From Devosia sp. SL43 (GTDB taxonomy: Bacteria; Pseudomonadota; Alphaproteobacteria; Rhizobiales; Devosiaceae): a DNA stretch of 64,000 nucleotides. A program made the position numbers and the translations under genes. A model generated the notes under the pieces. The model had not been told where the DNA came from and searched no databases. It saw only the letters and a list, made by a program, of their open reading frames with translations. This document shows, one piece after another, positions 1 through 64,000 of this stretch (positions are counted from its first letter, which is position 1; every line of letters starts with the position of its first letter). The DNA is taken from assembly GCF_021729885.1 (NCBI RefSeq), contig NZ_CP063401.1, positions 868,001 through 932,000 of the forward strand, written 5' to 3'.

Positions 1-1191
1 TCCGCAGATGGACCAAGCCTTAGTGCGCCGCTGCCTGATCCGCGCTACTCTACTCCGTTCGGTGGCCGCTATTGGCAGATTGAGGCATTGAACACTGGCG
101 TTACCCTACGATCGCGCTCGCTATGGGACTTCGTCGTTGACGCATCGACAGCCGGCGACGGCCTCTACAATGGTTCGGGCCCGGATGACCGGCAACTTAT
201 AGTTCTGACCCGTAAGTTGGAGGTCGCGTCTGAGGCTGGGCCCCAAGAATACCTTGTAACCGTAGCTCAGGACCACGGGCCCATTCAGGCCGCGACCCGG
301 GGGTTCGCCAGCGATCTCACCCAGGTACTCGCAGTCCTAGGGATAGTCGTCGTGCTGGCCGCATGGCTGCAGATCAAGCTCGGACTGTCACCCATTTCGC
401 GGCTTCGAGAAGCCATCGAGGGCGTCCGACGCGGAGATCGCGCCCGATTGGAAGGAAGATTTCCGACCGAACTGCAGCCGCTGGTGCAGGAGGTGAACGG
501 CCTGTTGGACGGTCGCGAGGCCATGATGGAGCGCGCCCGGGCCCGCGCGGCGGATCTGGCCCACGGCCTAAAGACACCACTTGCGGCAGTGCATGGCATC
601 GCTGAGCGTCTGCGGGACAAGGGGAATGACGCGGATGCCGACCTGTTGCAGGACCTCAGTTTCGAAATGTCCGAGCGCGTTGACTACCAGATGCGGCTGG
701 CGGCCCTGCGTGTCCGCACCACTGCGCATTCGATGCGTTCTTCGCTCAATACGGCGGTGATCCGAACCCTCACCGTCCTCAAGAAAACCGGTCGTGGTGA
801 GAGTCTGCATTGGGTGGCAGACCTGGCAGAGGACTGCTGGGTGGATGTCCATCGGCAGGACCTGATGGAACTGGTTGGCATCACCCTGGAAAATGCCGCC
901 AAATGGGCATCCAGCCGGGTCATCGTGCGCAGTATGAACGGCGGCGACCATGTGGTTCTGGAAATCTGTGATGATGGCCCCGGGGTACCCGTCGAGCAGT
1001 TGCAATCGCTTGGCAAGCGCGGTGTCCGACTGGACCAGTCCCTCCCGGGATCGGGTCTGGGTCTCGCCATCGCGGCCGAAATTCTCGACCTAAACCGGGG
1101 CAGCATGGCCTTGAGCGATGCGCAGGTTGGCGGACTCGTCGTTACAATCCGACTGCCACTTTCCACTTCCGAGCCGCCACTGCTGAGCTAA
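1..1191 (+). CDS. Sensor histidine kinase, 5'-truncated by the window edge
   Basis: The frame is open from base 1, so the N-terminus lies outside the window; the TTG at 88 is only an internal start-like codon. The visible part has the end of an extracytoplasmic sensor region, one membrane segment (about 313-388), a HAMP-like linker, a dimerisation domain with the phospho-accepting His in LAHGLKTPL (His codon at about 562), and an ATPase domain with N-box ENAAKWA, DDGPGVP and GSGLGLAI. The H-box with LKTPL resembles PhoQ-type kinases. It should autophosphorylate and pass phosphate to a response regulator, probably encoded just upstream. The ligand cannot be read from the sequence. It converges on the tiny gene at 1188-1328. 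Confidence 0.93.
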   Translation, partial: SADGPSLSAPLPDPRYSTPFGGRYWQIEALNTGVTLRSRSLWDFVVDASTAGDGLYNGSGPDDRQLIVLTRKLEVASEAGPQEYLVTVAQDHGPIQAATRGFASDLTQVLAVLGIVVVLAAWLQIKLGLSPISRLREAIEGVRRGDRARLEGRFPTELQPLVQEVNGLLDGREAMMERARARAADLAHGLKTPLAAVHGIAERLRDKGNDADADLLQDLSFEMSERVDYQMRLAALRVRTTAHSMRSSLNTAVIRTLTVLKKTGRGESLHWVADLAEDCWVDVHRQDLMELVGITLENAAKWASSRVIVRSMNGGDHVVLEICDDGPGVPVEQLQSLGKRGVRLDQSLPGSGLGLAIAAEILDLNRGSMALSDAQVGGLVVTIRLPLSTSEPPLLS

Positions 1192-1328
1192 GTGCCGGCA
1201 TCCGAATGGACGTCTAGTCCCGCCATCGACTTTGCGGCGTCGGCGCCGTTTTGCGTGCTGGCAATGAGCCCGGCCGCGGCCGCGCAGGATACCAATAGGA
1301 GTGTACCGAACATCAACAGTGTGAGCAT
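1188..1328 (-). CDS. Tiny putative membrane/lipoprotein gene (46 aa)
   Basis: An ATG at 1328 opens a 46-codon frame ending in TAG at 1188, overlapping the last codons of the convergent kinase gene by 4 bases. The product begins with a hydrophobic stretch (MLTLLMFGTLLLVSC) that ends in a lipobox-like LVSC, followed by a small-residue segment. A GAGGG ribosome-binding site lies about 8 bases upstream, inside the end of the preceding small gene. No family is recognised. It is the third of three tightly packed minus-strand small frames (1727 to 1188), and that spacing plus the ribosome-binding site is the main support. Confidence 0.42.
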   Translation of the reverse strand: MLTLLMFGTLLLVSCAAAAGLIASTQNGADAAKSMAGLDVHSDAGT

Positions 1329-1338
1329 TTCTCGACCC

Positions 1339-1518
1339 TCAAGTTGGGTTGGGTAGATCGGGGGCTGCGGCCGCTAGGACGGCCTCGGACGCCGGTTGTT
1401 GGCTCGCCATTGCGTCCTGATCCATACGCGGCGTAAGGACCAGGACAGCCAATGTGACGGCAGCCAGGGTCTGCGCAATGACCGCTCGCCTGCGACGCCG
1501 AACTTGCGCCAGCGTCAT
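1339..1518 (-). CDS. Small single-pass membrane protein (59 aa), hypothetical
   Basis: The chosen ATG at 1518 lies 5 bases after the stop of the upstream small gene. The product has an Arg-rich N-terminus (residues 7-11), one hydrophobic segment (about residues 12-29), and an Ala/Pro-rich tail predicted to lie outside the membrane by the positive-inside rule. It resembles no family I can name. The next small frame starts 10 bases downstream, so the three probably form one message. The in-frame ATG at 1602 would overlap the upstream gene and is less likely. Confidence 0.5.
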   Translation of the reverse strand: MTLAQVRRRRRAVIAQTLAAVTLAVLVLTPRMDQDAMASQQPASEAVLAAAAPDLPNPT

Positions 1519-1523
1519 GACTC

Positions 1524-1727
1524 TTACTCGGTGACAGTGACGTTCGGCAGATCGACATTGACCGAGTCGCCGTTGCTGGAGATGCCGCCGTTGACCAGCC
1601 ACAGGATCAGCAGGACAGCGAAAACGATGGCGATTATCGCGCCGATGATGCCGAACGGGCTACCGCCGCCAACAACGACGGTTTCACTGGGCGTGCGCTC
1701 GATAATGGTTTCGCGTTCGATGGGCAT
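1524..1727 (-). CDS. Small membrane protein (67 aa), hypothetical
   Basis: The protein has a polar N-terminus (MPIERETIIERTPSE), a glycine-rich turn, a single strong membrane segment (about residues 24-46) and a short polar tail rich in Val, Asn and Asp. A purine-rich ribosome-binding site (AAGGAGGC on the minus strand, near 1731-1738) precedes the ATG. The layout fits the small single-pass proteins common in Hyphomicrobiales, but no function is known. It is the first of three consecutive small frames and starts about 80 bases beyond the terminator of the DUF6600 gene, so it is likely transcribed from its own promoter. Confidence 0.72.
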   Translation of the reverse strand: MPIERETIIERTPSETVVVGGGSPFGIIGAIIAIVFAVLLILWLVNGGISSNGDSVNVDLPNVTVTE

Positions 1728-1805
1728 AATTGCCTCCTTGTCTGTGTCGAACCAGAAACGCCCGACCTTACCGTTCGTTCCTATAAGTGATTGATATTAA
1801 ATATG

Positions 1806-1832
1806 AAAAACGCCTGACAATCCTGTCAGGCG
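1806..1832 (-). terminator. Rho-independent terminator of the DUF6600 gene
   Basis: Bases 1811-1819 (CGCCTGACA) and 1824-1832 (TGTCAGGCG) form a perfect 9-bp stem with a 4-base loop. Read on the minus strand, the stem is followed by five T residues (A run at 1806-1810). It sits 50 bases after the stop codon at 1882, where a terminator of that gene is expected. Confidence 0.88.
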
Positions 1833-1881
1833 CTTGTAAGGTTCTCCGGCCACAGAGGGCGGCCGAGGCCGCCCTCCAATC

Positions 1882-3363
1882 TTATGGCTGCGCTGGAGCC
1901 GCAGGCAGAACCGGGCATTTGCCATCCACCATCGTCTCCGGCGGACAAGCGGGCTCATTGGCTTCTGCTGCCGGTGCCGGAGCGGGCTCGGCCTCCGGCG
2001 CGGCGGCATCAGGCGCAGGAGCCGCGTCCGGTGCAGCCTCTTCGGCAGGTGCGGTCTCAGGGGCTGGCGCCTCCTCGACGTCAGGAGCGGGAGCTGGTGC
2101 CGGCTCTGCGGCAGGCTCGGCCTCGGTCGCAGGCAACTCGGCCTCAGGCTGTGCTTCTGTCTCCCCCTGAATCGGCGGACACTTTCCATCCACCATGGTC
2201 TCTGGCGGGCACAGAGGCTCCTCGGGCTCGGTCGCAGGAGCAGGTTCCTCGTCGGCGGTGGCGGAAGGTTGCTCCTCTGACGGTGCAGGCGTAGCAGCGG
2301 GTTCGCTGCCCTCGGCAGGCGCTGGTGCTTCGGCACTCGGCGTCACCGGCTCGGCGGCCGGCTGGTCGGTAGCAGGTTGCTCGGCCGGCGGCTCGTCAGC
2401 GGCAGGCGCCTCCGGACTGGCCGTATCCGCTGGTGCGGCGGCATCCGGCGCTAGCGGGGCCACTGCGTTGCCGCCATCCTCGTCCGGAAGATCAGCCGTA
2501 GCACCGGCGGTGCCGCCTTCGGTCTCGATCGTGGCGGCCGCGTCAGCTTCCTCGACCGGTTCGGGTGGCGACACATCCCCGGCCGGCTCGGCGATGTCCT
2601 GGTCGAAGACAACAACTGCCTGCGCGTCGACATCCACCGACTGCTGAGCAGGGTCAGCTGCAGGCGCCGTCTGGTAGACGATGACCTGCTGGTTGATCGT
2701 CTGTTCGATATAGGTGACGTCGATGACGTTGTTGACGACCACGTCTCCCTCCACCACGACCGGCCCGAGGAATTCGGTTTGGACATAGTAGTCGGGTTGC
2801 TGGCTGCCGATCACGATGGTGACGGACAGGTCCGGCTCGACGAAACGTTCGGTCGGGACGAAGACCCAGTAGCCCTCCGGCAACTCGCGCCGCGAAACTT
2901 GCACCGAAACAGCGTAACCGTCGCCTTCCGGCGGCAGCGGCGCCCAGCCGACGACGCTGTCGCTGCGGCGCCAGCTCACCCATGCGGGGGCCCACTTAGT
3001 GCCGGGAACCCAGCACCAACCAAGGGTCCGGTCGGCGAACCAGCGGCCATAATGATAGGTCGCCCAGGCGAAGGGTTCATCTGAGGCGAAGTACCAGCCA
3101 CGGTCCTCCAGGTAGAGCCAGCGCCCCCGCGTGTAGGGCCGCCAAGCAGCGTCGACGCCTGTGGGACAGAAGACATAGCCGTACCGGGCCTGGCGCACCC
3201 AGACGCCATGCGGCTCAAGCTGGTCGAAGAAAAGCTGAAAGCTGACGCTAGCGGATTGCGCCTGCACGGCCGCGGCGCCAAAGGGCATTCCTGGCGACAA
3301 AGCGGCGACGGGAACACAAAGTGCAACAAGCGCGACGCTTGCGAGAAGTCGGGACTTGGACAT
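1882..3363 (-). CDS. Secreted DUF6600-type protein with long Pro/Ala/Glu-rich tail
   Basis: A signal peptide covers about residues 1-36. Residues 40-170 form the DUF6600 region, rich in Trp, Tyr and Gly, with motifs such as WYFASDEPFAWATYHYGRW and GWAPLPPEGDGY. Residues 245-493 are low-complexity Ala/Pro/Glu. Two identical cysteine modules, CPPETMVDGKCP, begin near residues 385 and 473. The ATG at 3363 is preferred because GAGGA lies about 6 bases upstream; the ATG at 3375 is in frame and also possible. The protein is probably periplasmic or surface-exposed. A tail of this kind could extend through the periplasm or bind cell wall, but no activity is known. It has its own terminator and is separated by a hairpin from the DUF1236 gene upstream. 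Confidence 0.85.
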   Translation of the reverse strand: MSKSRLLASVALVALCVPVAALSPGMPFGAAAVQAQSASVSFQLFFDQLEPHGVWVRQARYGYVFCPTGVDAAWRPYTRGRWLYLEDRGWYFASDEPFAWATYHYGRWFADRTLGWCWVPGTKWAPAWVSWRRSDSVVGWAPLPPEGDGYAVSVQVSRRELPEGYWVFVPTERFVEPDLSVTIVIGSQQPDYYVQTEFLGPVVVEGDVVVNNVIDVTYIEQTINQQVIVYQTAPAADPAQQSVDVDAQAVVVFDQDIAEPAGDVSPPEPVEEADAAATIETEGGTAGATADLPDEDGGNAVAPLAPDAAAPADTASPEAPAADEPPAEQPATDQPAAEPVTPSAEAPAPAEGSEPAATPAPSEEQPSATADEEPAPATEPEEPLCPPETMVDGKCPPIQGETEAQPEAELPATEAEPAAEPAPAPAPDVEEAPAPETAPAEEAAPDAAPAPDAAAPEAEPAPAPAAEANEPACPPETMVDGKCPVLPAAPAQP

Positions 3364-3396
3364 GGATATCCTCATTCATGATGGCGCCCCCCGGCA

Positions 3397-3423
3397 AAAG
3401 CGCGGCCGCCCGAAGGCGGCCGC
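3397..3423 (-). terminator. GC-rich hairpin terminator after the DUF1236 gene
   Basis: GCGGCCGCC at 3402-3410 pairs with GGCGGCCGC at 3415-3423 around a 4-base loop. On the minus strand it is followed by GCTTTTGCC. It lies just 9 bases after the DUF1236 stop and 34 bases before the DUF6600 start, so it may end or attenuate read-through between the two genes. Confidence 0.72.
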
Positions 3424-3431
3424 CCATGAGA

Positions 3432-3878
3432 TCAGTTCGCCTCGGCGGCGACGACAACGCCCGGCGAGTAGACGACAGTGCGATCGCTGAGGTTGACGAA
3501 ATAGACGCGATCGTTGGTGTAGAAGTAGCCGTAGGTCGGATCGTCCGGGATAGGATGGACTTCGATCTCGACGGGGACAGCAAAGCCGACATCGACACTG
3601 CCGTCGATCACTACCGGCTCGGTGGGGTTCAGGCGGACATAGTCGACTGAGGACGCTTCCACGCCGGCCGTAGCACCAATGGTGGCACCGGTGAAACCAC
3701 CGATAACCGCGCCAATAGGGCCAAAAATGATACCGCCGATAACGGCGCCGGTTGCGCCGCCAGCGGCGCCGCCGACGACAGCCCCTGCATCGGCATCGGC
3801 ATCAGCCGATTGTGCATAGGTTACAGCAGGCGCGCCCAAAATTGCTACGGCTGCGACGCTCATGAGAAACTTCTTCAT
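3432..3878 (-). CDS. DUF1236 domain-containing exported protein
   Basis: The 148-residue product has a clear signal peptide (residues 1-22, ending TYAQS), an acidic Asp/Ala stretch, a glycine-zipper-like region (about 32-72, repeated GG and GxxxG) that may insert in or coat a membrane, and a C-terminal DUF1236 module (about 105-140) with the family's Y-x-Y-x-x-N-x-R-V-Y-F-V-x-L pattern. AAGGAG precedes the ATG by about 8 bases. DUF1236 proteins are common envelope proteins of Hyphomicrobiales with no proven function. It is upstream of the DUF6600 gene on the same strand, with a hairpin between them. Confidence 0.85.
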   Translation of the reverse strand: MKKFLMSVAAVAILGAPAVTYAQSADADADAGAVVGGAAGGATGAVIGGIIFGPIGAVIGGFTGATIGATAGVEASSVDYVRLNPTEPVVIDGSVDVGFAVPVEIEVHPIPDDPTYGYFYTNDRVYFVNLSDRTVVYSPGVVVAAEAN

Positions 3879-4448
3879 TTTCGTTCTCCTTACTCAAAAA
3901 CGAGACAGTGCGGAGAATGGTGCGCGACGAACATCGTTCCCAGGAATTGCTGATTTTTACTGTATTAAAACTTGCTTTCACCCTCTGTAAGCCAATCGTC
4001 ATTTATCAATATTCTATAATCAAGTATTCCAAGGTGGATTTAGTTATTATTCTTCGAGCGTGCCGCAATCTGTACAAAATGTAACCAAATTTGTTAGCCT
4101 GTGCGGTCACCGTCTGCTCAGTTGCAGAGTGGACAGTTGATCGCGTGCGCGGAGAAGTCAGCTATCAAGCCCACGGCTCGTGGTCGTCGCTAGCTCCTAG
4201 CGTCGTTACGCATCGTTGCCGTTGCAGCTTAAGCAGCGTCAAGTGCGGCGGTTGTGGCGGAGGCCAGCACCGCTCATGGCGAATGGCAGCTTTTGGGAGG
4301 CCAAGCTCCCTCTCCAAATGGCCGGAATGGGGTCGGTAGCGGCCGAACGGCTATGCGCCCCATTCAGCCGTTCAGAGATTTGGGATTTTGCTGAAAGCCC
4401 CAATTTGGCTCGATTCTGCCAATGGCAGACATTTGTTTGCGCCGTTCA
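3879..4448 (-). other. Non-coding gap with the DUF1236 promoter region
   Basis: About 570 bases without a supportable gene. Bases 3890-4100 are clearly AT-richer than the surroundings and should hold the DUF1236 promoter. The remainder (4100-4448) is GC-rich and has only short frames with implausible composition. No repeat, tRNA or terminator was recognised. Confidence 0.5.
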
Positions 4449-4595
4449 CTAGGTGACTGCGATTGCGAAGGCGGCCAATAGCCCCACCAGAAGGATTGCC
4501 AAGCGCACCTGATCCAACGCGGTTGGCTGCGGCATAGCGGGTGGCGTCTTTGCACCAAGCCGCGTTATCAGCGCGGCCATGAGAATTTCGATCAT
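4449..4595 (-). CDS. Small membrane protein (48 aa), hypothetical
   Basis: An ATG at 4595 opens a 48-codon frame ending in TAG, with a TGA directly after it. The product has a short hydrophobic/basic start (MIEILMAALITRLGAK), a proline-rich linker, and a convincing C-terminal membrane segment (about residues 30-48). A second ATG at 4580 is in frame. The ribosome-binding site is weak (GAG about 11 bases upstream). No homologue family is recognised. It is divergent from the DGPF/sigma pair that begins at 4753. Confidence 0.42.
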   Translation of the reverse strand: MIEILMAALITRLGAKTPPAMPQPTALDQVRLAILLVGLLAAFAIAVT

Positions 4596-4752
4596 CGGAT
4601 TTACTCGTGCAACGGCATCGTGCCGCTTGCTTCACGAGTTAGTCGGTGTGGCTCGGCTTCGTTCGACCTGTGAAAAAAGAAAACGGATGCTGTAGAAATT
4701 GGCCAATGCCGTTCGGCTAGGGGCGTCAACCACTGGCGGCAAGGAGCCCATC

Positions 4753-5109
4753 ATGCAGTACATGTTTTTAATCTACCTCGACGAAGCCAAGTTCGCCGTC
4801 ATGAGTCAGCCCGAGCGCGACGCGTTCGGCAACGGCATGCTCGACTATGACGAGGAGCTCAAAGCAAGCGGTCACTACGTCACAGCCGAGCCGCTCAAGG
4901 CCCCATCCGAGGCCACCACCGTGCGTCGCTGGAATGGCGCCCTGACCACGACGGACGGCCCCTTCATGGAGACCAAGGAGCACCTGAGCGGTTTCGTATT
5001 GGTCCAAGCGCGCGACCTCAACGAAGCCATCCAGTTGGCCGGCCGGATGCCGCTCGCCACGGTCGGCTCGATCGAAGTCCGCCCGCTCGACGTGCTGGAG
5101 CGTAGCTGA
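4753..5109 (+). CDS. YCII-related DGPF domain protein
   Basis: This 118-residue protein has the YCII/DGPF fold signature: MQYMFLIYLDE at the start and TDGPFMETKE near residues 75-84, followed by GFVLVQARDLNEA. The start at 4753 is chosen because GGCAAGGAG precedes it; the longer frame from 4699 lacks support. DGPF proteins are the usual partners of ECF42 sigma factors, and the sigma gene starts 2 bases after this stop. In the family the pair is co-transcribed and self-activated; the DGPF protein's biochemical role is unknown. No anti-sigma gene is present, as expected for this group. Confidence 0.92.
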   Translation: MQYMFLIYLDEAKFAVMSQPERDAFGNGMLDYDEELKASGHYVTAEPLKAPSEATTVRRWNGALTTTDGPFMETKEHLSGFVLVQARDLNEAIQLAGRMPLATVGSIEVRPLDVLERS

Positions 5110-5111
5110 CC

Positions 5112-6344
5112 ATGGGCCTCGCCGGACCTACCGAGCTCGATGCCGTCTGGCGCCAGCACTCGCGCAAGGTCCTGGCTACGCTCATTCGGCTGCTGCGCGA
5201 CTTCGATCTGGCCGAGGAGGCGCTGCACGACGCCTTTCTCGTCGCAGCCAACAAATGGCCCCGCGAAGGCATGCCGGACAATCCCAGCGCCTGGCTGATC
5301 TCGGCCGGACGCTTTCGGGCGCTCGACAAGCTGCGGCAGCGTGCCTGCTTCGATACCGCCCAGGCCGAGTTGGCGCTTCTGCTGGCCGACACCGAATCGG
5401 CGGAAGAAACCCATCTTGCCGACGACCAGTTACGGCTCATTTTCACCTGCTGTCATCCCGATCTTGCGCCCGAAGCACAGGTCGCATTGACGCTACGCGA
5501 GGTGTGTGGGCTGACAACTGAAGAAATCGCCCGAGCATTCCTCATTCGCACGCCGACGCTGGCCCAGCGTATTGTCCGAGCCAAACTGCGGATCAAGGAG
5601 GCGGGTCTGCCTTATGAGATACCGGCGCAGGAAGAACTGCCGGGCCGGCTCGATAGCGTACTCCGCGTCATCTATCTGGTGTTCAACGAAGGCTACTCGG
5701 CTCATTCTGGCGACAGCATCGTCAGGGCCGAGCTCTCCGTTGAGGCGGTGCGTCTGGGTCGCCTGTTGGCTGGTCTTTTGCCGGACGGCGAAGTTCTTGG
5801 GCTCCTCGGCCTGATGCTTCTGAATGAAGCGCGGCGGCAGGCGCGGCAGACGTCCACTGGCGACGTCGTGCTGTTAGCCGATCAGGATCGCAGCTTGTGG
5901 GATCGCGCGATGATGGCTGAGGGCACAATACTGATCGAGCAGGCTTTCAGGCAGCATCAGGTTGGACCCTATGTGCTGCAGGGCGCCATTGCCGCTGTGC
6001 ATGCAGCCGCGTCGAGCGCCGCCGAGACCGACTGGAATGAGATACTAGGGCTATATGGCATTCTGCGGCGCGCGGCGCCTTCGCCCATCGTCCAGCTCAA
6101 CCGCGCCATTGCTGTGAGCATGGTGCGGGGCCCGGCGGCAGCGCTCCCCCTGGTTCAGTCAATGCTGGATACGGGCCAGCTCGCGGACTATCACCTAGCC
6201 CATGTCGCCGAAGCCGACCTGCTGCGGCAGTTGGGGCGCAATGAGCTGGCCAAAGCGGCCTACGTCCGCGCCCTGCAGTTATGCAGGCTTGAGCCTGAGA
6301 GGCGTCTTTTGCAAAGGCGCCTAGCCGAACTTGCGCCTTCATAG
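5112..6344 (+). CDS. ECF42-type RNA polymerase sigma factor with C-terminal DUF6596/TPR domain
   Basis: The 410-residue protein has sigma region 2 (about 10-80, with LIRLLRDFDLAEEALHDAF), region 4 (about 115-170, LTTEEIARAFLIRTPTLAQRI), and a long C-terminal helical extension (about 180-410) with YLVFNEGYSAHSG and LNRAIAVSMVRGPAAAL typical of DUF6596. Ordinary ECF factors are near 180 residues; the extension defines ECF42 and in studied members is needed for activity in place of an anti-sigma factor. It is translationally close to the DGPF gene (2-base gap). Target genes are probably the pair itself and possibly other DGPF genes elsewhere in the genome. Confidence 0.93.
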   Translation: MGLAGPTELDAVWRQHSRKVLATLIRLLRDFDLAEEALHDAFLVAANKWPREGMPDNPSAWLISAGRFRALDKLRQRACFDTAQAELALLLADTESAEETHLADDQLRLIFTCCHPDLAPEAQVALTLREVCGLTTEEIARAFLIRTPTLAQRIVRAKLRIKEAGLPYEIPAQEELPGRLDSVLRVIYLVFNEGYSAHSGDSIVRAELSVEAVRLGRLLAGLLPDGEVLGLLGLMLLNEARRQARQTSTGDVVLLADQDRSLWDRAMMAEGTILIEQAFRQHQVGPYVLQGAIAAVHAAASSAAETDWNEILGLYGILRRAAPSPIVQLNRAIAVSMVRGPAAALPLVQSMLDTGQLADYHLAHVAEADLLRQLGRNELAKAAYVRALQLCRLEPERRLLQRRLAELAPS

Positions 6345-6586
6345 ACGTTGCGCCGGCTTCGCGTCCCATTTCCACCATTTGGGATGCCTTTTCGATTTCC
6401 TGAAAGCGGTCGTTCCGGTATCTCGCGACAACATCTAAAACGGGGTGGTTTGCCAATAGGCGTTCATCGTCGGCAATGCGCCTCCAGTCTGGTCGTTGAG
6501 GTCTGCTTGCTAGGTTGCCGAGAGCGGACTTTGTTAACCGGAACGCACAGGAGTTTGCGCCAGTTTGCGTAGAAACCATGTCGGCC

Positions 6587-7540
6587 TCAGCCGCGACTTT
6601 CAATCTGTAGCTTTCGCCAGCGTGTGACACGGTCTGGATCGAGCGTGCCGGCCGCTACTGCCGCCAGGACGGCGCAGCCGGGTTCGTGGTCATGAGTGCA
6701 GTTGCGGAACTTGCAGGAAGGGGCGAGCTCGGTGATCTCGGCGAACAGGAAATCCAGTCCTTGCCCCAAGTCCTTCATGTGCAAGCTTCTGACACCCGGC
6801 GTATCGATTACCCAACCGCCGCCGGCCATGGCATGCAACGAACGCGCGGTGGTTGTGTGGCGGCCCTTTGAATCGTTCTCGCGGACACGGCCTGTCCTTT
6901 GCGGCAACCGAGATCCGGAGGCAACCAAAGTGTTCACAAGCGTCGACTTACCGACACCAGATGAGCCGACAATGGCGACCGTTGACCCCGCGCCACACCA
7001 AGACCGCAGGGCCACGACGGCATCAGCCGAGCGGGCGTTGGTTGCCACAACCGCCAAATCACGCTGCAGGCTAGCAGCTTGCCGCTCAAAGTCTTGCGCG
7101 TCATCGACCACATCGGCTTTGGTCAAAACAATGACGGGATTAGTTCCGGCATCGTTGGCGAACGCGAGATAGCGTTCGAGCCGCGCCAAGTTGAAGTCCG
7201 TGTTGCAGGAAGCGACTACGAAGAGCGTATCGACATTGGCGGCAACAAGCTGGGTGGGCCTCTTACCCTCTGCTGCACGCTGCAAAAGCGTCCTTCTATC
7301 CAGACGGCGATAGAGCATCTTTGTGAGAGGATGTGCCAGCACCCAGTCGCCAACCGCATAGTCCGCAGTGTCGGTGCGCGGCGGCAGATCAATCTCGAAC
7401 TGCTCCGTGTCCACAAGACCCGTCAGCCGTCGGCGATGGACCGCGTCGATGCGCAAGCGCCAGAGCTCTGCTTCGTTACCAGCGAGCTGGTCCTCGAAGA
7501 AGCTGTCCCATCCGAGTTGCCTTACCGAGACGTGAGTCAT
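6587..7540 (-). CDS. rsgA: Ribosome small-subunit biogenesis GTPase RsgA
   Basis: RsgA (YjeQ) is a late 30S assembly factor with a circularly permuted GTPase. The order seen is an N-terminal OB-like region (about 20-80), G4 (VLTKAD), G1 (GSSGVGKST), G3 (DTPGVRSL), then a zinc knuckle (CKFRNCTHDHEPGCAV). The G4-G1-G3 order is the family hallmark. The start MTHVSVRQLGWD at 7540 is used because the 41 codons upstream look random; the length (317 aa) then fits the family. Downstream it converges towards the sigma gene with a 242-base gap where nothing else was recognised. Confidence 0.94.
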   Translation of the reverse strand: MTHVSVRQLGWDSFFEDQLAGNEAELWRLRIDAVHRRRLTGLVDTEQFEIDLPPRTDTADYAVGDWVLAHPLTKMLYRRLDRRTLLQRAAEGKRPTQLVAANVDTLFVVASCNTDFNLARLERYLAFANDAGTNPVIVLTKADVVDDAQDFERQAASLQRDLAVVATNARSADAVVALRSWCGAGSTVAIVGSSGVGKSTLVNTLVASGSRLPQRTGRVRENDSKGRHTTTARSLHAMAGGGWVIDTPGVRSLHMKDLGQGLDFLFAEITELAPSCKFRNCTHDHEPGCAVLAAVAAGTLDPDRVTRWRKLQIESRG

Positions 7541-7589
7541 CGCGGTTTGCAGCCGCAGATCAGCATCTGAGCGCGATTGCCGATGATCA

Positions 7590-7736
7590 CTAGTGCTTGT
7601 CCGAGCTTCGGGCTGGGACCTCACTTTGGCTTCCAGTCGTCGGCTTGAGCTTGGCCTCTGCACGTTCAGCGTTCTTCAGCCTTTTGAGCCGTTCACGCTC
7701 CTTTCGCTCAAAGTCATAGTTTGGTTGGCGGGCCAT
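7590..7736 (-). CDS. Small basic conserved-type protein (48 aa), hypothetical
   Basis: The frame from the ATG at 7736 encodes MARQPNYDFERKERERLK followed by more Lys/Arg/Glu-rich helix and a polar tail. Very similar short proteins (MAR-x-PNYDFER-x-ERER) are widespread in Hyphomicrobiales, with unknown role; the charge pattern suggests a helical nucleic-acid-associated or ribosome-associated peptide. It is upstream of rsgA on the same strand with a 49-base gap, so the two could share a message. The start at 7811 adds residues with no support. Confidence 0.65.
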   Translation of the reverse strand: MARQPNYDFERKERERLKRLKNAERAEAKLKPTTGSQSEVPARSSDKH

Positions 7737-7912
7737 GGTGCCACTTTCTAAAAGGGTAGTACCTGACCCTTCCCTGACTAAAACACAAGGCATCAATACC
7801 GTGAGCCTCAAAGGCCGCGCTGCGCCATGCCCTTTCCTCCGGTCAGCAAATTCGGCGAGAGCGCTCCGTTGCAGGTGCGCAACCTATCTGGATACCTGCG
7901 AACTGACTTCCG

Positions 7913-9379
7913 CTACGGATGACTATTCGAGATAGCATTTTGAAGCCGCACGATTTCCCGCACGAGGAGTGCTAAGTCCTCTCGTCGCGTCCGGTGATTG
8001 GTGATGGCGACCCGCAGGCAGTGCTTCCCCCTTATAGTTGTGTCTGAGAGCACCGCGATGCCCTCCTCCTGGAGCCGCAGCATGATCTCCACGTTCAACG
8101 CCTTGACTGCGGCCGGCTCCCGGATGCCGTCTCGACAGGAGAAGCAAACGATATTGATCGTCGTGGGGGTCAGCCTTTCGAGGCTGAGCTGGGCATCGAT
8201 CAGACCGCTGAGATAGTGAGCCTGGGCGATGTTCTGGTCGATCAGCCGCCCGAACTTGTCGATGCCATGCTGTTTGATGGCCATCCAGACTTTTAGCGCC
8301 CGGAAAGCCCGCGTGGTTTGCAAACCATATTCATGCAGCCATGGCGCCGCGGCGACGCCACGTGGCGATTGTTCCAGATATTCGGGTGTGACGGCGAAGG
8401 TGCCGTGATGGGACTTAGGGTCTCGGATCAGCGCACAGCCGACCTCGAAGGGAGCGTGAAGCCATTTGTGTGGATCGAGCGCTACTGAATCGGCGCGCTC
8501 AATGCCAGACACGAGCAACCGATTGGCGGGCGCTATGGCGATCAGCGCACCGATGCAACCATCAACGTGAAACCAGAGGTCTTCCTCCGCTGCGACCGTC
8601 GCCAGCCCGGCCAGATCATCGATGGCGCCGGAATTGACTGTTCCGGCCGTGCCGATGATGCAGGCGGGGCTAAACCCCGCGGTCCGGTCTTCGGTGATGG
8701 CCAAGCGCAATGCCGGTATGTCGATCCGCAGACAGGCGTCTGTCGGTATCCGACGGAGCGCCTGGTTGCCGAGACCCAATGCCTCCATGGCCTTGCGATG
8801 GCAGGAATGGACTTGATCAGAAGCGTAGAAGCGCAAGGGTTGCGGTATGGCGGCGACGCCGAACTCCCGCACATCTACCCCGGCTTTCACGTTTCGGGCG
8901 ACTGTTAGGCCGATGATGTTGGCCATCGAACCGCCGCTTTCTAGCGTACCGCTGGCGCTGGCGGGAAACCCCAGCATCTGCTTGCACCAATCGACCACCT
9001 GCTGATCCAGCAGTGCCGCCGCGTGATTGCCACCACCGAGGTTCGAGCCCTGCACTGCCGCGAGGAAGTCGCCCAAGGCGCCGGTCATGTTGGACGACCC
9101 CATATACCACGACCAGAAGCGCGGATGGATGTTGCCCATGGGATAAGGCATCAGGTTCTCGGTGACCGAGCGATAGACCTCGGAAAGCTGGGATGGGCCA
9201 TGCGGAAGGGGTTCGGCAAAGGTCTGCCGCACCGCTGCTGGCATCGGCTGCCAGGGTCGCCTCTCGCGAACGTCCCGCAGGTAGCCCACCGCATCGCTGA
9301 CGATCTTGTGCGAAAGCGCCTCGGTCTCGGCCCAATCGTCAGGATCGAGCGTTTCCTCGATCAGATCCAGTCCGTCCAT
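7913..9379 (-). CDS. PLP-dependent group II decarboxylase
   Basis: The 488-residue protein has the pyridoxal-dependent decarboxylase fold: MGNIHPRFWSWYMG near the start of the core, HVDGCIGALIAI with the Asp that holds the PLP ring nitrogen (about residue 270), and LDPHKWLHAPFEVG with the PLP-binding Lys (about 303). Family members decarboxylate amino acids (glutamate, aspartate, aromatic, cysteine sulfinate) to amines. Its ATG overlaps the stop of the upstream CysK-like gene (TGATG), so the two are translationally coupled and may act in sequence. The substrate cannot be read from sequence alone. No hairpin is seen after its stop. Confidence 0.9.
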   Translation of the reverse strand: MDGLDLIEETLDPDDWAETEALSHKIVSDAVGYLRDVRERRPWQPMPAAVRQTFAEPLPHGPSQLSEVYRSVTENLMPYPMGNIHPRFWSWYMGSSNMTGALGDFLAAVQGSNLGGGNHAAALLDQQVVDWCKQMLGFPASASGTLESGGSMANIIGLTVARNVKAGVDVREFGVAAIPQPLRFYASDQVHSCHRKAMEALGLGNQALRRIPTDACLRIDIPALRLAITEDRTAGFSPACIIGTAGTVNSGAIDDLAGLATVAAEEDLWFHVDGCIGALIAIAPANRLLVSGIERADSVALDPHKWLHAPFEVGCALIRDPKSHHGTFAVTPEYLEQSPRGVAAAPWLHEYGLQTTRAFRALKVWMAIKQHGIDKFGRLIDQNIAQAHYLSGLIDAQLSLERLTPTTINIVCFSCRDGIREPAAVKALNVEIMLRLQEEGIAVLSDTTIRGKHCLRVAITNHRTRREDLALLVREIVRLQNAISNSHP

Positions 9380-10464
9380 CAGACCGGCGCCAGGTGATAG
9401 CCGGGCGTCGACAGCGACAGCGCAATCTCGTCGGCATCCATTTCCGCCTCGATGGCCTCAAACAGTGACGTCGTCATATAGCGCTCGCCGGTATCGGGGA
9501 GCATGCAGAGGATCACCGAGCCTGGCGCTGCTTGCTCCGCGACCTGATGAGCGACAGCAAAGCTTGAGCCGCCCGAAATGCCGGTGAGAATGCCCTCCTT
9601 CTGCGCCAGGAGCCTCGCCCAGTTCATGCCATCGGGACCCGAAACCGGGATTAACTCGTCGTAGCCTTTGGTATCGACCACTTCCTGCAGCACCAGCGGG
9701 ATGAAGTCAGGCGTCCAACCCTGGATCGGGTGCGGCGTAAAGGCGGGATGGCTCACTGTGGGCGCCCCCTCCGTGTTTCGCTCCTGGGACTGGCCACTAC
9801 CCAGCAATTGCGCGTTGGCAGGTTCGCTGAGGACAATCCGGGTTTCGGGACGCTCGCGGCGCAGTACGCGCGAAAGGCCCGCTACCGTACCGCCGGTGCC
9901 ATAGCCGGTGACGACATAGTCGAGGCGCGAACCGGCGAAATCGTTGATGATTTCGCGCGCAGTGGTGGCTTCGTGGATATCGGCGTTGGCACTGGTTTCG
10001 AATTGGTGCGCCAGGAACCAGCCATTGGCCTCGGCGAGCTCGACGGCTTTGTTGTACATGCCCAGGCCCTTCTGGGCGCGGGGTGTCAACACCACCTTGG
10101 CGCCCAGCATGCGCATCAGTTTGCGACGCTCGATGGAAAAGCTGTCGGCCATGGTAACGACGAGCGGATAGCCCTTTTGTGCGCAGACCATTGCCAGGCC
10201 GATGCCGGTATTGCCGCTGGTGGCCTCCACCACAGTCTGGCCCGGCTTGAGCGCACCGCTGCGCTCGGCAGCTTCGATGATGTTGAGCGCCAGGCGATCC
10301 TTGACCGATCCAGCTGGATTGAAGAACTCGGCCTTCACATAGAGTGTGACGCCGGGCACGCCCAGATTGTTGATCCGGATGGCAGGCGTGTCGCCTACGG
10401 TCTCAAGAACACTATCAAATAGCCGTCCACGTCCATTAGTGGTTCGTGTGCCTGAATTCTGCAT
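9379..10464 (-). CDS. CysK-like PLP-dependent beta-replacement synthase
   Basis: This 361-residue fold-type II PLP enzyme has GSVKDRLALNIIE (PLP Lys, about residue 58), the substrate loop VEATSGNTGIG (about 86) and the phosphate-binding GYGTGGTVAG (about 190). Known relatives are O-acetylserine sulfhydrylase (CysK), O-phosphoserine-dependent synthases and cysteate synthase. It is somewhat longer than typical CysK (about 310-325), with an insertion near 230-260 (LGSGQSQERNTEG). It is coupled to the decarboxylase gene and divergent from the BTAD regulator at 10558. A housekeeping cysteine role is possible, but the coupling suggests a product that is then decarboxylated. Confidence 0.88.
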   Translation of the reverse strand: MQNSGTRTTNGRGRLFDSVLETVGDTPAIRINNLGVPGVTLYVKAEFFNPAGSVKDRLALNIIEAAERSGALKPGQTVVEATSGNTGIGLAMVCAQKGYPLVVTMADSFSIERRKLMRMLGAKVVLTPRAQKGLGMYNKAVELAEANGWFLAHQFETSANADIHEATTAREIINDFAGSRLDYVVTGYGTGGTVAGLSRVLRRERPETRIVLSEPANAQLLGSGQSQERNTEGAPTVSHPAFTPHPIQGWTPDFIPLVLQEVVDTKGYDELIPVSGPDGMNWARLLAQKEGILTGISGGSSFAVAHQVAEQAAPGSVILCMLPDTGERYMTTSLFEAIEAEMDADEIALSLSTPGYHLAPV

Positions 10465-10557
10465 GCCCGTCTCCCATTATTGCGGTCGCCCTGGCCGGAT
10501 GCGCCATCGTGGATTCGATGCTACGATACTTTCGAGCCGACCATCGTGGGAGAAAGC

Positions 10558-12576
10558 GTGGAAACGCGCATGAAATCCGCTGCATCGGAGCATGACAACC
10601 ACTGCAAGGGCATCGCAATCACGATGCTCGGGCCCCTGGCGGTATGGCGGGACGGCCGCGCCGTTGCCCTGCCTGCATCGCGCAAGGCGCGTGCGCTGCT
10701 GGCCTACCTGGCCCTTGCGCCGCGGCCCGTCAGCCGCAGCTATCTGTGTGAACTGCTCTGGGATGTTCCAAGCGATCCGCGCGGCGAACTGCGCTGGTGC
10801 CTCAGCAAGCTGCGGGCATTGCTCAACGAGCCAGGATCGGAGCGCGTATGCACAGAAGATGACCATGTCTGGCTCGCGTTGACCGACTGCCAGATCGATA
10901 TTGCATCGCTTGAAGCGGCCCTGGCCGCACCGGCGGCATCTATGCCATACCCGGAATTGTCGGCACTCTGGCGCGGGCAATTCCTCGATGGCCTGACGCT
11001 TGATCGGTCTCCCGTCTTTCAGGCCTGGGTGACCGCCCAGCGGCGACGCTCACTCGGCAACTATCTCGCGTTGCTGCAACTCGCCGTCTCGTCCTGCACG
11101 GACCCTGCCAGCCGCCTCGTGCTTATCGAACGCTGGATCGAACTCTCGCCATATGACGAGCGGCCACATGTGCTCCTATTGAGCATCCTGCGTCAGGCCG
11201 GCCAGATCAGCGCCGCGGAGACGCACCTGCGCAACACGATCGACCTGTTCCGTTCCGAAGGCTTGGATACTGCAGGCCTTCGCTCGGCTGGGGACAGGGT
11301 GAAGGGCACTGAGCGAGTGCCAGCGACGCTGGCGATAGCTGACCCCAGCGAGGCAGCGGCAGAGCCGTTACTCCCGCGCCATCGTGCATCCCTGGCCATC
11401 ATGCCGTTTGTCGAACAAACCGAGCAAGGGTCGCGGGGCGGACTTGCCGATGCGCTGACGCAGGACATCATTACCCGGCTAGCCCGCATGCGCACGCTGT
11501 TCGTCATCGCCCGGGGATCGGTTTATGCGCTAACGGAAAGTGGCCAGGGCGCCCTTGAGGCAGCGAGGAAGCTGAAGGTCGACTATGTCACCAGCGGCAC
11601 CTGCAAGGTCAGCGACAGCGGCCTGAGCCTGGGCATCGAACTGATCGAGGTCAGGTCCGGGAGGATCGTCTGGAGCGAGCAATTCGAACGGAGCGCCGCT
11701 CATGCGATTACGCTACTGGACGAGCTTGGTGACCAGATCGTTGCGGCAATTGCCAGCGAGATTGAGACCGTCGAGCGAAACCTGGCCGTGCTGAAGCCCG
11801 CAAGTTCGCTCAATGCCTGGGAAGCGTACCATCGCGGCCTGTGGCATATGTACCGTTTCACCAAGGATGAAAACGGGCTGGCGCAGCGGTTCTTCCAGCA
11901 TTCGGTCGACCTCGATCCAACCTTCGCCAGGGCCCATGCCGGCCTGTCCTTTACCCATTGGCAGAGTGCGTTTCAACATTGGGGCGACAAGGGTCGGGAC
12001 CGTGATCTCGCCTATGCAACAGCAGGACAAGGCCTCATCGCCGACGATCGGGACCCGTCCGCCCACTGGGCCATGGGCCGAGCGCTGTGGATGCGTGGCG
12101 ACGTCGATCAGTCGCTGGTGGAGCTGGAACAGGCGGTAGACCTGAGCCCCAACTTCGCGCTCGGGCACTACGCCCTTTCGTTCGTGCAGTCGCAGTCAGG
12201 CGATCCGCAGGCAGCAATCGCCGCAGCAGATCATTCCCGCAACCTCAGCCCGTTCGATCCGCTGCTGTTCGGCATGCTGGGCGCCCGTGCGATGGCCCAC
12301 GTTCGGTTGGGCCAGTTCGAGGAAGCCGCTGACTGGGCGATGAAAGCTGCGGCGCGCCCCAATGCGCACGCCACGATCATGGCCATCGCCGCCCATTGCC
12401 TGGCCTTGGTGGGACGCGTCGAAGAAGCGCGAACAATGATGGCAGCCATTCGCGTTGCCGTGCCGCGGTATGGCATTGCCGATTTCCTCGACACGTTCCG
12501 TTTTGCGCCCGAATCCGAAGCGCATTTTCGTCACGCCGCCCGCCTGATCGAGAGCGGTAGCACAATCCGGTACTAG
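10558..12576 (+). CDS. BTAD-type transcriptional activator with CyaB-like and TPR domains
   Basis: The N-terminus (about residues 15-100) is a winged-helix DNA-binding domain as in SARP/BTAD regulators (MLGPLAVWRDGRAVALP, ARALLAYLALAP, LCELLWD), followed by a bacterial transcriptional activator domain (about 110-245). A TolB/CyaB-like segment (about 285-410, SLAIMPFVEQ and RIVWSEQFER) and TPR repeats (about 420-620) follow. GTG at 10558 is chosen because GGGAG precedes it at 5-6 bases; ATG at 10570 is the alternative. It is divergent from the cysK-like/decarboxylase operon across 93 bases, so it probably controls it. The signal sensed is unknown. Confidence 0.85.
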   Translation: METRMKSAASEHDNHCKGIAITMLGPLAVWRDGRAVALPASRKARALLAYLALAPRPVSRSYLCELLWDVPSDPRGELRWCLSKLRALLNEPGSERVCTEDDHVWLALTDCQIDIASLEAALAAPAASMPYPELSALWRGQFLDGLTLDRSPVFQAWVTAQRRRSLGNYLALLQLAVSSCTDPASRLVLIERWIELSPYDERPHVLLLSILRQAGQISAAETHLRNTIDLFRSEGLDTAGLRSAGDRVKGTERVPATLAIADPSEAAAEPLLPRHRASLAIMPFVEQTEQGSRGGLADALTQDIITRLARMRTLFVIARGSVYALTESGQGALEAARKLKVDYVTSGTCKVSDSGLSLGIELIEVRSGRIVWSEQFERSAAHAITLLDELGDQIVAAIASEIETVERNLAVLKPASSLNAWEAYHRGLWHMYRFTKDENGLAQRFFQHSVDLDPTFARAHAGLSFTHWQSAFQHWGDKGRDRDLAYATAGQGLIADDRDPSAHWAMGRALWMRGDVDQSLVELEQAVDLSPNFALGHYALSFVQSQSGDPQAAIAAADHSRNLSPFDPLLFGMLGARAMAHVRLGQFEEAADWAMKAAARPNAHATIMAIAAHCLALVGRVEEARTMMAAIRVAVPRYGIADFLDTFRFAPESEAHFRHAARLIESGSTIRY

Positions 12577-12902
12577 CGCGTAGACGGCACGGCGGGGCCC
12601 GATTGCAAAAGCTTGCTCACGCTCGTCGGCAAAAATGGTCCCTTGCCAGGGGCCCCGGCGATGCGAGCCGGTGGGGGACAGGAAACGCAGGCGCATTCGC
12701 CCGCTTCGGCGCAGTAGATTATGTTGTCACCAACAATGATATCGATCCCGCCGTCGCCATCATTCATCGTGTAGGTGCAGTTGGGATTTGCGTCGCACAA
12801 TCGAATAGCTGTTCGGATTTCGGTCGCCTGCACCGGTGTCAGCGTTGCCGACAAAGCGACAAACAGTCCCGAGACCAGACCTGCACACTTTATGCTGTTC
12901 AT
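12573..12902 (-). CDS. Small secreted cysteine-rich protein, hypothetical
   Basis: This 109-residue product has a signal peptide (about 1-27, cleavage after VQA-T) and six cysteines in the mature part (RLC, NPNC, IYC, GEC, AC, SC), probably forming disulfides in the periplasm. The tail is Pro/Gly/Ser-rich. It is not a family with a known function. Its stop overlaps the stop of the convergent BTAD gene by 4 bases. Confidence 0.7.
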   Translation of the reverse strand: MNSIKCAGLVSGLFVALSATLTPVQATEIRTAIRLCDANPNCTYTMNDGDGGIDIIVGDNIIYCAEAGECACVSCPPPARIAGAPGKGPFLPTSVSKLLQSGPAVPSTR

Positions 12903-13619
12903 CTATTTGGCTCCATACATTGCGTCAGCCGCTGCAGCACCACTTACCTCATGGCATGTGGTCTACTCGCCGGTTCTAAGGCGCGGATCGGTTGCCAGCG
13001 TGGGAGGCCACGTGGAGACGGACGTGGAAATGTGGGTTGTGAACAAGATCTAAGCACCATTTCGGGATTGCGAAGCCGTCACGACCGCCCTCACGAACCT
13101 GCAAGCTGCACAATCGGCGTAGCCTTAGCTCCTCGGCTGGATTGACCGTCCGCTTCTGTTGTTTTGGCCCCAAAACCTGCCAGTCCGCTGTCGGCCCCAA
13201 ACCTGCCGAAATCTGTCGAGTGGGATGATCGCGGCTCAGCCCACTTCCGCGGTCTCAGCGCAGCTACCTGCCCCCTGCCCCAGCGGAACTCCGGGCCTTA
13301 AGGGATGTCGTGGCGCCCAAGAGGTCCAGGCCCCAGTCTTGCGCCATTATGATCCAGCGTGATCATCGGTGATCCAGCAGGAGTGAGCGTGATGCATAAC
13401 CATCCAAGAATGCCTATTTCGATCACGCAGGATCACGCTGTATCACACTGATTCATCTGTATTTTTTGACTTGTCGTAGTCCCGGCTAGTGTGGCAGATT
13501 CAGGGTGGTTATCGGGGGATCAAGACCCCTACCGACCCCAGTTGCCGACTCCATTTTCGGTGGGTGCTCCCACTTCTCCTCTGTCGGCAGGTCCACTCTC
13601 AACGCAAGGGAGAAACACC
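12903..13619 (+). other. Non-coding left flank of the integrase with phased repeats
   Basis: About 715 bases without a supportable gene. The frame on the minus strand at 12976-13200 has no recognisable features. The right half holds the 10-bp-phased repeats at 13351-13450 and then the integrase promoter and leader. No tRNA or tmRNA gene, the usual integration targets, was recognised here. Confidence 0.55.
13351..13450. repeat. 10-bp-phased GATC-containing repeats upstream of the integrase
   Basis: The left cluster is GATCCAGCGT, GATCATCGGT, GATCCAGCAG at 13351-13380, then two weaker units to 13400. The right cluster is GATCACGCAG, GATCACGCTG, TATCACACTG at 13421-13450. CAGCGTGATC at 13355-13364 is the exact reverse complement of GATCACGCTG at 13431-13440. 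Repeats spaced by one helical turn in opposite orientation on either side suggest protein-binding sites, such as integrase arm-type or directionality-factor sites, or an operator. This is inference from pattern and position only. Confidence 0.6.
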
Positions 13620-14861
13620 GTGCCGGTCATCTCTGATGGAGAAATACGCGCCGCGCTTAAGCGGATCGAACAAAGCGACAAACAGGAAACGCTTGTCGAC
13701 GGCAACGGACACGGCACCGGCCGTCTAATCCTTGTTCTGAAACCTATGCCCACCCGTGTGACTGCCGACTGGATGGCGCAACAATGGCGTGACGGGAAGC
13801 GGGTCAAGAAAAAGATCGGTTCTTACCCATCGATGTCTCTGGCCAGTGCGCGCGAGATATTCGACCGCGACTTCGCCAAGATCATTCAGAAGGGCCGAAG
13901 CATCAAGATTGCGACCGACGCCCGCGCCGGAACTGTCGAGGACCTATTCGGGGGCTATGTTTCCGCCCTCAAGTCCGCGAGCAAGCCCTCCTGGAAGGAG
14001 ACAGAAAAGGGCCTCAACAAGATCGCCAACTCGCTCGGCCGACATCGCCTGGCCCGCGAAATCGACCCTGAGGAAATCGTGGAGGTGATCCGACCGATCT
14101 ATGAGCGCGGCGCCCGCGCCATGGCAGACCACGTCAGAAGTTATGTCCACGCCGCCTATAGCTGGGGCATGAAGTCCGAACACGACTATCGCAACGCATC
14201 GCCGCGCCGGTTCCGCATACCGTTTAATCCCGCATCCGCTATCCCGACTGAGCCAAAAGTGCGGGGCACGCGATGGCTGGACGAGACCGAGTTCGCGCGC
14301 CTCTATTGGTGGCTCGATTGCCCCGACGTTCCGGTACATCCCTCCTACCCTCGTGCAATCCAACTCATCATGCTGACTGGCCAGCGCGTCGAGGAGATCG
14401 CGCGCCTCCATGTCGATCAATGGGATGCGGCAGAAAAGATCATTGACTGGTCGAAGACGAAGAACGACCAGCCGCACGCTGTACCGGTCCCCTCGCTGGT
14501 AGCAGAGCTGATCGATTCCATCATCCCCAACGAGTACGGCTGGTATTTTCCTTCGGCCAATGACCCTTCAAGGTCAGTCAGCCATGGCTCGCTCTACAGC
14601 TTTATCTGGCGGCAGCGGGACCGCGGGGTCATCCCCTTTGCAACCAACCGCGACCTGCGACGCACATTCAAAACCCTGGCGGGCAAAGCCGGCCTCTCCA
14701 AGGAAATCCGCGATCGGCTGCAGAACCATGCGCTGCAGGACGTAAGCTCGAAAAGCTACGATCGCTGGACCTACATGCCTGAGAAGCGCGCAGCCATGAG
14801 GAAATGGGATGCGTATCTAAGGAGACTGCTCACCCGGAAGGCCGTCAAGCAAGCTGCCTGA
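13620..14861 (+). CDS. Tyrosine-type site-specific integrase
   Basis: The 413-residue protein starts at GTG 13620, behind AAGGGAGA; the frame also stays open upstream to 13491. Residues 5-85 fit the DUF4102 arm-binding domain (KKKIGSYPSMSLASAR). Residues 100-190 are the core-binding domain, and the catalytic domain follows, with Arg in LTGQRVEEIARL, a second box NRDLRRTFKTLAGKAG, QNHALQDVSS, and the nucleophile Tyr in SKSYDRW. The box has Arg where many integrases have His (RDLRR rather than HDLRR), a variant common in this subfamily. It probably mobilises an island that includes the phased repeats at its left. No partner excisionase was recognised. Confidence 0.88.
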   Translation: MPVISDGEIRAALKRIEQSDKQETLVDGNGHGTGRLILVLKPMPTRVTADWMAQQWRDGKRVKKKIGSYPSMSLASAREIFDRDFAKIIQKGRSIKIATDARAGTVEDLFGGYVSALKSASKPSWKETEKGLNKIANSLGRHRLAREIDPEEIVEVIRPIYERGARAMADHVRSYVHAAYSWGMKSEHDYRNASPRRFRIPFNPASAIPTEPKVRGTRWLDETEFARLYWWLDCPDVPVHPSYPRAIQLIMLTGQRVEEIARLHVDQWDAAEKIIDWSKTKNDQPHAVPVPSLVAELIDSIIPNEYGWYFPSANDPSRSVSHGSLYSFIWRQRDRGVIPFATNRDLRRTFKTLAGKAGLSKEIRDRLQNHALQDVSSKSYDRWTYMPEKRAAMRKWDAYLRRLLTRKAVKQAA

Positions 14862-15139
14862 CCCGACATCGGCGCGCATTTCCTGATAACGCTAGCCACA
14901 GCCCCTTCCCTGCCGACCGTCTTCCGCCCCCATTCTTGCCGTTCATGCCACCGCTGCGGCGACCCGAGAGCTGACGGTCTGCTAAGCGGGTATCAAGGTC
15001 CCGAATAGGGTGGGAAGCGGAATGTCTGCAATTACTCAAAGCGGAGCGTTAGCTGCCGTTGCTCACCACATCCCGTTGCATAAGAACGTGCGGGATATGT
15101 CCGGCAGGTTCCCATATTCCAACCTAGCTGCAGTTCGCG

Positions 15140-16153
15140 TCAGGCCGGTTCGGCTTGAGCGCGTGCGGCGATGCCGAACTGCTGGCGATAGGCGGCTGGC
15201 GGCATTCCCGCCAATTTCTGAAACACCTTGCGGAACGCGGCCGGGTCGGAATAGCCCACATCCCAGGCGATACGGTCCACTGGCGTCAAGGTCCGTTCCA
15301 GGACCTCGCGCGCCTTGGCGATCCGGACATGCTGCAAGTATTCGACGGGCGTGAAGCCGGTGGCCGCAATGAACCGGCGCAGAAAGGTGCGGCCTGTCAT
15401 CCCCGCGGCCGTGGCCAGATCGGCCACCCCTTGCAGGGTCGCGGCATGGGCGTGGACGTGATGTTGGCTTTGCCGGATTGCCTCATCCGCATGGTCGAAG
15501 TGAGGTACGAACTGGGCAAAGGGACGCTGGCTCTGACGCGGCGGCTCGATCAGCAGAAAGCGCGCCGTGGCAAGCATGGTCGCGGGGCCCAGCAGGCGGC
15601 CCACCAGCGTCAGGCCTAGATCGGCCCAGGCAAGGATGCCCCCGGCAGTCATGATATCGCCCTCGTCCAGCACCATGTGTTCCTCTGCCAGGAGCACCTT
15701 GGGAAAGCGCTGCGTCAGCTGCCGGGCAAAGGCCCAATGCGTCGTGGCGCGTCGGCCATCGATCAGGCCGGTTTCTGCCAGAACGAAGGCCCCAGCGCAG
15801 ACCGAGCATAGCGTAGTGCCAGCCGCATGCTGGTCACGCAGCCAGCGCGCGGCGACAGGCGCGGGTGCCATGCATTCCGGCATAACGATGCTGGGCGGCA
15901 CAATCACCTGAGCCAGTCGGTGCGGCGCTCCGGGATGGCTATCCCAGACGCAGTCAACGCCCGCCTCCGTCGTCTGCCAATGGGTGACGCGCACGGCACG
16001 CGGCGGGTCGCCGGCCCATTCGCCCGCGATGCGGAACAGGTCGGTCAGCCCATAGATCGCAGCCAGCTGGCAGTCTGGGTAAATCAGAAGACCGATTTCG
16101 GCGACCAGCTTGGAATTCTGCGCCATTGTCCGTTCTGCCCCGTTGTTTGTCAT
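15140..16153 (-). CDS. GlxA/AraC family transcriptional regulator
   Basis: An N-terminal DJ-1/PfpI-like domain (about residues 10-190, with CSVCAGAFVLAETGLIDGRR and TTHW) is joined to two AraC helix-turn-helix motifs (about 220-320: VADLATAAGMTGRTFLRRF and VDRIAWDVGYSDPAAFRKVF). Such regulators activate adjacent genes in response to small metabolites. ATG 16153 is preferred; ATG 16126 is possible. It is divergent from the alpha/beta hydrolase across 64 bases, which suggests control of that gene. The longer frame to 16360 would run into the divergent hydrolase gene and is not credible. Confidence 0.9.
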   Translation of the reverse strand: MTNNGAERTMAQNSKLVAEIGLLIYPDCQLAAIYGLTDLFRIAGEWAGDPPRAVRVTHWQTTEAGVDCVWDSHPGAPHRLAQVIVPPSIVMPECMAPAPVAARWLRDQHAAGTTLCSVCAGAFVLAETGLIDGRRATTHWAFARQLTQRFPKVLLAEEHMVLDEGDIMTAGGILAWADLGLTLVGRLLGPATMLATARFLLIEPPRQSQRPFAQFVPHFDHADEAIRQSQHHVHAHAATLQGVADLATAAGMTGRTFLRRFIAATGFTPVEYLQHVRIAKAREVLERTLTPVDRIAWDVGYSDPAAFRKVFQKLAGMPPAAYRQQFGIAARAQAEPA

Positions 16154-16217
16154 TTTCGCCACATCCCTTTCTGCAGGGCTGGACGTATTTTGTCCATATC
16201 GAACTGAAAGGCACCCG

Positions 16218-17156
16218 ATGATCTTCGACCTTACCAGACGAGCACTGCTGACGGCCGGAGCGGCGGCCGCCGCCTTGCTGATGATGAACCGCATGACTTC
16301 CGCACAGAACCAAGGAGACCTTATCATGGCGACTATCAAGACCCAGGACGGCACTAACATCTTCTACAAGGACTGGGGCCCACGCGACGCGCAGCCCATC
16401 GTCTTCCACCACGGCTGGCCACTGTCGGGCGACGACTGGGACAATCAGATGCTCTACTTCCTCGAACAGGGCTACCGGGTCATCGCACATGACCGCCGTG
16501 GCCACGGTCGGTCCGACCAGACCGATACCGGCAACGAGATGGACACCTATGCAAATGACGTCGTTGAGTTGGCCCGGGCGCTGAACCTGACCAACGCCAT
16601 CCATATCGGACACTCCACGGGCGGAGGCGAAGTGGCGCGCTATGCCGCAAGGGCCGAACCTGGTCGCATTGCCAAGGCCGTCCTGATCGGTGCGGTGCCG
16701 CCGGTGATGGTTGCGTCCGGAGCCAACTCCGACGGCATCCCGCTGGCGATCTTTGACGGCCTTCGTGCGGCGCTGGTGGCAAACCGAGCACAGTTCTTCC
16801 TCGATCTCCCGTCCGGACCGTTCTACGGCTTCAACCGTGAAGGGGCGACCATCAGCCAGGGCCTGATCCAGAACTGGTGGCGTCAGGGCATGTCGGGTGG
16901 AGTCAAGGCGCATTACGACTGCATCAAGGCCTTCTCTGAAACTGATTTCACCGAAGATCTGAAAGCGCTGACCATCCCCGTCCTGCTGATCCACGGCGAA
17001 GATGACCAGATCGTGCCGATCGCCAATTCGGCCCACAAGGCGATCAAGTTGCTGCAAGATGGCACCCTCAAGACCTATGCGGGACTGTCGCACGGGCTGT
17101 TCGCAACGCATCCCGAAGTGGTGAACCCCGACCTGCTGGCCTTCGCCCGCGCTTAA
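16218..17156 (+). CDS. Alpha/beta hydrolase (chloroperoxidase/arylesterase-like) with Tat-like leader
   Basis: The catalytic domain has HGWPLSGDDWDNQ, the nucleophile elbow GHSTGGGE (Ser), HGEDDQIVP (Asp) and LSHGLFATH (His), as in non-haem chloroperoxidases and related esterases. From ATG 16218 the first 30 residues form a signal-like leader (DLTRRALLTAGAAAAALL, then SAQ) with a twin arginine. An internal ATG at 16326 has a near-perfect AAGGAG site and begins MATIKTQDG, the usual start of cytoplasmic relatives. Both may be used. It is divergent from a GlxA-type regulator and followed by a strong hairpin. Confidence 0.87.
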   Translation: MIFDLTRRALLTAGAAAAALLMMNRMTSAQNQGDLIMATIKTQDGTNIFYKDWGPRDAQPIVFHHGWPLSGDDWDNQMLYFLEQGYRVIAHDRRGHGRSDQTDTGNEMDTYANDVVELARALNLTNAIHIGHSTGGGEVARYAARAEPGRIAKAVLIGAVPPVMVASGANSDGIPLAIFDGLRAALVANRAQFFLDLPSGPFYGFNREGATISQGLIQNWWRQGMSGGVKAHYDCIKAFSETDFTEDLKALTIPVLLIHGEDDQIVPIANSAHKAIKLLQDGTLKTYAGLSHGLFATHPEVVNPDLLAFARA

Positions 17157-17163
17157 AGGCAAA

Positions 17164-17191
17164 GCGGGCTGCGTCAGATGTCGCAGCCCGC
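17164..17191 (+). terminator. Hairpin terminator after the hydrolase
   Basis: GCGGGCTGCG (17164-17173) and CGCAGCCCGC (17182-17191) form a perfect 10-bp stem with an 8-base loop, starting 7 bases after the stop codon. No T tract follows, so it may be a weak terminator or an mRNA-stabilising stem. From here to 17441 nothing else is recognised. Confidence 0.68.
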
Positions 17192-17441
17192 CAGTGCCCC
17201 TGACCCAGTGCCTTGACCGATGGCGGCCTTTGGGATGCGCCAAGAACAGCCGCAACGGCAGGAATGGGGGTCGGAAGTTGCCTCGCGCCCGTGCTGCCGT
17301 TAGGTGGCGATAGGTTCGCAGGCGCTTCCCAACGCTAGGGCACGATCAACCCGCGCTGACCGTCCCGATCATCCGCATAGGGGGCCGCATCGTAGGCCGG
17401 CTGGGTTTCCAATTGCCCGCGGAGGCGGCGCCAGCCGACAG

Positions 17442-17858
17442 CTAAAGCAAGTCGAGCGCCTTGTCCGGACGAGGCAGTCGCAAGGCTTTGAAGAGCTGCT
17501 GAAAACTCTCGGCTCTTTGCACTCCCTCCGCGAACCGCTCCTCCTCTGCAGGATCGGTTGTACCCCAATTCTGCAATGAATGCGGACCCTGCAAGCAATC
17601 CTGGATGAGTTGCTTGACACTGCTCAGTGTGTGCGATGGCTCCTCTCTGAACGCCACTCGAATTCCGCCCACACCGAAGAACCAGTGCAAGAGGAGTGGC
17701 ATAGGCGTTCGGTCAAAGGCGCCCAGGAACTCGATGTCGGCGATGCTTTGAACCTTGCCGTCACGATCGATGATCAGGGTGTCTGCGCAACGTGCGCGAA
17801 GCTTTCGTCGCGAGCCTTGCGTCTGTTGAAAGGCCTGAGTGCTCAGCGGCATCATCAT
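17442..17858 (-). CDS. Hypothetical protein, possibly truncated
   Basis: The frame is open from 18125, but residues before the ATGs at 17858-17850 overlap the IS110 remnant and look random. From 17858 the 138-residue product has protein-like composition: a beta-rich middle (DTLIIDRDGKVQSIADIEFLG), LLHWFFGVGG, and a helical C-terminus. No family is recognised. It lies against transposase debris, so its 5' end may have been cut by insertion. Confidence 0.42.
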   Translation of the reverse strand: MMMPLSTQAFQQTQGSRRKLRARCADTLIIDRDGKVQSIADIEFLGAFDRTPMPLLLHWFFGVGGIRVAFREEPSHTLSSVKQLIQDCLQGPHSLQNWGTTDPAEEERFAEGVQRAESFQQLFKALRLPRPDKALDLL

Positions 17859-17991
17859 GCGTTCGGAGGGTCTAAGGAGCAGCAGCGTTCGAAAACCAGT
17901 GCCCACGTCTGCTGTCCCCCTGCCGCCTTGCCAAGGTGTCACCGCGCCCAGATGAGTGCAAGTTGCAAACAATCGGTTGGTGAACTCTCCT

Positions 17992-18342
17992 TTGAGCGGG
18001 CGGGAAATCGCCCGACGGGCCCGCGAGGACGTGATCGCCAGGCGGGTGATGACGATACCGGGCGTGGGCCCGATCACGGCCACGGCGGTTGCCGCCCTGG
18101 CCCCGCCGGCGGAGACGTTCACCAAAGGACGAGACTTTGCGGCCTGGTTGGGTCTGGCACCACGTCAGCTCTTAACTGGTGGCAAGCAAAAGCTGGGGTC
18201 GATCACCAAGATGGGTGCGCGAACCTTGCGGCGGCTTCTCATCATTGGTTGCAGTGCCGTGGTCCTGCAGGCGAGCAAGCGAGGTGCACCCGCAGGCTCA
18301 TGGCTTGAGCAGATGATGGCTCGCAAGCCGCGCATCCTGGTA
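17992..18342 (+). pseudogene. IS110-family transposase, C-terminal fragment
   Basis: The frame encodes the C-terminal Transposase_20 region of IS110/IS1111 elements: IPGVGPITATAVAALAP, GRDFAAWLGLAPRQLLTGGK, LGSITKMGARTLRRLLIIG, and ASKRGAPAGSWLEQMMARKP. The N-terminal DEDD catalytic domain (about 200 residues) is missing. After about 18342 the frame continues to 18423 into sequence that does not match the family, so both ends are broken. It is a dead remnant in the accessory segment near the integrase. Confidence 0.82.
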
Positions 18343-18433
18343 ATCTTCGGGGTTCCTGACCTTTGGTGGAAAGCAGACCGTACGAAAATGGGCGCGATCA
18401 AGCTAAAGCGGCCTCCGCATTGACACACCTTCT

Positions 18434-18856
18434 TCACCCTTCCTCAATTGTACACCATCTGAGCGTCGCAGTAGCGGACCGGTTTACCGTTTTGTAGCGG
18501 CCTCGGAAATCGGGATCGCAATTGTTGCCACTTGGGGGGCGGCGATAATATCCATCGATCCTGTAGCACTCATAGAACTCAGGATTGTTTGGGGTGGGCT
18601 GAGGCGTCAAGCTGCTGCACGTTTCCTCAATAATATCCCCATCGGCAGCATCTTCGCTCGTGCCCTGGGGCGGCGTGGGGCGGGGTGGATGGTTCTCCCG
18701 ATCCCAATCGTCGCCCATGCGCATGTAGTCTTCAATGTTGGCCCATAGGTCGGTGCCGCCTAACTTACCATCGGGCACGAGGTTGGGCTTCGGTTGTGGC
18801 ACGGTCGGCGGAACCTGTGGCGGAGGATTGCGGACGGCCTGAAGGTATGCCTGCAA
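18434..18856 (-). CDS. Proline-rich hypothetical protein, probably 5'-truncated
   Basis: The only start-like codon is TTG at 18856; the frame is open further to 18911, so the original N-terminus may be lost. The product is Pro- and Asp-rich (NPPPQVPPTVPQPKPN, MGDDWDRENHPP) with four cysteines near the C-terminus and aromatic residues (RIDGYYRRPP). It could be the tail of a secreted or polymorphic-toxin-like protein, but no family is recognised. It lies between two transposase fragments. Confidence 0.4.
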   Translation of the reverse strand: MQAYLQAVRNPPPQVPPTVPQPKPNLVPDGKLGGTDLWANIEDYMRMGDDWDRENHPPRPTPPQGTSEDAADGDIIEETCSSLTPQPTPNNPEFYECYRIDGYYRRPPSGNNCDPDFRGRYKTVNRSATATLRWCTIEEG

Positions 18857-19234
18857 TGCACCCGGCTCCCCGTCAAAGCTGAAAGCAAAGGAAGACCTGG
18901 GCGCTGCGGCCTAAACGCCCATCTTGCACCCAAAGCGGCTTTCAAGAGCAAAGTCCGCCGTTCCAGTGCAAATCCGGCCTGGGCGGATGACAGGCACGCT
19001 GTTGGCGTCGCCACACCGGCTCTGTTCGCTCAGGTTTTCGAGGCCGAGGCTCCCGATCAAAATGGGTGTCGAGATCTCCTACTTCTGGACCAGAGACTGG
19101 CTCTCTCGGTGGTGCTGGACCTATTCTTCTGCCGCCTCGGTTGGACACCAGTGACCGACCGCATCGGGCCCTGGCTCTATAGGCTCTCAGGAAGGCACTG
19201 GCCGTGCGCCAGCCGCGGCGGGTCTGATCCACCT

Positions 19235-19325
19235 TCGCCAGATCAGTTCGGATTTTCGGGTCTTGAAGAAAGTCTCGACCCATGGCGTTGTCGTGACAGT
19301 TGCCCTTGCCCGACATTGAGATGCG
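19235..19325 (-). pseudogene. IS3-family transposase (OrfB) fragment with frameshift
   Basis: Two overlapping frames together give the IS3 hallmark: ISMSGKGNCHDNAMG in one frame, then WVETFFKTRKSELIWR in another. Intact proteins read these as one integrase-core segment containing the catalytic Glu region. The break near 19280 is a frameshift, and the rest of the element is missing or too decayed to recognise between 18912 and 19235. Confidence 0.75.
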
Positions 19326-19365
19326 GATGTCGTTTCGGCGCCGTGGGCATTGTAAAGAAGAGAGG

Positions 19366-21390
19366 TCACGCCGCCAAGTCCGCTCGGGCCTTCTCGAGCT
19401 CCTCTGCGTAGCGCCGAAGCAGGTGGGCCTCGGTCAAGGTGCCGATCACCTTGCGTTCTGCAAGGTCAGACACCACCACCAAGGCGTCTGCGCTGTGCTT
19501 TTCGAACAAGGCTTCGGCGTCATTCGCTCCCATCGCGGGGTGCAACATGACCTCGCGGTACTGAAGCACCGCCTGCACCGACAGGGTGTCGTCGTCGACC
19601 CCTTCGCCATATGCATCGGCGACATCGATCAAACCGGCATAGCGACCATCATCACGCACCGCGATAACTCTGGTGGCCGCACCAAGGGGATAGAGGCGGC
19701 GGAACTCCTTGAAGGTTATTCGGTCCGGAACCGATTTGACGTCGCGGCGCATCATCTTGCCGACCGTAAGATTGCGCATCCAGCCAACGTCATGCGCACT
19801 GCGGATAGTTTCGCCGCGCAGGTGGAAGCGCCAAGTGGTGAACGAATATCCGAAAGTTTCGCGTACCAACATGGATGAAGCAACCGCAGCGACAAGAACT
19901 GCTACGGTCAAAGGTAGGCTCCCTGATGTTTCAAGCGCCAGGAATGCCATAGTCAAGGGACCACCCACGATCGCAGCGGCAAGGCCAGCCATCCCAACCA
20001 GCATGGGCACGCTCGGGTCAGGAAACAGACCCGGGTCGATGTAGGCGGCCAGCCAGTAGAATGCCTGACCCAGGATAGCACCCAGGAAAAGCGAGGCGAA
20101 AAACAAGCCACCTCGGAAACCTGAGCCCAGCGAGACAGCCGAGGCAACTATCTTCAGGCACACTATCAGCAAGGCCAGGATTATCGGTAGTGGCGGCGCG
20201 ACAAATGCGTGCTCCAAGGCGCCGTGACCTGCGGAGAGAACGGCCGGCGTGACCAACGCAAGACATCCAACGATTGTTCCACCAATAGCGGGACGGGCCC
20301 AAGTCGGTATTTTTAGACCGCTGAACGCAGCTTCGATCAATCCCACAAGCCGCATGAGCAGGATTCCTACGCCACCTGTGGCAAAGCCACAAAGGACAAT
20401 GAGGACGATTTGGGGCAGGCCGATGTTGATTGCCTGGGTAATCGAAACGATCGGCTCGCCCTGACCGAACAGGGAGGCGACCAACACGGCAGCGATCGAA
20501 GCTGCTACGACCGGTGTCAAGGTGGCGATGGTGTACGTGCCAATGATGAGCTCGAAAGCGTAGAAGGCGCCGGTCAACGGCGCTCCAAACGCCGCCGCTA
20601 TCGCACCGGCGGCACCACACCCCACCAGCTTGCGCATGTCGCCGCGTCGCAGCTGGAAGATGTCGCCGAGTTTGGAGGCCAGGCCCCCGCCCATTTGCGT
20701 ATAGGCGGCTTCAAGGCCCACAGACGCACCGAAGCCATTGGATACAACCGTCTGAGCAGTAATGATCAAGCTGTCGACCATGGACAACTTACCGCCATGA
20801 AGAGCATTGGCCTCGACCAAGTCGACATACCTCGACTTCCGGCGCCGAAGAAAAAGCATGGCGACACCCAGGATGATGCCCCCTGCAGCAGGCATAAGAG
20901 CCAGGTGGAGCGGTAGTGAATGCAGGGCGCTCAGGCGCTGCTCGTCAGGCAAGTCGTATAGGACACGCTGAAGCGCGTAGGCCAGGTCGCGCAACACGAT
21001 GACCACCAGGCCCGCAGCAGCACCGACAATTACGGCGAGCAGGACCAGCCAGCTTTCGCGCCGTCGGATTAGTTGCCTAAGCCTTGCACCAATTCCGAGG
21101 CCGCCGACGATACCCGCTCGCCAAGCCGCAAGGCGCTGTCGCAAGGTCTGGAGCTGCTCCGGGATTTCTACACTAGCCTTGCCGGCATGATCTGGTTCGC
21201 CGGTTGAATTCGCATCTTCTAACAATGCAGTTTCGCCAATTCTATCAGTTGTGCGTCGTGTGCATTCCGTGGGCAAGGATTTGCCACGGAATGCACAGCC
21301 CACGTGAGAGGCTCTCCGGGGCAACTTCGTTGGCACTGCAAGCTCCAGCTGAGCACGCGCTCTCGTTCGCCAATCGCCCTGGGGCTGCAT
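19366..21390 (-). CDS. ClC-type chloride channel/antiporter with C-terminal CBS pair
   Basis: The core has 10-12 membrane segments (about residues 110-520) with ClC filter motifs: GFGASVGLEAAYTQMGGG (GxEGP-like region, here GLEAAY), GAAGAIAAAFGAPLTGAFYAFE, and GSGFRGGLFFASLFLGA. Two CBS domains follow (about 540-665), likely regulatory nucleotide sensors. The first 55 residues have no hydrophobic or family character; TTG at 21225 or a nearby codon may be the real start. The usual gating glutamate of GxEGP is shifted in this subfamily, so channel versus exchanger behaviour is unclear. It stands alone on its strand. Confidence 0.88.
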   Translation of the reverse strand: MQPQGDWRTRARAQLELAVPTKLPRRASHVGCAFRGKSLPTECTRRTTDRIGETALLEDANSTGEPDHAGKASVEIPEQLQTLRQRLAAWRAGIVGGLGIGARLRQLIRRRESWLVLLAVIVGAAAGLVVIVLRDLAYALQRVLYDLPDEQRLSALHSLPLHLALMPAAGGIILGVAMLFLRRRKSRYVDLVEANALHGGKLSMVDSLIITAQTVVSNGFGASVGLEAAYTQMGGGLASKLGDIFQLRRGDMRKLVGCGAAGAIAAAFGAPLTGAFYAFELIIGTYTIATLTPVVAASIAAVLVASLFGQGEPIVSITQAINIGLPQIVLIVLCGFATGGVGILLMRLVGLIEAAFSGLKIPTWARPAIGGTIVGCLALVTPAVLSAGHGALEHAFVAPPLPIILALLIVCLKIVASAVSLGSGFRGGLFFASLFLGAILGQAFYWLAAYIDPGLFPDPSVPMLVGMAGLAAAIVGGPLTMAFLALETSGSLPLTVAVLVAAVASSMLVRETFGYSFTTWRFHLRGETIRSAHDVGWMRNLTVGKMMRRDVKSVPDRITFKEFRRLYPLGAATRVIAVRDDGRYAGLIDVADAYGEGVDDDTLSVQAVLQYREVMLHPAMGANDAEALFEKHSADALVVVSDLAERKVIGTLTEAHLLRRYAEELEKARADLAA

Positions 21391-21423
21391 CCTAATCGAA
21401 GCGATCTCCCAATATCGCTCCGG

Positions 21424-21906
21424 TCAGCCGCCCATTTCTCCGTTCTTCAGCCGCTTAAGAGCATCAATAACCAGAGTGTGGTCTTCGACGTCGGGTAAGC
21501 CACTTACGCCGACAGTGCCGACCAGCGTTCCATTTTGCATCATGAGCGGCACTCCGCCGCCGCTTGCGACATAATCTGCGGGAGGCAAACGGAAGCGTTC
21601 GTTGAAGTCGAACTGCGTCTTCTCGGCCTGAAGGCGCATAGAGAGCGAGCTGCGCTGGAACCGCTGCGCGACGGCGCGCTTTCGCGCCGCCCATGCTAGG
21701 TTGTCGGGCGTGGCCCCCGGCAAGAGTGTCGCGAAAATGATGTCTGCCCCGTGCGCGAGGGTAACAGAGACCTTCAATTTCCGTTCGCTTGCCGCAGTGC
21801 GCATCATCTGACCCAAGCGCCAGGCGATTTCGTAGTCGAAGCGCTCAAGTCGGAGGGATTCCTGCTCCTCCGCCAAGGACTCCAGGGTGTAGGCTTGATC
21901 GCCCAT
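21424..21906 (-). CDS. UPF0303/GlcG-like heme-binding-type protein
   Basis: The 160-residue product matches the UPF0303 branch of the GlcG/HbpS fold: WRLGQMM near 25, VTLAHGADIIFATLLPG, then LPPADYVASGGGVPLMM and GTVGVSGLPDVEDH. Some relatives bind heme or act in small-molecule catabolism operons; no reaction is established for this one. ATG 21906 follows GAGGTG and lies 1 base after the VOC gene's stop. It is the last gene of the transporter-sulfatase operon. Confidence 0.85.
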   Translation of the reverse strand: MGDQAYTLESLAEEQESLRLERFDYEIAWRLGQMMRTAASERKLKVSVTLAHGADIIFATLLPGATPDNLAWAARKRAVAQRFQRSSLSMRLQAEKTQFDFNERFRLPPADYVASGGGVPLMMQNGTLVGTVGVSGLPDVEDHTLVIDALKRLKNGEMGG

Positions 21907-21907
21907 A

Positions 21908-22381
21908 TCATTCACCTCGCAATCGCTGAATTGCCCGCCTCTGGAGCGAGTTGCTTCCCATCTCCATGAGCTCGATCCGATTTCCATCGGGATCAATCAT
22001 CCAGCATTGCCGGTTCCCGTCGCGACCAGTGTTGACTACTGGGGACGGGCTCACCTGGACCTCGCCCTGGATCCACTCGACAAACGTGTCAGCACCTTTC
22101 TCGATCAGATGGCGAACCGCATCATCGAGGTTGTCCACTTCAAGGCAGAAGTGATGGACGCCCATGGCATCGGCGCCGGGCGCCTGGTCACCGACGGCGT
22201 CAGGAAACAGCTCGAGATACTGGGTGTCGGTCACGCGTAGGTAGACTAGAAAAAGGCCGCCGACCGGGTTCTCTAGCCTGAGCATCTCCTTGAATTCGAG
22301 AACGGTGCGATAGAAGGCGAGCGACCTCTCAATGTCCTTCACCTTGAGGGCTACATGTGCGATCGCCGTGATGTTCTTCAC
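21908..22381 (-). CDS. VOC (glyoxalase/dioxygenase) superfamily protein
   Basis: GTG at 22381 is used because GAGGA lies about 9 bases upstream; residues upstream in the frame look random. The 157-residue protein has two beta-alpha-beta-beta-beta modules: IAHVALKVKDIERSLAFYRTVL at the start, GVHHFCLEVDNLDDAV in the middle, and a closing WMIDPDGNRIELMEM. His (AHVAL), His (GVHHF) and Glu (IELME) are candidate metal ligands. It may be an isomerase, lyase or dioxygenase on a sugar-derived intermediate; the substrate is unknown. Confidence 0.87.
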   Translation of the reverse strand: MKNITAIAHVALKVKDIERSLAFYRTVLEFKEMLRLENPVGGLFLVYLRVTDTQYLELFPDAVGDQAPGADAMGVHHFCLEVDNLDDAVRHLIEKGADTFVEWIQGEVQVSPSPVVNTGRDGNRQCWMIDPDGNRIELMEMGSNSLQRRAIQRLRGE

Positions 22382-22439
22382 GATGGATTCCTCAGTTTCG
22401 TATGGGTGGGACGGCAGGACGCCCCAAGCGAGACGGAGG

Positions 22440-23426
22440 TCATCGAAGAGGTCGCCTCTGTGGCATGGTGAGTGCATAAATCCGGTCGACTGCGGCCATG
22501 TTTCCGATGGCGTCATCGCGGTTCTCCATCGAGGGAATGCCCACGGACGCCGATCGGAGAAAAGCGGCAAGCTGGTAGTCGTAGGTGGTCCCACCGCCAA
22601 CCGTGTATTGGCTCAGAATTCCGTCCCGCCAAGAGCGGATGGAGTGACCTCGGTGAGGCGAGGACGGGTTGTCCACCTCGATGCACCCCTGAGCCGCCTC
22701 AATCCGCAGCCAGGGACGAAACGGAGGATCCTGGATGTCAGCGATCATGGTCGCATCGACATCCTGCTCGAACCGCAGGGTGGCCTCCATCCTCGTATCG
22801 ACGCCAGATGCCCCGACCCGCGCGGTAGCGGCTATGATTTCAGGCTCGCTGCCCATGAATGAGCGCAGCCAATGGAGCGGATAAACGCCCAGGTCCATCA
22901 TAGCGCCACCGCCCAGGGCGGGATCGTAGCGGATGTCCTCGCGATCCCACGGGATATCTACGTGAAATTCAGCCCGTATTGAGCTGACCTTACCCAGCTT
23001 CTGTCGCAGGCTAACGATATGCTCAAAGAGCGGATGGTGCCGGTAGTGAAAGGCTTCTACCAAGATCCGGCCGCAACGCTCTGCGGTTGCAAACATGGTT
23101 TCGGCTTCAGCGGCATTTAATGCCAACGGTTTCTCACACAAGACGTGCTTGCCGGCTTCAAGCGCGCGAATGGTCCACTCGGCATGATGGGACGGGGGAA
23201 GCGCGACATAGACGAGGTCTATGTCCCGATCGTCTAGCATCGCCTGATAGCTGGTGTACGCTTTCTCTATCCTGTGCAGGCTGGCAAAGGCTTCGGCGCT
23301 GTCCGCCCGCCGCGATGCAACTGCCGCTACGGTCACGTCAGCCCGACGACGGCATGGTTCAATGATCGCCCGCGGTGCGATACGCGCCGCGCCTAGGATG
23401 CCAATTCTAAGCAACGCGCCCATCAA
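22440..23426 (-). CDS. Gfo/Idh/MocA family oxidoreductase
   Basis: The N-terminal Rossmann fold has RIGILGAARIAPRAI (residues 7-21) and the family motif LCEKPLALNAAEAE (about 95-108) with the Lys of EKP. Residues 130-328 form the C-terminal sheet domain, with DLGVYPLHWLRSFMG. Such enzymes oxidise sugars or glycosides with NAD(P), often at C3. Its ATG overlaps the stop of the FGE gene by 4 bases, placing it directly in the sulfatase operon. It is one of three family members in this locus. Confidence 0.9.
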   Translation of the reverse strand: MMGALLRIGILGAARIAPRAIIEPCRRRADVTVAAVASRRADSAEAFASLHRIEKAYTSYQAMLDDRDIDLVYVALPPSHHAEWTIRALEAGKHVLCEKPLALNAAEAETMFATAERCGRILVEAFHYRHHPLFEHIVSLRQKLGKVSSIRAEFHVDIPWDREDIRYDPALGGGAMMDLGVYPLHWLRSFMGSEPEIIAATARVGASGVDTRMEATLRFEQDVDATMIADIQDPPFRPWLRIEAAQGCIEVDNPSSPHRGHSIRSWRDGILSQYTVGGGTTYDYQLAAFLRSASVGIPSMENRDDAIGNMAAVDRIYALTMPQRRPLR

Positions 23427-24388
23427 GGACGCACTTCAGGATGGCTGACGGGCCCGAAAGCTACGCGAAAGCCCGAATTGCAGCCGCCGCTATCGGCGGG
23501 GAGGGCGAGGCGCGCCGCAATGCGGTAGCGGTAGCAGTAGGTGCGGTGGCAAAGAAAACTGCCACCCTTCATCAGGACTTCGTGGCGCTCGCGAGCGGAT
23601 GAATTGCGCCTCTCGGCGCCGCTGGTGGTCGAGTGCAGACGAAAGGTCTCCGAAGTCCACTCCCAGACGTTGCCGGCCATGTCGTAGAGACCGGCACCAT
23701 TCGGCGCGAATGTCGCAACCGGCGAAGTCCCCCGCCAGCCGTCGGCGATGGTATTGTACTCGGGAAACTTGCCCTGGAAGATGTTGCAGGGCAGGAAGTC
23801 CTGGTCGTCGGGCTCGTGGTCGCCCCAAGGAAATCGCGGGTCGTCCAACCCTCCCCTGGCGGCATGTTCCCATTCCGCTTCAGTAGGCAGCCGGCCTCCG
23901 GCCCAGGTCGCAAACGCTCGGGCATCCGACCAGGATATGTGGGTGACGGGATGGTTTGCCCGTTGCCGAACGTCGCTTCCCACACCTTCCGGCCGGTGCC
24001 AGCAAGCCCCTTCCACTTTGCCCCACCAGGGCGAACGCCCGTCGATCGGGGACACCGGCCCGTTATCCCGCAGCAGGGGAATGAAGACCAGACCCCACCC
24101 AAAACGCTCGGCCTCCGTGATATGGCCCGTGTCGAGCACAAATGCGGAGAAGCGTGCGCACGTCACGGGCGCGACATCCATCTCGAAGGGAAGCAGTTGG
24201 TGGTAGGTCACCAGACCTTCGCCGTCTTGCGGTATTTCGGGCATGCTTGTCCCGGTATGGCTGGGGCCGCCAACGAAACGGGCACGCGCCGGTGGCGTGG
24301 AATCGGCAATGCTCTGCCATGACGACCGGGGCACACTGGCCGCGATCACATCCGCCCCTACCCTGCTCAGGCTCCCGCAGCAGTTCAT
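23423..24388 (-). CDS. Formylglycine-generating enzyme (sulfatase activator)
   Basis: The 321-residue protein has the FGE/SUMF1 fold: HPVTHISWSDARAFATWAGGRLPTEAEWE (split here as HPVTHISWSDARA and RLPTEAEWEHAARGG), YDMAGNVWEWTSETF, and the C-terminal GGSFLCHRTYCYRYR. Cys280 and Cys285 match the copper-binding pair of true FGEs, so it should convert the sulfatase active-site Cys to formylglycine with O2. No signal peptide is seen, so it acts in the cytoplasm. AAGGG precedes the ATG, 10 bases after the sulfatase stop; the gene then overlaps the next by 4 bases. Confidence 0.93.
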   Translation of the reverse strand: MNCCGSLSRVGADVIAASVPRSSWQSIADSTPPARARFVGGPSHTGTSMPEIPQDGEGLVTYHQLLPFEMDVAPVTCARFSAFVLDTGHITEAERFGWGLVFIPLLRDNGPVSPIDGRSPWWGKVEGACWHRPEGVGSDVRQRANHPVTHISWSDARAFATWAGGRLPTEAEWEHAARGGLDDPRFPWGDHEPDDQDFLPCNIFQGKFPEYNTIADGWRGTSPVATFAPNGAGLYDMAGNVWEWTSETFRLHSTTSGAERRNSSARERHEVLMKGGSFLCHRTYCYRYRIAARLALPADSGGCNSGFRVAFGPVSHPEVRP

Positions 24389-24398
24389 TTCGGGCCCT

Positions 24399-25961
24399 TC
24401 AGCCGACGCTGGTCTTGAGAGAACGGGCTGAAATTCCGGCGCGAACCTGCAGGCTGTCGTGCTCAGGAACGTCGCCGATTTCGCTCATGTGATTGTCGAG
24501 CTTGCCAAGCATCGTGAGGAAGACGTCGGCGTAAGCCGGATCGTTGGCCAAGTTCACCAGCTCGCAACGATCGACCTCACAGTCAAAGAGCTCCCACTCG
24601 GGCGCTGCACCGACCGGTCGCGCGCCGAGCTGCCCCAGGTCATCATTGTACCAGTAGATCAGCTTGTAGCGCTGGTCACGCACGCCATAGTGCGCACGGG
24701 CCTCATGGATCGCGTCGTTGTTCATCCAGTAGCGGTGATAGGCGATCTGGTCCCAATCGTCGGGGGTACGGCCCTCCAGCACAGACCGCAGCGACTTCCC
24801 CTGCATGTAGCTAGGGACAGGCAGGCCGGCATAGTCGAGGAAAGTTGGAGCGAAATCGACATTGCCCGCCAGATCGCCCGACACGCTGCCGGCCGAGATT
24901 GCCGCGGGGTATCGGCAGAGGAAAGGCATCTGGTAGCTTTCCTCATACATGAACCGCTTGTCGAACCAGCCATGCTCGCCCAGGAAAAAGCCCTGGTCGG
25001 AGGTGTAGATAACGATGGTGTTCTCGGCCAGGCCGAGTTCGTCCAGGGTATCAAGCATGCGGCCGACGCCATCGTCGATCGCCTGAACCGTGCGCAGATA
25101 TCGCTTGAGGTAACGCTGGTATTTGAATTCTGCGAAACGCTGCGGGTCGTCGAAGGCAAACCTCTCACCCGTTTCGGCGCAGATCACCGTGATGCTATTG
25201 CCGGGCAGGAGGTCCGGGATCTTCCGCATGGCGAATGGCTCAAGCATCCGATGGCCTGCACGCTCTGCCCCACCTTCGGGCTGCACCAGGGCAAGGTCTT
25301 CCCACAACAGGTCCGAACGAACCCGCATCTTGGCTGCTGCGGCGGCGGCCCGGCCTTCGTAGTTGTCATTGAAGGTCTCGGGCAGGGGAACGTCCTCGTG
25401 CTGCCAAAGGTGCCCATAACGTGGGTGGTACTGCCAATTCCGGTGGGGCGCCTTGTGGTGGCACATCAGGAAGAAGGGCTGATCCTGGTTGCGCTTTATG
25501 AAGTCGACCGACATGTCCGTAATGATGTCGGTCGCATAGCCGCTGACACGAGATACTCCGTCGGATGAGATGAACTTGGGGTCCCAATAGTCCCCCTGCC
25601 CGGGCAAAACCGTCCATTCATCAAACCCGGTAGGTTCATGGGGTCTGCCCTCCCCGAGATGCCACTTGCCGAAGATGGCCGTGCGATAGCCTCCGGAGCG
25701 AAGATGCTTGGCGACGTTGGGAAGGCGGTTGTCGATATGGGTGTCGAGCGTGGTCACGCAGTTCACGTGGTTGTGCGTGCCAGTAAGGATTGCCGCGCGT
25801 GACGGTGTGCAGATCGAGTTGGAAACATAAACCGCGTCGTGCCGCATGCCCTCCTTCGCCAGGCGATCAATGTTGGGCGTATGATTGATGCCAGAACCAT
25901 AGGCGCTAATGGCGCGGGCGGCGTGATCGTCGGCCATTATAAAAATGATGTTCGGGGTCAT
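24399..25961 (-). CDS. Type I sulfatase (formylglycine-dependent), cytoplasmic
   Basis: From ATG 25961 (520 aa) the protein begins MTPNIIFIMADDHAARA with the metal-binding Asp pair at 11-12. Cys51 is in CTPSRAAILTG, the C-x-P-S-R site that becomes formylglycine. TSDQGFFLGEHGWFDKRF (about 330) adds metal and sulfate ligands. Length fits the family. No signal peptide is present, which is notable because most sulfatases act outside the cytoplasm. The FGE gene follows at once, and the sugar ABC transporter genes precede it. The substrate is probably a small imported sulfated sugar or glycoside. Confidence 0.94.
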   Translation of the reverse strand: MTPNIIFIMADDHAARAISAYGSGINHTPNIDRLAKEGMRHDAVYVSNSICTPSRAAILTGTHNHVNCVTTLDTHIDNRLPNVAKHLRSGGYRTAIFGKWHLGEGRPHEPTGFDEWTVLPGQGDYWDPKFISSDGVSRVSGYATDIITDMSVDFIKRNQDQPFFLMCHHKAPHRNWQYHPRYGHLWQHEDVPLPETFNDNYEGRAAAAAAKMRVRSDLLWEDLALVQPEGGAERAGHRMLEPFAMRKIPDLLPGNSITVICAETGERFAFDDPQRFAEFKYQRYLKRYLRTVQAIDDGVGRMLDTLDELGLAENTIVIYTSDQGFFLGEHGWFDKRFMYEESYQMPFLCRYPAAISAGSVSGDLAGNVDFAPTFLDYAGLPVPSYMQGKSLRSVLEGRTPDDWDQIAYHRYWMNNDAIHEARAHYGVRDQRYKLIYWYNDDLGQLGARPVGAAPEWELFDCEVDRCELVNLANDPAYADVFLTMLGKLDNHMSEIGDVPEHDSLQVRAGISARSLKTSVG

Positions 25962-26028
25962 CACCAAGCTCTCGCAAAACTGAACAAAATCTAATGAGAC
26001 TGGCTCCGTCAATTGACGGGGCCAGCGT

Positions 26029-27069
26029 TTAGGGTGCTGCGTTGCGGATGGCCAAACCGTTCGCGTCGAAGAGATGGGTGCGACCGCTCAGGGCGAAAGC
26101 GATCGGAGAGCCGGCCTTCGCCTCACTGCCGGGCTCCGATCTGGCGACCAGTTCCTGACCCCATGACGTCTGGAAGTAGATGAACTCGGCGTCGCCAAGC
26201 TGTTCCACCACAGTCACGGTGCCGCGCAGCGGGCCATCCGCGGATACGGTGAGGCCATCAGCCCGGACGCCAAGCGTCTTGGCCCCAGTTGCCATATCAG
26301 TCGGCTTCGAGCTGTACGGAAATGCGCCATCCCTGAGCTCGAGGAAGTTCATCTTCGGACTGCCGATGAACCCCGCCACAAAGATGTTGTCGGGTCTCTC
26401 GTAGAGGTCCAGCGGTTTGCCGATCTGTTCGACCCGGCCGTCGCGCAGCACAACAATCTTGTCGGCCAGCGTCATAGCCTCGACCTGATCGTGGGTGACA
26501 TAGATCATCGTCGACCCTTCAAGCTGCGTGTGCAGTTTGGCGATCTCGAGACGGGTGGCGACACGCAGTTCGGCGTCAAGATTCGACAATGGCTCGTCGA
26601 ATAGGAAAACCTCAGGTCGACGCACAATCGCACGCCCGATCGCAACGCGTTGGCGCTGTCCACCCGACAAAGCCTTTGGCTTACGCTCTAGGTAGTCCTC
26701 CAGACGCAGGATCCTAGCGGCCTCGTCGACACGCCGCTTTACTTCATCCTTGGGCGTTCCATTCATGAGCAACCCAAAGCCCATGTTTCGCTCGACGGTC
26801 ATGTGGGGATAAAGCGCGTAGGTCTGGAAGACCATCGCAGTCCCACGCTTGGATGCATCAATGTCATTGACCCGGCGGTTGCCGATGGCGACGTCGCCGC
26901 CGGAGATTTCCTCAAGGCCGGCGATCATCCGGAGCAGCGTGGACTTTCCGCAGCCTGAGGGGCCAACGAAGACGCAGAACTCCCCTTCGGCGATGTTGAT
27001 ATCGACGCCCTTGATCACCTGGACAGCGCCGAAATTCTTCTTGACGTTACTCAGTATTACGCTGGACAC
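26029..27069 (-). CDS. Sugar ABC transporter ATP-binding protein (UgpC/MsmK-like)
   Basis: This 346-residue ATPase has Walker A GPSGCGKST (about 38-46), the signature LSGGQRQRVAIGRAIVRRP (about 134), Walker B VFLFDEPLSNLD, the H-loop YVTHDQVEAM, and a C-terminal OB/TOBE region (about 240-345) seen in carbohydrate importers. It energises the two permeases encoded just upstream. The sulfatase gene follows after a 67-base gap. Confidence 0.93.
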   Translation of the reverse strand: MSSVILSNVKKNFGAVQVIKGVDINIAEGEFCVFVGPSGCGKSTLLRMIAGLEEISGGDVAIGNRRVNDIDASKRGTAMVFQTYALYPHMTVERNMGFGLLMNGTPKDEVKRRVDEAARILRLEDYLERKPKALSGGQRQRVAIGRAIVRRPEVFLFDEPLSNLDAELRVATRLEIAKLHTQLEGSTMIYVTHDQVEAMTLADKIVVLRDGRVEQIGKPLDLYERPDNIFVAGFIGSPKMNFLELRDGAFPYSSKPTDMATGAKTLGVRADGLTVSADGPLRGTVTVVEQLGDAEFIYFQTSWGQELVARSEPGSEAKAGSPIAFALSGRTHLFDANGLAIRNAAP

Positions 27070-27084
27070 GGCTATGCCCTCCGA

Positions 27085-27963
27085 TTAGCCCTTCACCGCG
27101 CCGGCCAGGCCGTCAACGAAGTAGCGTTGCAAGAAAAGGAACAGGATGATGACGGGGATGATCGCGATCGCCGATGCTGCGGTCATTCCGCCCCAGTCAA
27201 CGAAGTGCTCGCCACGGAACGAATAGATGCCGACAGAGAGTGTGCGCAACTCCGGGTTTGCCAGCGTGACCACTAGCGGGAGCAGGAAGTCATTCCAGGC
27301 CTGCAGGGTCTGCATGACGATGACCGTCACCACGATGGGCATGGACAGCGGCAACATGACGTACCAGAAGGTCTTGAATGGCCCGACGCCATCCATGCGG
27401 GCGGCTTCCTCGAGCTCTTTGGGCACTTGGGTGAAGTAACCGGCAAACAGAAGGGTGAATACGACGATCGAGTGACCACTGGTCGCCAGTGTTAGCCCCC
27501 AGAGCGACTGCGACAACCCGAACCGGGTGAGCAGCTCGACGATCGGGATAATCGTGAATGCCTGAGGAATGAAAAGGGTGAAGGCCATCAAACCGAAGAT
27601 CGCCCACTTGCCCGGAAGCGGCCGACGCCCCAGGACGTAGCCCATTAGCGCGGACGACATCGTGGTGATGATCACGGACCCGACCGTGACGACCAGCGTG
27701 TTGAAGAAATACTTTGAGATATTCGCCTGCACCCAGGCCCTTGAGTAATTCTCGAACGTCGGCATTTCAGGGATAAGTCCTGAATTGCGGAACAACTCGT
27801 CGTTCGACTTGAAGGATGCAGCCAGCATCCAGAGCAGCGGATAGACCCAGATGGCGCATATGCCTGCGAGAACGACCGAAGTCAGGATGCGTTTCCCGCG
27901 GGGGCTAAACAGCGATTGGCGTTGAGCCGCCACCCGCGAGGAAGAAGCAGCGATATCAGCCAT
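27085..27963 (-). CDS. Carbohydrate ABC transporter permease (MalG-like)
   Basis: The 292-residue protein has six membrane segments and the EAA loop EELEEAARMDGVGPFKTFWYVMLPL-type sequence (seen as EEAARMDGVGPF, about 205) that contacts the ATPase. The N-terminal segment and tail YFVDGLAGAVKG are typical of MalG-class subunits. It overlaps the end of the upstream permease gene by 8 bases, and the ATPase gene follows after 15 bases. Confidence 0.92.
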   Translation of the reverse strand: MADIAASSSRVAAQRQSLFSPRGKRILTSVVLAGICAIWVYPLLWMLAASFKSNDELFRNSGLIPEMPTFENYSRAWVQANISKYFFNTLVVTVGSVIITTMSSALMGYVLGRRPLPGKWAIFGLMAFTLFIPQAFTIIPIVELLTRFGLSQSLWGLTLATSGHSIVVFTLLFAGYFTQVPKELEEAARMDGVGPFKTFWYVMLPLSMPIVVTVIVMQTLQAWNDFLLPLVVTLANPELRTLSVGIYSFRGEHFVDWGGMTAASAIAIIPVIILFLFLQRYFVDGLAGAVKG

Positions 27964-28894
27964 TGGAGACCTCCCGGCGGCGGCTACGAACCTTCTGGAT
28001 GGCGACGCCCTGAAGGATAGTCAGACCCATGATAGCCAGGCCGAACAGGACGCCAGCGGCGGACGCGTAGCCGAGGCGCGGGAACTGCCCTGGACTCGGC
28101 GCGAACGCGGTGCGGAAAATGTAGACCTCCATCACCTCGGAAGCGAAGAATGGCCCGCCGCCCGTGGTTGCCTGAATGAGAGGAAAGACGTTCAGAGCAG
28201 CGATCGAGGAGATGAGCGCTATCACCGCGGCAAAGGGCGCTATGATTGGCAGGACGATGTGGAGGATCACCTGCCAGGTCTTCACGCCATCCAGCTTTGC
28301 AGCCTCATAGAGTTCGTTCGGCACGGTCTGGAGCGCCGCGAGCCAATAGATGAGGGTCACCCCGGTCCACTTCCAGACGAAAATGATGGCGAGCGACCAC
28401 ATGACCAGGTTCGGATCGCCGAAGAAATCCATCGGTCGCGACAGCATGCCAAGGTTCACGAGCAGACCATTGATAGGTCCATTGAACGGGCTGAGCATCA
28501 GAACCATGACGATGGCGATGACCGCCACCGGCGTCACGACGGGAAGGAAGATCAGCGTACGGAATAACGTCGAAAGCCTGAGCAGACGGTCGTTCAGAAC
28601 AATCGCGAAGATCAGGCTCAAGAACATCTGGAGCGGGACCGTCGAGACGGTGAAGGCAAAGGAACGCGCAAAGGCGTCGCGGAAGAATTTGTCGTTCAAG
28701 AGCTCCTGGAAATTCCGCAGACCAACGAACGTCCCGCTATCCTCGAATCCGGACCAGTCCAGGAGCGAGTAGTAGTTTGATGCAAAGAGCGGCCACGCCA
28801 CGAAAACACCGAAAATCAGCAGCCCCGGCACGATGAAAAGATAGTCTATGCGTGCGGCCCAGATGCGATGAAGCAGACGATCAGCGCGTGTCAT
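27956..28894 (-). CDS. Sugar ABC transporter permease (MalF-like)
   Basis: ATG 28894 follows AAGGAGG by 7 bases; the extra 48 codons upstream are not credible. The 312-residue protein has six membrane segments and the EAA motif ELYEAAKLDGVKTWQVILHIVLP-type loop (EAAKLDGVKTWQ, about 205). It is the first gene of an eight-gene minus-strand operon (permeases, ATPase, sulfatase, FGE, dehydrogenase, VOC, UPF0303), driven from the region containing the operator-like element at 29053-29096. Confidence 0.93.
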   Translation of the reverse strand: MTRADRLLHRIWAARIDYLFIVPGLLIFGVFVAWPLFASNYYSLLDWSGFEDSGTFVGLRNFQELLNDKFFRDAFARSFAFTVSTVPLQMFLSLIFAIVLNDRLLRLSTLFRTLIFLPVVTPVAVIAIVMVLMLSPFNGPINGLLVNLGMLSRPMDFFGDPNLVMWSLAIIFVWKWTGVTLIYWLAALQTVPNELYEAAKLDGVKTWQVILHIVLPIIAPFAAVIALISSIAALNVFPLIQATTGGGPFFASEVMEVYIFRTAFAPSPGQFPRLGYASAAGVLFGLAIMGLTILQGVAIQKVRSRRREVSNG

Positions 28895-29052
28895 GACGTG
28901 ACCTCCTTCGCCTTGAGGCTGGCCGCGGCCAAGCGGTCGCAATGTGGCCCGCGCCATGTCGTCGGCATGTTGAGCATCTACTCCTCCGTCGTGAGGCGCC
29001 GAACTTCCGCCGAGCTGCCGTCCTCTCATGGCTAGCACCGGCAGCTATTCGA

Positions 29053-29096
29053 GAATAATGCAAAGATGCGCGGCTCCGATGTGAAATGATTATCAC
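29053..29096 (-). promoter_or_regulatory. Operator-like element A and TTATTC box of the sulfatase operon
   Basis: On the minus strand GTGATAATCATTTCACAT (29079-29096) is followed, 26 bases on, by CATTATTC ending at 29053. The same layout occurs at 36448-36491 and 34359-34402. The element contains a GTGA-N8-TCAC dyad. TTCACA lies near the -35 position and CATTAT near -10. It lies between the operon and the divergent LysR gene. Function is inferred from conservation. Confidence 0.7.
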
Positions 29097-29116
29097 GCGT
29101 ACCTCCTCTGCCCATT

Positions 29117-29131
29117 TGTGTTGATTATCAC
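29117..29131 (-). promoter_or_regulatory. Second partial copy of the operator-like element
   Basis: TGTGTTGATTATCAC on the plus strand repeats TGATTATCAC of element A exactly, 35 bases away. It lacks the TTATTC box. Its position closer to the LysR start at 29188 fits an autoregulatory site, but this is inference. Confidence 0.45.
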
Positions 29132-29187
29132 TTCATCTGATCGGTAAACCCAATGACAGGGCTTGGTGATACGTATACCTTATCGGC

Positions 29188-30138
29188 ATGCTGGACCTGA
29201 TGACACACCTGATGCGCTTGCGCACTGTCGCGGAAGCGGGGAGCATGCGCCGGGCCGCCGGCATACTCAGTGTGACGCAGCCCGCGCTGACCCGCTCGAT
29301 AGCGCAGCTAGAAAGCCACTTCGGCAAACACCTCCTTGTTCGACATTCAAGAGGGGTCGTCCTTACGGGGTTCGGCGAGCGCGTCGTATCTTCTGTTCAA
29401 AGGCTGCAGCGACACTGGGAGCTGGAAGAGCGCAGCCTTGAAGATGACAAGTCCGTTCTGTCCGGCACCTTGCGTGTCCGGGCCGGTCCACTCTGGCGAG
29501 CAGTCATCCTGCCTGCAGTGGTCGCGGAACTGCACCGCCACCATCCTGACCTCGTCGTCGAGATACAGAATAACGGGTCGGGCCTGAACGACACGTTGAT
29601 CGACCTCGTCGAGGGACGGTGCGATGTGGTCTTCGGAGGTGTGCAAGTCGTCGAGGAAAACAACCAGCGCCTTATGGTGCGCAACTACACCACCATCGTG
29701 GACCGGGTTGTTGCACGCGAGGACCATCCGATTTTCGGCGGGCTGCAAAAAGGGGAAAACCTGGATGCTAGTGCGCTGCTCAACTATCCATGGCTGGTTT
29801 ATACGGCAGACCCTGTTTATGAGCTGCAAACCATCCACGCCTGCGTTGAGCGCCTCGGATCAGCACCCAGGATCCGTGCCAGCTGCGAATCCTTGATCGC
29901 GACAATTGCAATGCTGCAGAAGGGCGACTACCTCTGCATTCTTCCGGACCGTGCGGTTGCCAATACGATGAACCCACGAATCGTGCCGGTCCCCGTTGAA
30001 CTTGGTCGCCGCACGATCGTCACGGGTGCTGTATTCCGTGGTGAGATGGTTGACTGGCCGCCGCTCAGTGGTCTGTTGCGCATCTGCGAAAAACACATCG
30101 GCAGCGAGGGTGATTTCGCTCCTTCTCCGCCGATGTAG
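29188..30138 (+). CDS. LysR family transcriptional regulator of the sugar locus
   Basis: The 316-residue protein has an N-terminal winged HTH (residues 5-64: EAGSMRRAAGILSVTQPALTRSIAQLE) and a LysR substrate-binding domain (about 92-300, ending in a low-complexity tail). It is divergent from the sulfatase operon across about 290 bases that contain two copies of an operator-like element. It converges on a dehydrogenase gene 30 bases away. No clear ribosome-binding site precedes ATG 29188; TATACCTTAT lies 10-15 bases upstream, so the message may be leaderless. A likely role is sensing a sugar intermediate and controlling the flanking units. Confidence 0.91.
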   Translation: MLDLMTHLMRLRTVAEAGSMRRAAGILSVTQPALTRSIAQLESHFGKHLLVRHSRGVVLTGFGERVVSSVQRLQRHWELEERSLEDDKSVLSGTLRVRAGPLWRAVILPAVVAELHRHHPDLVVEIQNNGSGLNDTLIDLVEGRCDVVFGGVQVVEENNQRLMVRNYTTIVDRVVAREDHPIFGGLQKGENLDASALLNYPWLVYTADPVYELQTIHACVERLGSAPRIRASCESLIATIAMLQKGDYLCILPDRAVANTMNPRIVPVPVELGRRTIVTGAVFRGEMVDWPPLSGLLRICEKHIGSEGDFAPSPPM

Positions 30139-30168
30139 TCACGTAGCGTCAGCGCCCTGATTGAACGG

Positions 30169-31344
30169 TCATGAACAGCGGCGCCACGACACTTCCTTTG
30201 ACGAGGTTATGCAGGCGTCTATGAACATCAGGCCGGCCACGCCGTCATCCACTCCTGGAATCTGTCGCGTCAATGGGTTGGGGCTGCAACCGGCGATCCT
30301 GGCCGCCACGATCTCGGCAAAGTCACTATAGATATTGGCAAAGGCCTCAACAAAACCGCCCGGAAAGGCTCCGGTGCGCTGGACGGCTTTCTTGGTTAGG
30401 GGGTGCAGCGTTGGTAGCCCCACCATGCGTGTTTCGGCTGGCTGACCCTGGCGGGTGATCTGAAGTTCGTTGGCATTGGCCTGGTCCCAGACGAGACCGG
30501 CTTTGTCACCGTAGACCTCGATCGAAAACCGATTCACGGCACCCGAGGCTGCCTTGCTGGCGATAATGCTGCCCCTGGCTCCATTGCCCAATCGTATCAG
30601 GACGGATGCGCTGTCGTGCACCATACGTCCGGCGATCGCAGCGCCGAGGTCGGCGAACACATCGGTGACTTCTTCGCCCGTAATGTACCGGGTCAGATGG
30701 TGCGCGTGACTGCCAATGTCCGAAAGAGCGTGGCTCTGCCCCCCGCGCGATGGGTCGAGCCGCCACTTAAGGCGGGACGGCATCTGATCCGGGTCGGCTT
30801 CTACCATCGTACCCAGCGCACCCTGGAGGTAGGTAACGACGACCAGGTGCACTCGTCCGAGTTCGCCTGCAGCCACTGCCGCCCGCGCCTCCCTGACCAT
30901 CGGGTAGCCGGAATAATTGTGAACCAGGCACAGCTCGGACCCGCTTGCCCGTGCCACCTCCGCGACACGCCTTGCATCCTCAAGCCGTGTTGATAGCGGC
31001 TTCTCACAAACCACATGGAAGCCGGCCTCGAGCGCCTTGATGGCATAAGGCACGTGGGTGTCGTCGGGGCTCATGATGGCGATAACATCAACCCTGTCCT
31101 CGCGTGCACCCTCCCCGGCAATCATCTCATCGACTGACGCATATGATCGCGAAATGCCGAGCTTGGCCGCGTTGTCTTCCGACCTCTCGGCATTCGAGGA
31201 CAAGACCCCCGCAACAAGCTCGTAATAGTCGTCAGAGCGCGCGGCCAACCTGTGAATGGGCCCGATAAGGCTCGAACCACCACCACCAATTACGCCCAAC
31301 CTCAGCCGGCGACCCAGCATAGCAATGACCGCGTTCTCGCTCAT
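30169..31344 (-). CDS. Gfo/Idh/MocA family oxidoreductase
   Basis: The 391-residue protein has a nucleotide-binding loop LRLGVIGGGGSSLIG (about 13-28), the motif HVVCEKPLSTRLEDA (about 113-127), and DIGSHAHHLTRYITGEE in the C-terminal domain, a pattern of the larger family members (about 380-400 aa) acting on sugars or inositols. A downstream ATG (residue 9) is also possible. It is the last gene of the minus-strand unit beginning at 32458, 31 bases after the preceding dehydrogenase, and converges on the LysR gene. Confidence 0.9.
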   Translation of the reverse strand: MSENAVIAMLGRRLRLGVIGGGGSSLIGPIHRLAARSDDYYELVAGVLSSNAERSEDNAAKLGISRSYASVDEMIAGEGAREDRVDVIAIMSPDDTHVPYAIKALEAGFHVVCEKPLSTRLEDARRVAEVARASGSELCLVHNYSGYPMVREARAAVAAGELGRVHLVVVTYLQGALGTMVEADPDQMPSRLKWRLDPSRGGQSHALSDIGSHAHHLTRYITGEEVTDVFADLGAAIAGRMVHDSASVLIRLGNGARGSIIASKAASGAVNRFSIEVYGDKAGLVWDQANANELQITRQGQPAETRMVGLPTLHPLTKKAVQRTGAFPGGFVEAFANIYSDFAEIVAARIAGCSPNPLTRQIPGVDDGVAGLMFIDACITSSKEVSWRRCS

Positions 31345-31375
31345 TCAACTCGACCCCATACTTCATTTTCACTGC

Positions 31376-32458
31376 TCACTGCGCGGCCATCAGTTTCATC
31401 ATCTCGGCGAACAGTTCGATATCCTGGCGAGCATCCTTGATATCGGTCTTGGGGCGACGGCCCATCACCACGCAATCATGGAAGTATTCCCACTCGATGA
31501 TGAAGCTGTCCTGCCTACTCTGGTAGCTGCTGCGCGTTGAAACACCTGTTGGCGTATTGGCCTCGGTGACCGTCAGCCGCGCGGGCTGGTGGCGAATAAA
31601 GGTCGTATCGTAGTCGACGCGAACCTGGCGCTGCGGCGTGAAAACCTCAAGATTCACGTCAAAGCGCGCAATCTGGTCGAAACCGGTCTCGAAGTGGCAG
31701 ACGAAGTCGCCATAGTCAAAGACGGCGGAAATGAACCGGCCGCCGCGGCGGTACAACGCCGAAAGAACGCGTTGCGGCCGACCGATCAGTTCCCGCATTG
31801 CCGAGATATCGTGCGAGGAGAGACCCAGGAGCATGTTGTAGATGCCGGCCATCGTGTTTTCGTCTGTGCCAATGGCGGCTTTCAACGCCGCCGAACTGAT
31901 CGCATCGAGGCGCTCTTTCTCCGCATCGGGCACGTCATCCCCGCGGATCACCGCCGTGATGGAAGACAGGAAGGCCGGGCTCTGGCCGACGATGTCCCTG
32001 ACTCGGGCAAAGTTGATCTCGCCCCGTAGGGGCTCAATGAGTGCCACCGCTTCTTTGAAGGCGCCCGCGTGACGCCGCATATAGCCCACCAGGGCGATAC
32101 AACCGCTCTCCTGCTCTGCAGATTGGAGTTCGCTTGCCTCCTCGAGGGTGAAGCACATCGGCTTTTCGATAAGCACGTGTTTACCGGCGCGCATGGCCTG
32201 CAGTGCGTGTGTGGCATGCAGTGCGCTCGGGCTCGCCACCAGCACGGCATCCACCGCGGGGTCGTTCAGCAGCGCCTCGAACGAAGCATAGGGCGTCGCT
32301 CCGGGAATGGTCTCGGCAAGCCTGATGGTCACGGATGGCGAGGCATCGTGCAAAGCTGCAATGAACAGCTTGTCCGGCAGATGCCGAAAGGCGGGAATAT
32401 GCAAGGTTTGGACGGCCTGGCCGCAACCCACAATGCCGATCCCTAGGCGATTGGTCAT
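31376..32458 (-). CDS. Gfo/Idh/MocA family oxidoreductase
   Basis: The 360-residue protein begins with the Rossmann motif GIGIVGCGQAVQTLHIPAF (split as GIGIVGCGQAV and TLHIPAF) and has HVLIEKPMCFTLEEA (about 94-108). The C-terminal region has the usual mixed sheet. The two adjacent dehydrogenases may form a pair with different substrates or act together. The gene lies 326 bases after the binding-protein gene, separated by a strong hairpin. NAD(P) preference is not predictable with confidence. Confidence 0.9.
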   Translation of the reverse strand: MTNRLGIGIVGCGQAVQTLHIPAFRHLPDKLFIAALHDASPSVTIRLAETIPGATPYASFEALLNDPAVDAVLVASPSALHATHALQAMRAGKHVLIEKPMCFTLEEASELQSAEQESGCIALVGYMRRHAGAFKEAVALIEPLRGEINFARVRDIVGQSPAFLSSITAVIRGDDVPDAEKERLDAISSAALKAAIGTDENTMAGIYNMLLGLSSHDISAMRELIGRPQRVLSALYRRGGRFISAVFDYGDFVCHFETGFDQIARFDVNLEVFTPQRQVRVDYDTTFIRHQPARLTVTEANTPTGVSTRSSYQSRQDSFIIEWEYFHDCVVMGRRPKTDIKDARQDIELFAEMMKLMAAQ

Positions 32459-32784
32459 GCAACAAGTTCCTCCTCGGCCTTTGGCTGATGCTCATCTGGC
32501 GGTTGGTTCGGCGCCCGACGCACGGGGCGAGGCGAACTGCGCGTTGCCGCCGCGCGTGCCTTCAACCACCTTGGCTCCTCCGAGCCAGCGACCGTGTTTT
32601 CGTGTTCAGCCCGTTGGACAAGCCTAGCCACCCCAGCCAGGCACGGACAATGCAAAGAAGTCCCGAAGATATCGGTGCGGTTATCACCAGAGGAGCTTTG
32701 TCGAGTCGACCGCACTACAGGGATGAACCGGCGACACGATATCGCCGGTTGCAGCGGCTTAGCGGCCGTAGATTCGTCAGACGC
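32459..32784 (-). other. Gap after the binding-protein gene, with one hairpin
   Basis: This 326-base gap has no credible gene. It holds the perfect inverted repeat at 32726-32750 near the upstream end. No copy of the 18-bp operator with TTATTC box was found here, so the dehydrogenase pair may be read through from upstream or use another promoter. Confidence 0.5.
32726..32750 (-). terminator. Intergenic hairpin after the solute-binding protein gene
   Basis: AACCGGCGA (32726-32734) and TCGCCGGTT (32742-32750) form a perfect 9-bp stem with a 7-base loop, 35 bases after the stop at 32785. There is no T tract, so it may act as a 3' stabiliser or partial terminator that keeps the binding-protein message more abundant than the dehydrogenase message. 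Confidence 0.6.
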
Positions 32785-34293
32785 CTAGATGTGATCCACG
32801 GCGGGGTCCCAGTCGGGGAACACGAGGTCGGAACGGTTCACATTGGCGCCTTCGGCCTTTGCTGTGGCGAAGGCAGTGTCGAGTGCCACATTCATGGCCT
32901 CCTTGAGCACCGTCAGGCTCTCTTTCACGCCTGACAACTGGCCAGAATACAGACCCTGCACCGTTTGCGCTAGATTTGGGGTCGGCGCAACGTAGAGGCG
33001 CGCGACATCCACGAAGCCCGCATTCTTGGCATAGGGGTTGGGCGACACACGAACCTGATCTTCCTGCAAGGCCAGGATGCCGATCGAGCGCTCGGAGAGC
33101 GTCGCCCGTTGATTGGCTTCCGGGAACGCGGCCGGGTTGCCAGGCGATGCCACGCTTGCCCACTGGGTCTGCCCCTCGAGTGTACCCAGAATTTGGAATA
33201 CGTCCGCGGCGTATTGCGGGTTCTTCGCCTTGGCGTTGATGAAAAGCAAGTCGCCAATGGCGATCACCGAATTTGTATAGGTCTTGCCATCCTTGCCGGC
33301 CGGAGCGGGCGTGGCGGCATAGCCGAAGTCGAAGTTGGGGTTTTCGGATTCCCACAGCGGCACGTTCCATGGTCCCTGCAGGATCATGCCGGCACCGCCT
33401 TGCGGCATCATGGCGCGAGCTTGTGGTGCAGACATACCCATCAGACCCGGGAATGCGCTGCCATCGTCGCGGATAGCCAACAACAGCTCGACAGCGCCGA
33501 CAAATTCCGGGCTATCGACAACTATCTCGCCTGTGTGGAAGTCGACCCCGGAAGCAAAGCCGGCCGCAGAGTTGCCGCATGCCCTGCCCGCTCTGGCAGC
33601 CAGGCTGGTCACGGCGTCCGACCAACGGTTCGGCTGGTTTCCTCCTTCGATCCAGCCGTACATTCGACCCTTCGAATTGGTGGTAATCTGCTGTGCAGCG
33701 GCGCGGAACTGATCCCAATTGAGCGGATTGTCTGGTCCTGGGGTGAACTCGGTCAGGGCCATCGCTTCCTTGTTGAACAGCAGCAAGGAACTGCTGCGCC
33801 GGTCGCCGGTATAGGGTAGCCCATAGGTCTTGCCGTCGATGACGTTGACACCATCAATGAAGGCGCCTGCTGGAAACCCAGCCTTCCAGTTCGCGAAATC
33901 GGGGATCAGATCGTCGATTGGCTGCACCCAGCCCGACGCTACGGCGACAGAAGGCGGCATGCCGTTCGGAAGGATGAAAACGTCCGGCGCGGTGCCATTG
34001 CGGACACCAAGCGGCACCACGGTGCCGATATCGTTCCAGGTCAGGCCGTCGAACACGACCTCGATGCCACGGGCCTTCGAATACTCGGCGAAGAACTTGT
34101 TGTAGAATACAGTGTGCAGGTCGCCGATATCCAGATAGCGCAGAGGACCGTCAGCAGGCGGCAGGTCACTTGTTGCCGCTGGTATCCAGCTCTCCTGTCC
34201 CCAGCTGGGGGCGACCAAACCAGCAAGCGCCAGCGCGCTGGTAGATGCAAGAAATGCGCGGCGCGACAAGCCGCCGCCATGATTACCCGACAT
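32785..34293 (-). CDS. ABC transporter substrate-binding protein with Tat-type signal
   Basis: The 502-residue protein starts MSGNHGGGLSRRAFLAS, a twin-arginine signal (SRRAFLA) with hydrophobic stretch and an SWGQ cleavage region. The mature part is a class I sugar-binding protein (YNKFFAEYSKARGIEVVFDG, ARMMPQGGAGMILQGPWN-like, seen as AMMPQGGAGMILQG). It should capture the sugar for the permeases at 27085-28894, encoded elsewhere in the locus. AGGGAGG precedes the ATG. Its own promoter carries operator-like element C, and a hairpin follows the gene. Confidence 0.92.
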   Translation of the reverse strand: MSGNHGGGLSRRAFLASTSALALAGLVAPSWGQESWIPAATSDLPPADGPLRYLDIGDLHTVFYNKFFAEYSKARGIEVVFDGLTWNDIGTVVPLGVRNGTAPDVFILPNGMPPSVAVASGWVQPIDDLIPDFANWKAGFPAGAFIDGVNVIDGKTYGLPYTGDRRSSSLLLFNKEAMALTEFTPGPDNPLNWDQFRAAAQQITTNSKGRMYGWIEGGNQPNRWSDAVTSLAARAGRACGNSAAGFASGVDFHTGEIVVDSPEFVGAVELLLAIRDDGSAFPGLMGMSAPQARAMMPQGGAGMILQGPWNVPLWESENPNFDFGYAATPAPAGKDGKTYTNSVIAIGDLLFINAKAKNPQYAADVFQILGTLEGQTQWASVASPGNPAAFPEANQRATLSERSIGILALQEDQVRVSPNPYAKNAGFVDVARLYVAPTPNLAQTVQGLYSGQLSGVKESLTVLKEAMNVALDTAFATAKAEGANVNRSDLVFPDWDPAVDHI

Positions 34294-34358
34294 GTAGTCC
34301 TCCCTTTGACCCCGAGCGTTGTCGAGGTATCGCTACGCTATCCGGTGCAGACATGCGT

Positions 34359-34402
34359 GAATAATAGAAAGAGTCTGAGGCGCGATGCGCGCAGCTTATC
34401 GC
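34359..34402 (-). promoter_or_regulatory. Operator-like element C and TTATTC box before the binding-protein gene
   Basis: On the minus strand GCGATAAGCTGCGCGCAT (34385-34402) is followed, 26 bases on, by TATTATTC ending at 34359. TATTAT is a good -10 sequence. The box lies about 66 bases before the ATG at 34293. The spacing matches elements A and B exactly. Confidence 0.7.
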
Positions 34403-34449
34403 AATGATCGGCTGATGCGGCTGCGTCGGTCACAGCCCCAGTAGGCTTG

Positions 34450-35295
34450 TTAGAGCTCGCGGATGCGAATGTTTCGCCACCGACAACAGGCATCGCGACC
34501 CCAGCGATCCTTGCCCAGCCCGGGATCATTGTCGTGGACCTCGAAGGCGATGTGCCCCTCCGGCCCCAGAAAATCGGCGACCGCTTCGGCGTCGTAGTTC
34601 AGCGCCTGCATCGCTGCCAGGTCGATAGCGGCGATTCTGAGGTCGTTGATCCACACTTCCGCGGTGGGCTTGGCACCAGCAATCCTTATGCGGAACTCGT
34701 TCCAATCCAGGAACCGCCAGGTGGACAGGAAGTCGGACACATCTGCCGCGTAGGTCAGGCGGTCGCGTTTCTCCGGTGTCATCGACGCGACGGTCCCGCT
34801 GCTGGTGTCTTCATACAGACTTATCGGTCGACCCTCGGCATCGTAGTTTGCGTTGACGGCAAACGGCGCGGCAGCCCACCCGCCAATGCCATTGCCATAG
34901 AAACCGCCGATTGCCCCTGTCCGGCGATGATCGAGCAACACCTGCAAGCCATGAAAAGTATGGGCTCGCTTGCGCAGCATGATTCCAGTATCTGCCGGCC
35001 AATCGGGGTTGGCCTCGAACATGAGCTCGAAGTCGCCATACTTGCGCTCGGTCACCAGGTAGCCGCCCCAACCGCTGCCGGGGCTATCCTGCCGGCCGAC
35101 GATAACTCCGTCCTCCACGGTCCAGACCGCCGGGTGCTTGGCCGCCTGCTCGTTATAGTCGGCAGGAAAATGGTCTGGTGCTTTTTCCTGGACAGTCGGA
35201 CCGCCTGGCCACATTTCACCATAGGTTCGCGGCGTCGCGAACCAGCCCGTGAGGTCGACACCGTTGAAGATTGACGTGAAGCCGTTATCGCCCAT
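34450..35295 (-). CDS. DUF1080 (3-keto-disaccharide hydrolase-type) protein
   Basis: The 281-residue protein begins GFTSIFNGVDLTGW, the DUF1080 signature, with TVEDGVIVGRQ, YGDFELMFEANPD, SGIMLR-like sequence (TGIMLRKRAHTFHGLQVLLD) and a closing WRNIRIREL. The fold is a concanavalin-like sandwich. Some DUF1080 proteins cleave glycosides after oxidation to 3-keto sugars. No signal peptide is seen, unlike many relatives, so it probably acts in the cytoplasm with the dehydrogenases of this locus. It lies 49 bases after the isomerase gene. Confidence 0.9.
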   Translation of the reverse strand: MGDNGFTSIFNGVDLTGWFATPRTYGEMWPGGPTVQEKAPDHFPADYNEQAAKHPAVWTVEDGVIVGRQDSPGSGWGGYLVTERKYGDFELMFEANPDWPADTGIMLRKRAHTFHGLQVLLDHRRTGAIGGFYGNGIGGWAAAPFAVNANYDAEGRPISLYEDTSSGTVASMTPEKRDRLTYAADVSDFLSTWRFLDWNEFRIRIAGAKPTAEVWINDLRIAAIDLAAMQALNYDAEAVADFLGPEGHIAFEVHDNDPGLGKDRWGRDACCRWRNIRIREL

Positions 35296-35344
35296 CAGTT
35301 CCTACCAATGTGAGCGACGCACTTGGCCACCGATTTCGTCCTCA

Positions 35345-36217
35345 CTACTGCCGGCCGAGGCTCAAGCGCGGACGCAGCCACTCGGCCGCCACGCGGGCGC
35401 TCTCCGGCACGGTCGGCTGGTCCGCAATATCCACCTCGACGACGAACCACCCTTCGAAGGACCCAAGGGCCTTGATAGCACCCTCGAGATCGATGCTCCC
35501 CCTGCCCGGTTCGGTCCAAATGCTCGCCTTGTTGGCAGCGGTATAGGTCATCCCCTGATCCGCAACCGGCTTGCGATAGTCCTTGATATGCACCGCTCCT
35601 ATCCGTCCGGAATGACGCAGGATGAAATCGGTCAGGTCGGCACCGGCCCAGCTGAGGTGGCCGGTATCCGGACCCACGAGAAGGTCTTTGGCGCTTATTC
35701 GATTCAGGATGAAGTCAGCCTCGTCTCCCGTCTCGATGCGCGTGCCGATGTGCGGATGCAGGCAGGGAACTATTCCTTCGCTCACCATTGCTGAAGCGAC
35801 CTTCGCTAGGCCCTCCACGATACGAGACAGGCGCTCTTCGCTGCCGCCAACACCGAGCCCCGGCTTTTCCGTCCGTTCAGGGGCAACTCCGAATGCTTCT
35901 GCTATGAATACGCGATCAAGCCCGAGGCGGGCATGATCGCCGGCCAGGCGCCTTGCTGTGTTGATTGTGTCCGGCAGCTTTTCGGTGTCGGCAAAACTGG
36001 CCTGGAAATATCCCGGGGCTGGCACGAGGTCATACTGCTTGAGGAGCGCAAGATAGTCTTGTGGCGTGCTGCCGACAGGAATTGCCGAATGGATACCGTC
36101 GTAGCCGGTATCTCGAACAACAGAGAGTATCTCGGTCAGCGGCGGCGCTGCATCGGATCTGAAGCCTTCGGGGGTAAAGTAGAACGAGAGGGGGTTGTAG
36201 GCCATTTTTCTGGTCAT
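35345..36217 (-). CDS. Sugar phosphate isomerase/epimerase (TIM barrel, AP endonuclease 2 family)
   Basis: From ATG 36217 (behind GGAG) the 290-residue protein has a metal-binding TIM barrel: ILSVVRDTGYDGIHSA near 30, CLHPHIGTRIE (about 155), VGPDTGHLSWAG (about 188), IGAVHIKDY and FVVEVD at the C-terminus. His, Asp and Glu in these motifs are candidate metal ligands. Relatives isomerise or epimerise sugars, and some cleave 3-keto-glycosides. It is the first gene of the unit from promoter B, followed by DUF1080. Confidence 0.9.
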   Translation of the reverse strand: MTRKMAYNPLSFYFTPEGFRSDAAPPLTEILSVVRDTGYDGIHSAIPVGSTPQDYLALLKQYDLVPAPGYFQASFADTEKLPDTINTARRLAGDHARLGLDRVFIAEAFGVAPERTEKPGLGVGGSEERLSRIVEGLAKVASAMVSEGIVPCLHPHIGTRIETGDEADFILNRISAKDLLVGPDTGHLSWAGADLTDFILRHSGRIGAVHIKDYRKPVADQGMTYTAANKASIWTEPGRGSIDLEGAIKALGSFEGWFVVEVDIADQPTVPESARVAAEWLRPRLSLGRQ

Positions 36218-36383
36218 TGAGTGCACTCCGGCGATTGAAGAAGTGGGGCATGTTCGCATGTTCTGGGATGTGAACATGCTTGGCGCGGCCGGCGCGCGAA
36301 GTGGTGGTCGACTCCGCGAAAGCCAGCACGCCCCGTACCTGACCTATGCTACCGTGGTAGGCGGCAAATTTTGTGCCTCTCTG

Positions 36384-36415
36384 AAAGGGCTTTCTCACTG
36401 GTGCCAGCGCCCTTT
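36384..36415 (+). terminator. Possible terminator-like hairpin with T run
   Basis: AAAGGGC (36384-36390) pairs with GCCCTTT (36409-36415) and an inner CTGG/CCAG stem is possible; the plus strand then continues with a T run. No plus-strand gene ends just upstream, so it may instead be a 5' leader structure of the minus-strand unit. Confidence 0.4.
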
Positions 36416-36447
36416 TTTGCTCAAACTAGCCGAAGCCCACCATGCAA

Positions 36448-36491
36448 GAATAATGCAAATAGTTCCCTAGGCTATGCGAACACCTTATCGC
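36448..36491 (-). promoter_or_regulatory. Operator-like element B and TTATTC box of the isomerase unit
   Basis: On the minus strand GCGATAAGGTGTTCGCAT (36474-36491) is followed, 26 bases on, by CATTATTC ending at 36448. It contains a GCGA-N8-TCGC dyad. The 13-base AGAATAATGCAAA at 36447-36459 is identical to 29052-29064. TTCGCA near -35 and CATTAT near -10 give a plausible promoter, about 230 bases before the ATG at 36217. Confidence 0.7.
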
Positions 36492-36899
36492 CCGTAACCT
36501 GCGGACGAGCCACTTGCGAGTGGCCCGCGCCACCAAACCAAACCGGTTACCTCCGCAAACAAAATCGTTGGAACCCGTAGAATTGGGTTTGAACCTGCCG
36601 CCGTTGCGATAAATCAGTCGAAGCCTTGGATACTAACGGCAAACTTGGTCTTGGCTTGCGCCACGACTACCGCGCTGGACCGGGCGAGTGCGCGTGTCAC
36701 CCAGGAGCCGTCGAGGGCGTTGGATCAGAGTAAAACCAGGACGTTGGTGAATATCACCACACCCGTGTCCTCTTCGATCGTCATGCCGCCCATTTTGACG
36801 TCAATCGTTCAACAGCGGAAATGGAAAAGCGCCCCTGACTTTGAGGATTGTAAGGACGAACATCCGTGCACCAACGTCCGTCATATCCGCCTCTCCCGT

Positions 36900-37823
36900 C
36901 TAGTCTAGAAAGTCTAGGCCCCGGTCCCAGTAGGGCACGTTGCCTACTGCGCTCACCAGATGGTCGACAAACGCCCGAACCTTGCCAACGTCGATCCGGC
37001 CCGGAGGCATGACGGCATAGAAGGACGGCTCCAGCACTTTCCAATCGCATAGCAGCGGGATGAGTGCTCCCGATTTCAGATGGTCCGAGGCTATGAATGT
37101 CGGAGCAAGAGCCACGCCGACGCCGGCGACCGCCGCCTTGACCAGCGTCTCGCCATTGTTGCTACGAAGTCTGCCAGCCACTCGGACATTCTCGGTTTCA
37201 CCGTTCCGGTCAAAACTCCAAGTGCCCCTTCGCGCCAAATAGTCGTACACGAGACACTGGTGCTGCTCGAGATCGGTTGGACTCTGGGGAGCACCGTTTG
37301 CATCGAGGTAAGCAGGAGACGCGCAGACGATCATGCGCGCCGGCCCCAGATGGCGCGCCAACAAGGTGGAATCTTCAAGGCGTCGGATCCGGATGGCGAT
37401 GTCGTAGCCTTCCTCCACGACGTTGACCGTTCTGTCGTCCAGCGTGAGTTCAACGTCCACATCGGGATAGATGCAAAGAAACTCGCTCACAATATCGCTG
37501 AGATGAAGCACCCCGAACGACATTGGTGCGTTTATGCGCAACGTCCCTTTCGGCGACGCGGTCGCGCCCCTGATGTCCTGCTCGGCACCTTCAAGAAGAC
37601 CGAACAGGGTCGATGCCGTCGAGGAGAGAGTACGGCCGGCCTCGGTGAGGCTGAGCCGCCGCGTCGTGCGGTTGAACAGTTTCGCGCCAAGCTCTTTTTC
37701 GAGATCAGCCACATGCTTGGTGGCGAGTGGTCTCGAAATCCCGAGCTTGTCCGCTGCCTTGGCGAAACTGCCCTGGGACGCGATGGTGACGAAGGTCCTC
37801 AGCGAGACAAGGTCGCGGATCAT
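36900..37823 (-). CDS. LysR family transcriptional regulator
   Basis: The 307-residue protein has a winged HTH (residues 4-62: GSFAKAADKLGISRPLATKHVADLEKELGAKLFNRTTR) and a type 2 periplasmic-binding effector domain (about 90-290). It belongs to the CrgA/DmlR-like branch by its TTRRLSLTEAG transition and PMSFGVLHL segment. It is divergent from the isochorismatase-like gene across 133 AT-rich bases, so it likely controls that gene and the cytochrome behind it. The effector is unknown. Confidence 0.91.
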   Translation of the reverse strand: MIRDLVSLRTFVTIASQGSFAKAADKLGISRPLATKHVADLEKELGAKLFNRTTRRLSLTEAGRTLSSTASTLFGLLEGAEQDIRGATASPKGTLRINAPMSFGVLHLSDIVSEFLCIYPDVDVELTLDDRTVNVVEEGYDIAIRIRRLEDSTLLARHLGPARMIVCASPAYLDANGAPQSPTDLEQHQCLVYDYLARRGTWSFDRNGETENVRVAGRLRSNNGETLVKAAVAGVGVALAPTFIASDHLKSGALIPLLCDWKVLEPSFYAVMPPGRIDVGKVRAFVDHLVSAVGNVPYWDRGLDFLD

Positions 37824-37956
37824 GGGTTGCTCTCGAGCTCATTACTATTCAGCCATATGAAATAGTATATTAGATTTCCTCTGAATTGTTATCAAACAGA
37901 AAGTGGCGGAATGTTGTCTCCTGCGATTTGAACATCGCTTTGCAAGGAGACCTAAA

Positions 37957-38670
37957 ATGAATATATCTAATATCTTCAAAGCCCTAACACTGGTCCTTCC
38001 TCTGGGTCTGGTTGGTGCGAACGCCGAGGCCGCTCCAGCGGCCAGTAGCTTGCTGACGCCCGACAACCACGTCCTGCTGCTCATTGACCATCAGCCGCAA
38101 ATGGCATTTGCCACCCGCTCGATCGACATCGCGGAACTGCGCAACAACGTCACCGGCCTGGCAAAGTCCGCCCAGGTCTTCGACGTTCCCACGATTCTGA
38201 CGACCGTCGCTGCGGATTCGTTCAGCGGCAAGATCTTCCCCGAAATCCAGGCTGTCTTCCCTGACCAGGTGCCGATTGACCGTTCGACCATGAACACCTG
38301 GGAAGACCAGCGCGTCTCGGACGCCGTTGCCGAGACCGGTCGCAAGAAGATCGTTGTCTCCGCCCTCTGGACGGAAGTGTGCGGCGTGATGCCGGTGCTC
38401 TCCGCCCTCGAACAGGGCTACGAGGTCTACTTCGTGACTGATGCGTCCGGCGGTATCAGTGACGAGGCCAACGACAGGGCGATCGAGCGGATGGTTCAGG
38501 CTGGTGCCCGTCCGATCACTTGGGTTCAGTACCTTCTCGAACTTCAGCGTGACTGGGCGCGCGGTGAAACCTATGCCGCTGTCATGGACATCGCGAAGGA
38601 GCACGCAGGCGGCTACGGGCTGGGCATCTTCTACGCAGAGACGATGTTCCACGCCCAGGAAGGCCAGTAG
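37957..38670 (+). CDS. Secreted isochorismatase-family cysteine hydrolase (YcaC-like)
   Basis: ATG 37957 follows AAGGAG. Residues 1-30 form a signal peptide (ending NAEAAPAA). The mature part has LLLIDHQPQMAF (catalytic Asp), DRSTMNTWED, and VSALWTEVCGVMPVLSA with the nucleophile Cys, as in YcaC-type hydrolases. Export is unusual, because most family members are cytoplasmic. The substrate is unknown. A strong hairpin follows the stop, and a c-type cytochrome gene comes next on the same strand. The adjacent LysR gene is divergent. Confidence 0.9.
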   Translation: MNISNIFKALTLVLPLGLVGANAEAAPAASSLLTPDNHVLLLIDHQPQMAFATRSIDIAELRNNVTGLAKSAQVFDVPTILTTVAADSFSGKIFPEIQAVFPDQVPIDRSTMNTWEDQRVSDAVAETGRKKIVVSALWTEVCGVMPVLSALEQGYEVYFVTDASGGISDEANDRAIERMVQAGARPITWVQYLLELQRDWARGETYAAVMDIAKEHAGGYGLGIFYAETMFHAQEGQ

Positions 38671-38677
38671 TCCCAGC

Positions 38678-38703
38678 GGGCGGCCGGTTCCAACCGGCCG
38701 CCC
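38678..38703 (+). terminator. Strong hairpin terminator after the isochorismatase-like gene
   Basis: GGGCGGCCGGTT (38678-38689) and AACCGGCCGCCC (38692-38703) form a perfect 12-bp palindrome with a minimal centre, starting 7 bases after the stop. TTACTCTTGG follows. It probably limits but may not stop read-through to the cytochrome gene 38 bases downstream. Confidence 0.7.
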
Positions 38704-38741
38704 TTACTCTTGGTAATCACTACATCGAAGGTCCGCTCATT

Positions 38742-39053
38742 ATGAAGGCTTGGATACTCGCCATCGCCCTGCTCGCTGCCATCACTGGACCGGCGGCTTC
38801 CCAGGATCGCGCCGGTGACGAAATCTATCGCGACTACTGTTCTGCCTGCCACGCGCCTGCAAATGTGATGGTGAATTCTCCGAAGGCCGGCGTTGCGAGG
38901 GACTGGAACACCCGGCTAGCAAGAGGTCTGCCCGCCTTGCTGAAGTCGGCCATCGAAGGATTCGAAGCGATGCCGCCGAAGGGTTTATGCGAAGACTGTT
39001 CGGACGAGGAACTGGAGGCGGCGATCCGGTTCATGGCGGGTTTGAGCGACTGA
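38742..39053 (+). CDS. Small c-type cytochrome (c5-like)
   Basis: The 103-residue protein has a signal peptide (1-20) and the heme site C33-S-A-C36-H37. Met77 (AMPPKG) is the likely axial ligand. Cys83 and Cys86 (CEDC) match the structural disulfide of class I cytochrome c5. It should carry electrons in the periplasm. The partner is not evident; the neighbouring exported hydrolase is not known to be a redox enzyme. Confidence 0.9.
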   Translation: MKAWILAIALLAAITGPAASQDRAGDEIYRDYCSACHAPANVMVNSPKAGVARDWNTRLARGLPALLKSAIEGFEAMPPKGLCEDCSDEELEAAIRFMAGLSD

Positions 39054-39534
39054 GGTCTAGAGGCCGCCGCGGACGTTGTCGGTATTTTTGCGCGGCTCTA
39101 GTCCCCTGACATCGCGCAGTGTCCGCCGCGCGATCTCTCGAATGGGCCGGGCGAGGCGCTATACCTACGCCACAGGTGCAGCCCTCAAATCGCGCAAAAT
39201 CTAGCGGTGATCCTTGCGCAATATACCGAGAAGCAGCGCTCGCAACCCCGCTGGGTACATTGATGCGGCAAACACCTCGCAGCACAAACGCGATTTGGTG
39301 CGGGCTTACCAATCAAGGCGTGAACGACTGCTGTTCGCTTTAGTGCGCACCCAGGCCTTCAGTCTGCCTCCCGCCCCAAGCCGCAGTTCCAGTCCGCCTA
39401 CTATGCGAATCCTGCGACAGCTTTGCGGCCATTTCGGTCATCCAGGACCCTTCAGCGACTTCTTAAAGGCCGACATTCCCTGACGGGTGCGGCAGGTGGT
39501 TGAGATGGGGTAGCAAGCCAACTGGCCGCTTTAA
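39054..39534 (+). other. Non-coding gap after the cytochrome gene
   Basis: About 480 bases with no supportable gene. Short frames on both strands have Arg/Ser-rich compositions typical of chance frames. No hairpin with a T tract, tRNA or repeat was recognised. Confidence 0.5.
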
Positions 39535-39690
39535 GCTGAGGGAACGAAATTGCGGACGGCAAGGGGTGCGATGGCTTTAGCCAGAACCATCGGGACCGCC
39601 AGCGCACCCTTGATCGGGCCATAGGACTCTCGGAGACCATCTCTAAAATTGCCACGCCGCGGACGATGGTCATCACTCCGTTGGCGCGCA
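39535..39690 (-). pseudogene. Frameshifted remnant of an MFS transporter
   Basis: One minus-strand frame reads NGVMTIVRG and, after a frame change near 39655, another reads GLRESYGPIKGALAVPMVLAKAIAPLAV. Together they resemble the late-membrane-segment region of MFS efflux proteins (NG-x-x-TI-x-RG followed by YG-x-x-x-G-x-LA-x-P-x-x-x-AKA-x-AP). Neither end extends further. It is a decayed piece next to the aldehyde dehydrogenase. Confidence 0.5.
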
Positions 39691-39820
39691 ATAGAGAGCC
39701 GCGACGAGAGCAAAATCCAGAATTGCTGTGGAGCGACGTAAGATCAACATGGCGATCGGAAAGCTGGCGACGACACGCGATGGTCCTTAGCGGGATGTCA
39801 AGTGACGAACGGTCGGCTCC

Positions 39821-41260
39821 TCATCCCGCTGCGGTATAAGCGGTCTTCACCACGGTGAAGAACTCGGCCGCGTACTTGCCCTGCTCGCGCGAACCGTAGC
39901 TCGAGCCCTTGCGCCCGCCGAACGGCACGTGGAAATCCACACCCGCGGTCGGCACGTTGACCATCACCATGCCGGCTTCGGCATTGCGCTTGAAGTGCGT
40001 CGCGTACTTGAGCGAGGTAGTGACGATGCCAGCCGACAGGCCGAACTCGGTGTCATTGGCTGTGAACAGAGCTTCCTCATAGTCCTTCACCTTGATCACC
40101 GCAGCGACTGGTCCGAAAATCTCTTCGCGCGCGATACGCATCTGGTTGGTGACGCCGGTGAACAGGGCCGGCTGCAGGAAATAGCCCTCGGTCGGTGCGT
40201 TCACGCGCTGCCCGCCCTCGCGCAACTCGGCGCCTTCGTCCTGGCCGATGCGGATATAGTCCATGTCCTGCTTGAGCTGGCTCGGATCGACCACAGGCCC
40301 GATCTCGGTTTCCTTGGCCAGGGCGTCGCCGACGCGCAGATTCTTGGTGCGCTCGCACAGCGCATCGACGAACTTGTCGTGGATGCCTTCCGTCACGATG
40401 ACGCGCGACGAGGCGGTGCAGCGCTGTCCGGTCGAGAAAAAGGCCGACTGGGCAACGGTTTCGACGGCGACCTTGAGGTCGGCATCGTCGAGCACGACGG
40501 TCGGGTTCTTGCCGCCCATTTCCAGCTGGAACTTGCGGTTGTGTTCGATGGACGAGGCAGCCACGCGCTTGCCGGTACCGACCGAGCCGGTGAAGCTGAT
40601 GGCGGTGACGTCCTTGCTGTCGAGCATGGTCTGGCCCACGACCGAACCCTTGCCCATCACCAGGTTCAGCACGCCCTTGGGCAGGCCATTGCGGTGGAGA
40701 ATGTCGACGATGGCCCAGGTCGAGCCTGGCACCAGGTCGGCCGGCTTAATCACGACGGTATTGCCATAGGCCAGGGCCGGGGCAATCTTCCAGGTCGGGA
40801 TGGCGATCGGGAAGTTCCACGGCGTGATGATGCCGATGACCCCAATTGGCTCGCGCGTGATCTCGACGCCAACGCCGGGACGAACCGACCGCAGCACTTC
40901 GCCGGCCAGCCGCAGGACTTCACCAGCGAAAAAGTCAAAGATCTGCGCGGCGCGGGTCACTTCGCCAATGCCCTCGGGCAGCGTCTTGCCCTCTTCACGG
41001 CTCAGCAGTTCGCCCAGCTCGGCCTTGCGCGCCAGGATTTCCTGGCTGGTCTTGCTGAGGATCGCATGGCGCTCGAGGATGCCCGAGCGCGACCAGGCCG
41101 GGAAGGCCGCCGTGGCCGCAGCGATGGCCTGCTTGGTTTCCTCTGCCGTGGCGCGGGCATAAAGGCCCACGACCTCGGCGGTATCGGACGGGTTGATGTT
41201 CTCGACACCGTCCGAGCCCACCCATTCCCCGTTGATAAGGTTCTTGTGCAGTTCAACCAT
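39821..41260 (-). CDS. Aldehyde dehydrogenase, alpha-ketoglutaric-semialdehyde-dehydrogenase-like
   Basis: ATG 41260 is preferred (AAGGG 9 bases upstream), giving 479 residues. The ALDH fold shows ITPWNFPIAIPTWKIAPAL (about 140), FTGSVGTGKRVA (NAD loop), the general base Glu in LEMGGKNP (about 245) and nucleophile Cys in STGQRCTASSR (about 280). EEIFGPVAAVIKV follows. The nearest functional group is 2,5-dioxovalerate (KGSA) dehydrogenase, which feeds 2-oxoglutarate into the TCA cycle. It is the last gene of the aap operon, 17 bases after an SDR. Confidence 0.91.
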   Translation of the reverse strand: MVELHKNLINGEWVGSDGVENINPSDTAEVVGLYARATAEETKQAIAAATAAFPAWSRSGILERHAILSKTSQEILARKAELGELLSREEGKTLPEGIGEVTRAAQIFDFFAGEVLRLAGEVLRSVRPGVGVEITREPIGVIGIITPWNFPIAIPTWKIAPALAYGNTVVIKPADLVPGSTWAIVDILHRNGLPKGVLNLVMGKGSVVGQTMLDSKDVTAISFTGSVGTGKRVAASSIEHNRKFQLEMGGKNPTVVLDDADLKVAVETVAQSAFFSTGQRCTASSRVIVTEGIHDKFVDALCERTKNLRVGDALAKETEIGPVVDPSQLKQDMDYIRIGQDEGAELREGGQRVNAPTEGYFLQPALFTGVTNQMRIAREEIFGPVAAVIKVKDYEEALFTANDTEFGLSAGIVTTSLKYATHFKRNAEAGMVMVNVPTAGVDFHVPFGGRKGSSYGSREQGKYAAEFFTVVKTAYTAAG

Positions 41261-41277
41261 GAGATGCCCTTGCAATG

Positions 41278-42027
41278 TCAGGCGTAGATATAGCCGCCGG
41301 AAACAATGATGTTCTCGCCGGTCATGTAAGTATTCTTGGGCCCGCCGGCCATCAGAACCCATTCCGCCATTTCGCGCGGCTCGCCACCACGGCCCAACGG
41401 ACTGGCCGCTGCTAATTCAGCCAGGAACCCCGTTTCCCTGGCCTTGGCAGTCGCCATTCCTGCAGGAGCAACGGAATTGACCAGAATCCCAAGAGGAGCA
41501 ACCTCATGGGCGAAGCTACGGGTCAGGCTGACCACAGCAGCCTTGGTCGCCGCATAATGGGCATTCTGCGGATGCGCCTTGAATGCATCAACGGAGGTGA
41601 TGTTGACGATACGTCCGCGCACGTCATCGCGGACGGCCTGGATGCGCATATGACGTATGGCAGCAACCATCATGTGGTACGTGCCCTTGACATTGATCGC
41701 GTTGGACTCGTCCCAGTCGTGATCGGAAATTTCGAGCAAAGGCCTGCGCGGATAGATCGCAGCCGAATTCACCAGCGTGTCGACACGTCCAAGACGAGCC
41801 ACGATCGTCTTGACCGCCTCGTTGGCAGCCGCTGCAGTGCGGATGTCGCAGGCAACCGCTGCAGCCGGCAGGCCCGCCTCAAGCGCTGGCGATAGGGCAC
41901 GATCAGCAGCGGCCTGATCGATGTCGATGATTCCGATCGCCGAGGCGCCGGCGTCGACCGCCATCCGCGCGATCAGGGCGCCCAAGCCCGCGCCCCCCCC
42001 GACCACAAGAACTGACATATCTTTCAT
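41278..42027 (-). CDS. SDR family NAD(P)-dependent oxidoreductase
   Basis: The 249-residue protein has the nucleotide loop VVGGGAGLGALIA, NSAAIYPRRP, catalytic Ser in ITSVDAF and Tyr/Lys in YAATKAA (about 160). The tail VSGGYIYA is typical of classical SDRs. DIDQA after strand 2 (about 37) indicates NAD preference. Its ATG overlaps the stop of the preceding SDR by 4 bases. The substrate is probably a hydroxy acid or alcohol in the same pathway as the aldehyde dehydrogenase. Confidence 0.92.
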   Translation of the reverse strand: MKDMSVLVVGGGAGLGALIARMAVDAGASAIGIIDIDQAAADRALSPALEAGLPAAAVACDIRTAAAANEAVKTIVARLGRVDTLVNSAAIYPRRPLLEISDHDWDESNAINVKGTYHMMVAAIRHMRIQAVRDDVRGRIVNITSVDAFKAHPQNAHYAATKAAVVSLTRSFAHEVAPLGILVNSVAPAGMATAKARETGFLAELAAASPLGRGGEPREMAEWVLMAGGPKNTYMTGENIIVSGGYIYA

Positions 42028-42746
42028 CGTTCATTCCTCCTCGAATTGCCGGTGCCGCTGGCCTGAAAGGTCGGCAGGATATCCATGCGAGACACATTGG
42101 CCGATTTTGGTAGAGAGAGAGCGGCAAGCACCATGGCTGCCAGATCGTCAGGCTGAACGGCCTGCGCACCGGCATACATGTCGGCCCGCGCGTCAACAGA
42201 GAGGATATCGCCGTAAAGATTGGTCTGCACTCGTCCAGCCACGATCTCCGTCACCCGCACGCCGTAGCCTCCCATTTCGAGCCGCAATGCCTGCGCGAAG
42301 CTGCCCAAAGCAGCCTTGGTGGCGCCATAGGCCGCGAGATTGGCGAAAGGGCCGTGTCCAGCGGTCGATCCCGTGAAGAAGATGTGTCCCCGCCCACGCT
42401 CGCGCATGCCGGGGGCGACCATTCGCGTCACCCGAAGCGTGGAGGTGAGATTGATCGACACGAGACGGTCGGTGTCGTCTGGATCGCTGTCGCAGAAGGC
42501 AACGAGCGGCGAGATCACGCCGGCGTTGTTGATGAGGATGTCGAAGTCCCCGTCCGCCAGCGCCGCCTTCACCGCCTGGCCATCAACGAGATCGAGGCGC
42601 AGCGGCGTCATTCCCCGCTCAGCCAACTCCGCCAGTGCCTCTGGCTGTCGGCCGACGGCGGTCACGTCATGGCCGGCACGCTGCAACGCGATTGCGATGG
42701 CACGCCCGATCCCACTGGTTGCGCCTGTTACTAGAGCCTTTGCCAT
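42024..42746 (-). CDS. SDR family oxidoreductase
   Basis: The 240-residue protein has TGATSGIGRAIAIAL at the N-terminus, NNAG (about 90), FTGSTAG with catalytic Ser (about 135) and YGATKAALG (Tyr/Lys, about 150). AVGRQ after strand 2 suggests NADP. It resembles the SDR at 56862-57455 in the first 60 residues but retains all catalytic positions. It lies 2 bases after the ATPase gene and overlaps the next SDR by 4 bases. Confidence 0.92.
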   Translation of the reverse strand: MAKALVTGATSGIGRAIAIALQRAGHDVTAVGRQPEALAELAERGMTPLRLDLVDGQAVKAALADGDFDILINNAGVISPLVAFCDSDPDDTDRLVSINLTSTLRVTRMVAPGMRERGRGHIFFTGSTAGHGPFANLAAYGATKAALGSFAQALRLEMGGYGVRVTEIVAGRVQTNLYGDILSVDARADMYAGAQAVQPDDLAAMVLAALSLPKSANVSRMDILPTFQASGTGNSRRNER

Positions 42747-42748
42747 GA

Positions 42749-43495
42749 TCAGTGCCTGAGTACCTGTGATAGGAACAGCTTGGTGCGCTCATTGCGCGGA
42801 TTGGAGAAGAACGCGTCCGGAGGCCCCTCTTCGACGATCTCGCCGCGATCCATGAAGATAACTCGGTCGGCCACCTTGCGCGCAAACCCCATCTCGTGGG
42901 TCACGCAGACCATCGTGATGCCCTCCGAAGCCAAAGTGGTCATGACGTCGAGCACTTCGGCGATCATTTCGGGATCGAGGGCCGAGGTCGGTTCGTCGAA
43001 GAGCAGCACCTCTGGCCGCATGCAGAGGGCGCGGGCGATCGCCACACGTTGCTGCTGCCCGCCGGAGAGCTGCCCGGGATACTTCTCCGCCTGATCGGGA
43101 ATCTTCACCTTTTCCAGCAACCGCATCGCGGTGGCCTCCGCCTCGGCGCGCGAGATCTTTCTCACCAGCATCGGTGCCAGCACGCAGTTTTCCAGGACGG
43201 TCATGTGCGGGAACAGATTGAAATGCTGGAACACCATCCCAACTTCGCGCCGTACGTCCTCGATGGCCTTCACGTCGTCGTCCAACAGCGTTCCCAAGAC
43301 GCGTATCTCGCCGGCGTCGTATGTCTCCAGCCGATTGATGCAGCGGATCATAGTGGATTTGCCGGACCCCGAAGGCCCGCAGATGACGACCTTCTCGCCG
43401 CGCTTCACCTCGAAGGAAATCGAGCGAAGCGCACGGAAGTCGGTGAAGGACTTGTCGACATTGGTGAGTTGGATCACCGGCGGGCTATCGTGCAT
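42749..43495 (-). CDS. aapP: Amino-acid ABC transporter ATP-binding protein (AapP-like)
   Basis: The 248-residue protein has Walker [20 protein letters not shown] (here GPSGSGKST), the signature [19 protein letters not shown], Walker [16 protein letters not shown], and the polar-amino-acid-importer ending [12 protein letters not shown]. It should power the AapQ/AapM-type permeases. It starts 1 base after the permease stop and is followed by two SDRs and an aldehyde dehydrogenase, linking uptake to catabolism. Confidence 0.92.
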
Positions 43496-43496
43496 T

Positions 43497-44591
43497 TCAA
43501 TGATCCTGCTTGCGCCCGACGCTTAGGCGACCTTCGAGATAGGCGCCGTATCGGGAGAGACCGAAGACGAAGACGAAGTAGATTGCGGCGACGAAGGCAT
43601 AGACTTCCACATAGGCGAAGCGCCATTCGCCGGTCTGATAGGCGGCGTTGCCCGCAGCTAACAGTTCGATGAACCCGACCACAACGATCAGCGAGGTTTC
43701 CATGAAAGTGATCACGAACTGATTGATCGTCGCCGGCAGTGCCAGGCGAAATGCCTGAGGCAGAATGACCCGGGACATCGACTGCCAATAGGAGAGGCCC
43801 AAGGCCTGGGCAGCTTCCTCCTGGCCCTTCGCAATGCCTTGAAGCCCGCCGCGGATGATCTCGGCCTCGTACGCTGCGAAGAAGAGCGTGCTGGCGGCGA
43901 TGACCCGATAGAGCTTCTCCCCAACCAGAAAATCGGGCAGCATGAAGGGCACCACCACGGCGAAGGTGAAGAGGATCGCCAGCAGAGGCAGCGAACGAAC
44001 GGTGTCGATGAAAATGCCCGTGGTCTTGGCAATGACTGGCATCTTCGACCGGCGCATCAGAGCTAGCACGATGGCGAGGGGCATGCCGAGCACGCTTGTG
44101 GTGGCGAACATGAGCAGCGTCAGAGCGAGGCCGCCCCAGTTCTGCTCGCTCACGAGGCGCAGTCCGAAGACGCCGCCCCGCATGAGGAGGTAGAACGCAG
44201 CCGTCCCCAGGACCCAGACCGAAGCGAGCCGCCAGAAGCGCCAGAACCATGGGATGCAGCTCACCACGATGATGGTGACCACGACAGTGCAGGCCAGTGC
44301 CGACCGCCATTGTTCCTCGAAGGGGTAGATTCCGAAAAGAATGATGCGCCAGCGGGCAGCGATCACCGACCAGCAGGCGCCGCCCCGTGCAAGGCATTCC
44401 TCCCGCGTGGCCGTGGCGTCGAATGTGGCTCGCAGAACCGCCCAGTCCAGCACGAACCACGCGATCGTCGCGAGGATTCCGCAGCCGAGCAGCGTGAGGA
44501 ACGTCGACCCCGCCGAACCGAAATAGTCGGGAAGGATGCGAGAAAGCGATCTGCTGCGAACCGTTGGGGGGGAACTCGATACCGATGTCAT
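43497..44591 (-). CDS. aapM: Amino-acid ABC transporter permease (AapM-like)
   Basis: The 364-residue permease has about eight membrane segments and the HisM-type EAA loop [26 protein letters not shown] ([13 protein letters not shown], about 250). The long N-terminal region with an extracytoplasmic insertion ([19 protein letters not shown], residues 60-80) is characteristic of AapM. Its ATG overlaps the AapQ stop by 4 bases. The 383-aa frame at 43474-44625 in another frame is a shadow of this gene. Confidence 0.92.
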
Positions 44592-45766
44592 GATCCGGTT
44601 CCAATCTGGTCGCCCTTGATCGCAATGGCGCGATTGATGTGATTGAGGACCGCGGCGAGGGAGAAATTGACGAGCAGGAAGCCGGCCATCAAGATGAATA
44701 TGAACTCGAGAGTCTGTCCCGAATGGGTGATCGAGCTGGCGATCACCATGAAGAAGTCTGTGAAGCCGACCGCTATGCCCAGAGTAGTGGCCTTAATGAG
44801 CCAGACATATTGATTTGTCAGAATCGGCAGCATGGCGCGGAAGGCCAGTGGCATCTGGACGCGCCAGAAGACCTGCCACGAAGACAGGCCCAGCGCCCGC
44901 GCAGCCTCCACCTGACCAGGCCTGACGGCTTTGAAGCCGCCCCGCACAATCTCACCCACATAGGCGCCACCATAAGCGCTTATGGCAAACGCTAGGCTGT
45001 AGACCTCTGGCTGAATGCGAATGCCACCTCGGATGTTCAGGCCCTGCAATTGCGGCATCGTGAAAATGTTGGTGCCGGCCGAATAGCCCCACCACACGGC
45101 GCCCAGAGCCGCCGCCAGAAAGGCGCAAGCCGTCAGACCCAGGCGCGAACGCCGCTGCTTGGCATCCATGCGGCGGACCTTGCGGGTGTTGGACAGCCAG
45201 ACGATCGCGATTCCGCCGACCACGAGGATGGCCACCGCCAGCACGGCTGCCGAATATGCGATGTTGAGACCGGGAACGTAGATTCCACGCGCCGTCAGCA
45301 TCGTCCCGCCCACTTCGATCGCCTGGCGCGGATTGGGCAGGTTGGTCGACAGGGCGTACCAGAAGTACAGCTGCAGGATGAGTGGAAGATTGCGGAATGT
45401 CTCGACGTAGATAGTGCCGAGCAGTCGAACGGATGGGTTGCGTGCCGTGCGCGCCATGCCCACGGCCAGCCCCACAACCGTCGCCCCGGTCAGACCGAGC
45501 AATCCCATGAACAGGGTGTTGCAGAGTCCCACCACGATGTACCACCAGTAAGGGCTCTCGGGGGTGGCGGGCATCACCGCGAAGTTCATGTCCCAGGACG
45601 TTGCCTTCCACAGGAACTGGAAGCCGGACGTCAGCCCCTGCGCGCGGAGATTCGACTGGGCAACCAGTACCGCCGTGACCACCAGCGCGCCGATGGCGGC
45701 GATGAAAGCGCTCTGCAGCAGAGCGCTCCGCGCGGCGCTGCTGCGCCAGAAGGTGTCCAATCTCAT
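44588..45766 (-). CDS. aapQ: Amino-acid ABC transporter permease (AapQ-like)
   Basis: The 392-residue protein has eight membrane segments, a large periplasmic/cytoplasmic insert (about 85-210, with RNLPLILQLYFWY) and the EAA loop VEAARALGLSSWQVFWRVQMP (about 295). Length fits AapQ (about 400). It lies 67 bases after the AapJ-like binding-protein gene; the gap carries a strong hairpin. It overlaps the AapM gene. Confidence 0.92.
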   Translation of the reverse strand: MRLDTFWRSSAARSALLQSAFIAAIGALVVTAVLVAQSNLRAQGLTSGFQFLWKATSWDMNFAVMPATPESPYWWYIVVGLCNTLFMGLLGLTGATVVGLAVGMARTARNPSVRLLGTIYVETFRNLPLILQLYFWYALSTNLPNPRQAIEVGGTMLTARGIYVPGLNIAYSAAVLAVAILVVGGIAIVWLSNTRKVRRMDAKQRRSRLGLTACAFLAAALGAVWWGYSAGTNIFTMPQLQGLNIRGGIRIQPEVYSLAFAISAYGGAYVGEIVRGGFKAVRPGQVEAARALGLSSWQVFWRVQMPLAFRAMLPILTNQYVWLIKATTLGIAVGFTDFFMVIASSITHSGQTLEFIFILMAGFLLVNFSLAAVLNHINRAIAIKGDQIGTGS

Positions 45767-45793
45767 CTAAAACCTCACGTCCCGGAAGCAGGT

Positions 45794-45819
45794 CCGCATC
45801 CGGCTGCTGCCGGATGCGG
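45794..45819 (-). terminator. Intercistronic hairpin between aapJ and aapQ
   Basis: CCGCATCCGGC (45794-45804) and GCCGGATGCGG (45809-45819) form a perfect 11-bp stem around TGCT. No T tract follows on the minus strand. In binding-protein-dependent transporters such stems protect the upstream message and reduce read-through, keeping the binding protein in excess. Confidence 0.7.
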
Positions 45820-45833
45820 CTTGGTTGCAGAGA

Positions 45834-46865
45834 TCAGTCGAAGACCATCGGAAACAACACGCCGCCGTTGTTCCACAGGGCCGTCAGGTCGCGCGGCATC
45901 TTGTAGGGAGAACCCGAGCCGAGGCCGCGTTCGAACACCTCAGAATAATTCCCGACGGTCTTGATGACATTGTACGCCCAGTCGTCGGACAGGCCGAGTC
46001 CGGTGCCCACGCCGGGCGTCGCGCCGAGGAACTTGCCAATGTCGGCGGAGGGCGGATTGGCTTTGAGCTCATCGACGTTGGTGGAGTCGATGCCCTCCTG
46101 CTCGGCGAAAAGCAAGGCGCTCAGGGTCCAGTTGGCGATATCGACCCAGTTGTCGTCGCCCTGACGCAGGATCATGACTTCGGGCTCGACGGCCAGGACG
46201 TCGGACAGCAGATCGTGACCGTCGGGCGTATCGGACTGGGATGCTGCGATGGCAAGCACAGGGCCCCACTGGGCGTACGTATCGCAGCGGCCCTCGAAAT
46301 AGGCCTTGTCCAACTGCTCGGTCTTCTCAATGGCGACGAGCTCCATCTCGATGTCGATTCGATCGAGATAGGCGATCACCTGCCGCTCGGTCGAGGTGCC
46401 GGCCGGCACGCAGATCGATCCGCCATCGGCCTCGGCCAGGCTCTTGATGCCGAGTTCCTTGTGCGCCATGACCTTGGTGGTGCCGAGGTAATACGAGTTG
46501 CTGAACTGCATGCCCAGTTCGCCGTCGCGGCTGAGCGTGCCCCCGGACGCCTTGATCATGACGTCGAGATCACCCGACTGCAGGGCGGGCCAACGCTGCT
46601 CCCAGCTGATCGGAATAATATTGACCTTGCTCGGATCGCCCAGCACCGCGGCGGCGATCGCACGGCAAAGTTCGATATCCAGCCCCTTCCACTCACCCTT
46701 GTCGTCCACCTCGGCGAAGCCCAGATACGATCCGTTGTGGCCCGGGCAATTGAGTACGCCGCGGTCCTGGACGGACTTCAGGGTGTCGCCCGACGCGGCC
46801 CAAGCCCCTGTCGCCGCCGGTAGACACATGGCGGAGATCATTCCTGCTCTGATAATCGATTTCAT
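45834..46865 (-). CDS. aapJ: Amino-acid ABC transporter substrate-binding protein (AapJ-like)
   Basis: The 343-residue protein has a signal peptide (about 1-23, AWAAS) and a class II (periplasmic-binding-like 3) core: DRGVLNCPGHNGSYLGFAEVDD, WKGLDIELCRAIAAAVLGD, and YFEGRCDTYAQWGPVL. The mature start VLNC-x-G and the length fit the general L-amino-acid binding protein AapJ. It captures substrate in the periplasm for AapQMP. It is the first gene of a seven-gene run, 415 bases after the LysR gene. Confidence 0.92.
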   Translation of the reverse strand: MKSIIRAGMISAMCLPAATGAWAASGDTLKSVQDRGVLNCPGHNGSYLGFAEVDDKGEWKGLDIELCRAIAAAVLGDPSKVNIIPISWEQRWPALQSGDLDVMIKASGGTLSRDGELGMQFSNSYYLGTTKVMAHKELGIKSLAEADGGSICVPAGTSTERQVIAYLDRIDIEMELVAIEKTEQLDKAYFEGRCDTYAQWGPVLAIAASQSDTPDGHDLLSDVLAVEPEVMILRQGDDNWVDIANWTLSALLFAEQEGIDSTNVDELKANPPSADIGKFLGATPGVGTGLGLSDDWAYNVIKTVGNYSEVFERGLGSGSPYKMPRDLTALWNNGGVLFPMVFD

Positions 46866-47280
46866 CGTCAGCTCCCTTGCTGAATGCCTAGTTTCCCATT
46901 TCCGCCAGTGGCGGTTTCCTGCATCCGGACCTGATCGACGAGGAGCCCTTCATTTCCACGTCACCGGCTGTCGATGAACGGAGTCCCCGTACAACGACAC
47001 CGCTTGGGGACACAGTTTCGCGAACTGCTCCCAGCGACCTACTCTGCGGCTCGGCCGTTTTCGCATGAGGTTGTCCTCATACCCTCGACCGCAGCGGAAC
47101 CGGTCTACGAAAGTAAACTCCAGGACAGACCAATCCCGCCGATATCGAATGTGCAGCAGGCCCCACACCCGCCAAATCAAGAAGTGTGCTGGAACGACAA
47201 GATTTGCTTTTGACCTGCGCGAAGCCGCTCAAGGCGTGTTAAAGCCCACGTCCACACCGGTTGCTCCGAAGCCTCAACCG
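46866..47280 (-). other. Promoter-containing gap upstream of aapJ
   Basis: This 415-base gap lies between the LysR gene end and the aapJ start. It contains a perfect short palindrome at 46902-46914 and should hold the aap operon promoter. No gene is supported; frames at 46950-47213 have no features. No LysR terminator with T run was recognised. Confidence 0.5.
46902..46914. promoter_or_regulatory. Short perfect palindrome upstream of aapJ
   Basis: CCGCCA-G-TGGCGG is a 6-bp inverted repeat with one central base, 37 bases before the aapJ ATG. It may be a regulator site near or downstream of the promoter, or a leader stem. Evidence is position and symmetry only. Confidence 0.35.
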
Positions 47281-48219
47281 TCAGGCGATGTCGTCTGCGG
47301 CGGCCCAATCCTGCTTGGTGATCCAGTCGCAGAACGCGGCAACGACTTTTGCCCGCTTATGCGCGCGCGGCACCACGAGGTAAAAACCCGGCACGTCTTC
47401 CTCATCCATTGCGGTGAGGCCATCGATCCCCAGGGGCGCAACGAGTTGACCTGCCTGAATATCCACCAACGCGTCCAATTTGGATATCAGTCCCACGCCC
47501 ATGCCGGAAATCGTCGCGCGTCGCATGGTTGCGGCATCCTGGAACTCCACTTCGACCGCAATCTCGTTGACCTCGATCCCGAGATGCCGGAGCACTTTCG
47601 GCCATAGGCTCCTGGCAAGCACCGGGTGCAGCAGTGTCATCTCGGTCAAGTCCGAAGCAGTGGAGATCCGCTGGGCCAGAGCAGGCGAGCAGCAGATGAC
47701 CTTGGGGTCACGCACCAGCAGCGCCACGTCGTACTCCTTCCAAGTACCGAAGCCCCATTGGATCGAGACATCGACCTCGTCGGCAGCGAAGTCCTTCAGG
47801 TTGATCATGGTCGTCAACCTCAGGTCGGCACCCGGCACCTGGTCGCGAAAATGCTCCAGCCGCTCCATCAAGTATCGCGTGGCGAAATAGGGACTGACAT
47901 TGATGTTGATGCGGTTCCGGTAGGATGAATTGCTCACCCGGCGAACACCTGCCGCGAACTCCTCGAACCCGGCCTGCACGAAATGCGACAGCACGATGGC
48001 CTGTTCGGTCGGCTCAATGATGCGGCCCTTGCGCTCGAACAAGCGTATGTTGAGCGTGTCCTCGAGCAGCTTTATCTGCTGACTTACGGCCTGCGGTGTG
48101 ACGAGCAGCTCGTCGGCAGCTGCCCGCAAGCTGCCCAGGCGTGTGACGGCCCAGAAAACCCGCAATGCATTGAGGGGTGGCAGCCTTGTGTGATTTCCGC
48201 TCATGACTTCCGGCTTCAC
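47281..48219 (-). CDS. LysR family regulator (GcvA-like)
   Basis: The 312-residue protein starts at GTG 48219 behind GGAGG; ATG 48204 is an alternative. It begins LPPLNALRVFWAVTRLGSLR, the GcvA-type opening, with an HTH VTPQAVSQQIKLLED and an effector domain to about residue 300. It lies 21 bases after the DAO gene on the same strand, so it may be the last gene of the hydantoinase operon, and it also precedes the aap operon. It is the best candidate regulator of both. Confidence 0.9.
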   Translation of the reverse strand: MKPEVMSGNHTRLPPLNALRVFWAVTRLGSLRAAADELLVTPQAVSQQIKLLEDTLNIRLFERKGRIIEPTEQAIVLSHFVQAGFEEFAAGVRRVSNSSYRNRININVSPYFATRYLMERLEHFRDQVPGADLRLTTMINLKDFAADEVDVSIQWGFGTWKEYDVALLVRDPKVICCSPALAQRISTASDLTEMTLLHPVLARSLWPKVLRHLGIEVNEIAVEVEFQDAATMRRATISGMGVGLISKLDALVDIQAGQLVAPLGIDGLTAMDEEDVPGFYLVVPRAHKRAKVVAAFCDWITKQDWAAADDIA

Positions 48220-48240
48220 CAGTCCTCCGGGTCCGCCGGG

Positions 48241-49446
48241 TCAGATTACCGCCTTTTCGAGGAACGGCAAATTGTCGACTACACGTTCGTAGCCCAGCGC
48301 CGTGAGATCGAGCGAGCGATATTCACCATAAGCGATCAGTTCAGAGATCCCGCGGCCCGTGGCTGGCGCCTGCTGCAGGCCATGACCGGAGAAGCCGTTC
48401 GCGAAAATGAAATTGCGGACGATCGGATGGCGTCCGACGACCAGGTTGTGGTCCAGAACATTGAAATCGTAGTGACCGGCCCATTGGTTGACGATGCGAA
48501 TGGCTTCGAAGGCCGACGAACGTTCTGCCAGCGTTGGCCAGATCGTGTCCTCGAACTCCTCATATCGAGGCTCATAGTCGTCCCAGTCCACTCGCGGATC
48601 TTCAACGGGCGGGCAGCCGGTGAGAAAATACCGCCCTTCGGGTCGGCAGAATACTCCGGAGGGATCGATCATCAGAGGCAGTCGACCTTGATTGACCTTG
48701 GCGCTGCCCTCCGGGGACTTGGCGCAATCGAAGACGAACAGGGTTCGCTTGCGCGGCTCGACAGGGATGTCGAGACCGGCCATCCGGGCCGTCAGAGCGG
48801 CTCGCGGACCCGATGCATTGATGATGATGCCCGCATCGATCGTCGCACCGGACTTGAGCATCACCCCGGTCACGGCGTCGCCCCGACGCAAAATGGCAAC
48901 CACTTCGTCGGTGACGTACTCGGCACCGAGATCGCGTGCCTTTGCCTTGAAGCCATGCATCAGGCCGGTATTGTTGAACCAGCCCTCTCCGGAGCGACCG
49001 TATGAGGCCAGCTCGATGTCATCCACATTCAGATGCGGAAAAGCATCGGCGAGTTCGTTGCGGTTCCACAGGACGACATCGGCGCCGCAGGTCTTCTGGA
49101 CCTCGTGGTTCTCGCGCAGCGTCGCGACCTGTTCGGGCTCGCGCGCCAGGAACAGGTAGCCGCCTTCATGGAAATCCAGGTCGGGCCGGTCATCGCCAAC
49201 GCGCATCGTCTCGGCGAAGCTCTTGATGAAACTGGTACCGAACTGGCCGATCTTGACGTTGATCGGGTTCGAGAACTGGTTGCGGATGGACGAGGAGGAC
49301 AGCGACGTCGCCGCGAAGCGATAGGTCGGATCGCGCTCGATCACGAGGATACTGCCGTCGAAGTCCGGATTGGCGGCCAGGAAATAGGCTGCGGCCGAGC
49401 CGATGACGGCGCCGCCGACTATCACCACGTCATAACTGTCTTTCAT
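48241..49446 (-). CDS. FAD-dependent amine/amino-acid oxidoreductase (DAO family)
   Basis: The 401-residue protein begins YDVVIVGGAVIGSAAAYFL, an FAD-binding Rossmann motif with GGxxxGxxxA, followed by ERDPTYRFAAT. The C-terminal FANGFSGHGLQQAPATGR binds flavin as in sarcosine/glycine-oxidase and FOXRED1-like proteins. It should oxidise an amine or N-substituted amino acid; the electron acceptor could be O2 or the ETF system encoded upstream in the same run. Its ATG overlaps the preceding gene stop by 4 bases. Confidence 0.9.
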   Translation of the reverse strand: MKDSYDVVIVGGAVIGSAAAYFLAANPDFDGSILVIERDPTYRFAATSLSSSSIRNQFSNPINVKIGQFGTSFIKSFAETMRVGDDRPDLDFHEGGYLFLAREPEQVATLRENHEVQKTCGADVVLWNRNELADAFPHLNVDDIELASYGRSGEGWFNNTGLMHGFKAKARDLGAEYVTDEVVAILRRGDAVTGVMLKSGATIDAGIIINASGPRAALTARMAGLDIPVEPRKRTLFVFDCAKSPEGSAKVNQGRLPLMIDPSGVFCRPEGRYFLTGCPPVEDPRVDWDDYEPRYEEFEDTIWPTLAERSSAFEAIRIVNQWAGHYDFNVLDHNLVVGRHPIVRNFIFANGFSGHGLQQAPATGRGISELIAYGEYRSLDLTALGYERVVDNLPFLEKAVI

Positions 49447-50267
49447 TTCTTCGGCTCATCGTCTGGATGGGGCAGGTCCACGAACCAGCCGCCCAGGAAG
49501 TGCGTGGCGGGGGCATGGGGGTCGAGCGGAGGCTTGGCACTTTCGACCTGCGCACGGAAGGCCTCGGTGTCGTCTTGCGGATAGTAGCCCAGATGGGCCG
49601 CCCCCGAATTATCGACCGGCTTGACCTTGTTGTCGGACAGACCGAACGAGATGGTATGGGCGACGTAGGGTGCGGTGAGGCTGGCTTCGACCAAGCGCAC
49701 GCAATCGGCAAATGACAGCCAGGACCACAGCATTCGTCGATCGGGCGGTTCGGGAAAGGACGAGAAGATGCGCAGGTCGACTGTCTCAATGCCGAACTTG
49801 TTCCAGTAGAGGCTACCCAGCGCCTCCACGAAGCATTTGGAAACGCCGTAGAGGCTGTCCGGCTTCACGGGTGCATCCACGCCGATGTGGTCTTCAAGTC
49901 GATGATAGCCGATGGCATGGACCGAGGAAGCGTAGACGATGCGCCGGACGCCATTCTTACGGGCGGCCTCGTAGATGTTGTAGCTGCCCTCGATATTGGA
50001 GTGCAGGATGGTGGACCAAGGGGCTTCTAGCGGCGCGCCGCCGAAATGCACCACGGCGTCGACGCCGCTCATGGCCGCCTCAGCGGCCTGCGCATCGGTG
50101 AGCTCGAAGACGACGGCTTGTTCATGGGCCGCAAGGTCGGCCGCTTCGACGCGATCGGCGAGCAGCAGCGTCTCGGTCAGGTGAGCCAGGCCACGCCGCA
50201 ATTCGGTGCCGAGACGCCCTGCCGCACCGGTGAGCAGTATTTTCTTGAACGCTTTGGCCATCGTCAT
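49443..50267 (-). CDS. NAD-dependent epimerase/dehydratase, uronate-dehydrogenase-like
   Basis: The 274-residue extended SDR has KKILLTGAAGRLGTEL near the start, catalytic Ser in YASSVHAIGY (about 115) and Tyr/Lys in SLYGVSKCFVEA (about 139). Residues 160-220 (DLRIFSSFPEPPDRRML, SWLSFADCVRLVEA) follow uronate dehydrogenases, which oxidise hexuronates to aldarolactones with NAD. Activity on another hydroxyl substrate is possible in this nitrogen-compound context. The gene overlaps the aminotransferase stop and the DAO start by 4 bases each. Confidence 0.88.
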   Translation of the reverse strand: MTMAKAFKKILLTGAAGRLGTELRRGLAHLTETLLLADRVEAADLAAHEQAVVFELTDAQAAEAAMSGVDAVVHFGGAPLEAPWSTILHSNIEGSYNIYEAARKNGVRRIVYASSVHAIGYHRLEDHIGVDAPVKPDSLYGVSKCFVEALGSLYWNKFGIETVDLRIFSSFPEPPDRRMLWSWLSFADCVRLVEASLTAPYVAHTISFGLSDNKVKPVDNSGAAHLGYYPQDDTEAFRAQVESAKPPLDPHAPATHFLGGWFVDLPHPDDEPKK

Positions 50268-51475
50268 TCCGGTTCCGAAAGCAGGGCGACCGCAGTCGCG
50301 ATGCGGCGCATCGCCTCGGTCAGGATACTCTCCGAGGTCGCCGTGGATATGCGGAAATACGGCGATAGACCGTATGCCGCACCGGGAACGGCAGCCACAT
50401 GCGCGTCATCGAGCAGATATTTCGCGACTGCAACGTCATCCACCAGCGTCGCCCCGGTCGGCGTCCGGCGGCCAATCAGGTCCGCGCAGCCGATGAAGGC
50501 GTAGAACGCCCCTTCGGGCGGCGCCAGGGAGAGAGCGGGAATGCCGGCGACGGCCTCGACCACCAGATTGCGTCGCTCCTCGAAAGCCGCGCGGAACCGA
50601 CGAACTTCGTCCTGAGGCCCCTCCAGGGCAGCCAGAGCACCGGCCTGTGCCATCGCGCACACCGACGTGACGGACTGGCTCTGGACGGTCGCCATGGCCT
50701 TGATCATAGGAGGTGGCCCGGCGGCATAACCGACGCGCCATCCGGTCATCGCATAGGCCTTCGACACGCCGTTGACGATCAGGCTGCGCTCGAACAGCTC
50801 CGGACAGGCCTGGGCGAAGGACACGAACCGCCTGCCATCGAACAGGATGTGCTCATAGATCTCGTCCGATAGGATCAGCACATGCGGATGGCGAGCCAGG
50901 ACGGCGCCGAGCGCCTTCAGCTCGTCCACCGAATATGTCGCGCCGGAGGGATTGCCGGGCATGTTGAGAAAGAGCCACTTGGTTCGGGGCGTGATCGCTG
51001 CTTCGAGCATCCGCGCGGTGAGACGGAAACCATCGGCCGCGCTGCATTGCGGCATGACGGGAACACCGCCGAGCAACTTCACCATTTCGGGGTACGACAC
51101 GAAATAGGGCGCGGGCAGAATGGCTTCGTCGCCGGACTCGAGGGTGGCCATTAGTGCATTGAAAATGATCTGCTTGGCGCCGTTGCTGACGATGATCTGA
51201 TCCGGCGGGACCAAGAAGCCGTTCTCGCGATGGAACTTGCTGGCTACGGCCTTGCGCAGTTCGGGCGTGCCGAGGGCCGCGGTGTAGAGCGTCTGCCCCG
51301 ACAGTGCAGCCTGATGGGCCGCATCGATGATGTGGCGCGGCGTGGGGAAGTCGGGTTCGCCCAAGCCGAGGTCGATCACATCGACGCCCTGCGCCACGAG
51401 CGCCTTGGCTGCCTGCGAAACCGCCATCGAGGCCGATGGCTTCACCACCGCGAGCTTGCTGGAGATGTAGTTCAA
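50264..51475 (-). CDS. PLP-dependent aminotransferase (class I/II, AspC-like)
   Basis: The 403-residue fold-type I enzyme has DLGLGEPDFPTP (about 37), GNPSGATYS (about 170), and PLP Lys in NGVSKAYAMTGWRVGYAAGPP (SKAYAMTGWRVGY, about 235). The C-terminal Arg region (YFRISTATSE) binds the substrate carboxylate. It should transfer an amino group between an amino acid and a 2-oxo acid. Coupled by 4-base overlaps to hyuB upstream and the uronate-dehydrogenase-like gene downstream. Confidence 0.92.
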   Translation of the reverse strand: MNYISSKLAVVKPSASMAVSQAAKALVAQGVDVIDLGLGEPDFPTPRHIIDAAHQAALSGQTLYTAALGTPELRKAVASKFHRENGFLVPPDQIIVSNGAKQIIFNALMATLESGDEAILPAPYFVSYPEMVKLLGGVPVMPQCSAADGFRLTARMLEAAITPRTKWLFLNMPGNPSGATYSVDELKALGAVLARHPHVLILSDEIYEHILFDGRRFVSFAQACPELFERSLIVNGVSKAYAMTGWRVGYAAGPPPMIKAMATVQSQSVTSVCAMAQAGALAALEGPQDEVRRFRAAFEERRNLVVEAVAGIPALSLAPPEGAFYAFIGCADLIGRRTPTGATLVDDVAVAKYLLDDAHVAAVPGAAYGLSPYFRISTATSESILTEAMRRIATAVALLSEPE

Positions 51476-53091
51476 TTGTCTGCTCCTCCGACCAGCCCCA
51501 TTGCCGCATCCAGGGCGCGGCTATCGCTGTCGCGATCGACAGGATTGCCGAAGCCGCCGCCACCGGGCAGTTGCAGCACCAGCCGCCGACCGGCCGGTAC
51601 GTGCTGCCAGCCCTTGGGCCGCAGTTTGGTGCCATCATCGAGCAGCACTTCGCCCGAGGCGCCGGGCTCTCCGCCGGCGCGGCCGCGCGCCGGTGAGCGG
51701 ACGCGGTCGAACATGGCCGAGAAATCGAACTCATGACCGTCGAGCGCTCCGATTTCGATCGTCTGACCCAAGCCTCCACGGTACTGGCCATCGCCGCCCG
51801 AGCCGGATCGCAATTCCTTGCGCCAGACCACCAGCGGGCCCGTATGCTCCGTCGCCTCGATTGGCATCGTATGCACGCCCGATGGGAAGGCGGTCGCGGA
51901 AAGCCCGTCGCTGCCCGGCCGCGCTCCCATGCCGCCCGAATTGAACATGAGGACTTCCGCATGACGACCGGAACGGCCGTCGATGGGCCGAGCGGAGATG
52001 TGGATGTTCCAGAGTGCGGCAGCGCCCTCCGCTGGAATGCGATCGGGCATGGCTTGGGCCAATGCTCCGAACACCAGGTCAGGCACCATGTGGCCGATCA
52101 CATGGCGGAGCGAAACCGGTGCAGGCCGCTTCGCGTTGAGGATATTGGTCGGGGATACCACATTGAAGAAGGCCAGTGACGCGCTGTTGTTGGGAATATC
52201 GGGTGCCACCACGCATTTGACGGCGTAGCAGGCGTAGGCCTTGGTGTAGATGATGGGAACATTGATGCCCCATCGGCTCATCGGCGCCGTCCCGTCGAAG
52301 TCGATCACCACGCCGTCCTCGGCTATCGTCACCTTCGCCGCCAGCCTGATCGATTCATCGTAGCCATCCGTCACCATGTCGGCATGCCAGCTGCCCCTGG
52401 GCAGATCCAGGAAGCGCTCCGCCATGGCTTTGTGGGTCCGTTCGAGAATGAAGTTGCCGAGTTCATCCAGGTTCGGCAGGCCGACCTCATCGAGCATCAT
52501 GGCCAGGCGGTGATGGCCGACGTCATTGCAGGCGGCGAGGGAATAGAAGTCGCCCACGACAAGGTTGGGTTCGCGAACGTTGAGACGCAGTATCTTGACC
52601 AAATCGGCGTTGACCTCTCCGCGCTCGGCGAACTTCATGATCGGGATCTGGATACCCTCTTCGTAGACGGACTTGCCATCCGCGCCGAAGCCGCGCCCAC
52701 CGACATCCACCACATGCGCAGTGCAGGCGAAGAAACCCACGAGGTTGCCGCGATGGAATGAGGGCGACACCATGGTGATGTCATGCAGATGCCCTGTTCC
52801 TTTCCAGGGATCGTTGGTGACATAGGTGTCGCCGGCAAACATGTTGCCACGTGGAATTTCGGCGATGAAGTGCAGCACCGCCTCGGCCATGGTGTTCACG
52901 TGACCGGGGGTGCCGGTCACGGCCTGCGCGAGCATGCGTCCCTGCGTGTCGAACACGCCGGCGGAGAGGTCGCCGGCCTCGCGCACGGACGTCGAAAATG
53001 CCGTGCGCAAAAGCGTCAGCGCCTGCTCCTCGACCACGGAAATCAGGCGATTCCACATCACCTGCATGCGGATTTCGGACGACCCACTCAT
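51472..53091 (-). CDS. hyuB: Hydantoinase B/oxoprolinase family protein
   Basis: The 539-residue protein matches the HyuB subunit: NRLISVVEEQALTLLRTAFS at the N-terminus, ARMLAQAVTGTPGHVNTM-type region (GRMLAQAVTGTPGHV), DGTAPMSRWGINVP, and the C-terminal GSGGDGQYRGGLGQTIEI and LQLPGGGGFGNP. With HyuA it hydrolyses cyclic amides (hydantoins, 5-oxoproline) at the cost of ATP, or carboxylates ketones in related complexes. It overlaps hyuA by 4 bases and the aminotransferase by 4 bases. Confidence 0.93.
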   Translation of the reverse strand: MSGSSEIRMQVMWNRLISVVEEQALTLLRTAFSTSVREAGDLSAGVFDTQGRMLAQAVTGTPGHVNTMAEAVLHFIAEIPRGNMFAGDTYVTNDPWKGTGHLHDITMVSPSFHRGNLVGFFACTAHVVDVGGRGFGADGKSVYEEGIQIPIMKFAERGEVNADLVKILRLNVREPNLVVGDFYSLAACNDVGHHRLAMMLDEVGLPNLDELGNFILERTHKAMAERFLDLPRGSWHADMVTDGYDESIRLAAKVTIAEDGVVIDFDGTAPMSRWGINVPIIYTKAYACYAVKCVVAPDIPNNSASLAFFNVVSPTNILNAKRPAPVSLRHVIGHMVPDLVFGALAQAMPDRIPAEGAAALWNIHISARPIDGRSGRHAEVLMFNSGGMGARPGSDGLSATAFPSGVHTMPIEATEHTGPLVVWRKELRSGSGGDGQYRGGLGQTIEIGALDGHEFDFSAMFDRVRSPARGRAGGEPGASGEVLLDDGTKLRPKGWQHVPAGRRLVLQLPGGGGFGNPVDRDSDSRALDAAMGLVGGADN

Positions 53092-55172
53092 ACTGCACGG
53101 CCTTTCCTGAGAAGAAGAAGCGACCCGTCGCTCTGCACGATGGCGTCGAATTGGGAGGTGACGACCGTGGAGGTCTCGCTCTCGACCACGATGGCCGGCC
53201 CGGCTATGCGATCTCCGCAGGTCAGATCGCTGCGCGTGATGATTTGACTGCTCTGCTCCTGCTCGGTCGCCGGATCGAAGACTTGGCGCGTGAACTGTCC
53301 GACGATTGGCCGGCCGACCTTGTCGAGCTTGTGCTGACTTCGGACGTGACGCTTCTCCTGGACCTTGACCGACCAGGAGACGATCTCGACTTCCTGGCCC
53401 TCGACGGCCCTGCCGAAATACTGCGCGTAGCGCTCGCGGAACCGGTGCTCGATCATGTCGAGATCATAGGGAGCATAGGGCGGTTCGGGCAGGGCAACGG
53501 GAATCTCCCATCCCTGACCCACATACCGCATGAAGGCCGTGATCTCGCGTTCGATGGCCCCGCGGGCGCCGACGCGAACAAAGCCTTCCGCCGCAGAAAG
53601 CAGATCGGCGAGCAGAGCATTGGTGGCGGCGAAGTCCAATTCGGCCAGCCGCATGACGCGTGTGGCGACGGCCTCATAGCCGAACGGCGCCCGCAGAAAA
53701 CCGATGGCCGATCCAACGCCCGCGCCGGCCGGTATCAAGCAGGCTTCGACGCCGAGCTTCTCGCAAAGTCGGGCCGCATGGAGTGGAGCCGCGCCGCCGA
53801 ACGCCACCATGACATTGTCACTCACGTCCTTGCCGTTCTCCACCGCATGGACCCGCGCTGCATTGGCCATGTTCTCATCCACGACCTCGCAGATGCCGAA
53901 TGCCGCCGCCTGCGCAGATAGAGAGAGGCGCTGGCCGACATCGCGCGTGATGGCAGCCTCGGCAGCGCTGACAGAGAGCTTGATCTTGCCACCGGCGAAA
54001 TTGTCCGGATCGAGCTTGCCGAGCACCAGATCGGCGTCGGTGATGGCCGGCTTGCTGCCCCCACGTTGGTAGCAGGCAGGACCCGGCTCGGAGGCCGCCG
54101 ATTCGGGGCCAGCCTGAATACGCCCCATGGCATCGACCCAGGCGATCGATCCACCGCCGGCGCCGATCTCGATCATTTCGATCACCGGAATCGAAATGGG
54201 CATGCCAGATCCCTTGGCGAAGCGATACGTCCGCGCCACCTCGAAGGTGCGCGCCGTTTGCGGCGTGAAGCCCTCGATGAGGCAGATCTTCGCCGTCGTG
54301 CCGCCCATGTCGTAGGAAACGACCTTGTTCAGATCGAAGCGGCGCGCCACGTCGGCGGCGTATATTGCGCCACCCGCCGGCCCGGACTCCACCAGTCGCA
54401 CCGGGAATTTCACCGCCGTTTCGACCGAGATCAGGCCGCCGCCGGAATGGATCATGAATACCGGGCAGGCGACGCCTTCTTCCTTGAGGCGGGTCTGCAG
54501 ACGGGACAGATAGGCGGCCATCTGCGGCTGCACGTAGGCGTTGGCGCAGACGGTGTTGAAGCGCTCGAATTCGCGCATCTGCGGCGCGACTTCCGAGGAA
54601 ATCGAAATCGGCACGCTGAGCCTGCGTGCCAGGATTTCGCGGGCGCGCTGCTCGTGAGCGGAATTGGCGTAGGCATGGATGAAGCCGATGGCGACGGCAC
54701 TGAACTCTTCGTTGGCAAGGGTCTCGGCCAGGACCTCGAGGGCGGCCTCGTCCAGCTGCTGCAGTTCTTGACCCTGTGCACCGATGCGACCGCCGGCCGT
54801 GTATCGGTGCTCGCGCGGAATCAGCGGCGGGGGCAGCTTGATGTTGAGATCGTACTGATCGAAGCGGTTCTCGGTGCGCATTTCGATGACATCCCGGAAA
54901 CCCTCGGTCGTCACCAGCGCCGTCTTGGCACCACGCCGCTCGATCAGAGCATTGGTCGCCAGCGTCGTGCCGTGGATCATCATGTCGATCTGCGACGGCT
55001 CGATCTGCGCGTCGCGCACCACGATACGGACGCCGTCAAGAATGGCCTGCTCGGGCGCAGCATAGTTGGTCAGCACCTTGGTGGAGACCATGCGGTCGCC
55101 GATCTCGAGGGCCAGGTCGGTGAACGTGCCACCGATATCCACCCCAAGCCGGACGGCTTGCTTGCCGGTCAT
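53088..55172 (-). CDS. hyuA: Hydantoinase/oxoprolinase family protein, A subunit
   Basis: From ATG 55172 the 694-residue protein begins RLGVDIGGTFTDLAL (ATPase loop, Hydant_A_N), with MIHGTTLATNALIERRGAKT (about 70), then the hydantoinase A core: SGGGLISVETA, VESGPAGGAIYA and VSYDMGGTTAKICL (about 290). The C-terminal domain (about 510-690) follows. It is the ATP-using subunit of the HyuAB complex. The ATG overlaps the TPP-enzyme stop by 4 bases. A longer open frame to 55832 lies inside the TPP gene and is a shadow. Confidence 0.93.
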   Translation of the reverse strand: MTGKQAVRLGVDIGGTFTDLALEIGDRMVSTKVLTNYAAPEQAILDGVRIVVRDAQIEPSQIDMMIHGTTLATNALIERRGAKTALVTTEGFRDVIEMRTENRFDQYDLNIKLPPPLIPREHRYTAGGRIGAQGQELQQLDEAALEVLAETLANEEFSAVAIGFIHAYANSAHEQRAREILARRLSVPISISSEVAPQMREFERFNTVCANAYVQPQMAAYLSRLQTRLKEEGVACPVFMIHSGGGLISVETAVKFPVRLVESGPAGGAIYAADVARRFDLNKVVSYDMGGTTAKICLIEGFTPQTARTFEVARTYRFAKGSGMPISIPVIEMIEIGAGGGSIAWVDAMGRIQAGPESAASEPGPACYQRGGSKPAITDADLVLGKLDPDNFAGGKIKLSVSAAEAAITRDVGQRLSLSAQAAAFGICEVVDENMANAARVHAVENGKDVSDNVMVAFGGAAPLHAARLCEKLGVEACLIPAGAGVGSAIGFLRAPFGYEAVATRVMRLAELDFAATNALLADLLSAAEGFVRVGARGAIEREITAFMRYVGQGWEIPVALPEPPYAPYDLDMIEHRFRERYAQYFGRAVEGQEVEIVSWSVKVQEKRHVRSQHKLDKVGRPIVGQFTRQVFDPATEQEQSSQIITRSDLTCGDRIAGPAIVVESETSTVVTSQFDAIVQSDGSLLLLRKGRAV

Positions 55173-56836
55173 TTGTCTGTCCCCCTGCTGAGCGCTGCCG
55201 CTCTTATTTGGCTGAGCGTCTGAGCCGGAGTGATCGCCTCCGGCGAAATGTTCAACTCGAGGAGGGCCCCCGTGCGCGACGCGCGTGCCCTTCCAAAAGC
55301 ATCGGCGAAATCCTCGGTTCTCTCTATGCGCTCGGCATGGAAGCCATACGCCTGCGCCAGAGCCACGAAGTTGGGATTCTCCATCGTCGTTCCGGAGACA
55401 CGGCCAGGATACTGGCGCTCCTGATGCGCGCGTATCGTGCCGTAGATGCCGTTGTTGAGCAGCAGAATGATCGGCTGGGCACCGAATTGCGCGGCGGTGG
55501 CGAGCTCCTGGCAATTCATCTGGAAGTCGCCGTCCCCCGCGAAGCACACGACCGTGCGCGACGGGAAGGCGACCTTGGCTGCGATGGCTGCCGGCACGCC
55601 ATAGCCCATGGCTCCGGACTGCGGCGCCAGAAGGCGGGCCTTGGGACCATACTTCAGGAACCGACCAGGCCAGACAGTGAAATTGCCCGCGCCATTGGTG
55701 ATGACAGCATCCTCCGGAAGCGTGTCCCGCAGCCACGCGGCCACCTTGCCCATATCGACCGGCGACGGCAGATCGGGAACCACGAAGCTGGATTCGTATC
55801 CCTGACGAGCCGCCTCCCGCCACGCCGTCCATCCGCCGGCTACAGGGCTCAATGCGGCAGCGAACGCGTTGGGTCCGGCAACCACGCCGAGTGCCGGTTG
55901 GTAGACCTTTCCCAATTCCAGGTCGGAAGGGTGGACGTGGATCAACGTTTGGCGCGTCACCGGAGGCTCGAGCAGGGTGTACCCGTCGGTGGCCATTTCC
56001 CCGATCACGACGTTGATGGCGAGGATGACGTCAGCCTCGGACATGAGCCGACGCACATTCGCCGTCATGCCGACGCCCGCCTCGCCGCAATAGGCAGGCG
56101 AATGGTTGTCGAACTGGTCCTGGTAGCGGAAGCTGGCCACGACGGGAATGTCGGATTGCTCGGCGAAGCGCTGAAGCGCGTCTGCGCCTTCGGCCGACCA
56201 GTTCGCGCCACCCAGCATGATGAGAGGACGCTGGGCGCCCGCCAGCATGGCGCGTATCGCTTCGAGATCATCGGGGGCGGCGCATGGCGCGGCGATGAGC
56301 GTCGGGCCTGCTAAGGCGGCTACGTCGGTGAACGCGGAAATCATGTCTTCCGGCAGCGCGATCACCACCGGACCGGGTCGACCGGCCGTCGCGACGTTCC
56401 AGGCGCGCGCTACCAGTTCCGGAATGCGTTCGACGCGATCAATCTCCACGGCCCACTTCGCCATGGTGCCGAAAACCGCCTTGTAGTCGACCTCCTGAAA
56501 CGCTTCCCGCTCCTTCATGTCGGTGCCGACCTGACCGACGAAGAGCAGCATGGGCACGCTGTCCTGCCTGGCGGTATGGACGCCGATCGAAGCATTGGTG
56601 GCGCCCGGCCCGCGGGTCACGAAAGCGATGCCGGGCGCCCCCGTCAGCTTGCCGTAGGCGGCAGCCATGAAGGCAGCGCCACCCTCGTTGCGGCACACGA
56701 CGAAGTCCAGCTGGCCTCTGGTGTCGTGAAGTCCATCGAGCACCGCCAGGTAGCTCTCGCCCGGAATGCCGAAGCACTTGGTCGCACCCAAAGCGACCAA
56801 GCACTCCACGAGCAGTTTGCCTCCGTGCCGCATCAT
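55169..56836 (-). CDS. Thiamine-pyrophosphate enzyme, acetolactate-synthase-like
   Basis: From ATG 56836 (behind AGGA) the 555-residue protein has three domains: N-terminal PYR domain with the cofactor-activating Glu in CRNEGGAAFMAAAYGK (about residue 50), a central domain (about 195-330) and a C-terminal PP domain with GDGDFQMNCQELATAAQFG (GDG...N metal site, about 430) and LNNGIYGTIRAHQ. Family reactions include 2-oxo acid decarboxylation and carboligation. No small regulatory subunit gene is nearby, so it is probably catabolic rather than the IlvB of branched-chain synthesis. Confidence 0.92.
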   Translation of the reverse strand: MMRHGGKLLVECLVALGATKCFGIPGESYLAVLDGLHDTRGQLDFVVCRNEGGAAFMAAAYGKLTGAPGIAFVTRGPGATNASIGVHTARQDSVPMLLFVGQVGTDMKEREAFQEVDYKAVFGTMAKWAVEIDRVERIPELVARAWNVATAGRPGPVVIALPEDMISAFTDVAALAGPTLIAAPCAAPDDLEAIRAMLAGAQRPLIMLGGANWSAEGADALQRFAEQSDIPVVASFRYQDQFDNHSPAYCGEAGVGMTANVRRLMSEADVILAINVVIGEMATDGYTLLEPPVTRQTLIHVHPSDLELGKVYQPALGVVAGPNAFAAALSPVAGGWTAWREAARQGYESSFVVPDLPSPVDMGKVAAWLRDTLPEDAVITNGAGNFTVWPGRFLKYGPKARLLAPQSGAMGYGVPAAIAAKVAFPSRTVVCFAGDGDFQMNCQELATAAQFGAQPIILLLNNGIYGTIRAHQERQYPGRVSGTTMENPNFVALAQAYGFHAERIERTEDFADAFGRARASRTGALLELNISPEAITPAQTLSQIRAAALSRGTDK

Positions 56837-56861
56837 CAATTCATCCTGGTTGTCTGGAGTC

Positions 56862-57455
56862 CTAATCCGGACTGCGGGAGCGCATGGCTTCCGCACCGGA
56901 ACCGGACAGGGAAAGAATGGCCGCTGCGGCCCTTGAGAAGGTGGGCGCATCGGCCCGCACGACGTCGATCGCGATACCCAGCGGCCCGACCTGTTGGCGA
57001 AGCGTTCGGGCGAATGCCTCGCTTGCCGAACTGACGGCTTCCTGCAGTTCGGACCGGTGTCCGCCCGTGGGCGCCAGCACGAAGAAAACGTGGCCATGAC
57101 CGGTGGCGATCATCCCGGGCAGAACTGTATGGGTGAGTTGTAGCGCGACGGACAGGTTGACCTCGAGGACCATGTCGATGGCAGCCTCATCGAGATCGAC
57201 GAATGCTTCGTCCTCGGGCCAACGCAACGCAGCATGAACCATGAGCGTCGGGTCGATATCGTAAGTCACCGCGCGCACCTGGTCGCGATCCGTGAGGTCC
57301 ATGGCGAGCGGTACGACGCCGGCATCGGCGCGCATCTCATCCAATACTGCGCGGTCGCGACCCAAGGCATGGACTTCCCAGCCGGCACGCGCCAGAGCCA
57401 AGGCGATGGCTCGCCCCGCCCCTCGTGTCGCTCCCGTCACCAATGCCCGTTTCAT
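56862..57455 (-). CDS. Short SDR-fold protein lacking the catalytic residues
   Basis: The 197-residue protein has a normal nucleotide-binding start (KRALVTGATRGAGRAIALAL) and residues to about 60 closely resemble the SDR at 42024-42746. The NNAG position reads HAAL, the catalytic Ser site reads VLAPTGG, and the Tyr-x-x-x-Lys site reads VSSAS. It is also about 40-50 residues shorter than classical SDRs at the C-terminus. It may be a pseudoenzyme, or a decaying gene that stays in frame. It lies 25 bases before the TPP gene and starts a run after a 161-base gap. Confidence 0.82.
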   Translation of the reverse strand: MKRALVTGATRGAGRAIALALARAGWEVHALGRDRAVLDEMRADAGVVPLAMDLTDRDQVRAVTYDIDPTLMVHAALRWPEDEAFVDLDEAAIDMVLEVNLSVALQLTHTVLPGMIATGHGHVFFVLAPTGGHRSELQEAVSSASEAFARTLRQQVGPLGIAIDVVRADAPTFSRAAAAILSLSGSGAEAMRSRSPD

Positions 57456-57616
57456 CGTGCCCTCGCCCTGTGCAACGATGGTGCGTCGGGGGCGGCGTTG
57501 AGGAAATCAATTAATGCGCGGGCTTCGGCAAGTTATCCTTGTCAGGTCCGACGCACGGCAGAAAACAGCGCAAAGCCTTCACGCCGACCGGGGGGAAGGT
57601 GATGGGCGCGGGGTTC

Positions 57617-59032
57617 CTACTGGGCCCGGCCCACGATGATCACGCCGGGATTGAGGGTCGCGCGGGGATCGAGCGCGCCCTTGATCCGGGCCATCAGATC
57701 TCTCTCCACCGGCGGGCGCAAGGCATCGGCGATGGCGATTTTCGACCGGCCAAGGCCATGTTCCGCAGCAAAACTGCCGCCCATGCTCTCAGCCAGCGCG
57801 CCCACCAGCATGGGCAAGTCATGGGTTGCTTCGGCAAACTCTCGATCGCCGGCGGGCGGGCTTATATTGTAGTGCACATTGCCATCGGCGAGGTGGCCGA
57901 ATGGGTTGATGCGCGTACTGGGCGCAATGCCGTGGCAGACGCCCTCGGCCCGCGAGAGGAATTCGGCCAGTCGTGCCAGCGGCACCGATATGTCGTGCTT
58001 GAGCTGCGGGCCCTCCAGGCGCTGGCCCTCCGGCTGTTCCTCGCGCAGGCGCCACATCTGTTGACGTTGCGATTCATTCAGCGCGATCACTCCATCGAGC
58101 ACCAGGCCCGTCTCGAATCCCTCGGTCAACAACGCTTCGAGGATGTCGTCGAGGGGTACGAGGGCCGACGAGGACGACAGCTCCACCAGCACGTAGAACG
58201 CGCTGCGGCTCTCCAGTGGAAAGACCACGTCCGTCACATGCCGCAGCGCCAACTCGACGCCGCACTCGCTCATGAACTCGAGACCCGAGAGGAACTCGCC
58301 GGCCTCAGCGCGTATCCGGGCACCTAGTCGAACCACCGCGTCCGCATCCGGTACGGCCAGCAGGGCGGTGGCTCGTCGCTTTGCTGAAGGGAACGTCTTG
58401 AGCACGGCCCTGGTCACTACGCCAAGCGTTCCCTCCGAACCGCAGAACAACCGCTTGAGCTGATAGCCCGAATTGTCCTTGCGCACGCCGCGCAGCGCCG
58501 ACCATAGCCGCCCATCGGGCAGAACCACTTCCAGGCCGAGGACGAGATCCTGCATGCTGCCGTAGCGGAAGGCGTGGCTGCCACCCGCATTGGTGGCGAT
58601 CAATCCTCCGATCTGCGCGGACCCTTCCGCACCGAGATGCATCGGAAAGGTCTGACCATGCGGCTCGAGGGCTGCATGCAAGTTGCTCAGAACCACACCG
58701 GCTTCAACCTCGATGCTGTCCCCCACGGGGTCGGGTCGACCGATCGTCGTCATGCGCGACAGGGACAGCAGTACGCCTCCCGCGACCCCGCTGACCGCTG
58801 CCCCGCAGAGACTCGTATTGCCTCCCTGCGGTGTGACGGCCAGGCCCGCGTCATGACAGATGGCGACGACCGCCTGCACTTCTTCGGTCGAAACGGGTCG
58901 CGCCAGGCCCAAGGGGGGCATGCCATGGCGGTCGAGCCAGTCCCGCGACGCGGATATGGCCTGGTCCCCGGTCAACCAACCTTTGGGACCCAGGCATTCG
59001 ATGAGTTTGCGGGCGACGTCGTCGGTCATCAT
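57617..59032 (-). CDS. FAD-linked 2-hydroxy-acid dehydrogenase (D-2-hydroxyglutarate/glycolate-type)
   Basis: The 471-residue protein has the PCMH FAD-binding domain (about 35-215: VTPQGGNTSLCGAAV, GAEGSAQIGGLIATNAGGS, FCGSEGTLGVVTRA) and a C-terminal substrate domain with metal-binding HLADGNVHYN (about 380) and AEHGLGRSK (about 425). Relatives (D-2-hydroxyglutarate and D-lactate dehydrogenases) pass electrons to ETF. The ETF-QO and ETF genes lie immediately upstream (6-base gap), so this chain is likely used here. Confidence 0.92.
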   Translation of the reverse strand: MMTDDVARKLIECLGPKGWLTGDQAISASRDWLDRHGMPPLGLARPVSTEEVQAVVAICHDAGLAVTPQGGNTSLCGAAVSGVAGGVLLSLSRMTTIGRPDPVGDSIEVEAGVVLSNLHAALEPHGQTFPMHLGAEGSAQIGGLIATNAGGSHAFRYGSMQDLVLGLEVVLPDGRLWSALRGVRKDNSGYQLKRLFCGSEGTLGVVTRAVLKTFPSAKRRATALLAVPDADAVVRLGARIRAEAGEFLSGLEFMSECGVELALRHVTDVVFPLESRSAFYVLVELSSSSALVPLDDILEALLTEGFETGLVLDGVIALNESQRQQMWRLREEQPEGQRLEGPQLKHDISVPLARLAEFLSRAEGVCHGIAPSTRINPFGHLADGNVHYNISPPAGDREFAEATHDLPMLVGALAESMGGSFAAEHGLGRSKIAIADALRPPVERDLMARIKGALDPRATLNPGVIIVGRAQ

Positions 59033-59038
59033 GAACCG

Positions 59039-60685
59039 TCACATATTGGGATAATTGGGACCGCCGCCTCCGACGGGCACCGTCCATACGATGTTTTGGG
59101 ACGGGTCCTTGATATCGCAGGCCTTGCAGTGCAAGCAGTTCTGAGCGTTCACCTGGAAGCGTGGTCCGGCCTGCTCCATGAGGACTTCGTAGACGCCGGC
59201 GGGGCAATAGCGCTGTGCAGGCTCGGCATAGAGCGGCAGGTTGACGGAAATCGGAACGGCTGGGTCGATCAGGCGCAGATGGCTGGGCTGGCCCTCGTCG
59301 TGATTGGTGGCGCTGAAGGCCACGTTGGTGAGCCTGTCGAAGCTGAGAGTGCCATCGGGCTTGGGATAGTCGATCAGGTTGCAGGCGTTGGCGAGTCGGG
59401 TGGCGGCCGCATCCGACTTGCGATGGCGCAAGGTTCCAAGGGGCGAAAAGCCGAACAGCGCATTGCACCACATGTCTGCACCGCCGACGACGAGCGCGGC
59501 CCAGAGTCCCCAGCGCGACCAGACCGGCTTGACGTTGCGCACCGGACGCAGGTCGTCGCCGATCGCCCCATTGCGCACGGCGGCTTCGTAGTCCGTCAAT
59601 TCGTCGCCTCGACGCCCCGCAGCCACGGCGTCCTCCACCGCGTCGGCAGCGGCGATGCCGGACAGCATTGCATTGTGATTGCCCTTGATGCGCGGAACGT
59701 TGACCATCCCCGCCGCACAGCCGAGCAGAGCCACGCCCGGCGCGACGAGCTTCGGCAGGGACTGCCAACCACCCTCGGTGATGACGCGCGCGCCGTAGGC
59801 AGTTCGACGTCCGCCCGTCAGTAGTTTGGCCAGCATCGGATGATGCTTGAAGCGCTGGAACTCCATGTACGGCGACAGGTGGGGATTGCCGTAGTCGAGA
59901 TGAACGACCAGACCGATATGCACCTTGCCTTTCTCGCCGTGGTAGGCAAAGCCTCCACCACCAGCATCGGCGCCCAATGGCCATCCAATAGTGTGGACGA
60001 TGGTGCCGGGCTTGTGCAAGGCCGGGTCGATCTCCCAGATCTCTTTGAGGCCGAGGCCGAATTTCTGCGGACTTCTGCCTTCCGACAGGCCGAAGTGGGC
60101 GATCACCTGCTTAGTGAGCGAACCCCTGGCCCCTTCGCCCAGCAGAACATATCTGCCGCGCAGGGCCACCCCGGGTTCGTAGTTGGGACCAGGCCGCCCA
60201 TCCGGACCCAAGCCGAATTCGCCGGCAACGACGCCGGCGATCCGGTCGCCGTCCCAGACCAGCCGCGAAGCCGACATGCCGGGAAATATCTCGACGCCAA
60301 GGCCCTCGGCCTGTTGCGCGAGCCAGCGGCAAAGGTTGGCCATCGACACGACGTATTTGCCATGGTTGGACATGAATGCCGGCATGATCCAGGCGGGGAT
60401 GCGAAAGCCCGATTTGGGGCCGAGAAGCCAGAACTGGTCGTCCGCGACGGCTACCTCGACCGGCGCGTCGCGCTCGCGCCAGTCCGGCAGGAGGGCATCG
60501 AGTCCTGAGACATCGAGGACCGCGCCGGACAAGACATGCGCGCCGACTTCCGAGCCCTTTTCAAGAACCACCACGTTCAAGGTCGCGTTGCGCTGCTTGA
60601 GCCTGATTGCCGCCGACAGGCCAGCAGGCCCGGCACCTACGACGACGACGTCATAGTCCATGACTTCCGGTTCGGCAGCCGCCAT
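59039..60685 (-). CDS. Electron-transfer flavoprotein:ubiquinone oxidoreductase
   Basis: ATG 60685 follows GGGAGA; GTG 60706 is possible. The 548-residue protein has an FAD site ([20 protein letters not shown]), a GxGxxG-type second motif ([16 protein letters not shown]), ubiquinone-binding region, and a C-terminal ferredoxin-like [4Fe-4S] site ([17 protein letters not shown]). It carries electrons from ETF to ubiquinone at the membrane. It stands between etfA and the FAD dehydrogenase gene on the same strand. Confidence 0.94.
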
Positions 60686-60710
60686 GGAATCTCTCCCGTC
60701 CGTCACGCGC

Positions 60711-61637
60711 TCACAGCTTTCCGACCAGCTCTGGCAGCACGTCGAACAGATCGCCGACCAGGCCGAAATCCGCCATTTGGAAGATCGGCGCCTCGCTGTC
60801 CTTGTTTATCGCGACGATCACCTTGGAATCCTTCATGCCGGCGAGGTGCTGGATCGCGCCGGAGATGCCAATTGCGAAGTAGATGTCGGGAGCGACCACC
60901 TTTCCCGTCTGACCAACCTGCAGGTCGTTCCCGACGTAGCCGGCATCGACTGCCGCACGCGAGGCGCCGATGGCGGCGCCCAGCTTGTCGGCCAGAGTTT
61001 CCAGCAGGGCGAAATTCTCTGCCGATCCCACACCCCGCCCTCCCGATACGACGACGCGTGCGGAGGCCAGGTCGGGCCGTTCGGAAGCAACCGTCTGCTC
61101 CGAAAGCCAGCGCGACAGGCCTCGGTCGGAGGGAGCGACAACGGACTCGACCGGCGCGGCCGGTTGATCCGCCACCGGCGAAAAGGCCGAGGTTCGCAGG
61201 GTCAGGACCTTGACACCATCACCGGACCGCACCGTCTGAAGCGCATTCCCGGCATAGATCGGGCGCTCGAACGTCTCGCTGTCGATGACGCGCACGACAT
61301 CCGTAACGACCATCGCGTCCAGCAGTGCCGCCGCTCGCGGCAGAACATTCTTGATCGAGGGGGTCGAAGGCGCGGCAATGCAGGCAAAGCCCGGCGCGAC
61401 GCCGACGATCAATTCTGCCGTGGCTTCGGCCAGACCGTGCGCCAGGCTCGCGCCATCGGCCCGCAGGACCTTGGAGACGCCCGCCAGGGTTGCGGCCTCT
61501 GAAGCGGCAGTACCCACGCCCTCCCCGGCAACCAGGACGGTCACGTCGCCCAGTGCGGCGACGGCTGCAATCGTGCGCGCCGTCGAATCGCGTTGAAGCG
61601 CTCCGCCGACGACCTCGGCAATCACCAGCACGCTCAT
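60711..61637 (-). CDS. etfA: Electron transfer flavoprotein alpha subunit
   Basis: The 308-residue protein has an N-terminal ETF domain (residues 2-180) and a C-terminal FAD-binding domain with [18 protein letters not shown] (about 200), PDLASARV before it and [24 protein letters not shown] (about 260). With EtfB it forms the soluble heterodimer that collects electrons from flavin dehydrogenases. Its ATG overlaps the etfB stop (TAATG), ensuring equal production. Confidence 0.95.
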
Positions 61638-62392
61638 TACAGCACTCCCCGCTCGCGCAAACCGGCCAGCAACTCATCGACCGTTCCCACGATCCTTCCA
61701 GCGGGCCGACCCGGAGGCTCGACCGTCGTCAACACGGCAAGCCGCGGCGAGAGATCCACGCCAAGTTCGCTCGCGGAACGCTCCTCGATCGCCTTCTTCT
61801 TGGCCTTCATGATGTTGGGCAAGGAAGCATAGCGAGGCTCGTTGAGCCGCAGGTCGACGGTGATCACGGCCGGCAAGGGCAATTCGATGACCTGAACCCC
61901 GCCATCGACTTCACGATCAACCCGCACGACCGCACCATCCACCGCAACGGCACACGCAAACGTCGCCTGCCCCCAACCGAGCAGTCCGGCAAGCATCTGT
62001 CCGGTGGCGCCCATGTCGTTATCTATGGCCTGCTTGCCCATGATGACGAGCGAGGGCTGCTGCTCGCCCACGACCTTGGCGAGGATCTTGGCGACGGCCA
62101 ACGGCTCCATGTCGCCCTGACTTTCCTCTGTCTCCACGAGGATGGCGTGGTCGGCTCCGAGCGCTATGCCGGCGCGGAGCGTCTCCTGTGCCTGCCGGGG
62201 GCCGATGGAGACCACCACCACTTCGGTCGCGATGCCCTTTTCCTTGAGCCGCACGGCTTCTTCCAAAGCCAGCTCGTCGAAGGGGTTCATGGACATCTTG
62301 GTATTGGACAGATCCACGCCGGACCCGTCGGCTTTCACCCGCACGCGGACATTGTAGTCAACCACACGCTTGATCGGCACAAGGACCTTCAT
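61637..62392 (-). CDS. etfB: Electron transfer flavoprotein beta subunit
   Basis: The 251-residue protein begins [19 protein letters not shown], has [16 protein letters not shown] (about 37), the AMP-binding [26 protein letters not shown] ([14 protein letters not shown], about 120) and the recognition-loop region [20 protein letters not shown] (about 190) that docks dehydrogenases. It is the first gene of the long minus-strand run, with the promoter presumably in 62393-62506. Confidence 0.95.
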
Positions 62393-62506
62393 CGGACCAT
62401 TCCTACTCTTCGAGGCATGGCCGAAGGATAGCCGCCGCCCGGGCTCCGTTCAGCCAAATAGCACGCCAGAACAGAAAGTTTTACTTGCGCGTGCCCTCAC
62501 GGCAGC

Positions 62507-63811
62507 TCACTTGGTCGCCGGACCGTGCCCTTCCGAAAGCCTCGTGCGCCGGTAGATCGTCAGGGCGACTCCGGCCACGACCAGGGGACAGGTCAGCGCA
62601 ACCGCGATCTCCGCGATGCCATGATCGGGCAGCAGGGCCTTGAAAAGATAGGCCAGCAATCCGACGACGTAATAGCTGACGGCGGCGATCGACAGGCCCT
62701 CCACGGTGCGCTGGAGCCGAAGCTGCATTTGCGACCGCAGATCCAAGCCTCGCAAGATATCCCGGTTCTGACGCTCGATGGCAACGTCGACCTTCGCGCG
62801 CAGCAACTGGGTGGCGCGAGCGAGCTTTCGCGACAGGTTGATCTGACGCTCCTCGATCGAGAAGCAGGTCTGCAGGGCCGGCGCCATGCGGCGGCTGAGA
62901 AAGGCCGGAATCGTTTCCCGGTCGGCGATCGGCTCGAAGCCGATGGCTGCGATGCGCCCGAGAACGATGTTCTGGTACGCCCGGCTGGCCCCGAAGCGAA
63001 ACAAGGAATGGGCTGCCGATGCTTCGAGCCGAGCGGCCATGCGGACCAAGCGGTCGAGAAGAACCTCATTGCCTTCGAGGGCGTCCGTCTGGGTCATTTC
63101 CTGAGTCACCTGCACCAGATCGCGCTCGATCGACCGAACTGTCGGCTCCACCGCCTGTCCCTCCGGAATGCACAGAAGTGCGAGAAGCCTATAGGTCTCC
63201 AGCTCCAGCAGGCGCTGGACCAGGGCACCGATGCGCATGGCCGGTACGTTGTCGCAAACGACGAGGATGCGAACGAAGCCTCCGGCGTCGGGCTTGAAGT
63301 CGGTGGCTACGGTGGCCGCGCCCTGCTCGGCCTTCATCATGCACAGCGACTCCTTGGCGAACATGGCATCGATATCGGGTGCCGCGGCCGCGTCCACCAC
63401 TCGCAGGTCGATCGAAACCAAATGCGGTCCGGGCTGGGGCAGCCATGCCATCGCCGATGCAAGCTCGGCTGCGGCCATCTCGAGTTCGGCGCACCCTGGC
63501 GCACGCCGGTACCAGCAATAGCTGGTGAACTCGTTGTGGCGCTCCCAGCGCAGATCAGTGCCATCGACGTTGACCCTGTGATGCCGCGCGGACGGTGCGA
63601 TGGCGGGTCCACCCCGGTCGACGGATAGAGCCGACAGCGCATCGGCGCCAACATCGCCGTCGGATGAGAGAAAGGCGAAATGAACCAATCTGGCTGGCGC
63701 CTCGATGGGTCGGAATGGCCGCGCATGCACCTCCGACAGCACGGCGGCCCGGTGCTCGTACGGCTCGAGATTCAAGGTTGGTGCATCGATGCCGGATGAT
63801 GGCTGAAACAT
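62507..63811 (-). CDS. DUF3422 family membrane protein
   Basis: The 434-residue protein has a long cytoplasmic part with conserved ERHNEFTSYCWYR (about 77) and coiled-coil-rich helices (about 310-380), then two C-terminal membrane segments (about 385-405 and 408-425), ending in a basic tail. This is the DUF3422 layout, described mainly in alpha- and betaproteobacteria with no proven function. It lies between a glutamate-dehydrogenase-type gene (30-base gap) and the etf run (114-base gap). Confidence 0.88.
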   Translation of the reverse strand: MFQPSSGIDAPTLNLEPYEHRAAVLSEVHARPFRPIEAPARLVHFAFLSSDGDVGADALSALSVDRGGPAIAPSARHHRVNVDGTDLRWERHNEFTSYCWYRRAPGCAELEMAAAELASAMAWLPQPGPHLVSIDLRVVDAAAAPDIDAMFAKESLCMMKAEQGAATVATDFKPDAGGFVRILVVCDNVPAMRIGALVQRLLELETYRLLALLCIPEGQAVEPTVRSIERDLVQVTQEMTQTDALEGNEVLLDRLVRMAARLEASAAHSLFRFGASRAYQNIVLGRIAAIGFEPIADRETIPAFLSRRMAPALQTCFSIEERQINLSRKLARATQLLRAKVDVAIERQNRDILRGLDLRSQMQLRLQRTVEGLSIAAVSYYVVGLLAYLFKALLPDHGIAEIAVALTCPLVVAGVALTIYRRTRLSEGHGPATK

Positions 63812-63841
63812 GATGATGATCTCTTTTGGAAGCAGAGGCCG

Positions 63842-64000
63842 CTACGGGAACAGGCCGCGGCTGCGCTTGGCCTGCATGACCCTCTCCACACCGATCGAGA
63901 GCGCAGCCTCACGATTGCTCAGGCGCCGCGACTCGGCGCGCCGACAAACGGCCTCGAACGAACGGGCAAGGGTCCGGTTCAGCTTTGCGTTGACCTCGGC
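63842..64000 (-). CDS. Glu/Leu/Phe/Val dehydrogenase C-terminus, cut by the window edge
   Basis: The frame is open to base 64000 and ends TAG at 63842, giving 52 residues: EVNAKLNRTLARSFEAV, RRAESRRLSNREAALSIGVERVMQA in part, and a terminal RSRGLFP. This matches the C-terminal helix bundle of hexameric glutamate dehydrogenases (alpha-ketoglutarate amination, NAD(P) linked). Most of the gene lies beyond the window. It is followed by DUF3422 on the same strand after 30 bases. Confidence 0.72.
   Translation of the reverse strand, partial: AEVNAKLNRTLARSFEAVCRRAESRRLSNREAALSIGVERVMQAKRSRGLFP

Follow-up and report, generated by a model that had tools for sequence, protein, structure and literature searches.

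Three transcription units of a sulfatase and sugar locus in Devosia sp. SL43 have in common a promoter build some 64 bases long: a 21-bp dyad, a 14-base spacer (N14), a box containing CATT, and a TA at a fixed distance. The product of the LysR-type regulator gene at 29188 is predicted to bind this signature at each dyad and would likely switch the three units on together in response to an inducer, probably one derived from a sulfated sugar; we give this reading a probability of about 0.8. By the searches made, the signature is found nowhere else in the genome. Features are listed in the table, numbered within the window, i.e. the whole stretch of 64,000 nucleotides that was analyzed.

Table. 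Genes and promoter elements of the locus, by position in the window.
Feature	Position	Strand	Basis or remark
GFO/IDH/MocA oxidoreductase	22440..23426	-	
FGE-sulfatase domain protein, possible sulfatase-maturing factor	23423..24388	-	PF03781
S1-type sulfatase, CTPSR motif	24399..26012	-	PF00884, PF16347
ABC ATPase	26029..27069	-	PF00005
ABC permease 2	27085..27963	-	PF00528
ABC permease 1	27956..28894	-	PF00528; start taken as the ATG after GGAGG
Site 1 predicted extended -10, TG-N-TAGCCA	29029..29037	-	predicted from position of conserved TA
Site 1 GCATTATTC element, contains TTATTC	29053..29061	-	predicted activation site / -35 zone
Site 1 dyad, GTGATAATCATTTCACATCGG	29076..29096	-	upstream of transporter/sulfatase unit; profile match
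Partial second dyad copy, GTGAT-N11-ATGGG	29111..29131	-	35 bp upstream of site 1
Dyad at lysR start codon, GTGAT-N11-ATCGG on + strand	29166..29186	.	predicted autoregulatory site; likewise placed in relatives
LysR-type regulator, predicted regulator of three units	29188..30138	+	PF00126, PF03466; relatives beside same promoter build
GFO/IDH/MocA oxidoreductase	30169..31344	-	
GFO/IDH/MocA oxidoreductase	31376..32458	-	
Extracellular solute-binding protein (SBP_bac_1)	32785..34293	-	
Site 2 predicted -10, TAGCGT	34335..34340	-	putative
Site 2 CTATTATTC element	34359..34367	-	
Site 2 dyad, GCGATAAGCTGCGCGCATCGC, perfect GCGAT/ATCGC	34382..34402	-	upstream of binding-protein gene; profile match
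DUF1080 / 3-keto-disaccharide hydrolase family protein	34450..35295	-	PF06439
Xylose-isomerase-like TIM barrel protein	35345..36277	-	PF01261
Site 3 predicted -10, TAGTTT	36423..36428	-	putative; one base further than at sites 1 and 2
Site 3 GCATTATTC element	36448..36456	-	
Site 3 dyad, GCGATAAGGTGTTCGCATAGC	36471..36491	-	upstream of isomerase-like/DUF1080 unit; profile match

An earlier sequence-only reading had described three minus-strand 18-mers, each 26 bases from a TTATTC box. The elements are present at the coordinates it gave, the offset is exact at all three (29079-29053, 34385-34359, and 36474-36448), and sites 1 and 3 have the 13 bases TTTGCATTATTCT in common, as it claimed. Its 18-bp operator was cut short, as the conserved dyad spans 21 bp. 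Two patterns fitted to the three sites themselves were searched through the 4.26-Mb genome. GYGATAA-N6-CRCAT has four matches; the fourth (C1:681943) lacks TTATTC and falls across the start codon of a gene that Pfam identifies as DNA polymerase III alpha. The composite GYGATAA-N9-AT-N20-TTATTC has three exact matches, which are the three sites, all inside 7.5 kb. Allowing up to two mismatches added three matches to the composite, one of them an incomplete tandem copy within this locus, and at that tolerance its backwards version had none in the genome. The dyad alone is frequent (673 matches on each strand at one mismatch or fewer), so the specificity resides in the composite and the dyad by itself is too common to serve as a search pattern. 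The composite is absent from unrelated promoters of this genome and is kept in relatives that retain the locus, which goes against two of the three outcomes that were to refute the original proposal.

The candidate regulator carries an N-terminal LysR helix-turn-helix domain (PF00126, 2.6e-16) and a LysR substrate-binding domain (PF03466, 8.5e-22), and its relatives in 15 other genomes adjoin promoters of the same build. Profile R1 was built from 15 promoters beside these relatives, none from Devosia sp. SL43; locus L020, identical to L019, was left out of training, and dyads were positioned in the training promoters by eye, a GCATT anchor serving as guide for the five loci that lack a GYGAT first half. 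In the Devosia sp. SL43 genome R1 retrieved exactly the three sites at E <= 10 (150 of 417 first-look candidates scored), with E-values of 5.8e-6, 8.5e-4, and 0.0136. Site 2 by itself is weak (17.4 bits, E 0.0136) and comparable to stray matches elsewhere, some scoring higher (G478, 20.2 bits, inside a gene; G238, 19.0 bits); its 14-base spacer is identical at 12 of 14 places to that of the binding-protein promoter in genome G479.

Occurrence of the build follows that of the LysR. Among 136 family genomes, an R1 match at E < 1e-5 is present in all 15 that carry this LysR (14 at E <= 1e-60, plus G002, where the gene lies in two frames) and in none of the 121 without it, the strong match being itself a training promoter, or identical to one (G046), in 14 of the 15. 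Weak partial matches (E 0.0019-0.019) occur in six of the 121. In an order sample of 397 genomes, strong matches (best E at or below 5.8e-6) were found in the four that carry the LysR, and weak ones (E 0.0016-0.0198) in 12 others, two of which (G238 and G478) had their surroundings examined. The G238 match is full length with all spacings exact; a single base separates its beginning from the start codon of a LysR gene that is distant (26% identical) and faces a dehydrogenase gene. The reversed profile gave nothing in the 136 genomes at E <= 0.02 and no matches in 16 loci at E <= 10.

One or two more R1 matches lie near the LysR in eight of the 14 other LysR-carrying family genomes. These eight loci, fetched because each had shown more than one match, contain 10 non-training promoters at E < 1e-4 (eight weaker matches, E 0.0014-0.46, were excluded from the count); eight of the 10 lie upstream of SBP_bac_5 genes and two upstream of ABC permeases. 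A further site was absent in six of the 14 and in G479. The LysR appears to serve two to three separate promoters in nine of the 16 genomes that carry it, the window's included. Together, the relatives' promoters and the independent profile strongly support as regulator the LysR gene at 29188, which the sequence-only reading had named as the nearest candidate, and they also support its suggestion that one regulator governs a split sulfatase/sugar locus.

Where polymerase would sit relative to the dyad can be judged from 28 promoters (15 training, 10 further, and three from the window). CATT is found at its fixed position in 27 of them, the exception being site 2 with TATT, and TA stands at position 63 in 26 and at 64 in the other two. 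CATT, which overlaps the first two bases of TTATTC, and the TA 22 bases past GCATT are constant within one base, while the TTATTC stretch varies across relatives (TTTGTT, TTATCT, TTTCTC, TTTTCG); this pattern suggests that TTATTC probably lies near -35, where LysR activation sites lie, with the dyad centre near -64. The latter figure depends on reading the conserved TA as the -10. None of the predicted -10 elements comes close to TATAAT, and in the site 3 region a sigma-70 scan found no promoter. It had originally been proposed that TTATTC is the -10 and that the operator covers the -35, in which case a bound LysR would act by repression or by class II activation. At sites 1 and 3 TATTCT does agree with TATAAT at four of six places, and the offset holds exactly; however, the stretches TTTGTT, TTTTCG, and TTTCTC, frequent in relatives, are poor as a -10, the TA past GCATT keeps its place within one base in 28 of 28, and LysR recognition sites are usually centred near -65 in the scheme outlined in PMC4834489. 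We therefore consider this placement unlikely and the original assignment probably wrong. A sigma-54 reading of TTGCAT at sites 1 and 3, made by eye only, was dropped because no GG stands at the right distance. In the site 3 leader, a repeat resembling a terminator satisfied no rule in the scan, and Rfam returned nothing at gathering scores over 28500-37000.

The form of the dyad bears on which class of regulator binds. The 21-bp odd dyad, GYGAT-N11-AT(C/A)GS, has the T-N11-A core in an interrupted dyad that marks LysR-type recognition sites. AT-N11-AT is present in all 28 promoters, including 13 that were not used for training; the count is partly built in for the training promoters because their dyads were placed by eye. 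The first half is degenerate, with GYGAT in 10 of 15 training and five of 10 further promoters. As matched, the distance between the dyad's beginning and the lysR start is 1-4 nt in 14 of the 16 loci of relatives, among which L019 and L020 are identical, and 55 and 63 nt in the remaining two (L024 and L025). In the window, site 1 lies 91 nt from lysR, and the dyad at 29166-29186 is the one that overlaps the lysR start or promoter. The sequence-only reading had also allowed that GTGA-N8-TCAC could suit a LacI- or GntR-type factor encoded elsewhere, which would make the LysR a bystander. An even inner dyad of this kind can be read at site 1 (GTGA/TCAC) and site 3 (GCGA/TCGC), and the same transporter/sulfatase operon, as found in Oceaniglobus, is paired with a divergent GntR/UTRA regulator gene in place of the LysR. 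Site 2, however, breaks the even dyad (GCGA/GCGC), and the odd dyad is the one that relatives keep, for which reason the even one was dropped as the conserved operator; GTGA-N8-TCAC is a by-product. The build moreover tracks the LysR across genomes, and the 21-kb Oceaniglobus locus has neither a LysR match nor an R1 match at E <= 10. A LacI- or GntR-type regulator is thus very unlikely.

Two other explanations fare worse. The second LysR (36900-37823) adjoins site 3. With 25% identity to the first, an isochorismatase gene opposite, and no profile match in its own intergenic region, it is a highly improbable regulator of the three units. Chance, or a promoter type general to the genome, would be in keeping with the commonness of the dyad alone and is contradicted by the confinement of the composite to three places within 7.5 kb of 4.26 Mb, by the agreement of the independent profile, and by the empty reversed control, which leaves it a negligible probability.

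The layout of relatives' loci shows how the units are arranged elsewhere. In the genomes of five relatives a single operon, led by the binding protein, also encodes the permeases, ATPase, sulfatase, and FGE protein, and lysR is divergent. In the window, lysR and two oxidoreductase genes separate the binding protein from the permeases, with a separate copy of the promoter build for each part. A contig search with the binding protein returned three loci only. Of the 14 LysR loci covered for 15 kb or more, 13 encode a sulfatase with 64% or higher identity to the window's; the other locus (L031) is without one. The nearest solved structure to the window's sulfatase is a GlcNAc-6-sulfatase, and its best sequence matches include the S1 sulfatases 5g2v (GlcNAc-6-sulfate) and 7lha (L-galactose-6-sulfate), in a comparison of the enzymes. 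For permease 1, an upstream GTG at 29038 was rejected as the start: in four of six loci the alignment with relatives begins only at residue 51-58 of the longer frame, and in the other two at residues 12 and 21.

On regulation by the LysR at 29188, a tetramer would occupy the dyad as its recognition site, centred near -64, and contact the GCATTATTC element as its activation site in the -35 zone; with inducer, it would recruit RNA polymerase to a -10 starting at the conserved TA. The dyad abutting the lysR start would also allow LysR to repress its own gene. This resembles classical LysR activators as outlined in PMC4834489, in which a T-N11-A site centred near -65 overlaps the divergent lysR promoter: here too the palindrome lies over the lysR start, and its centre would fall near -65 should the predicted -10 be right. 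In the same scheme (PMC4834489, the ThnR paper) a second contact zone lies around -35, with sequences described there as non-conserved, whereas the CATT box of this zone is strongly conserved in the promoters compared here; a further departure from that outline is the apparent service of two to three promoters in nine of 16 genomes. Compared by description rather than by sequence, GbpR of Agrobacterium is likewise a LysR regulator whose target, chvE, encodes a periplasmic sugar-binding protein (PMC4086400); the passage on GbpR names no sulfatase. The choline-sulfate regulator family TIGR03418 is, by its name, another LysR regulator of a sulfate-ester pathway, but at 47.4 bits against a cut-off of 324.8 the window's LysR is not a member. 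The literature searched on LysR/sulfatase regulons, with relevance judged from listings, held no account of an S1 sulfatase belonging to a LysR regulon.

LysR regulons are a known kind, and this locus would add a member in which a LysR subfamily is tied to one kind of S1 sulfatase across loci with two different transporter types. Tentatively, the rigid cassette (dyad, N14, CATT activation box, N22, -10 TA) might be a readable code by which one LysR subfamily runs sulfated-sugar loci, its regulon growing as entire cassettes are copied before genes leaving the ancestral operon, and which distant LysR proteins, such as that beside the G238 match, might use for other pathways. The locus exemplifies a split operon, each part of which bears the same promoter build. 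A searchable 64-base signature is now available, and the conserved activation-site sequence offers 28 natural promoters with which to test what a second LysR site must look like.

A LysR gene closely related to the one in the window (window LysR) occurs in 13 of 75 genus genomes, the window's own genome counted (E ≤ 1e-30), in two more among 136 family genomes (E ≤ 1e-60), and, among 397 sampled genomes of the order, additionally in G479, which belongs to another family (E ≤ 1e-55). The relatives thus are spread over 16 loci in 15 other genomes, two of the loci being in G022, and the LysR of G479 is the closest (56% identity). The same promoter build adjoins lysR at all 16 loci: a 21-bp dyad, NNNAT-N11-ATNNN (consensus GYGAT-N11-ATCGC), followed by 14 bases, (G/T)CATT, and TA 22 or 23 bases further on. 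The distance from the dyad to the matched lysR start is 1–4 bases at 14 of these loci, 55 bases in L024 and 63 in L025, and the three window dyads fit this build.

Features of the window, with gene functions assigned with Pfam.
Feature	Position in window	Strand	Downstream or neighbouring genes
Site 1 dyad, GTGAT-N11-ATCGG	29076–29096	−	Two ABC permeases, ATPase, S1 sulfatase, FGE-domain protein, oxidoreductase, glyoxalase-family protein
Site 2 dyad, GCGAT-N11-ATCGC	34382–34402	−	Extracellular binding protein, two GFO/IDH/MocA oxidoreductases
Site 3 dyad, GCGAT-N11-ATAGC	36471–36491	−	Isomerase-like TIM barrel protein, DUF1080 (3-keto-disaccharide hydrolase) protein
Extra dyad, GTGAT-N11-ATCGG	29166–29186		Abuts the window lysR start
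LysR gene	29188–30138	+	Divergent from the site 1 unit
Inverted repeat AAAGGGC...GCCCTTT, T run on + strand	36386–36420		Within the site 3 leader
Second LysR gene and its divergent neighbour	36900–38670		Isochorismatase-family gene

The minus-strand 18-mers, TTATTC boxes and 26-base offsets described by the sequence-only reading are all present in the window sequence. The 18-mer consensus has four matches in the whole genome (4,264,986 bases), the fourth lying across the start codon of a DNA polymerase III alpha gene and lacking TTATTC. Unrelated promoters of this genome do not carry the composite GYGATAA-N9-AT-N20-TTATTC: its exact matches in the genome are three, all at sites 1–3. Allowing two mismatches adds three, including the partial tandem copy within this locus, and the pattern read backwards has no match in the genome. 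The even dyad GTGA-N8-TCAC, which had been put forward as an operator, sits inside the odd T-N11-A dyad and is itself unconserved in relatives, where the conserved form is the 21-bp odd dyad. T-N11-A is a known form of LysR protein sites, according to excerpts of PMC4834489.

Judging by strand and spacing, each gene group is probably read as a single transcript. The closest solved structure to the sulfatase is a GlcNAc-6-sulfatase (5g2v); an exo-L-galactose-6-sulfatase (7lha) is another near match. The gene content points to a sulfated sugar as its substrate. Binding-protein and permease genes are found together in five relatives' genomes; in the window lysR and two oxidoreductase genes lie between them, and both parts carry the promoter build. 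The site 2 spacer shares 12 of 14 bases with that of G479 versus 1–7 of 14 with the others. The 20 kb surrounding the G479 LysR showed no counterpart of the site 3 unit. The inverted repeat in the site 3 leader met no scan rule and matched no Rfam family, and there is no match to the promoter build between the second LysR gene and its isochorismatase-family neighbour.

LysR is divergent from a single operon (binding protein, two permeases, ATPase, sulfatase and FGE protein) in G002, G022, G024, G030 and G479. Eight other genomes have it near a different, SBP_bac_5-type transporter, and these eight loci also hold a sulfatase 72–81% identical to the window's (that of L100 partly seen at the locus edge). 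Among the 14 LysR loci viewed over at least 15 kb, a count excluding G045 and G046, 13 have a sulfatase at least 64% identical to the window's; the single exception is L031, the second G022 locus, where the gene opposite LysR is only distantly sulfatase-like (23% identity) and carries the same build (12183–12248). At the D. algicola locus (L032 of G002, 12161–13055) the lysR match is split into two neighbouring segments that differ in frame, and the sulfatase match is also in two segments; the regulator may be decaying, or the sequence may contain errors. The dyad and CATT box are still found there. An Oceaniglobus locus (L013, 8997–9785) has a divergent GntR/UTRA regulator gene instead of LysR at the same transporter/sulfatase operon, which reads as a regulator swap, and R1, the sequence-only promoter profile, has no match there at E ≤ 10.

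R1 was trained on 15 promoters adjoining LysR relatives, none from the window's genome. In that genome it found sites 1–3 only at E ≤ 10 (150 of 417 first-look candidates scored), with 28.2, 21.2 and 17.4 bits (E 5.8e-6, 8.5e-4 and 0.0136). Across the 136 family genomes (37 candidates scored per genome, stricter filters), a match at E < 1e-5 is present in 15/15 LysR-bearing genomes versus 0/121 others; as the strong match in 14 of the 15 is a training promoter or, in G046, identical to one, the presence half is built in and the absence in 121 is not. Weak partial matches occur in six of those 121 (E 0.0019–0.019). Strong matches in the order sample (397 genomes, 12 candidates scored per genome) are confined to the four LysR genomes, with weak ones in 12 others (best E 0.0016). 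Read backwards, the profile gave no match in the 136 genomes at E ≤ 0.02 and none in the 16 loci at E ≤ 10.

The geometry was compared over 28 promoters (15 training, 10 further, 3 window). AT-N11-AT is present in all 28 and CATT in 27 (site 2 has TATT). TA falls at position 63 in 26 promoters; in the remaining two, one of them site 3, it falls at 64. Conservation is lower in the first half of the dyad, with GYGAT in 10/15 training, 5/10 further and 3/3 window promoters. LysR recognition dyads are usually centred near −65, overlapping the divergent lysR promoter, with a second contact zone at about −35 (excerpts of PMC4834489; the general scheme is also outlined in parts of PMC6018408 and PMC11739112). 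If the constant TA starts the −10 hexamer, the dyad would be centred at −64 and GCATTATTC would lie at about −39 to −31, and so would fit the LysR scheme. Transcripts would then start near 29022, 34328 and 36416, and the first of these would require the site 1 permease to begin at the ATG at 28894, which is preceded by GGAGG. Against this placement, the predicted −10 elements at the constant TA bear little resemblance to TATAAT, and no promoter came out of a consensus scan around site 3. Were TTATTC itself the −10, the dyad would be centred near −40; in relatives, however, this stretch seldom resembles a −10. We propose that LysR would bind the dyads, activate the units in response to an inducer and repress its own gene. 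At L100 (6176–6219) a dyad that lacks a CATT box lies opposite lysR at 84 bases from its start, in a locus whose target dyad is 63 bases away; it is possibly a separate autoregulatory site.

The window LysR falls below the cut-off of all curated NCBIfam models among the 25 listed of 51 matched. No described LysR regulon with sulfatases was found in the literature searched, most subscription papers being outside its reach. The predicted regulator is a LysR protein, and the unusual point of the system is a very constant element with a predicted role in activation. Surroundings were viewed for two of the 12 weak order-wide matches: that of G478 falls inside a gene, and that of G238 (L111, 1501–1565; 19.0 bits, E 0.0069) spans the whole build and keeps all spacings (GCGAT-N11-ATCGA, 14 bases, TCATT, 22 bases, TA). 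A single base separates its dyad from the start codon of a distant LysR gene, which has only 26% identity to the window LysR and faces a short-chain dehydrogenase gene. This single case of weak score, in which the position at the LysR start played no part in the search, suggests that the build may serve as a LysR promoter code beyond this subfamily.

One or two further R1 matches lie near LysR in eight of the 14 other LysR-bearing family genomes, and therefore a single LysR commonly faces two or three promoters with this build in the subfamily. None were found in G002, G022 (two LysR, two sites), G024, G030, G045, G046 or G479. In the eight loci, chosen because R1 had already shown further matches there, ten non-training promoters reach E < 1e-4, with eight weaker matches left out of the count; eight of the ten are ahead of SBP_bac_5 genes and two ahead of permease genes. 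Weaker dyads also precede genes that by eye resemble a further sulfatase type (L104, 1159–1291; L103, 10313–10347); in L104 the gene is divergently paired with one resembling a binding protein. The window is an example of this multi-promoter pattern of the LysR subfamily.
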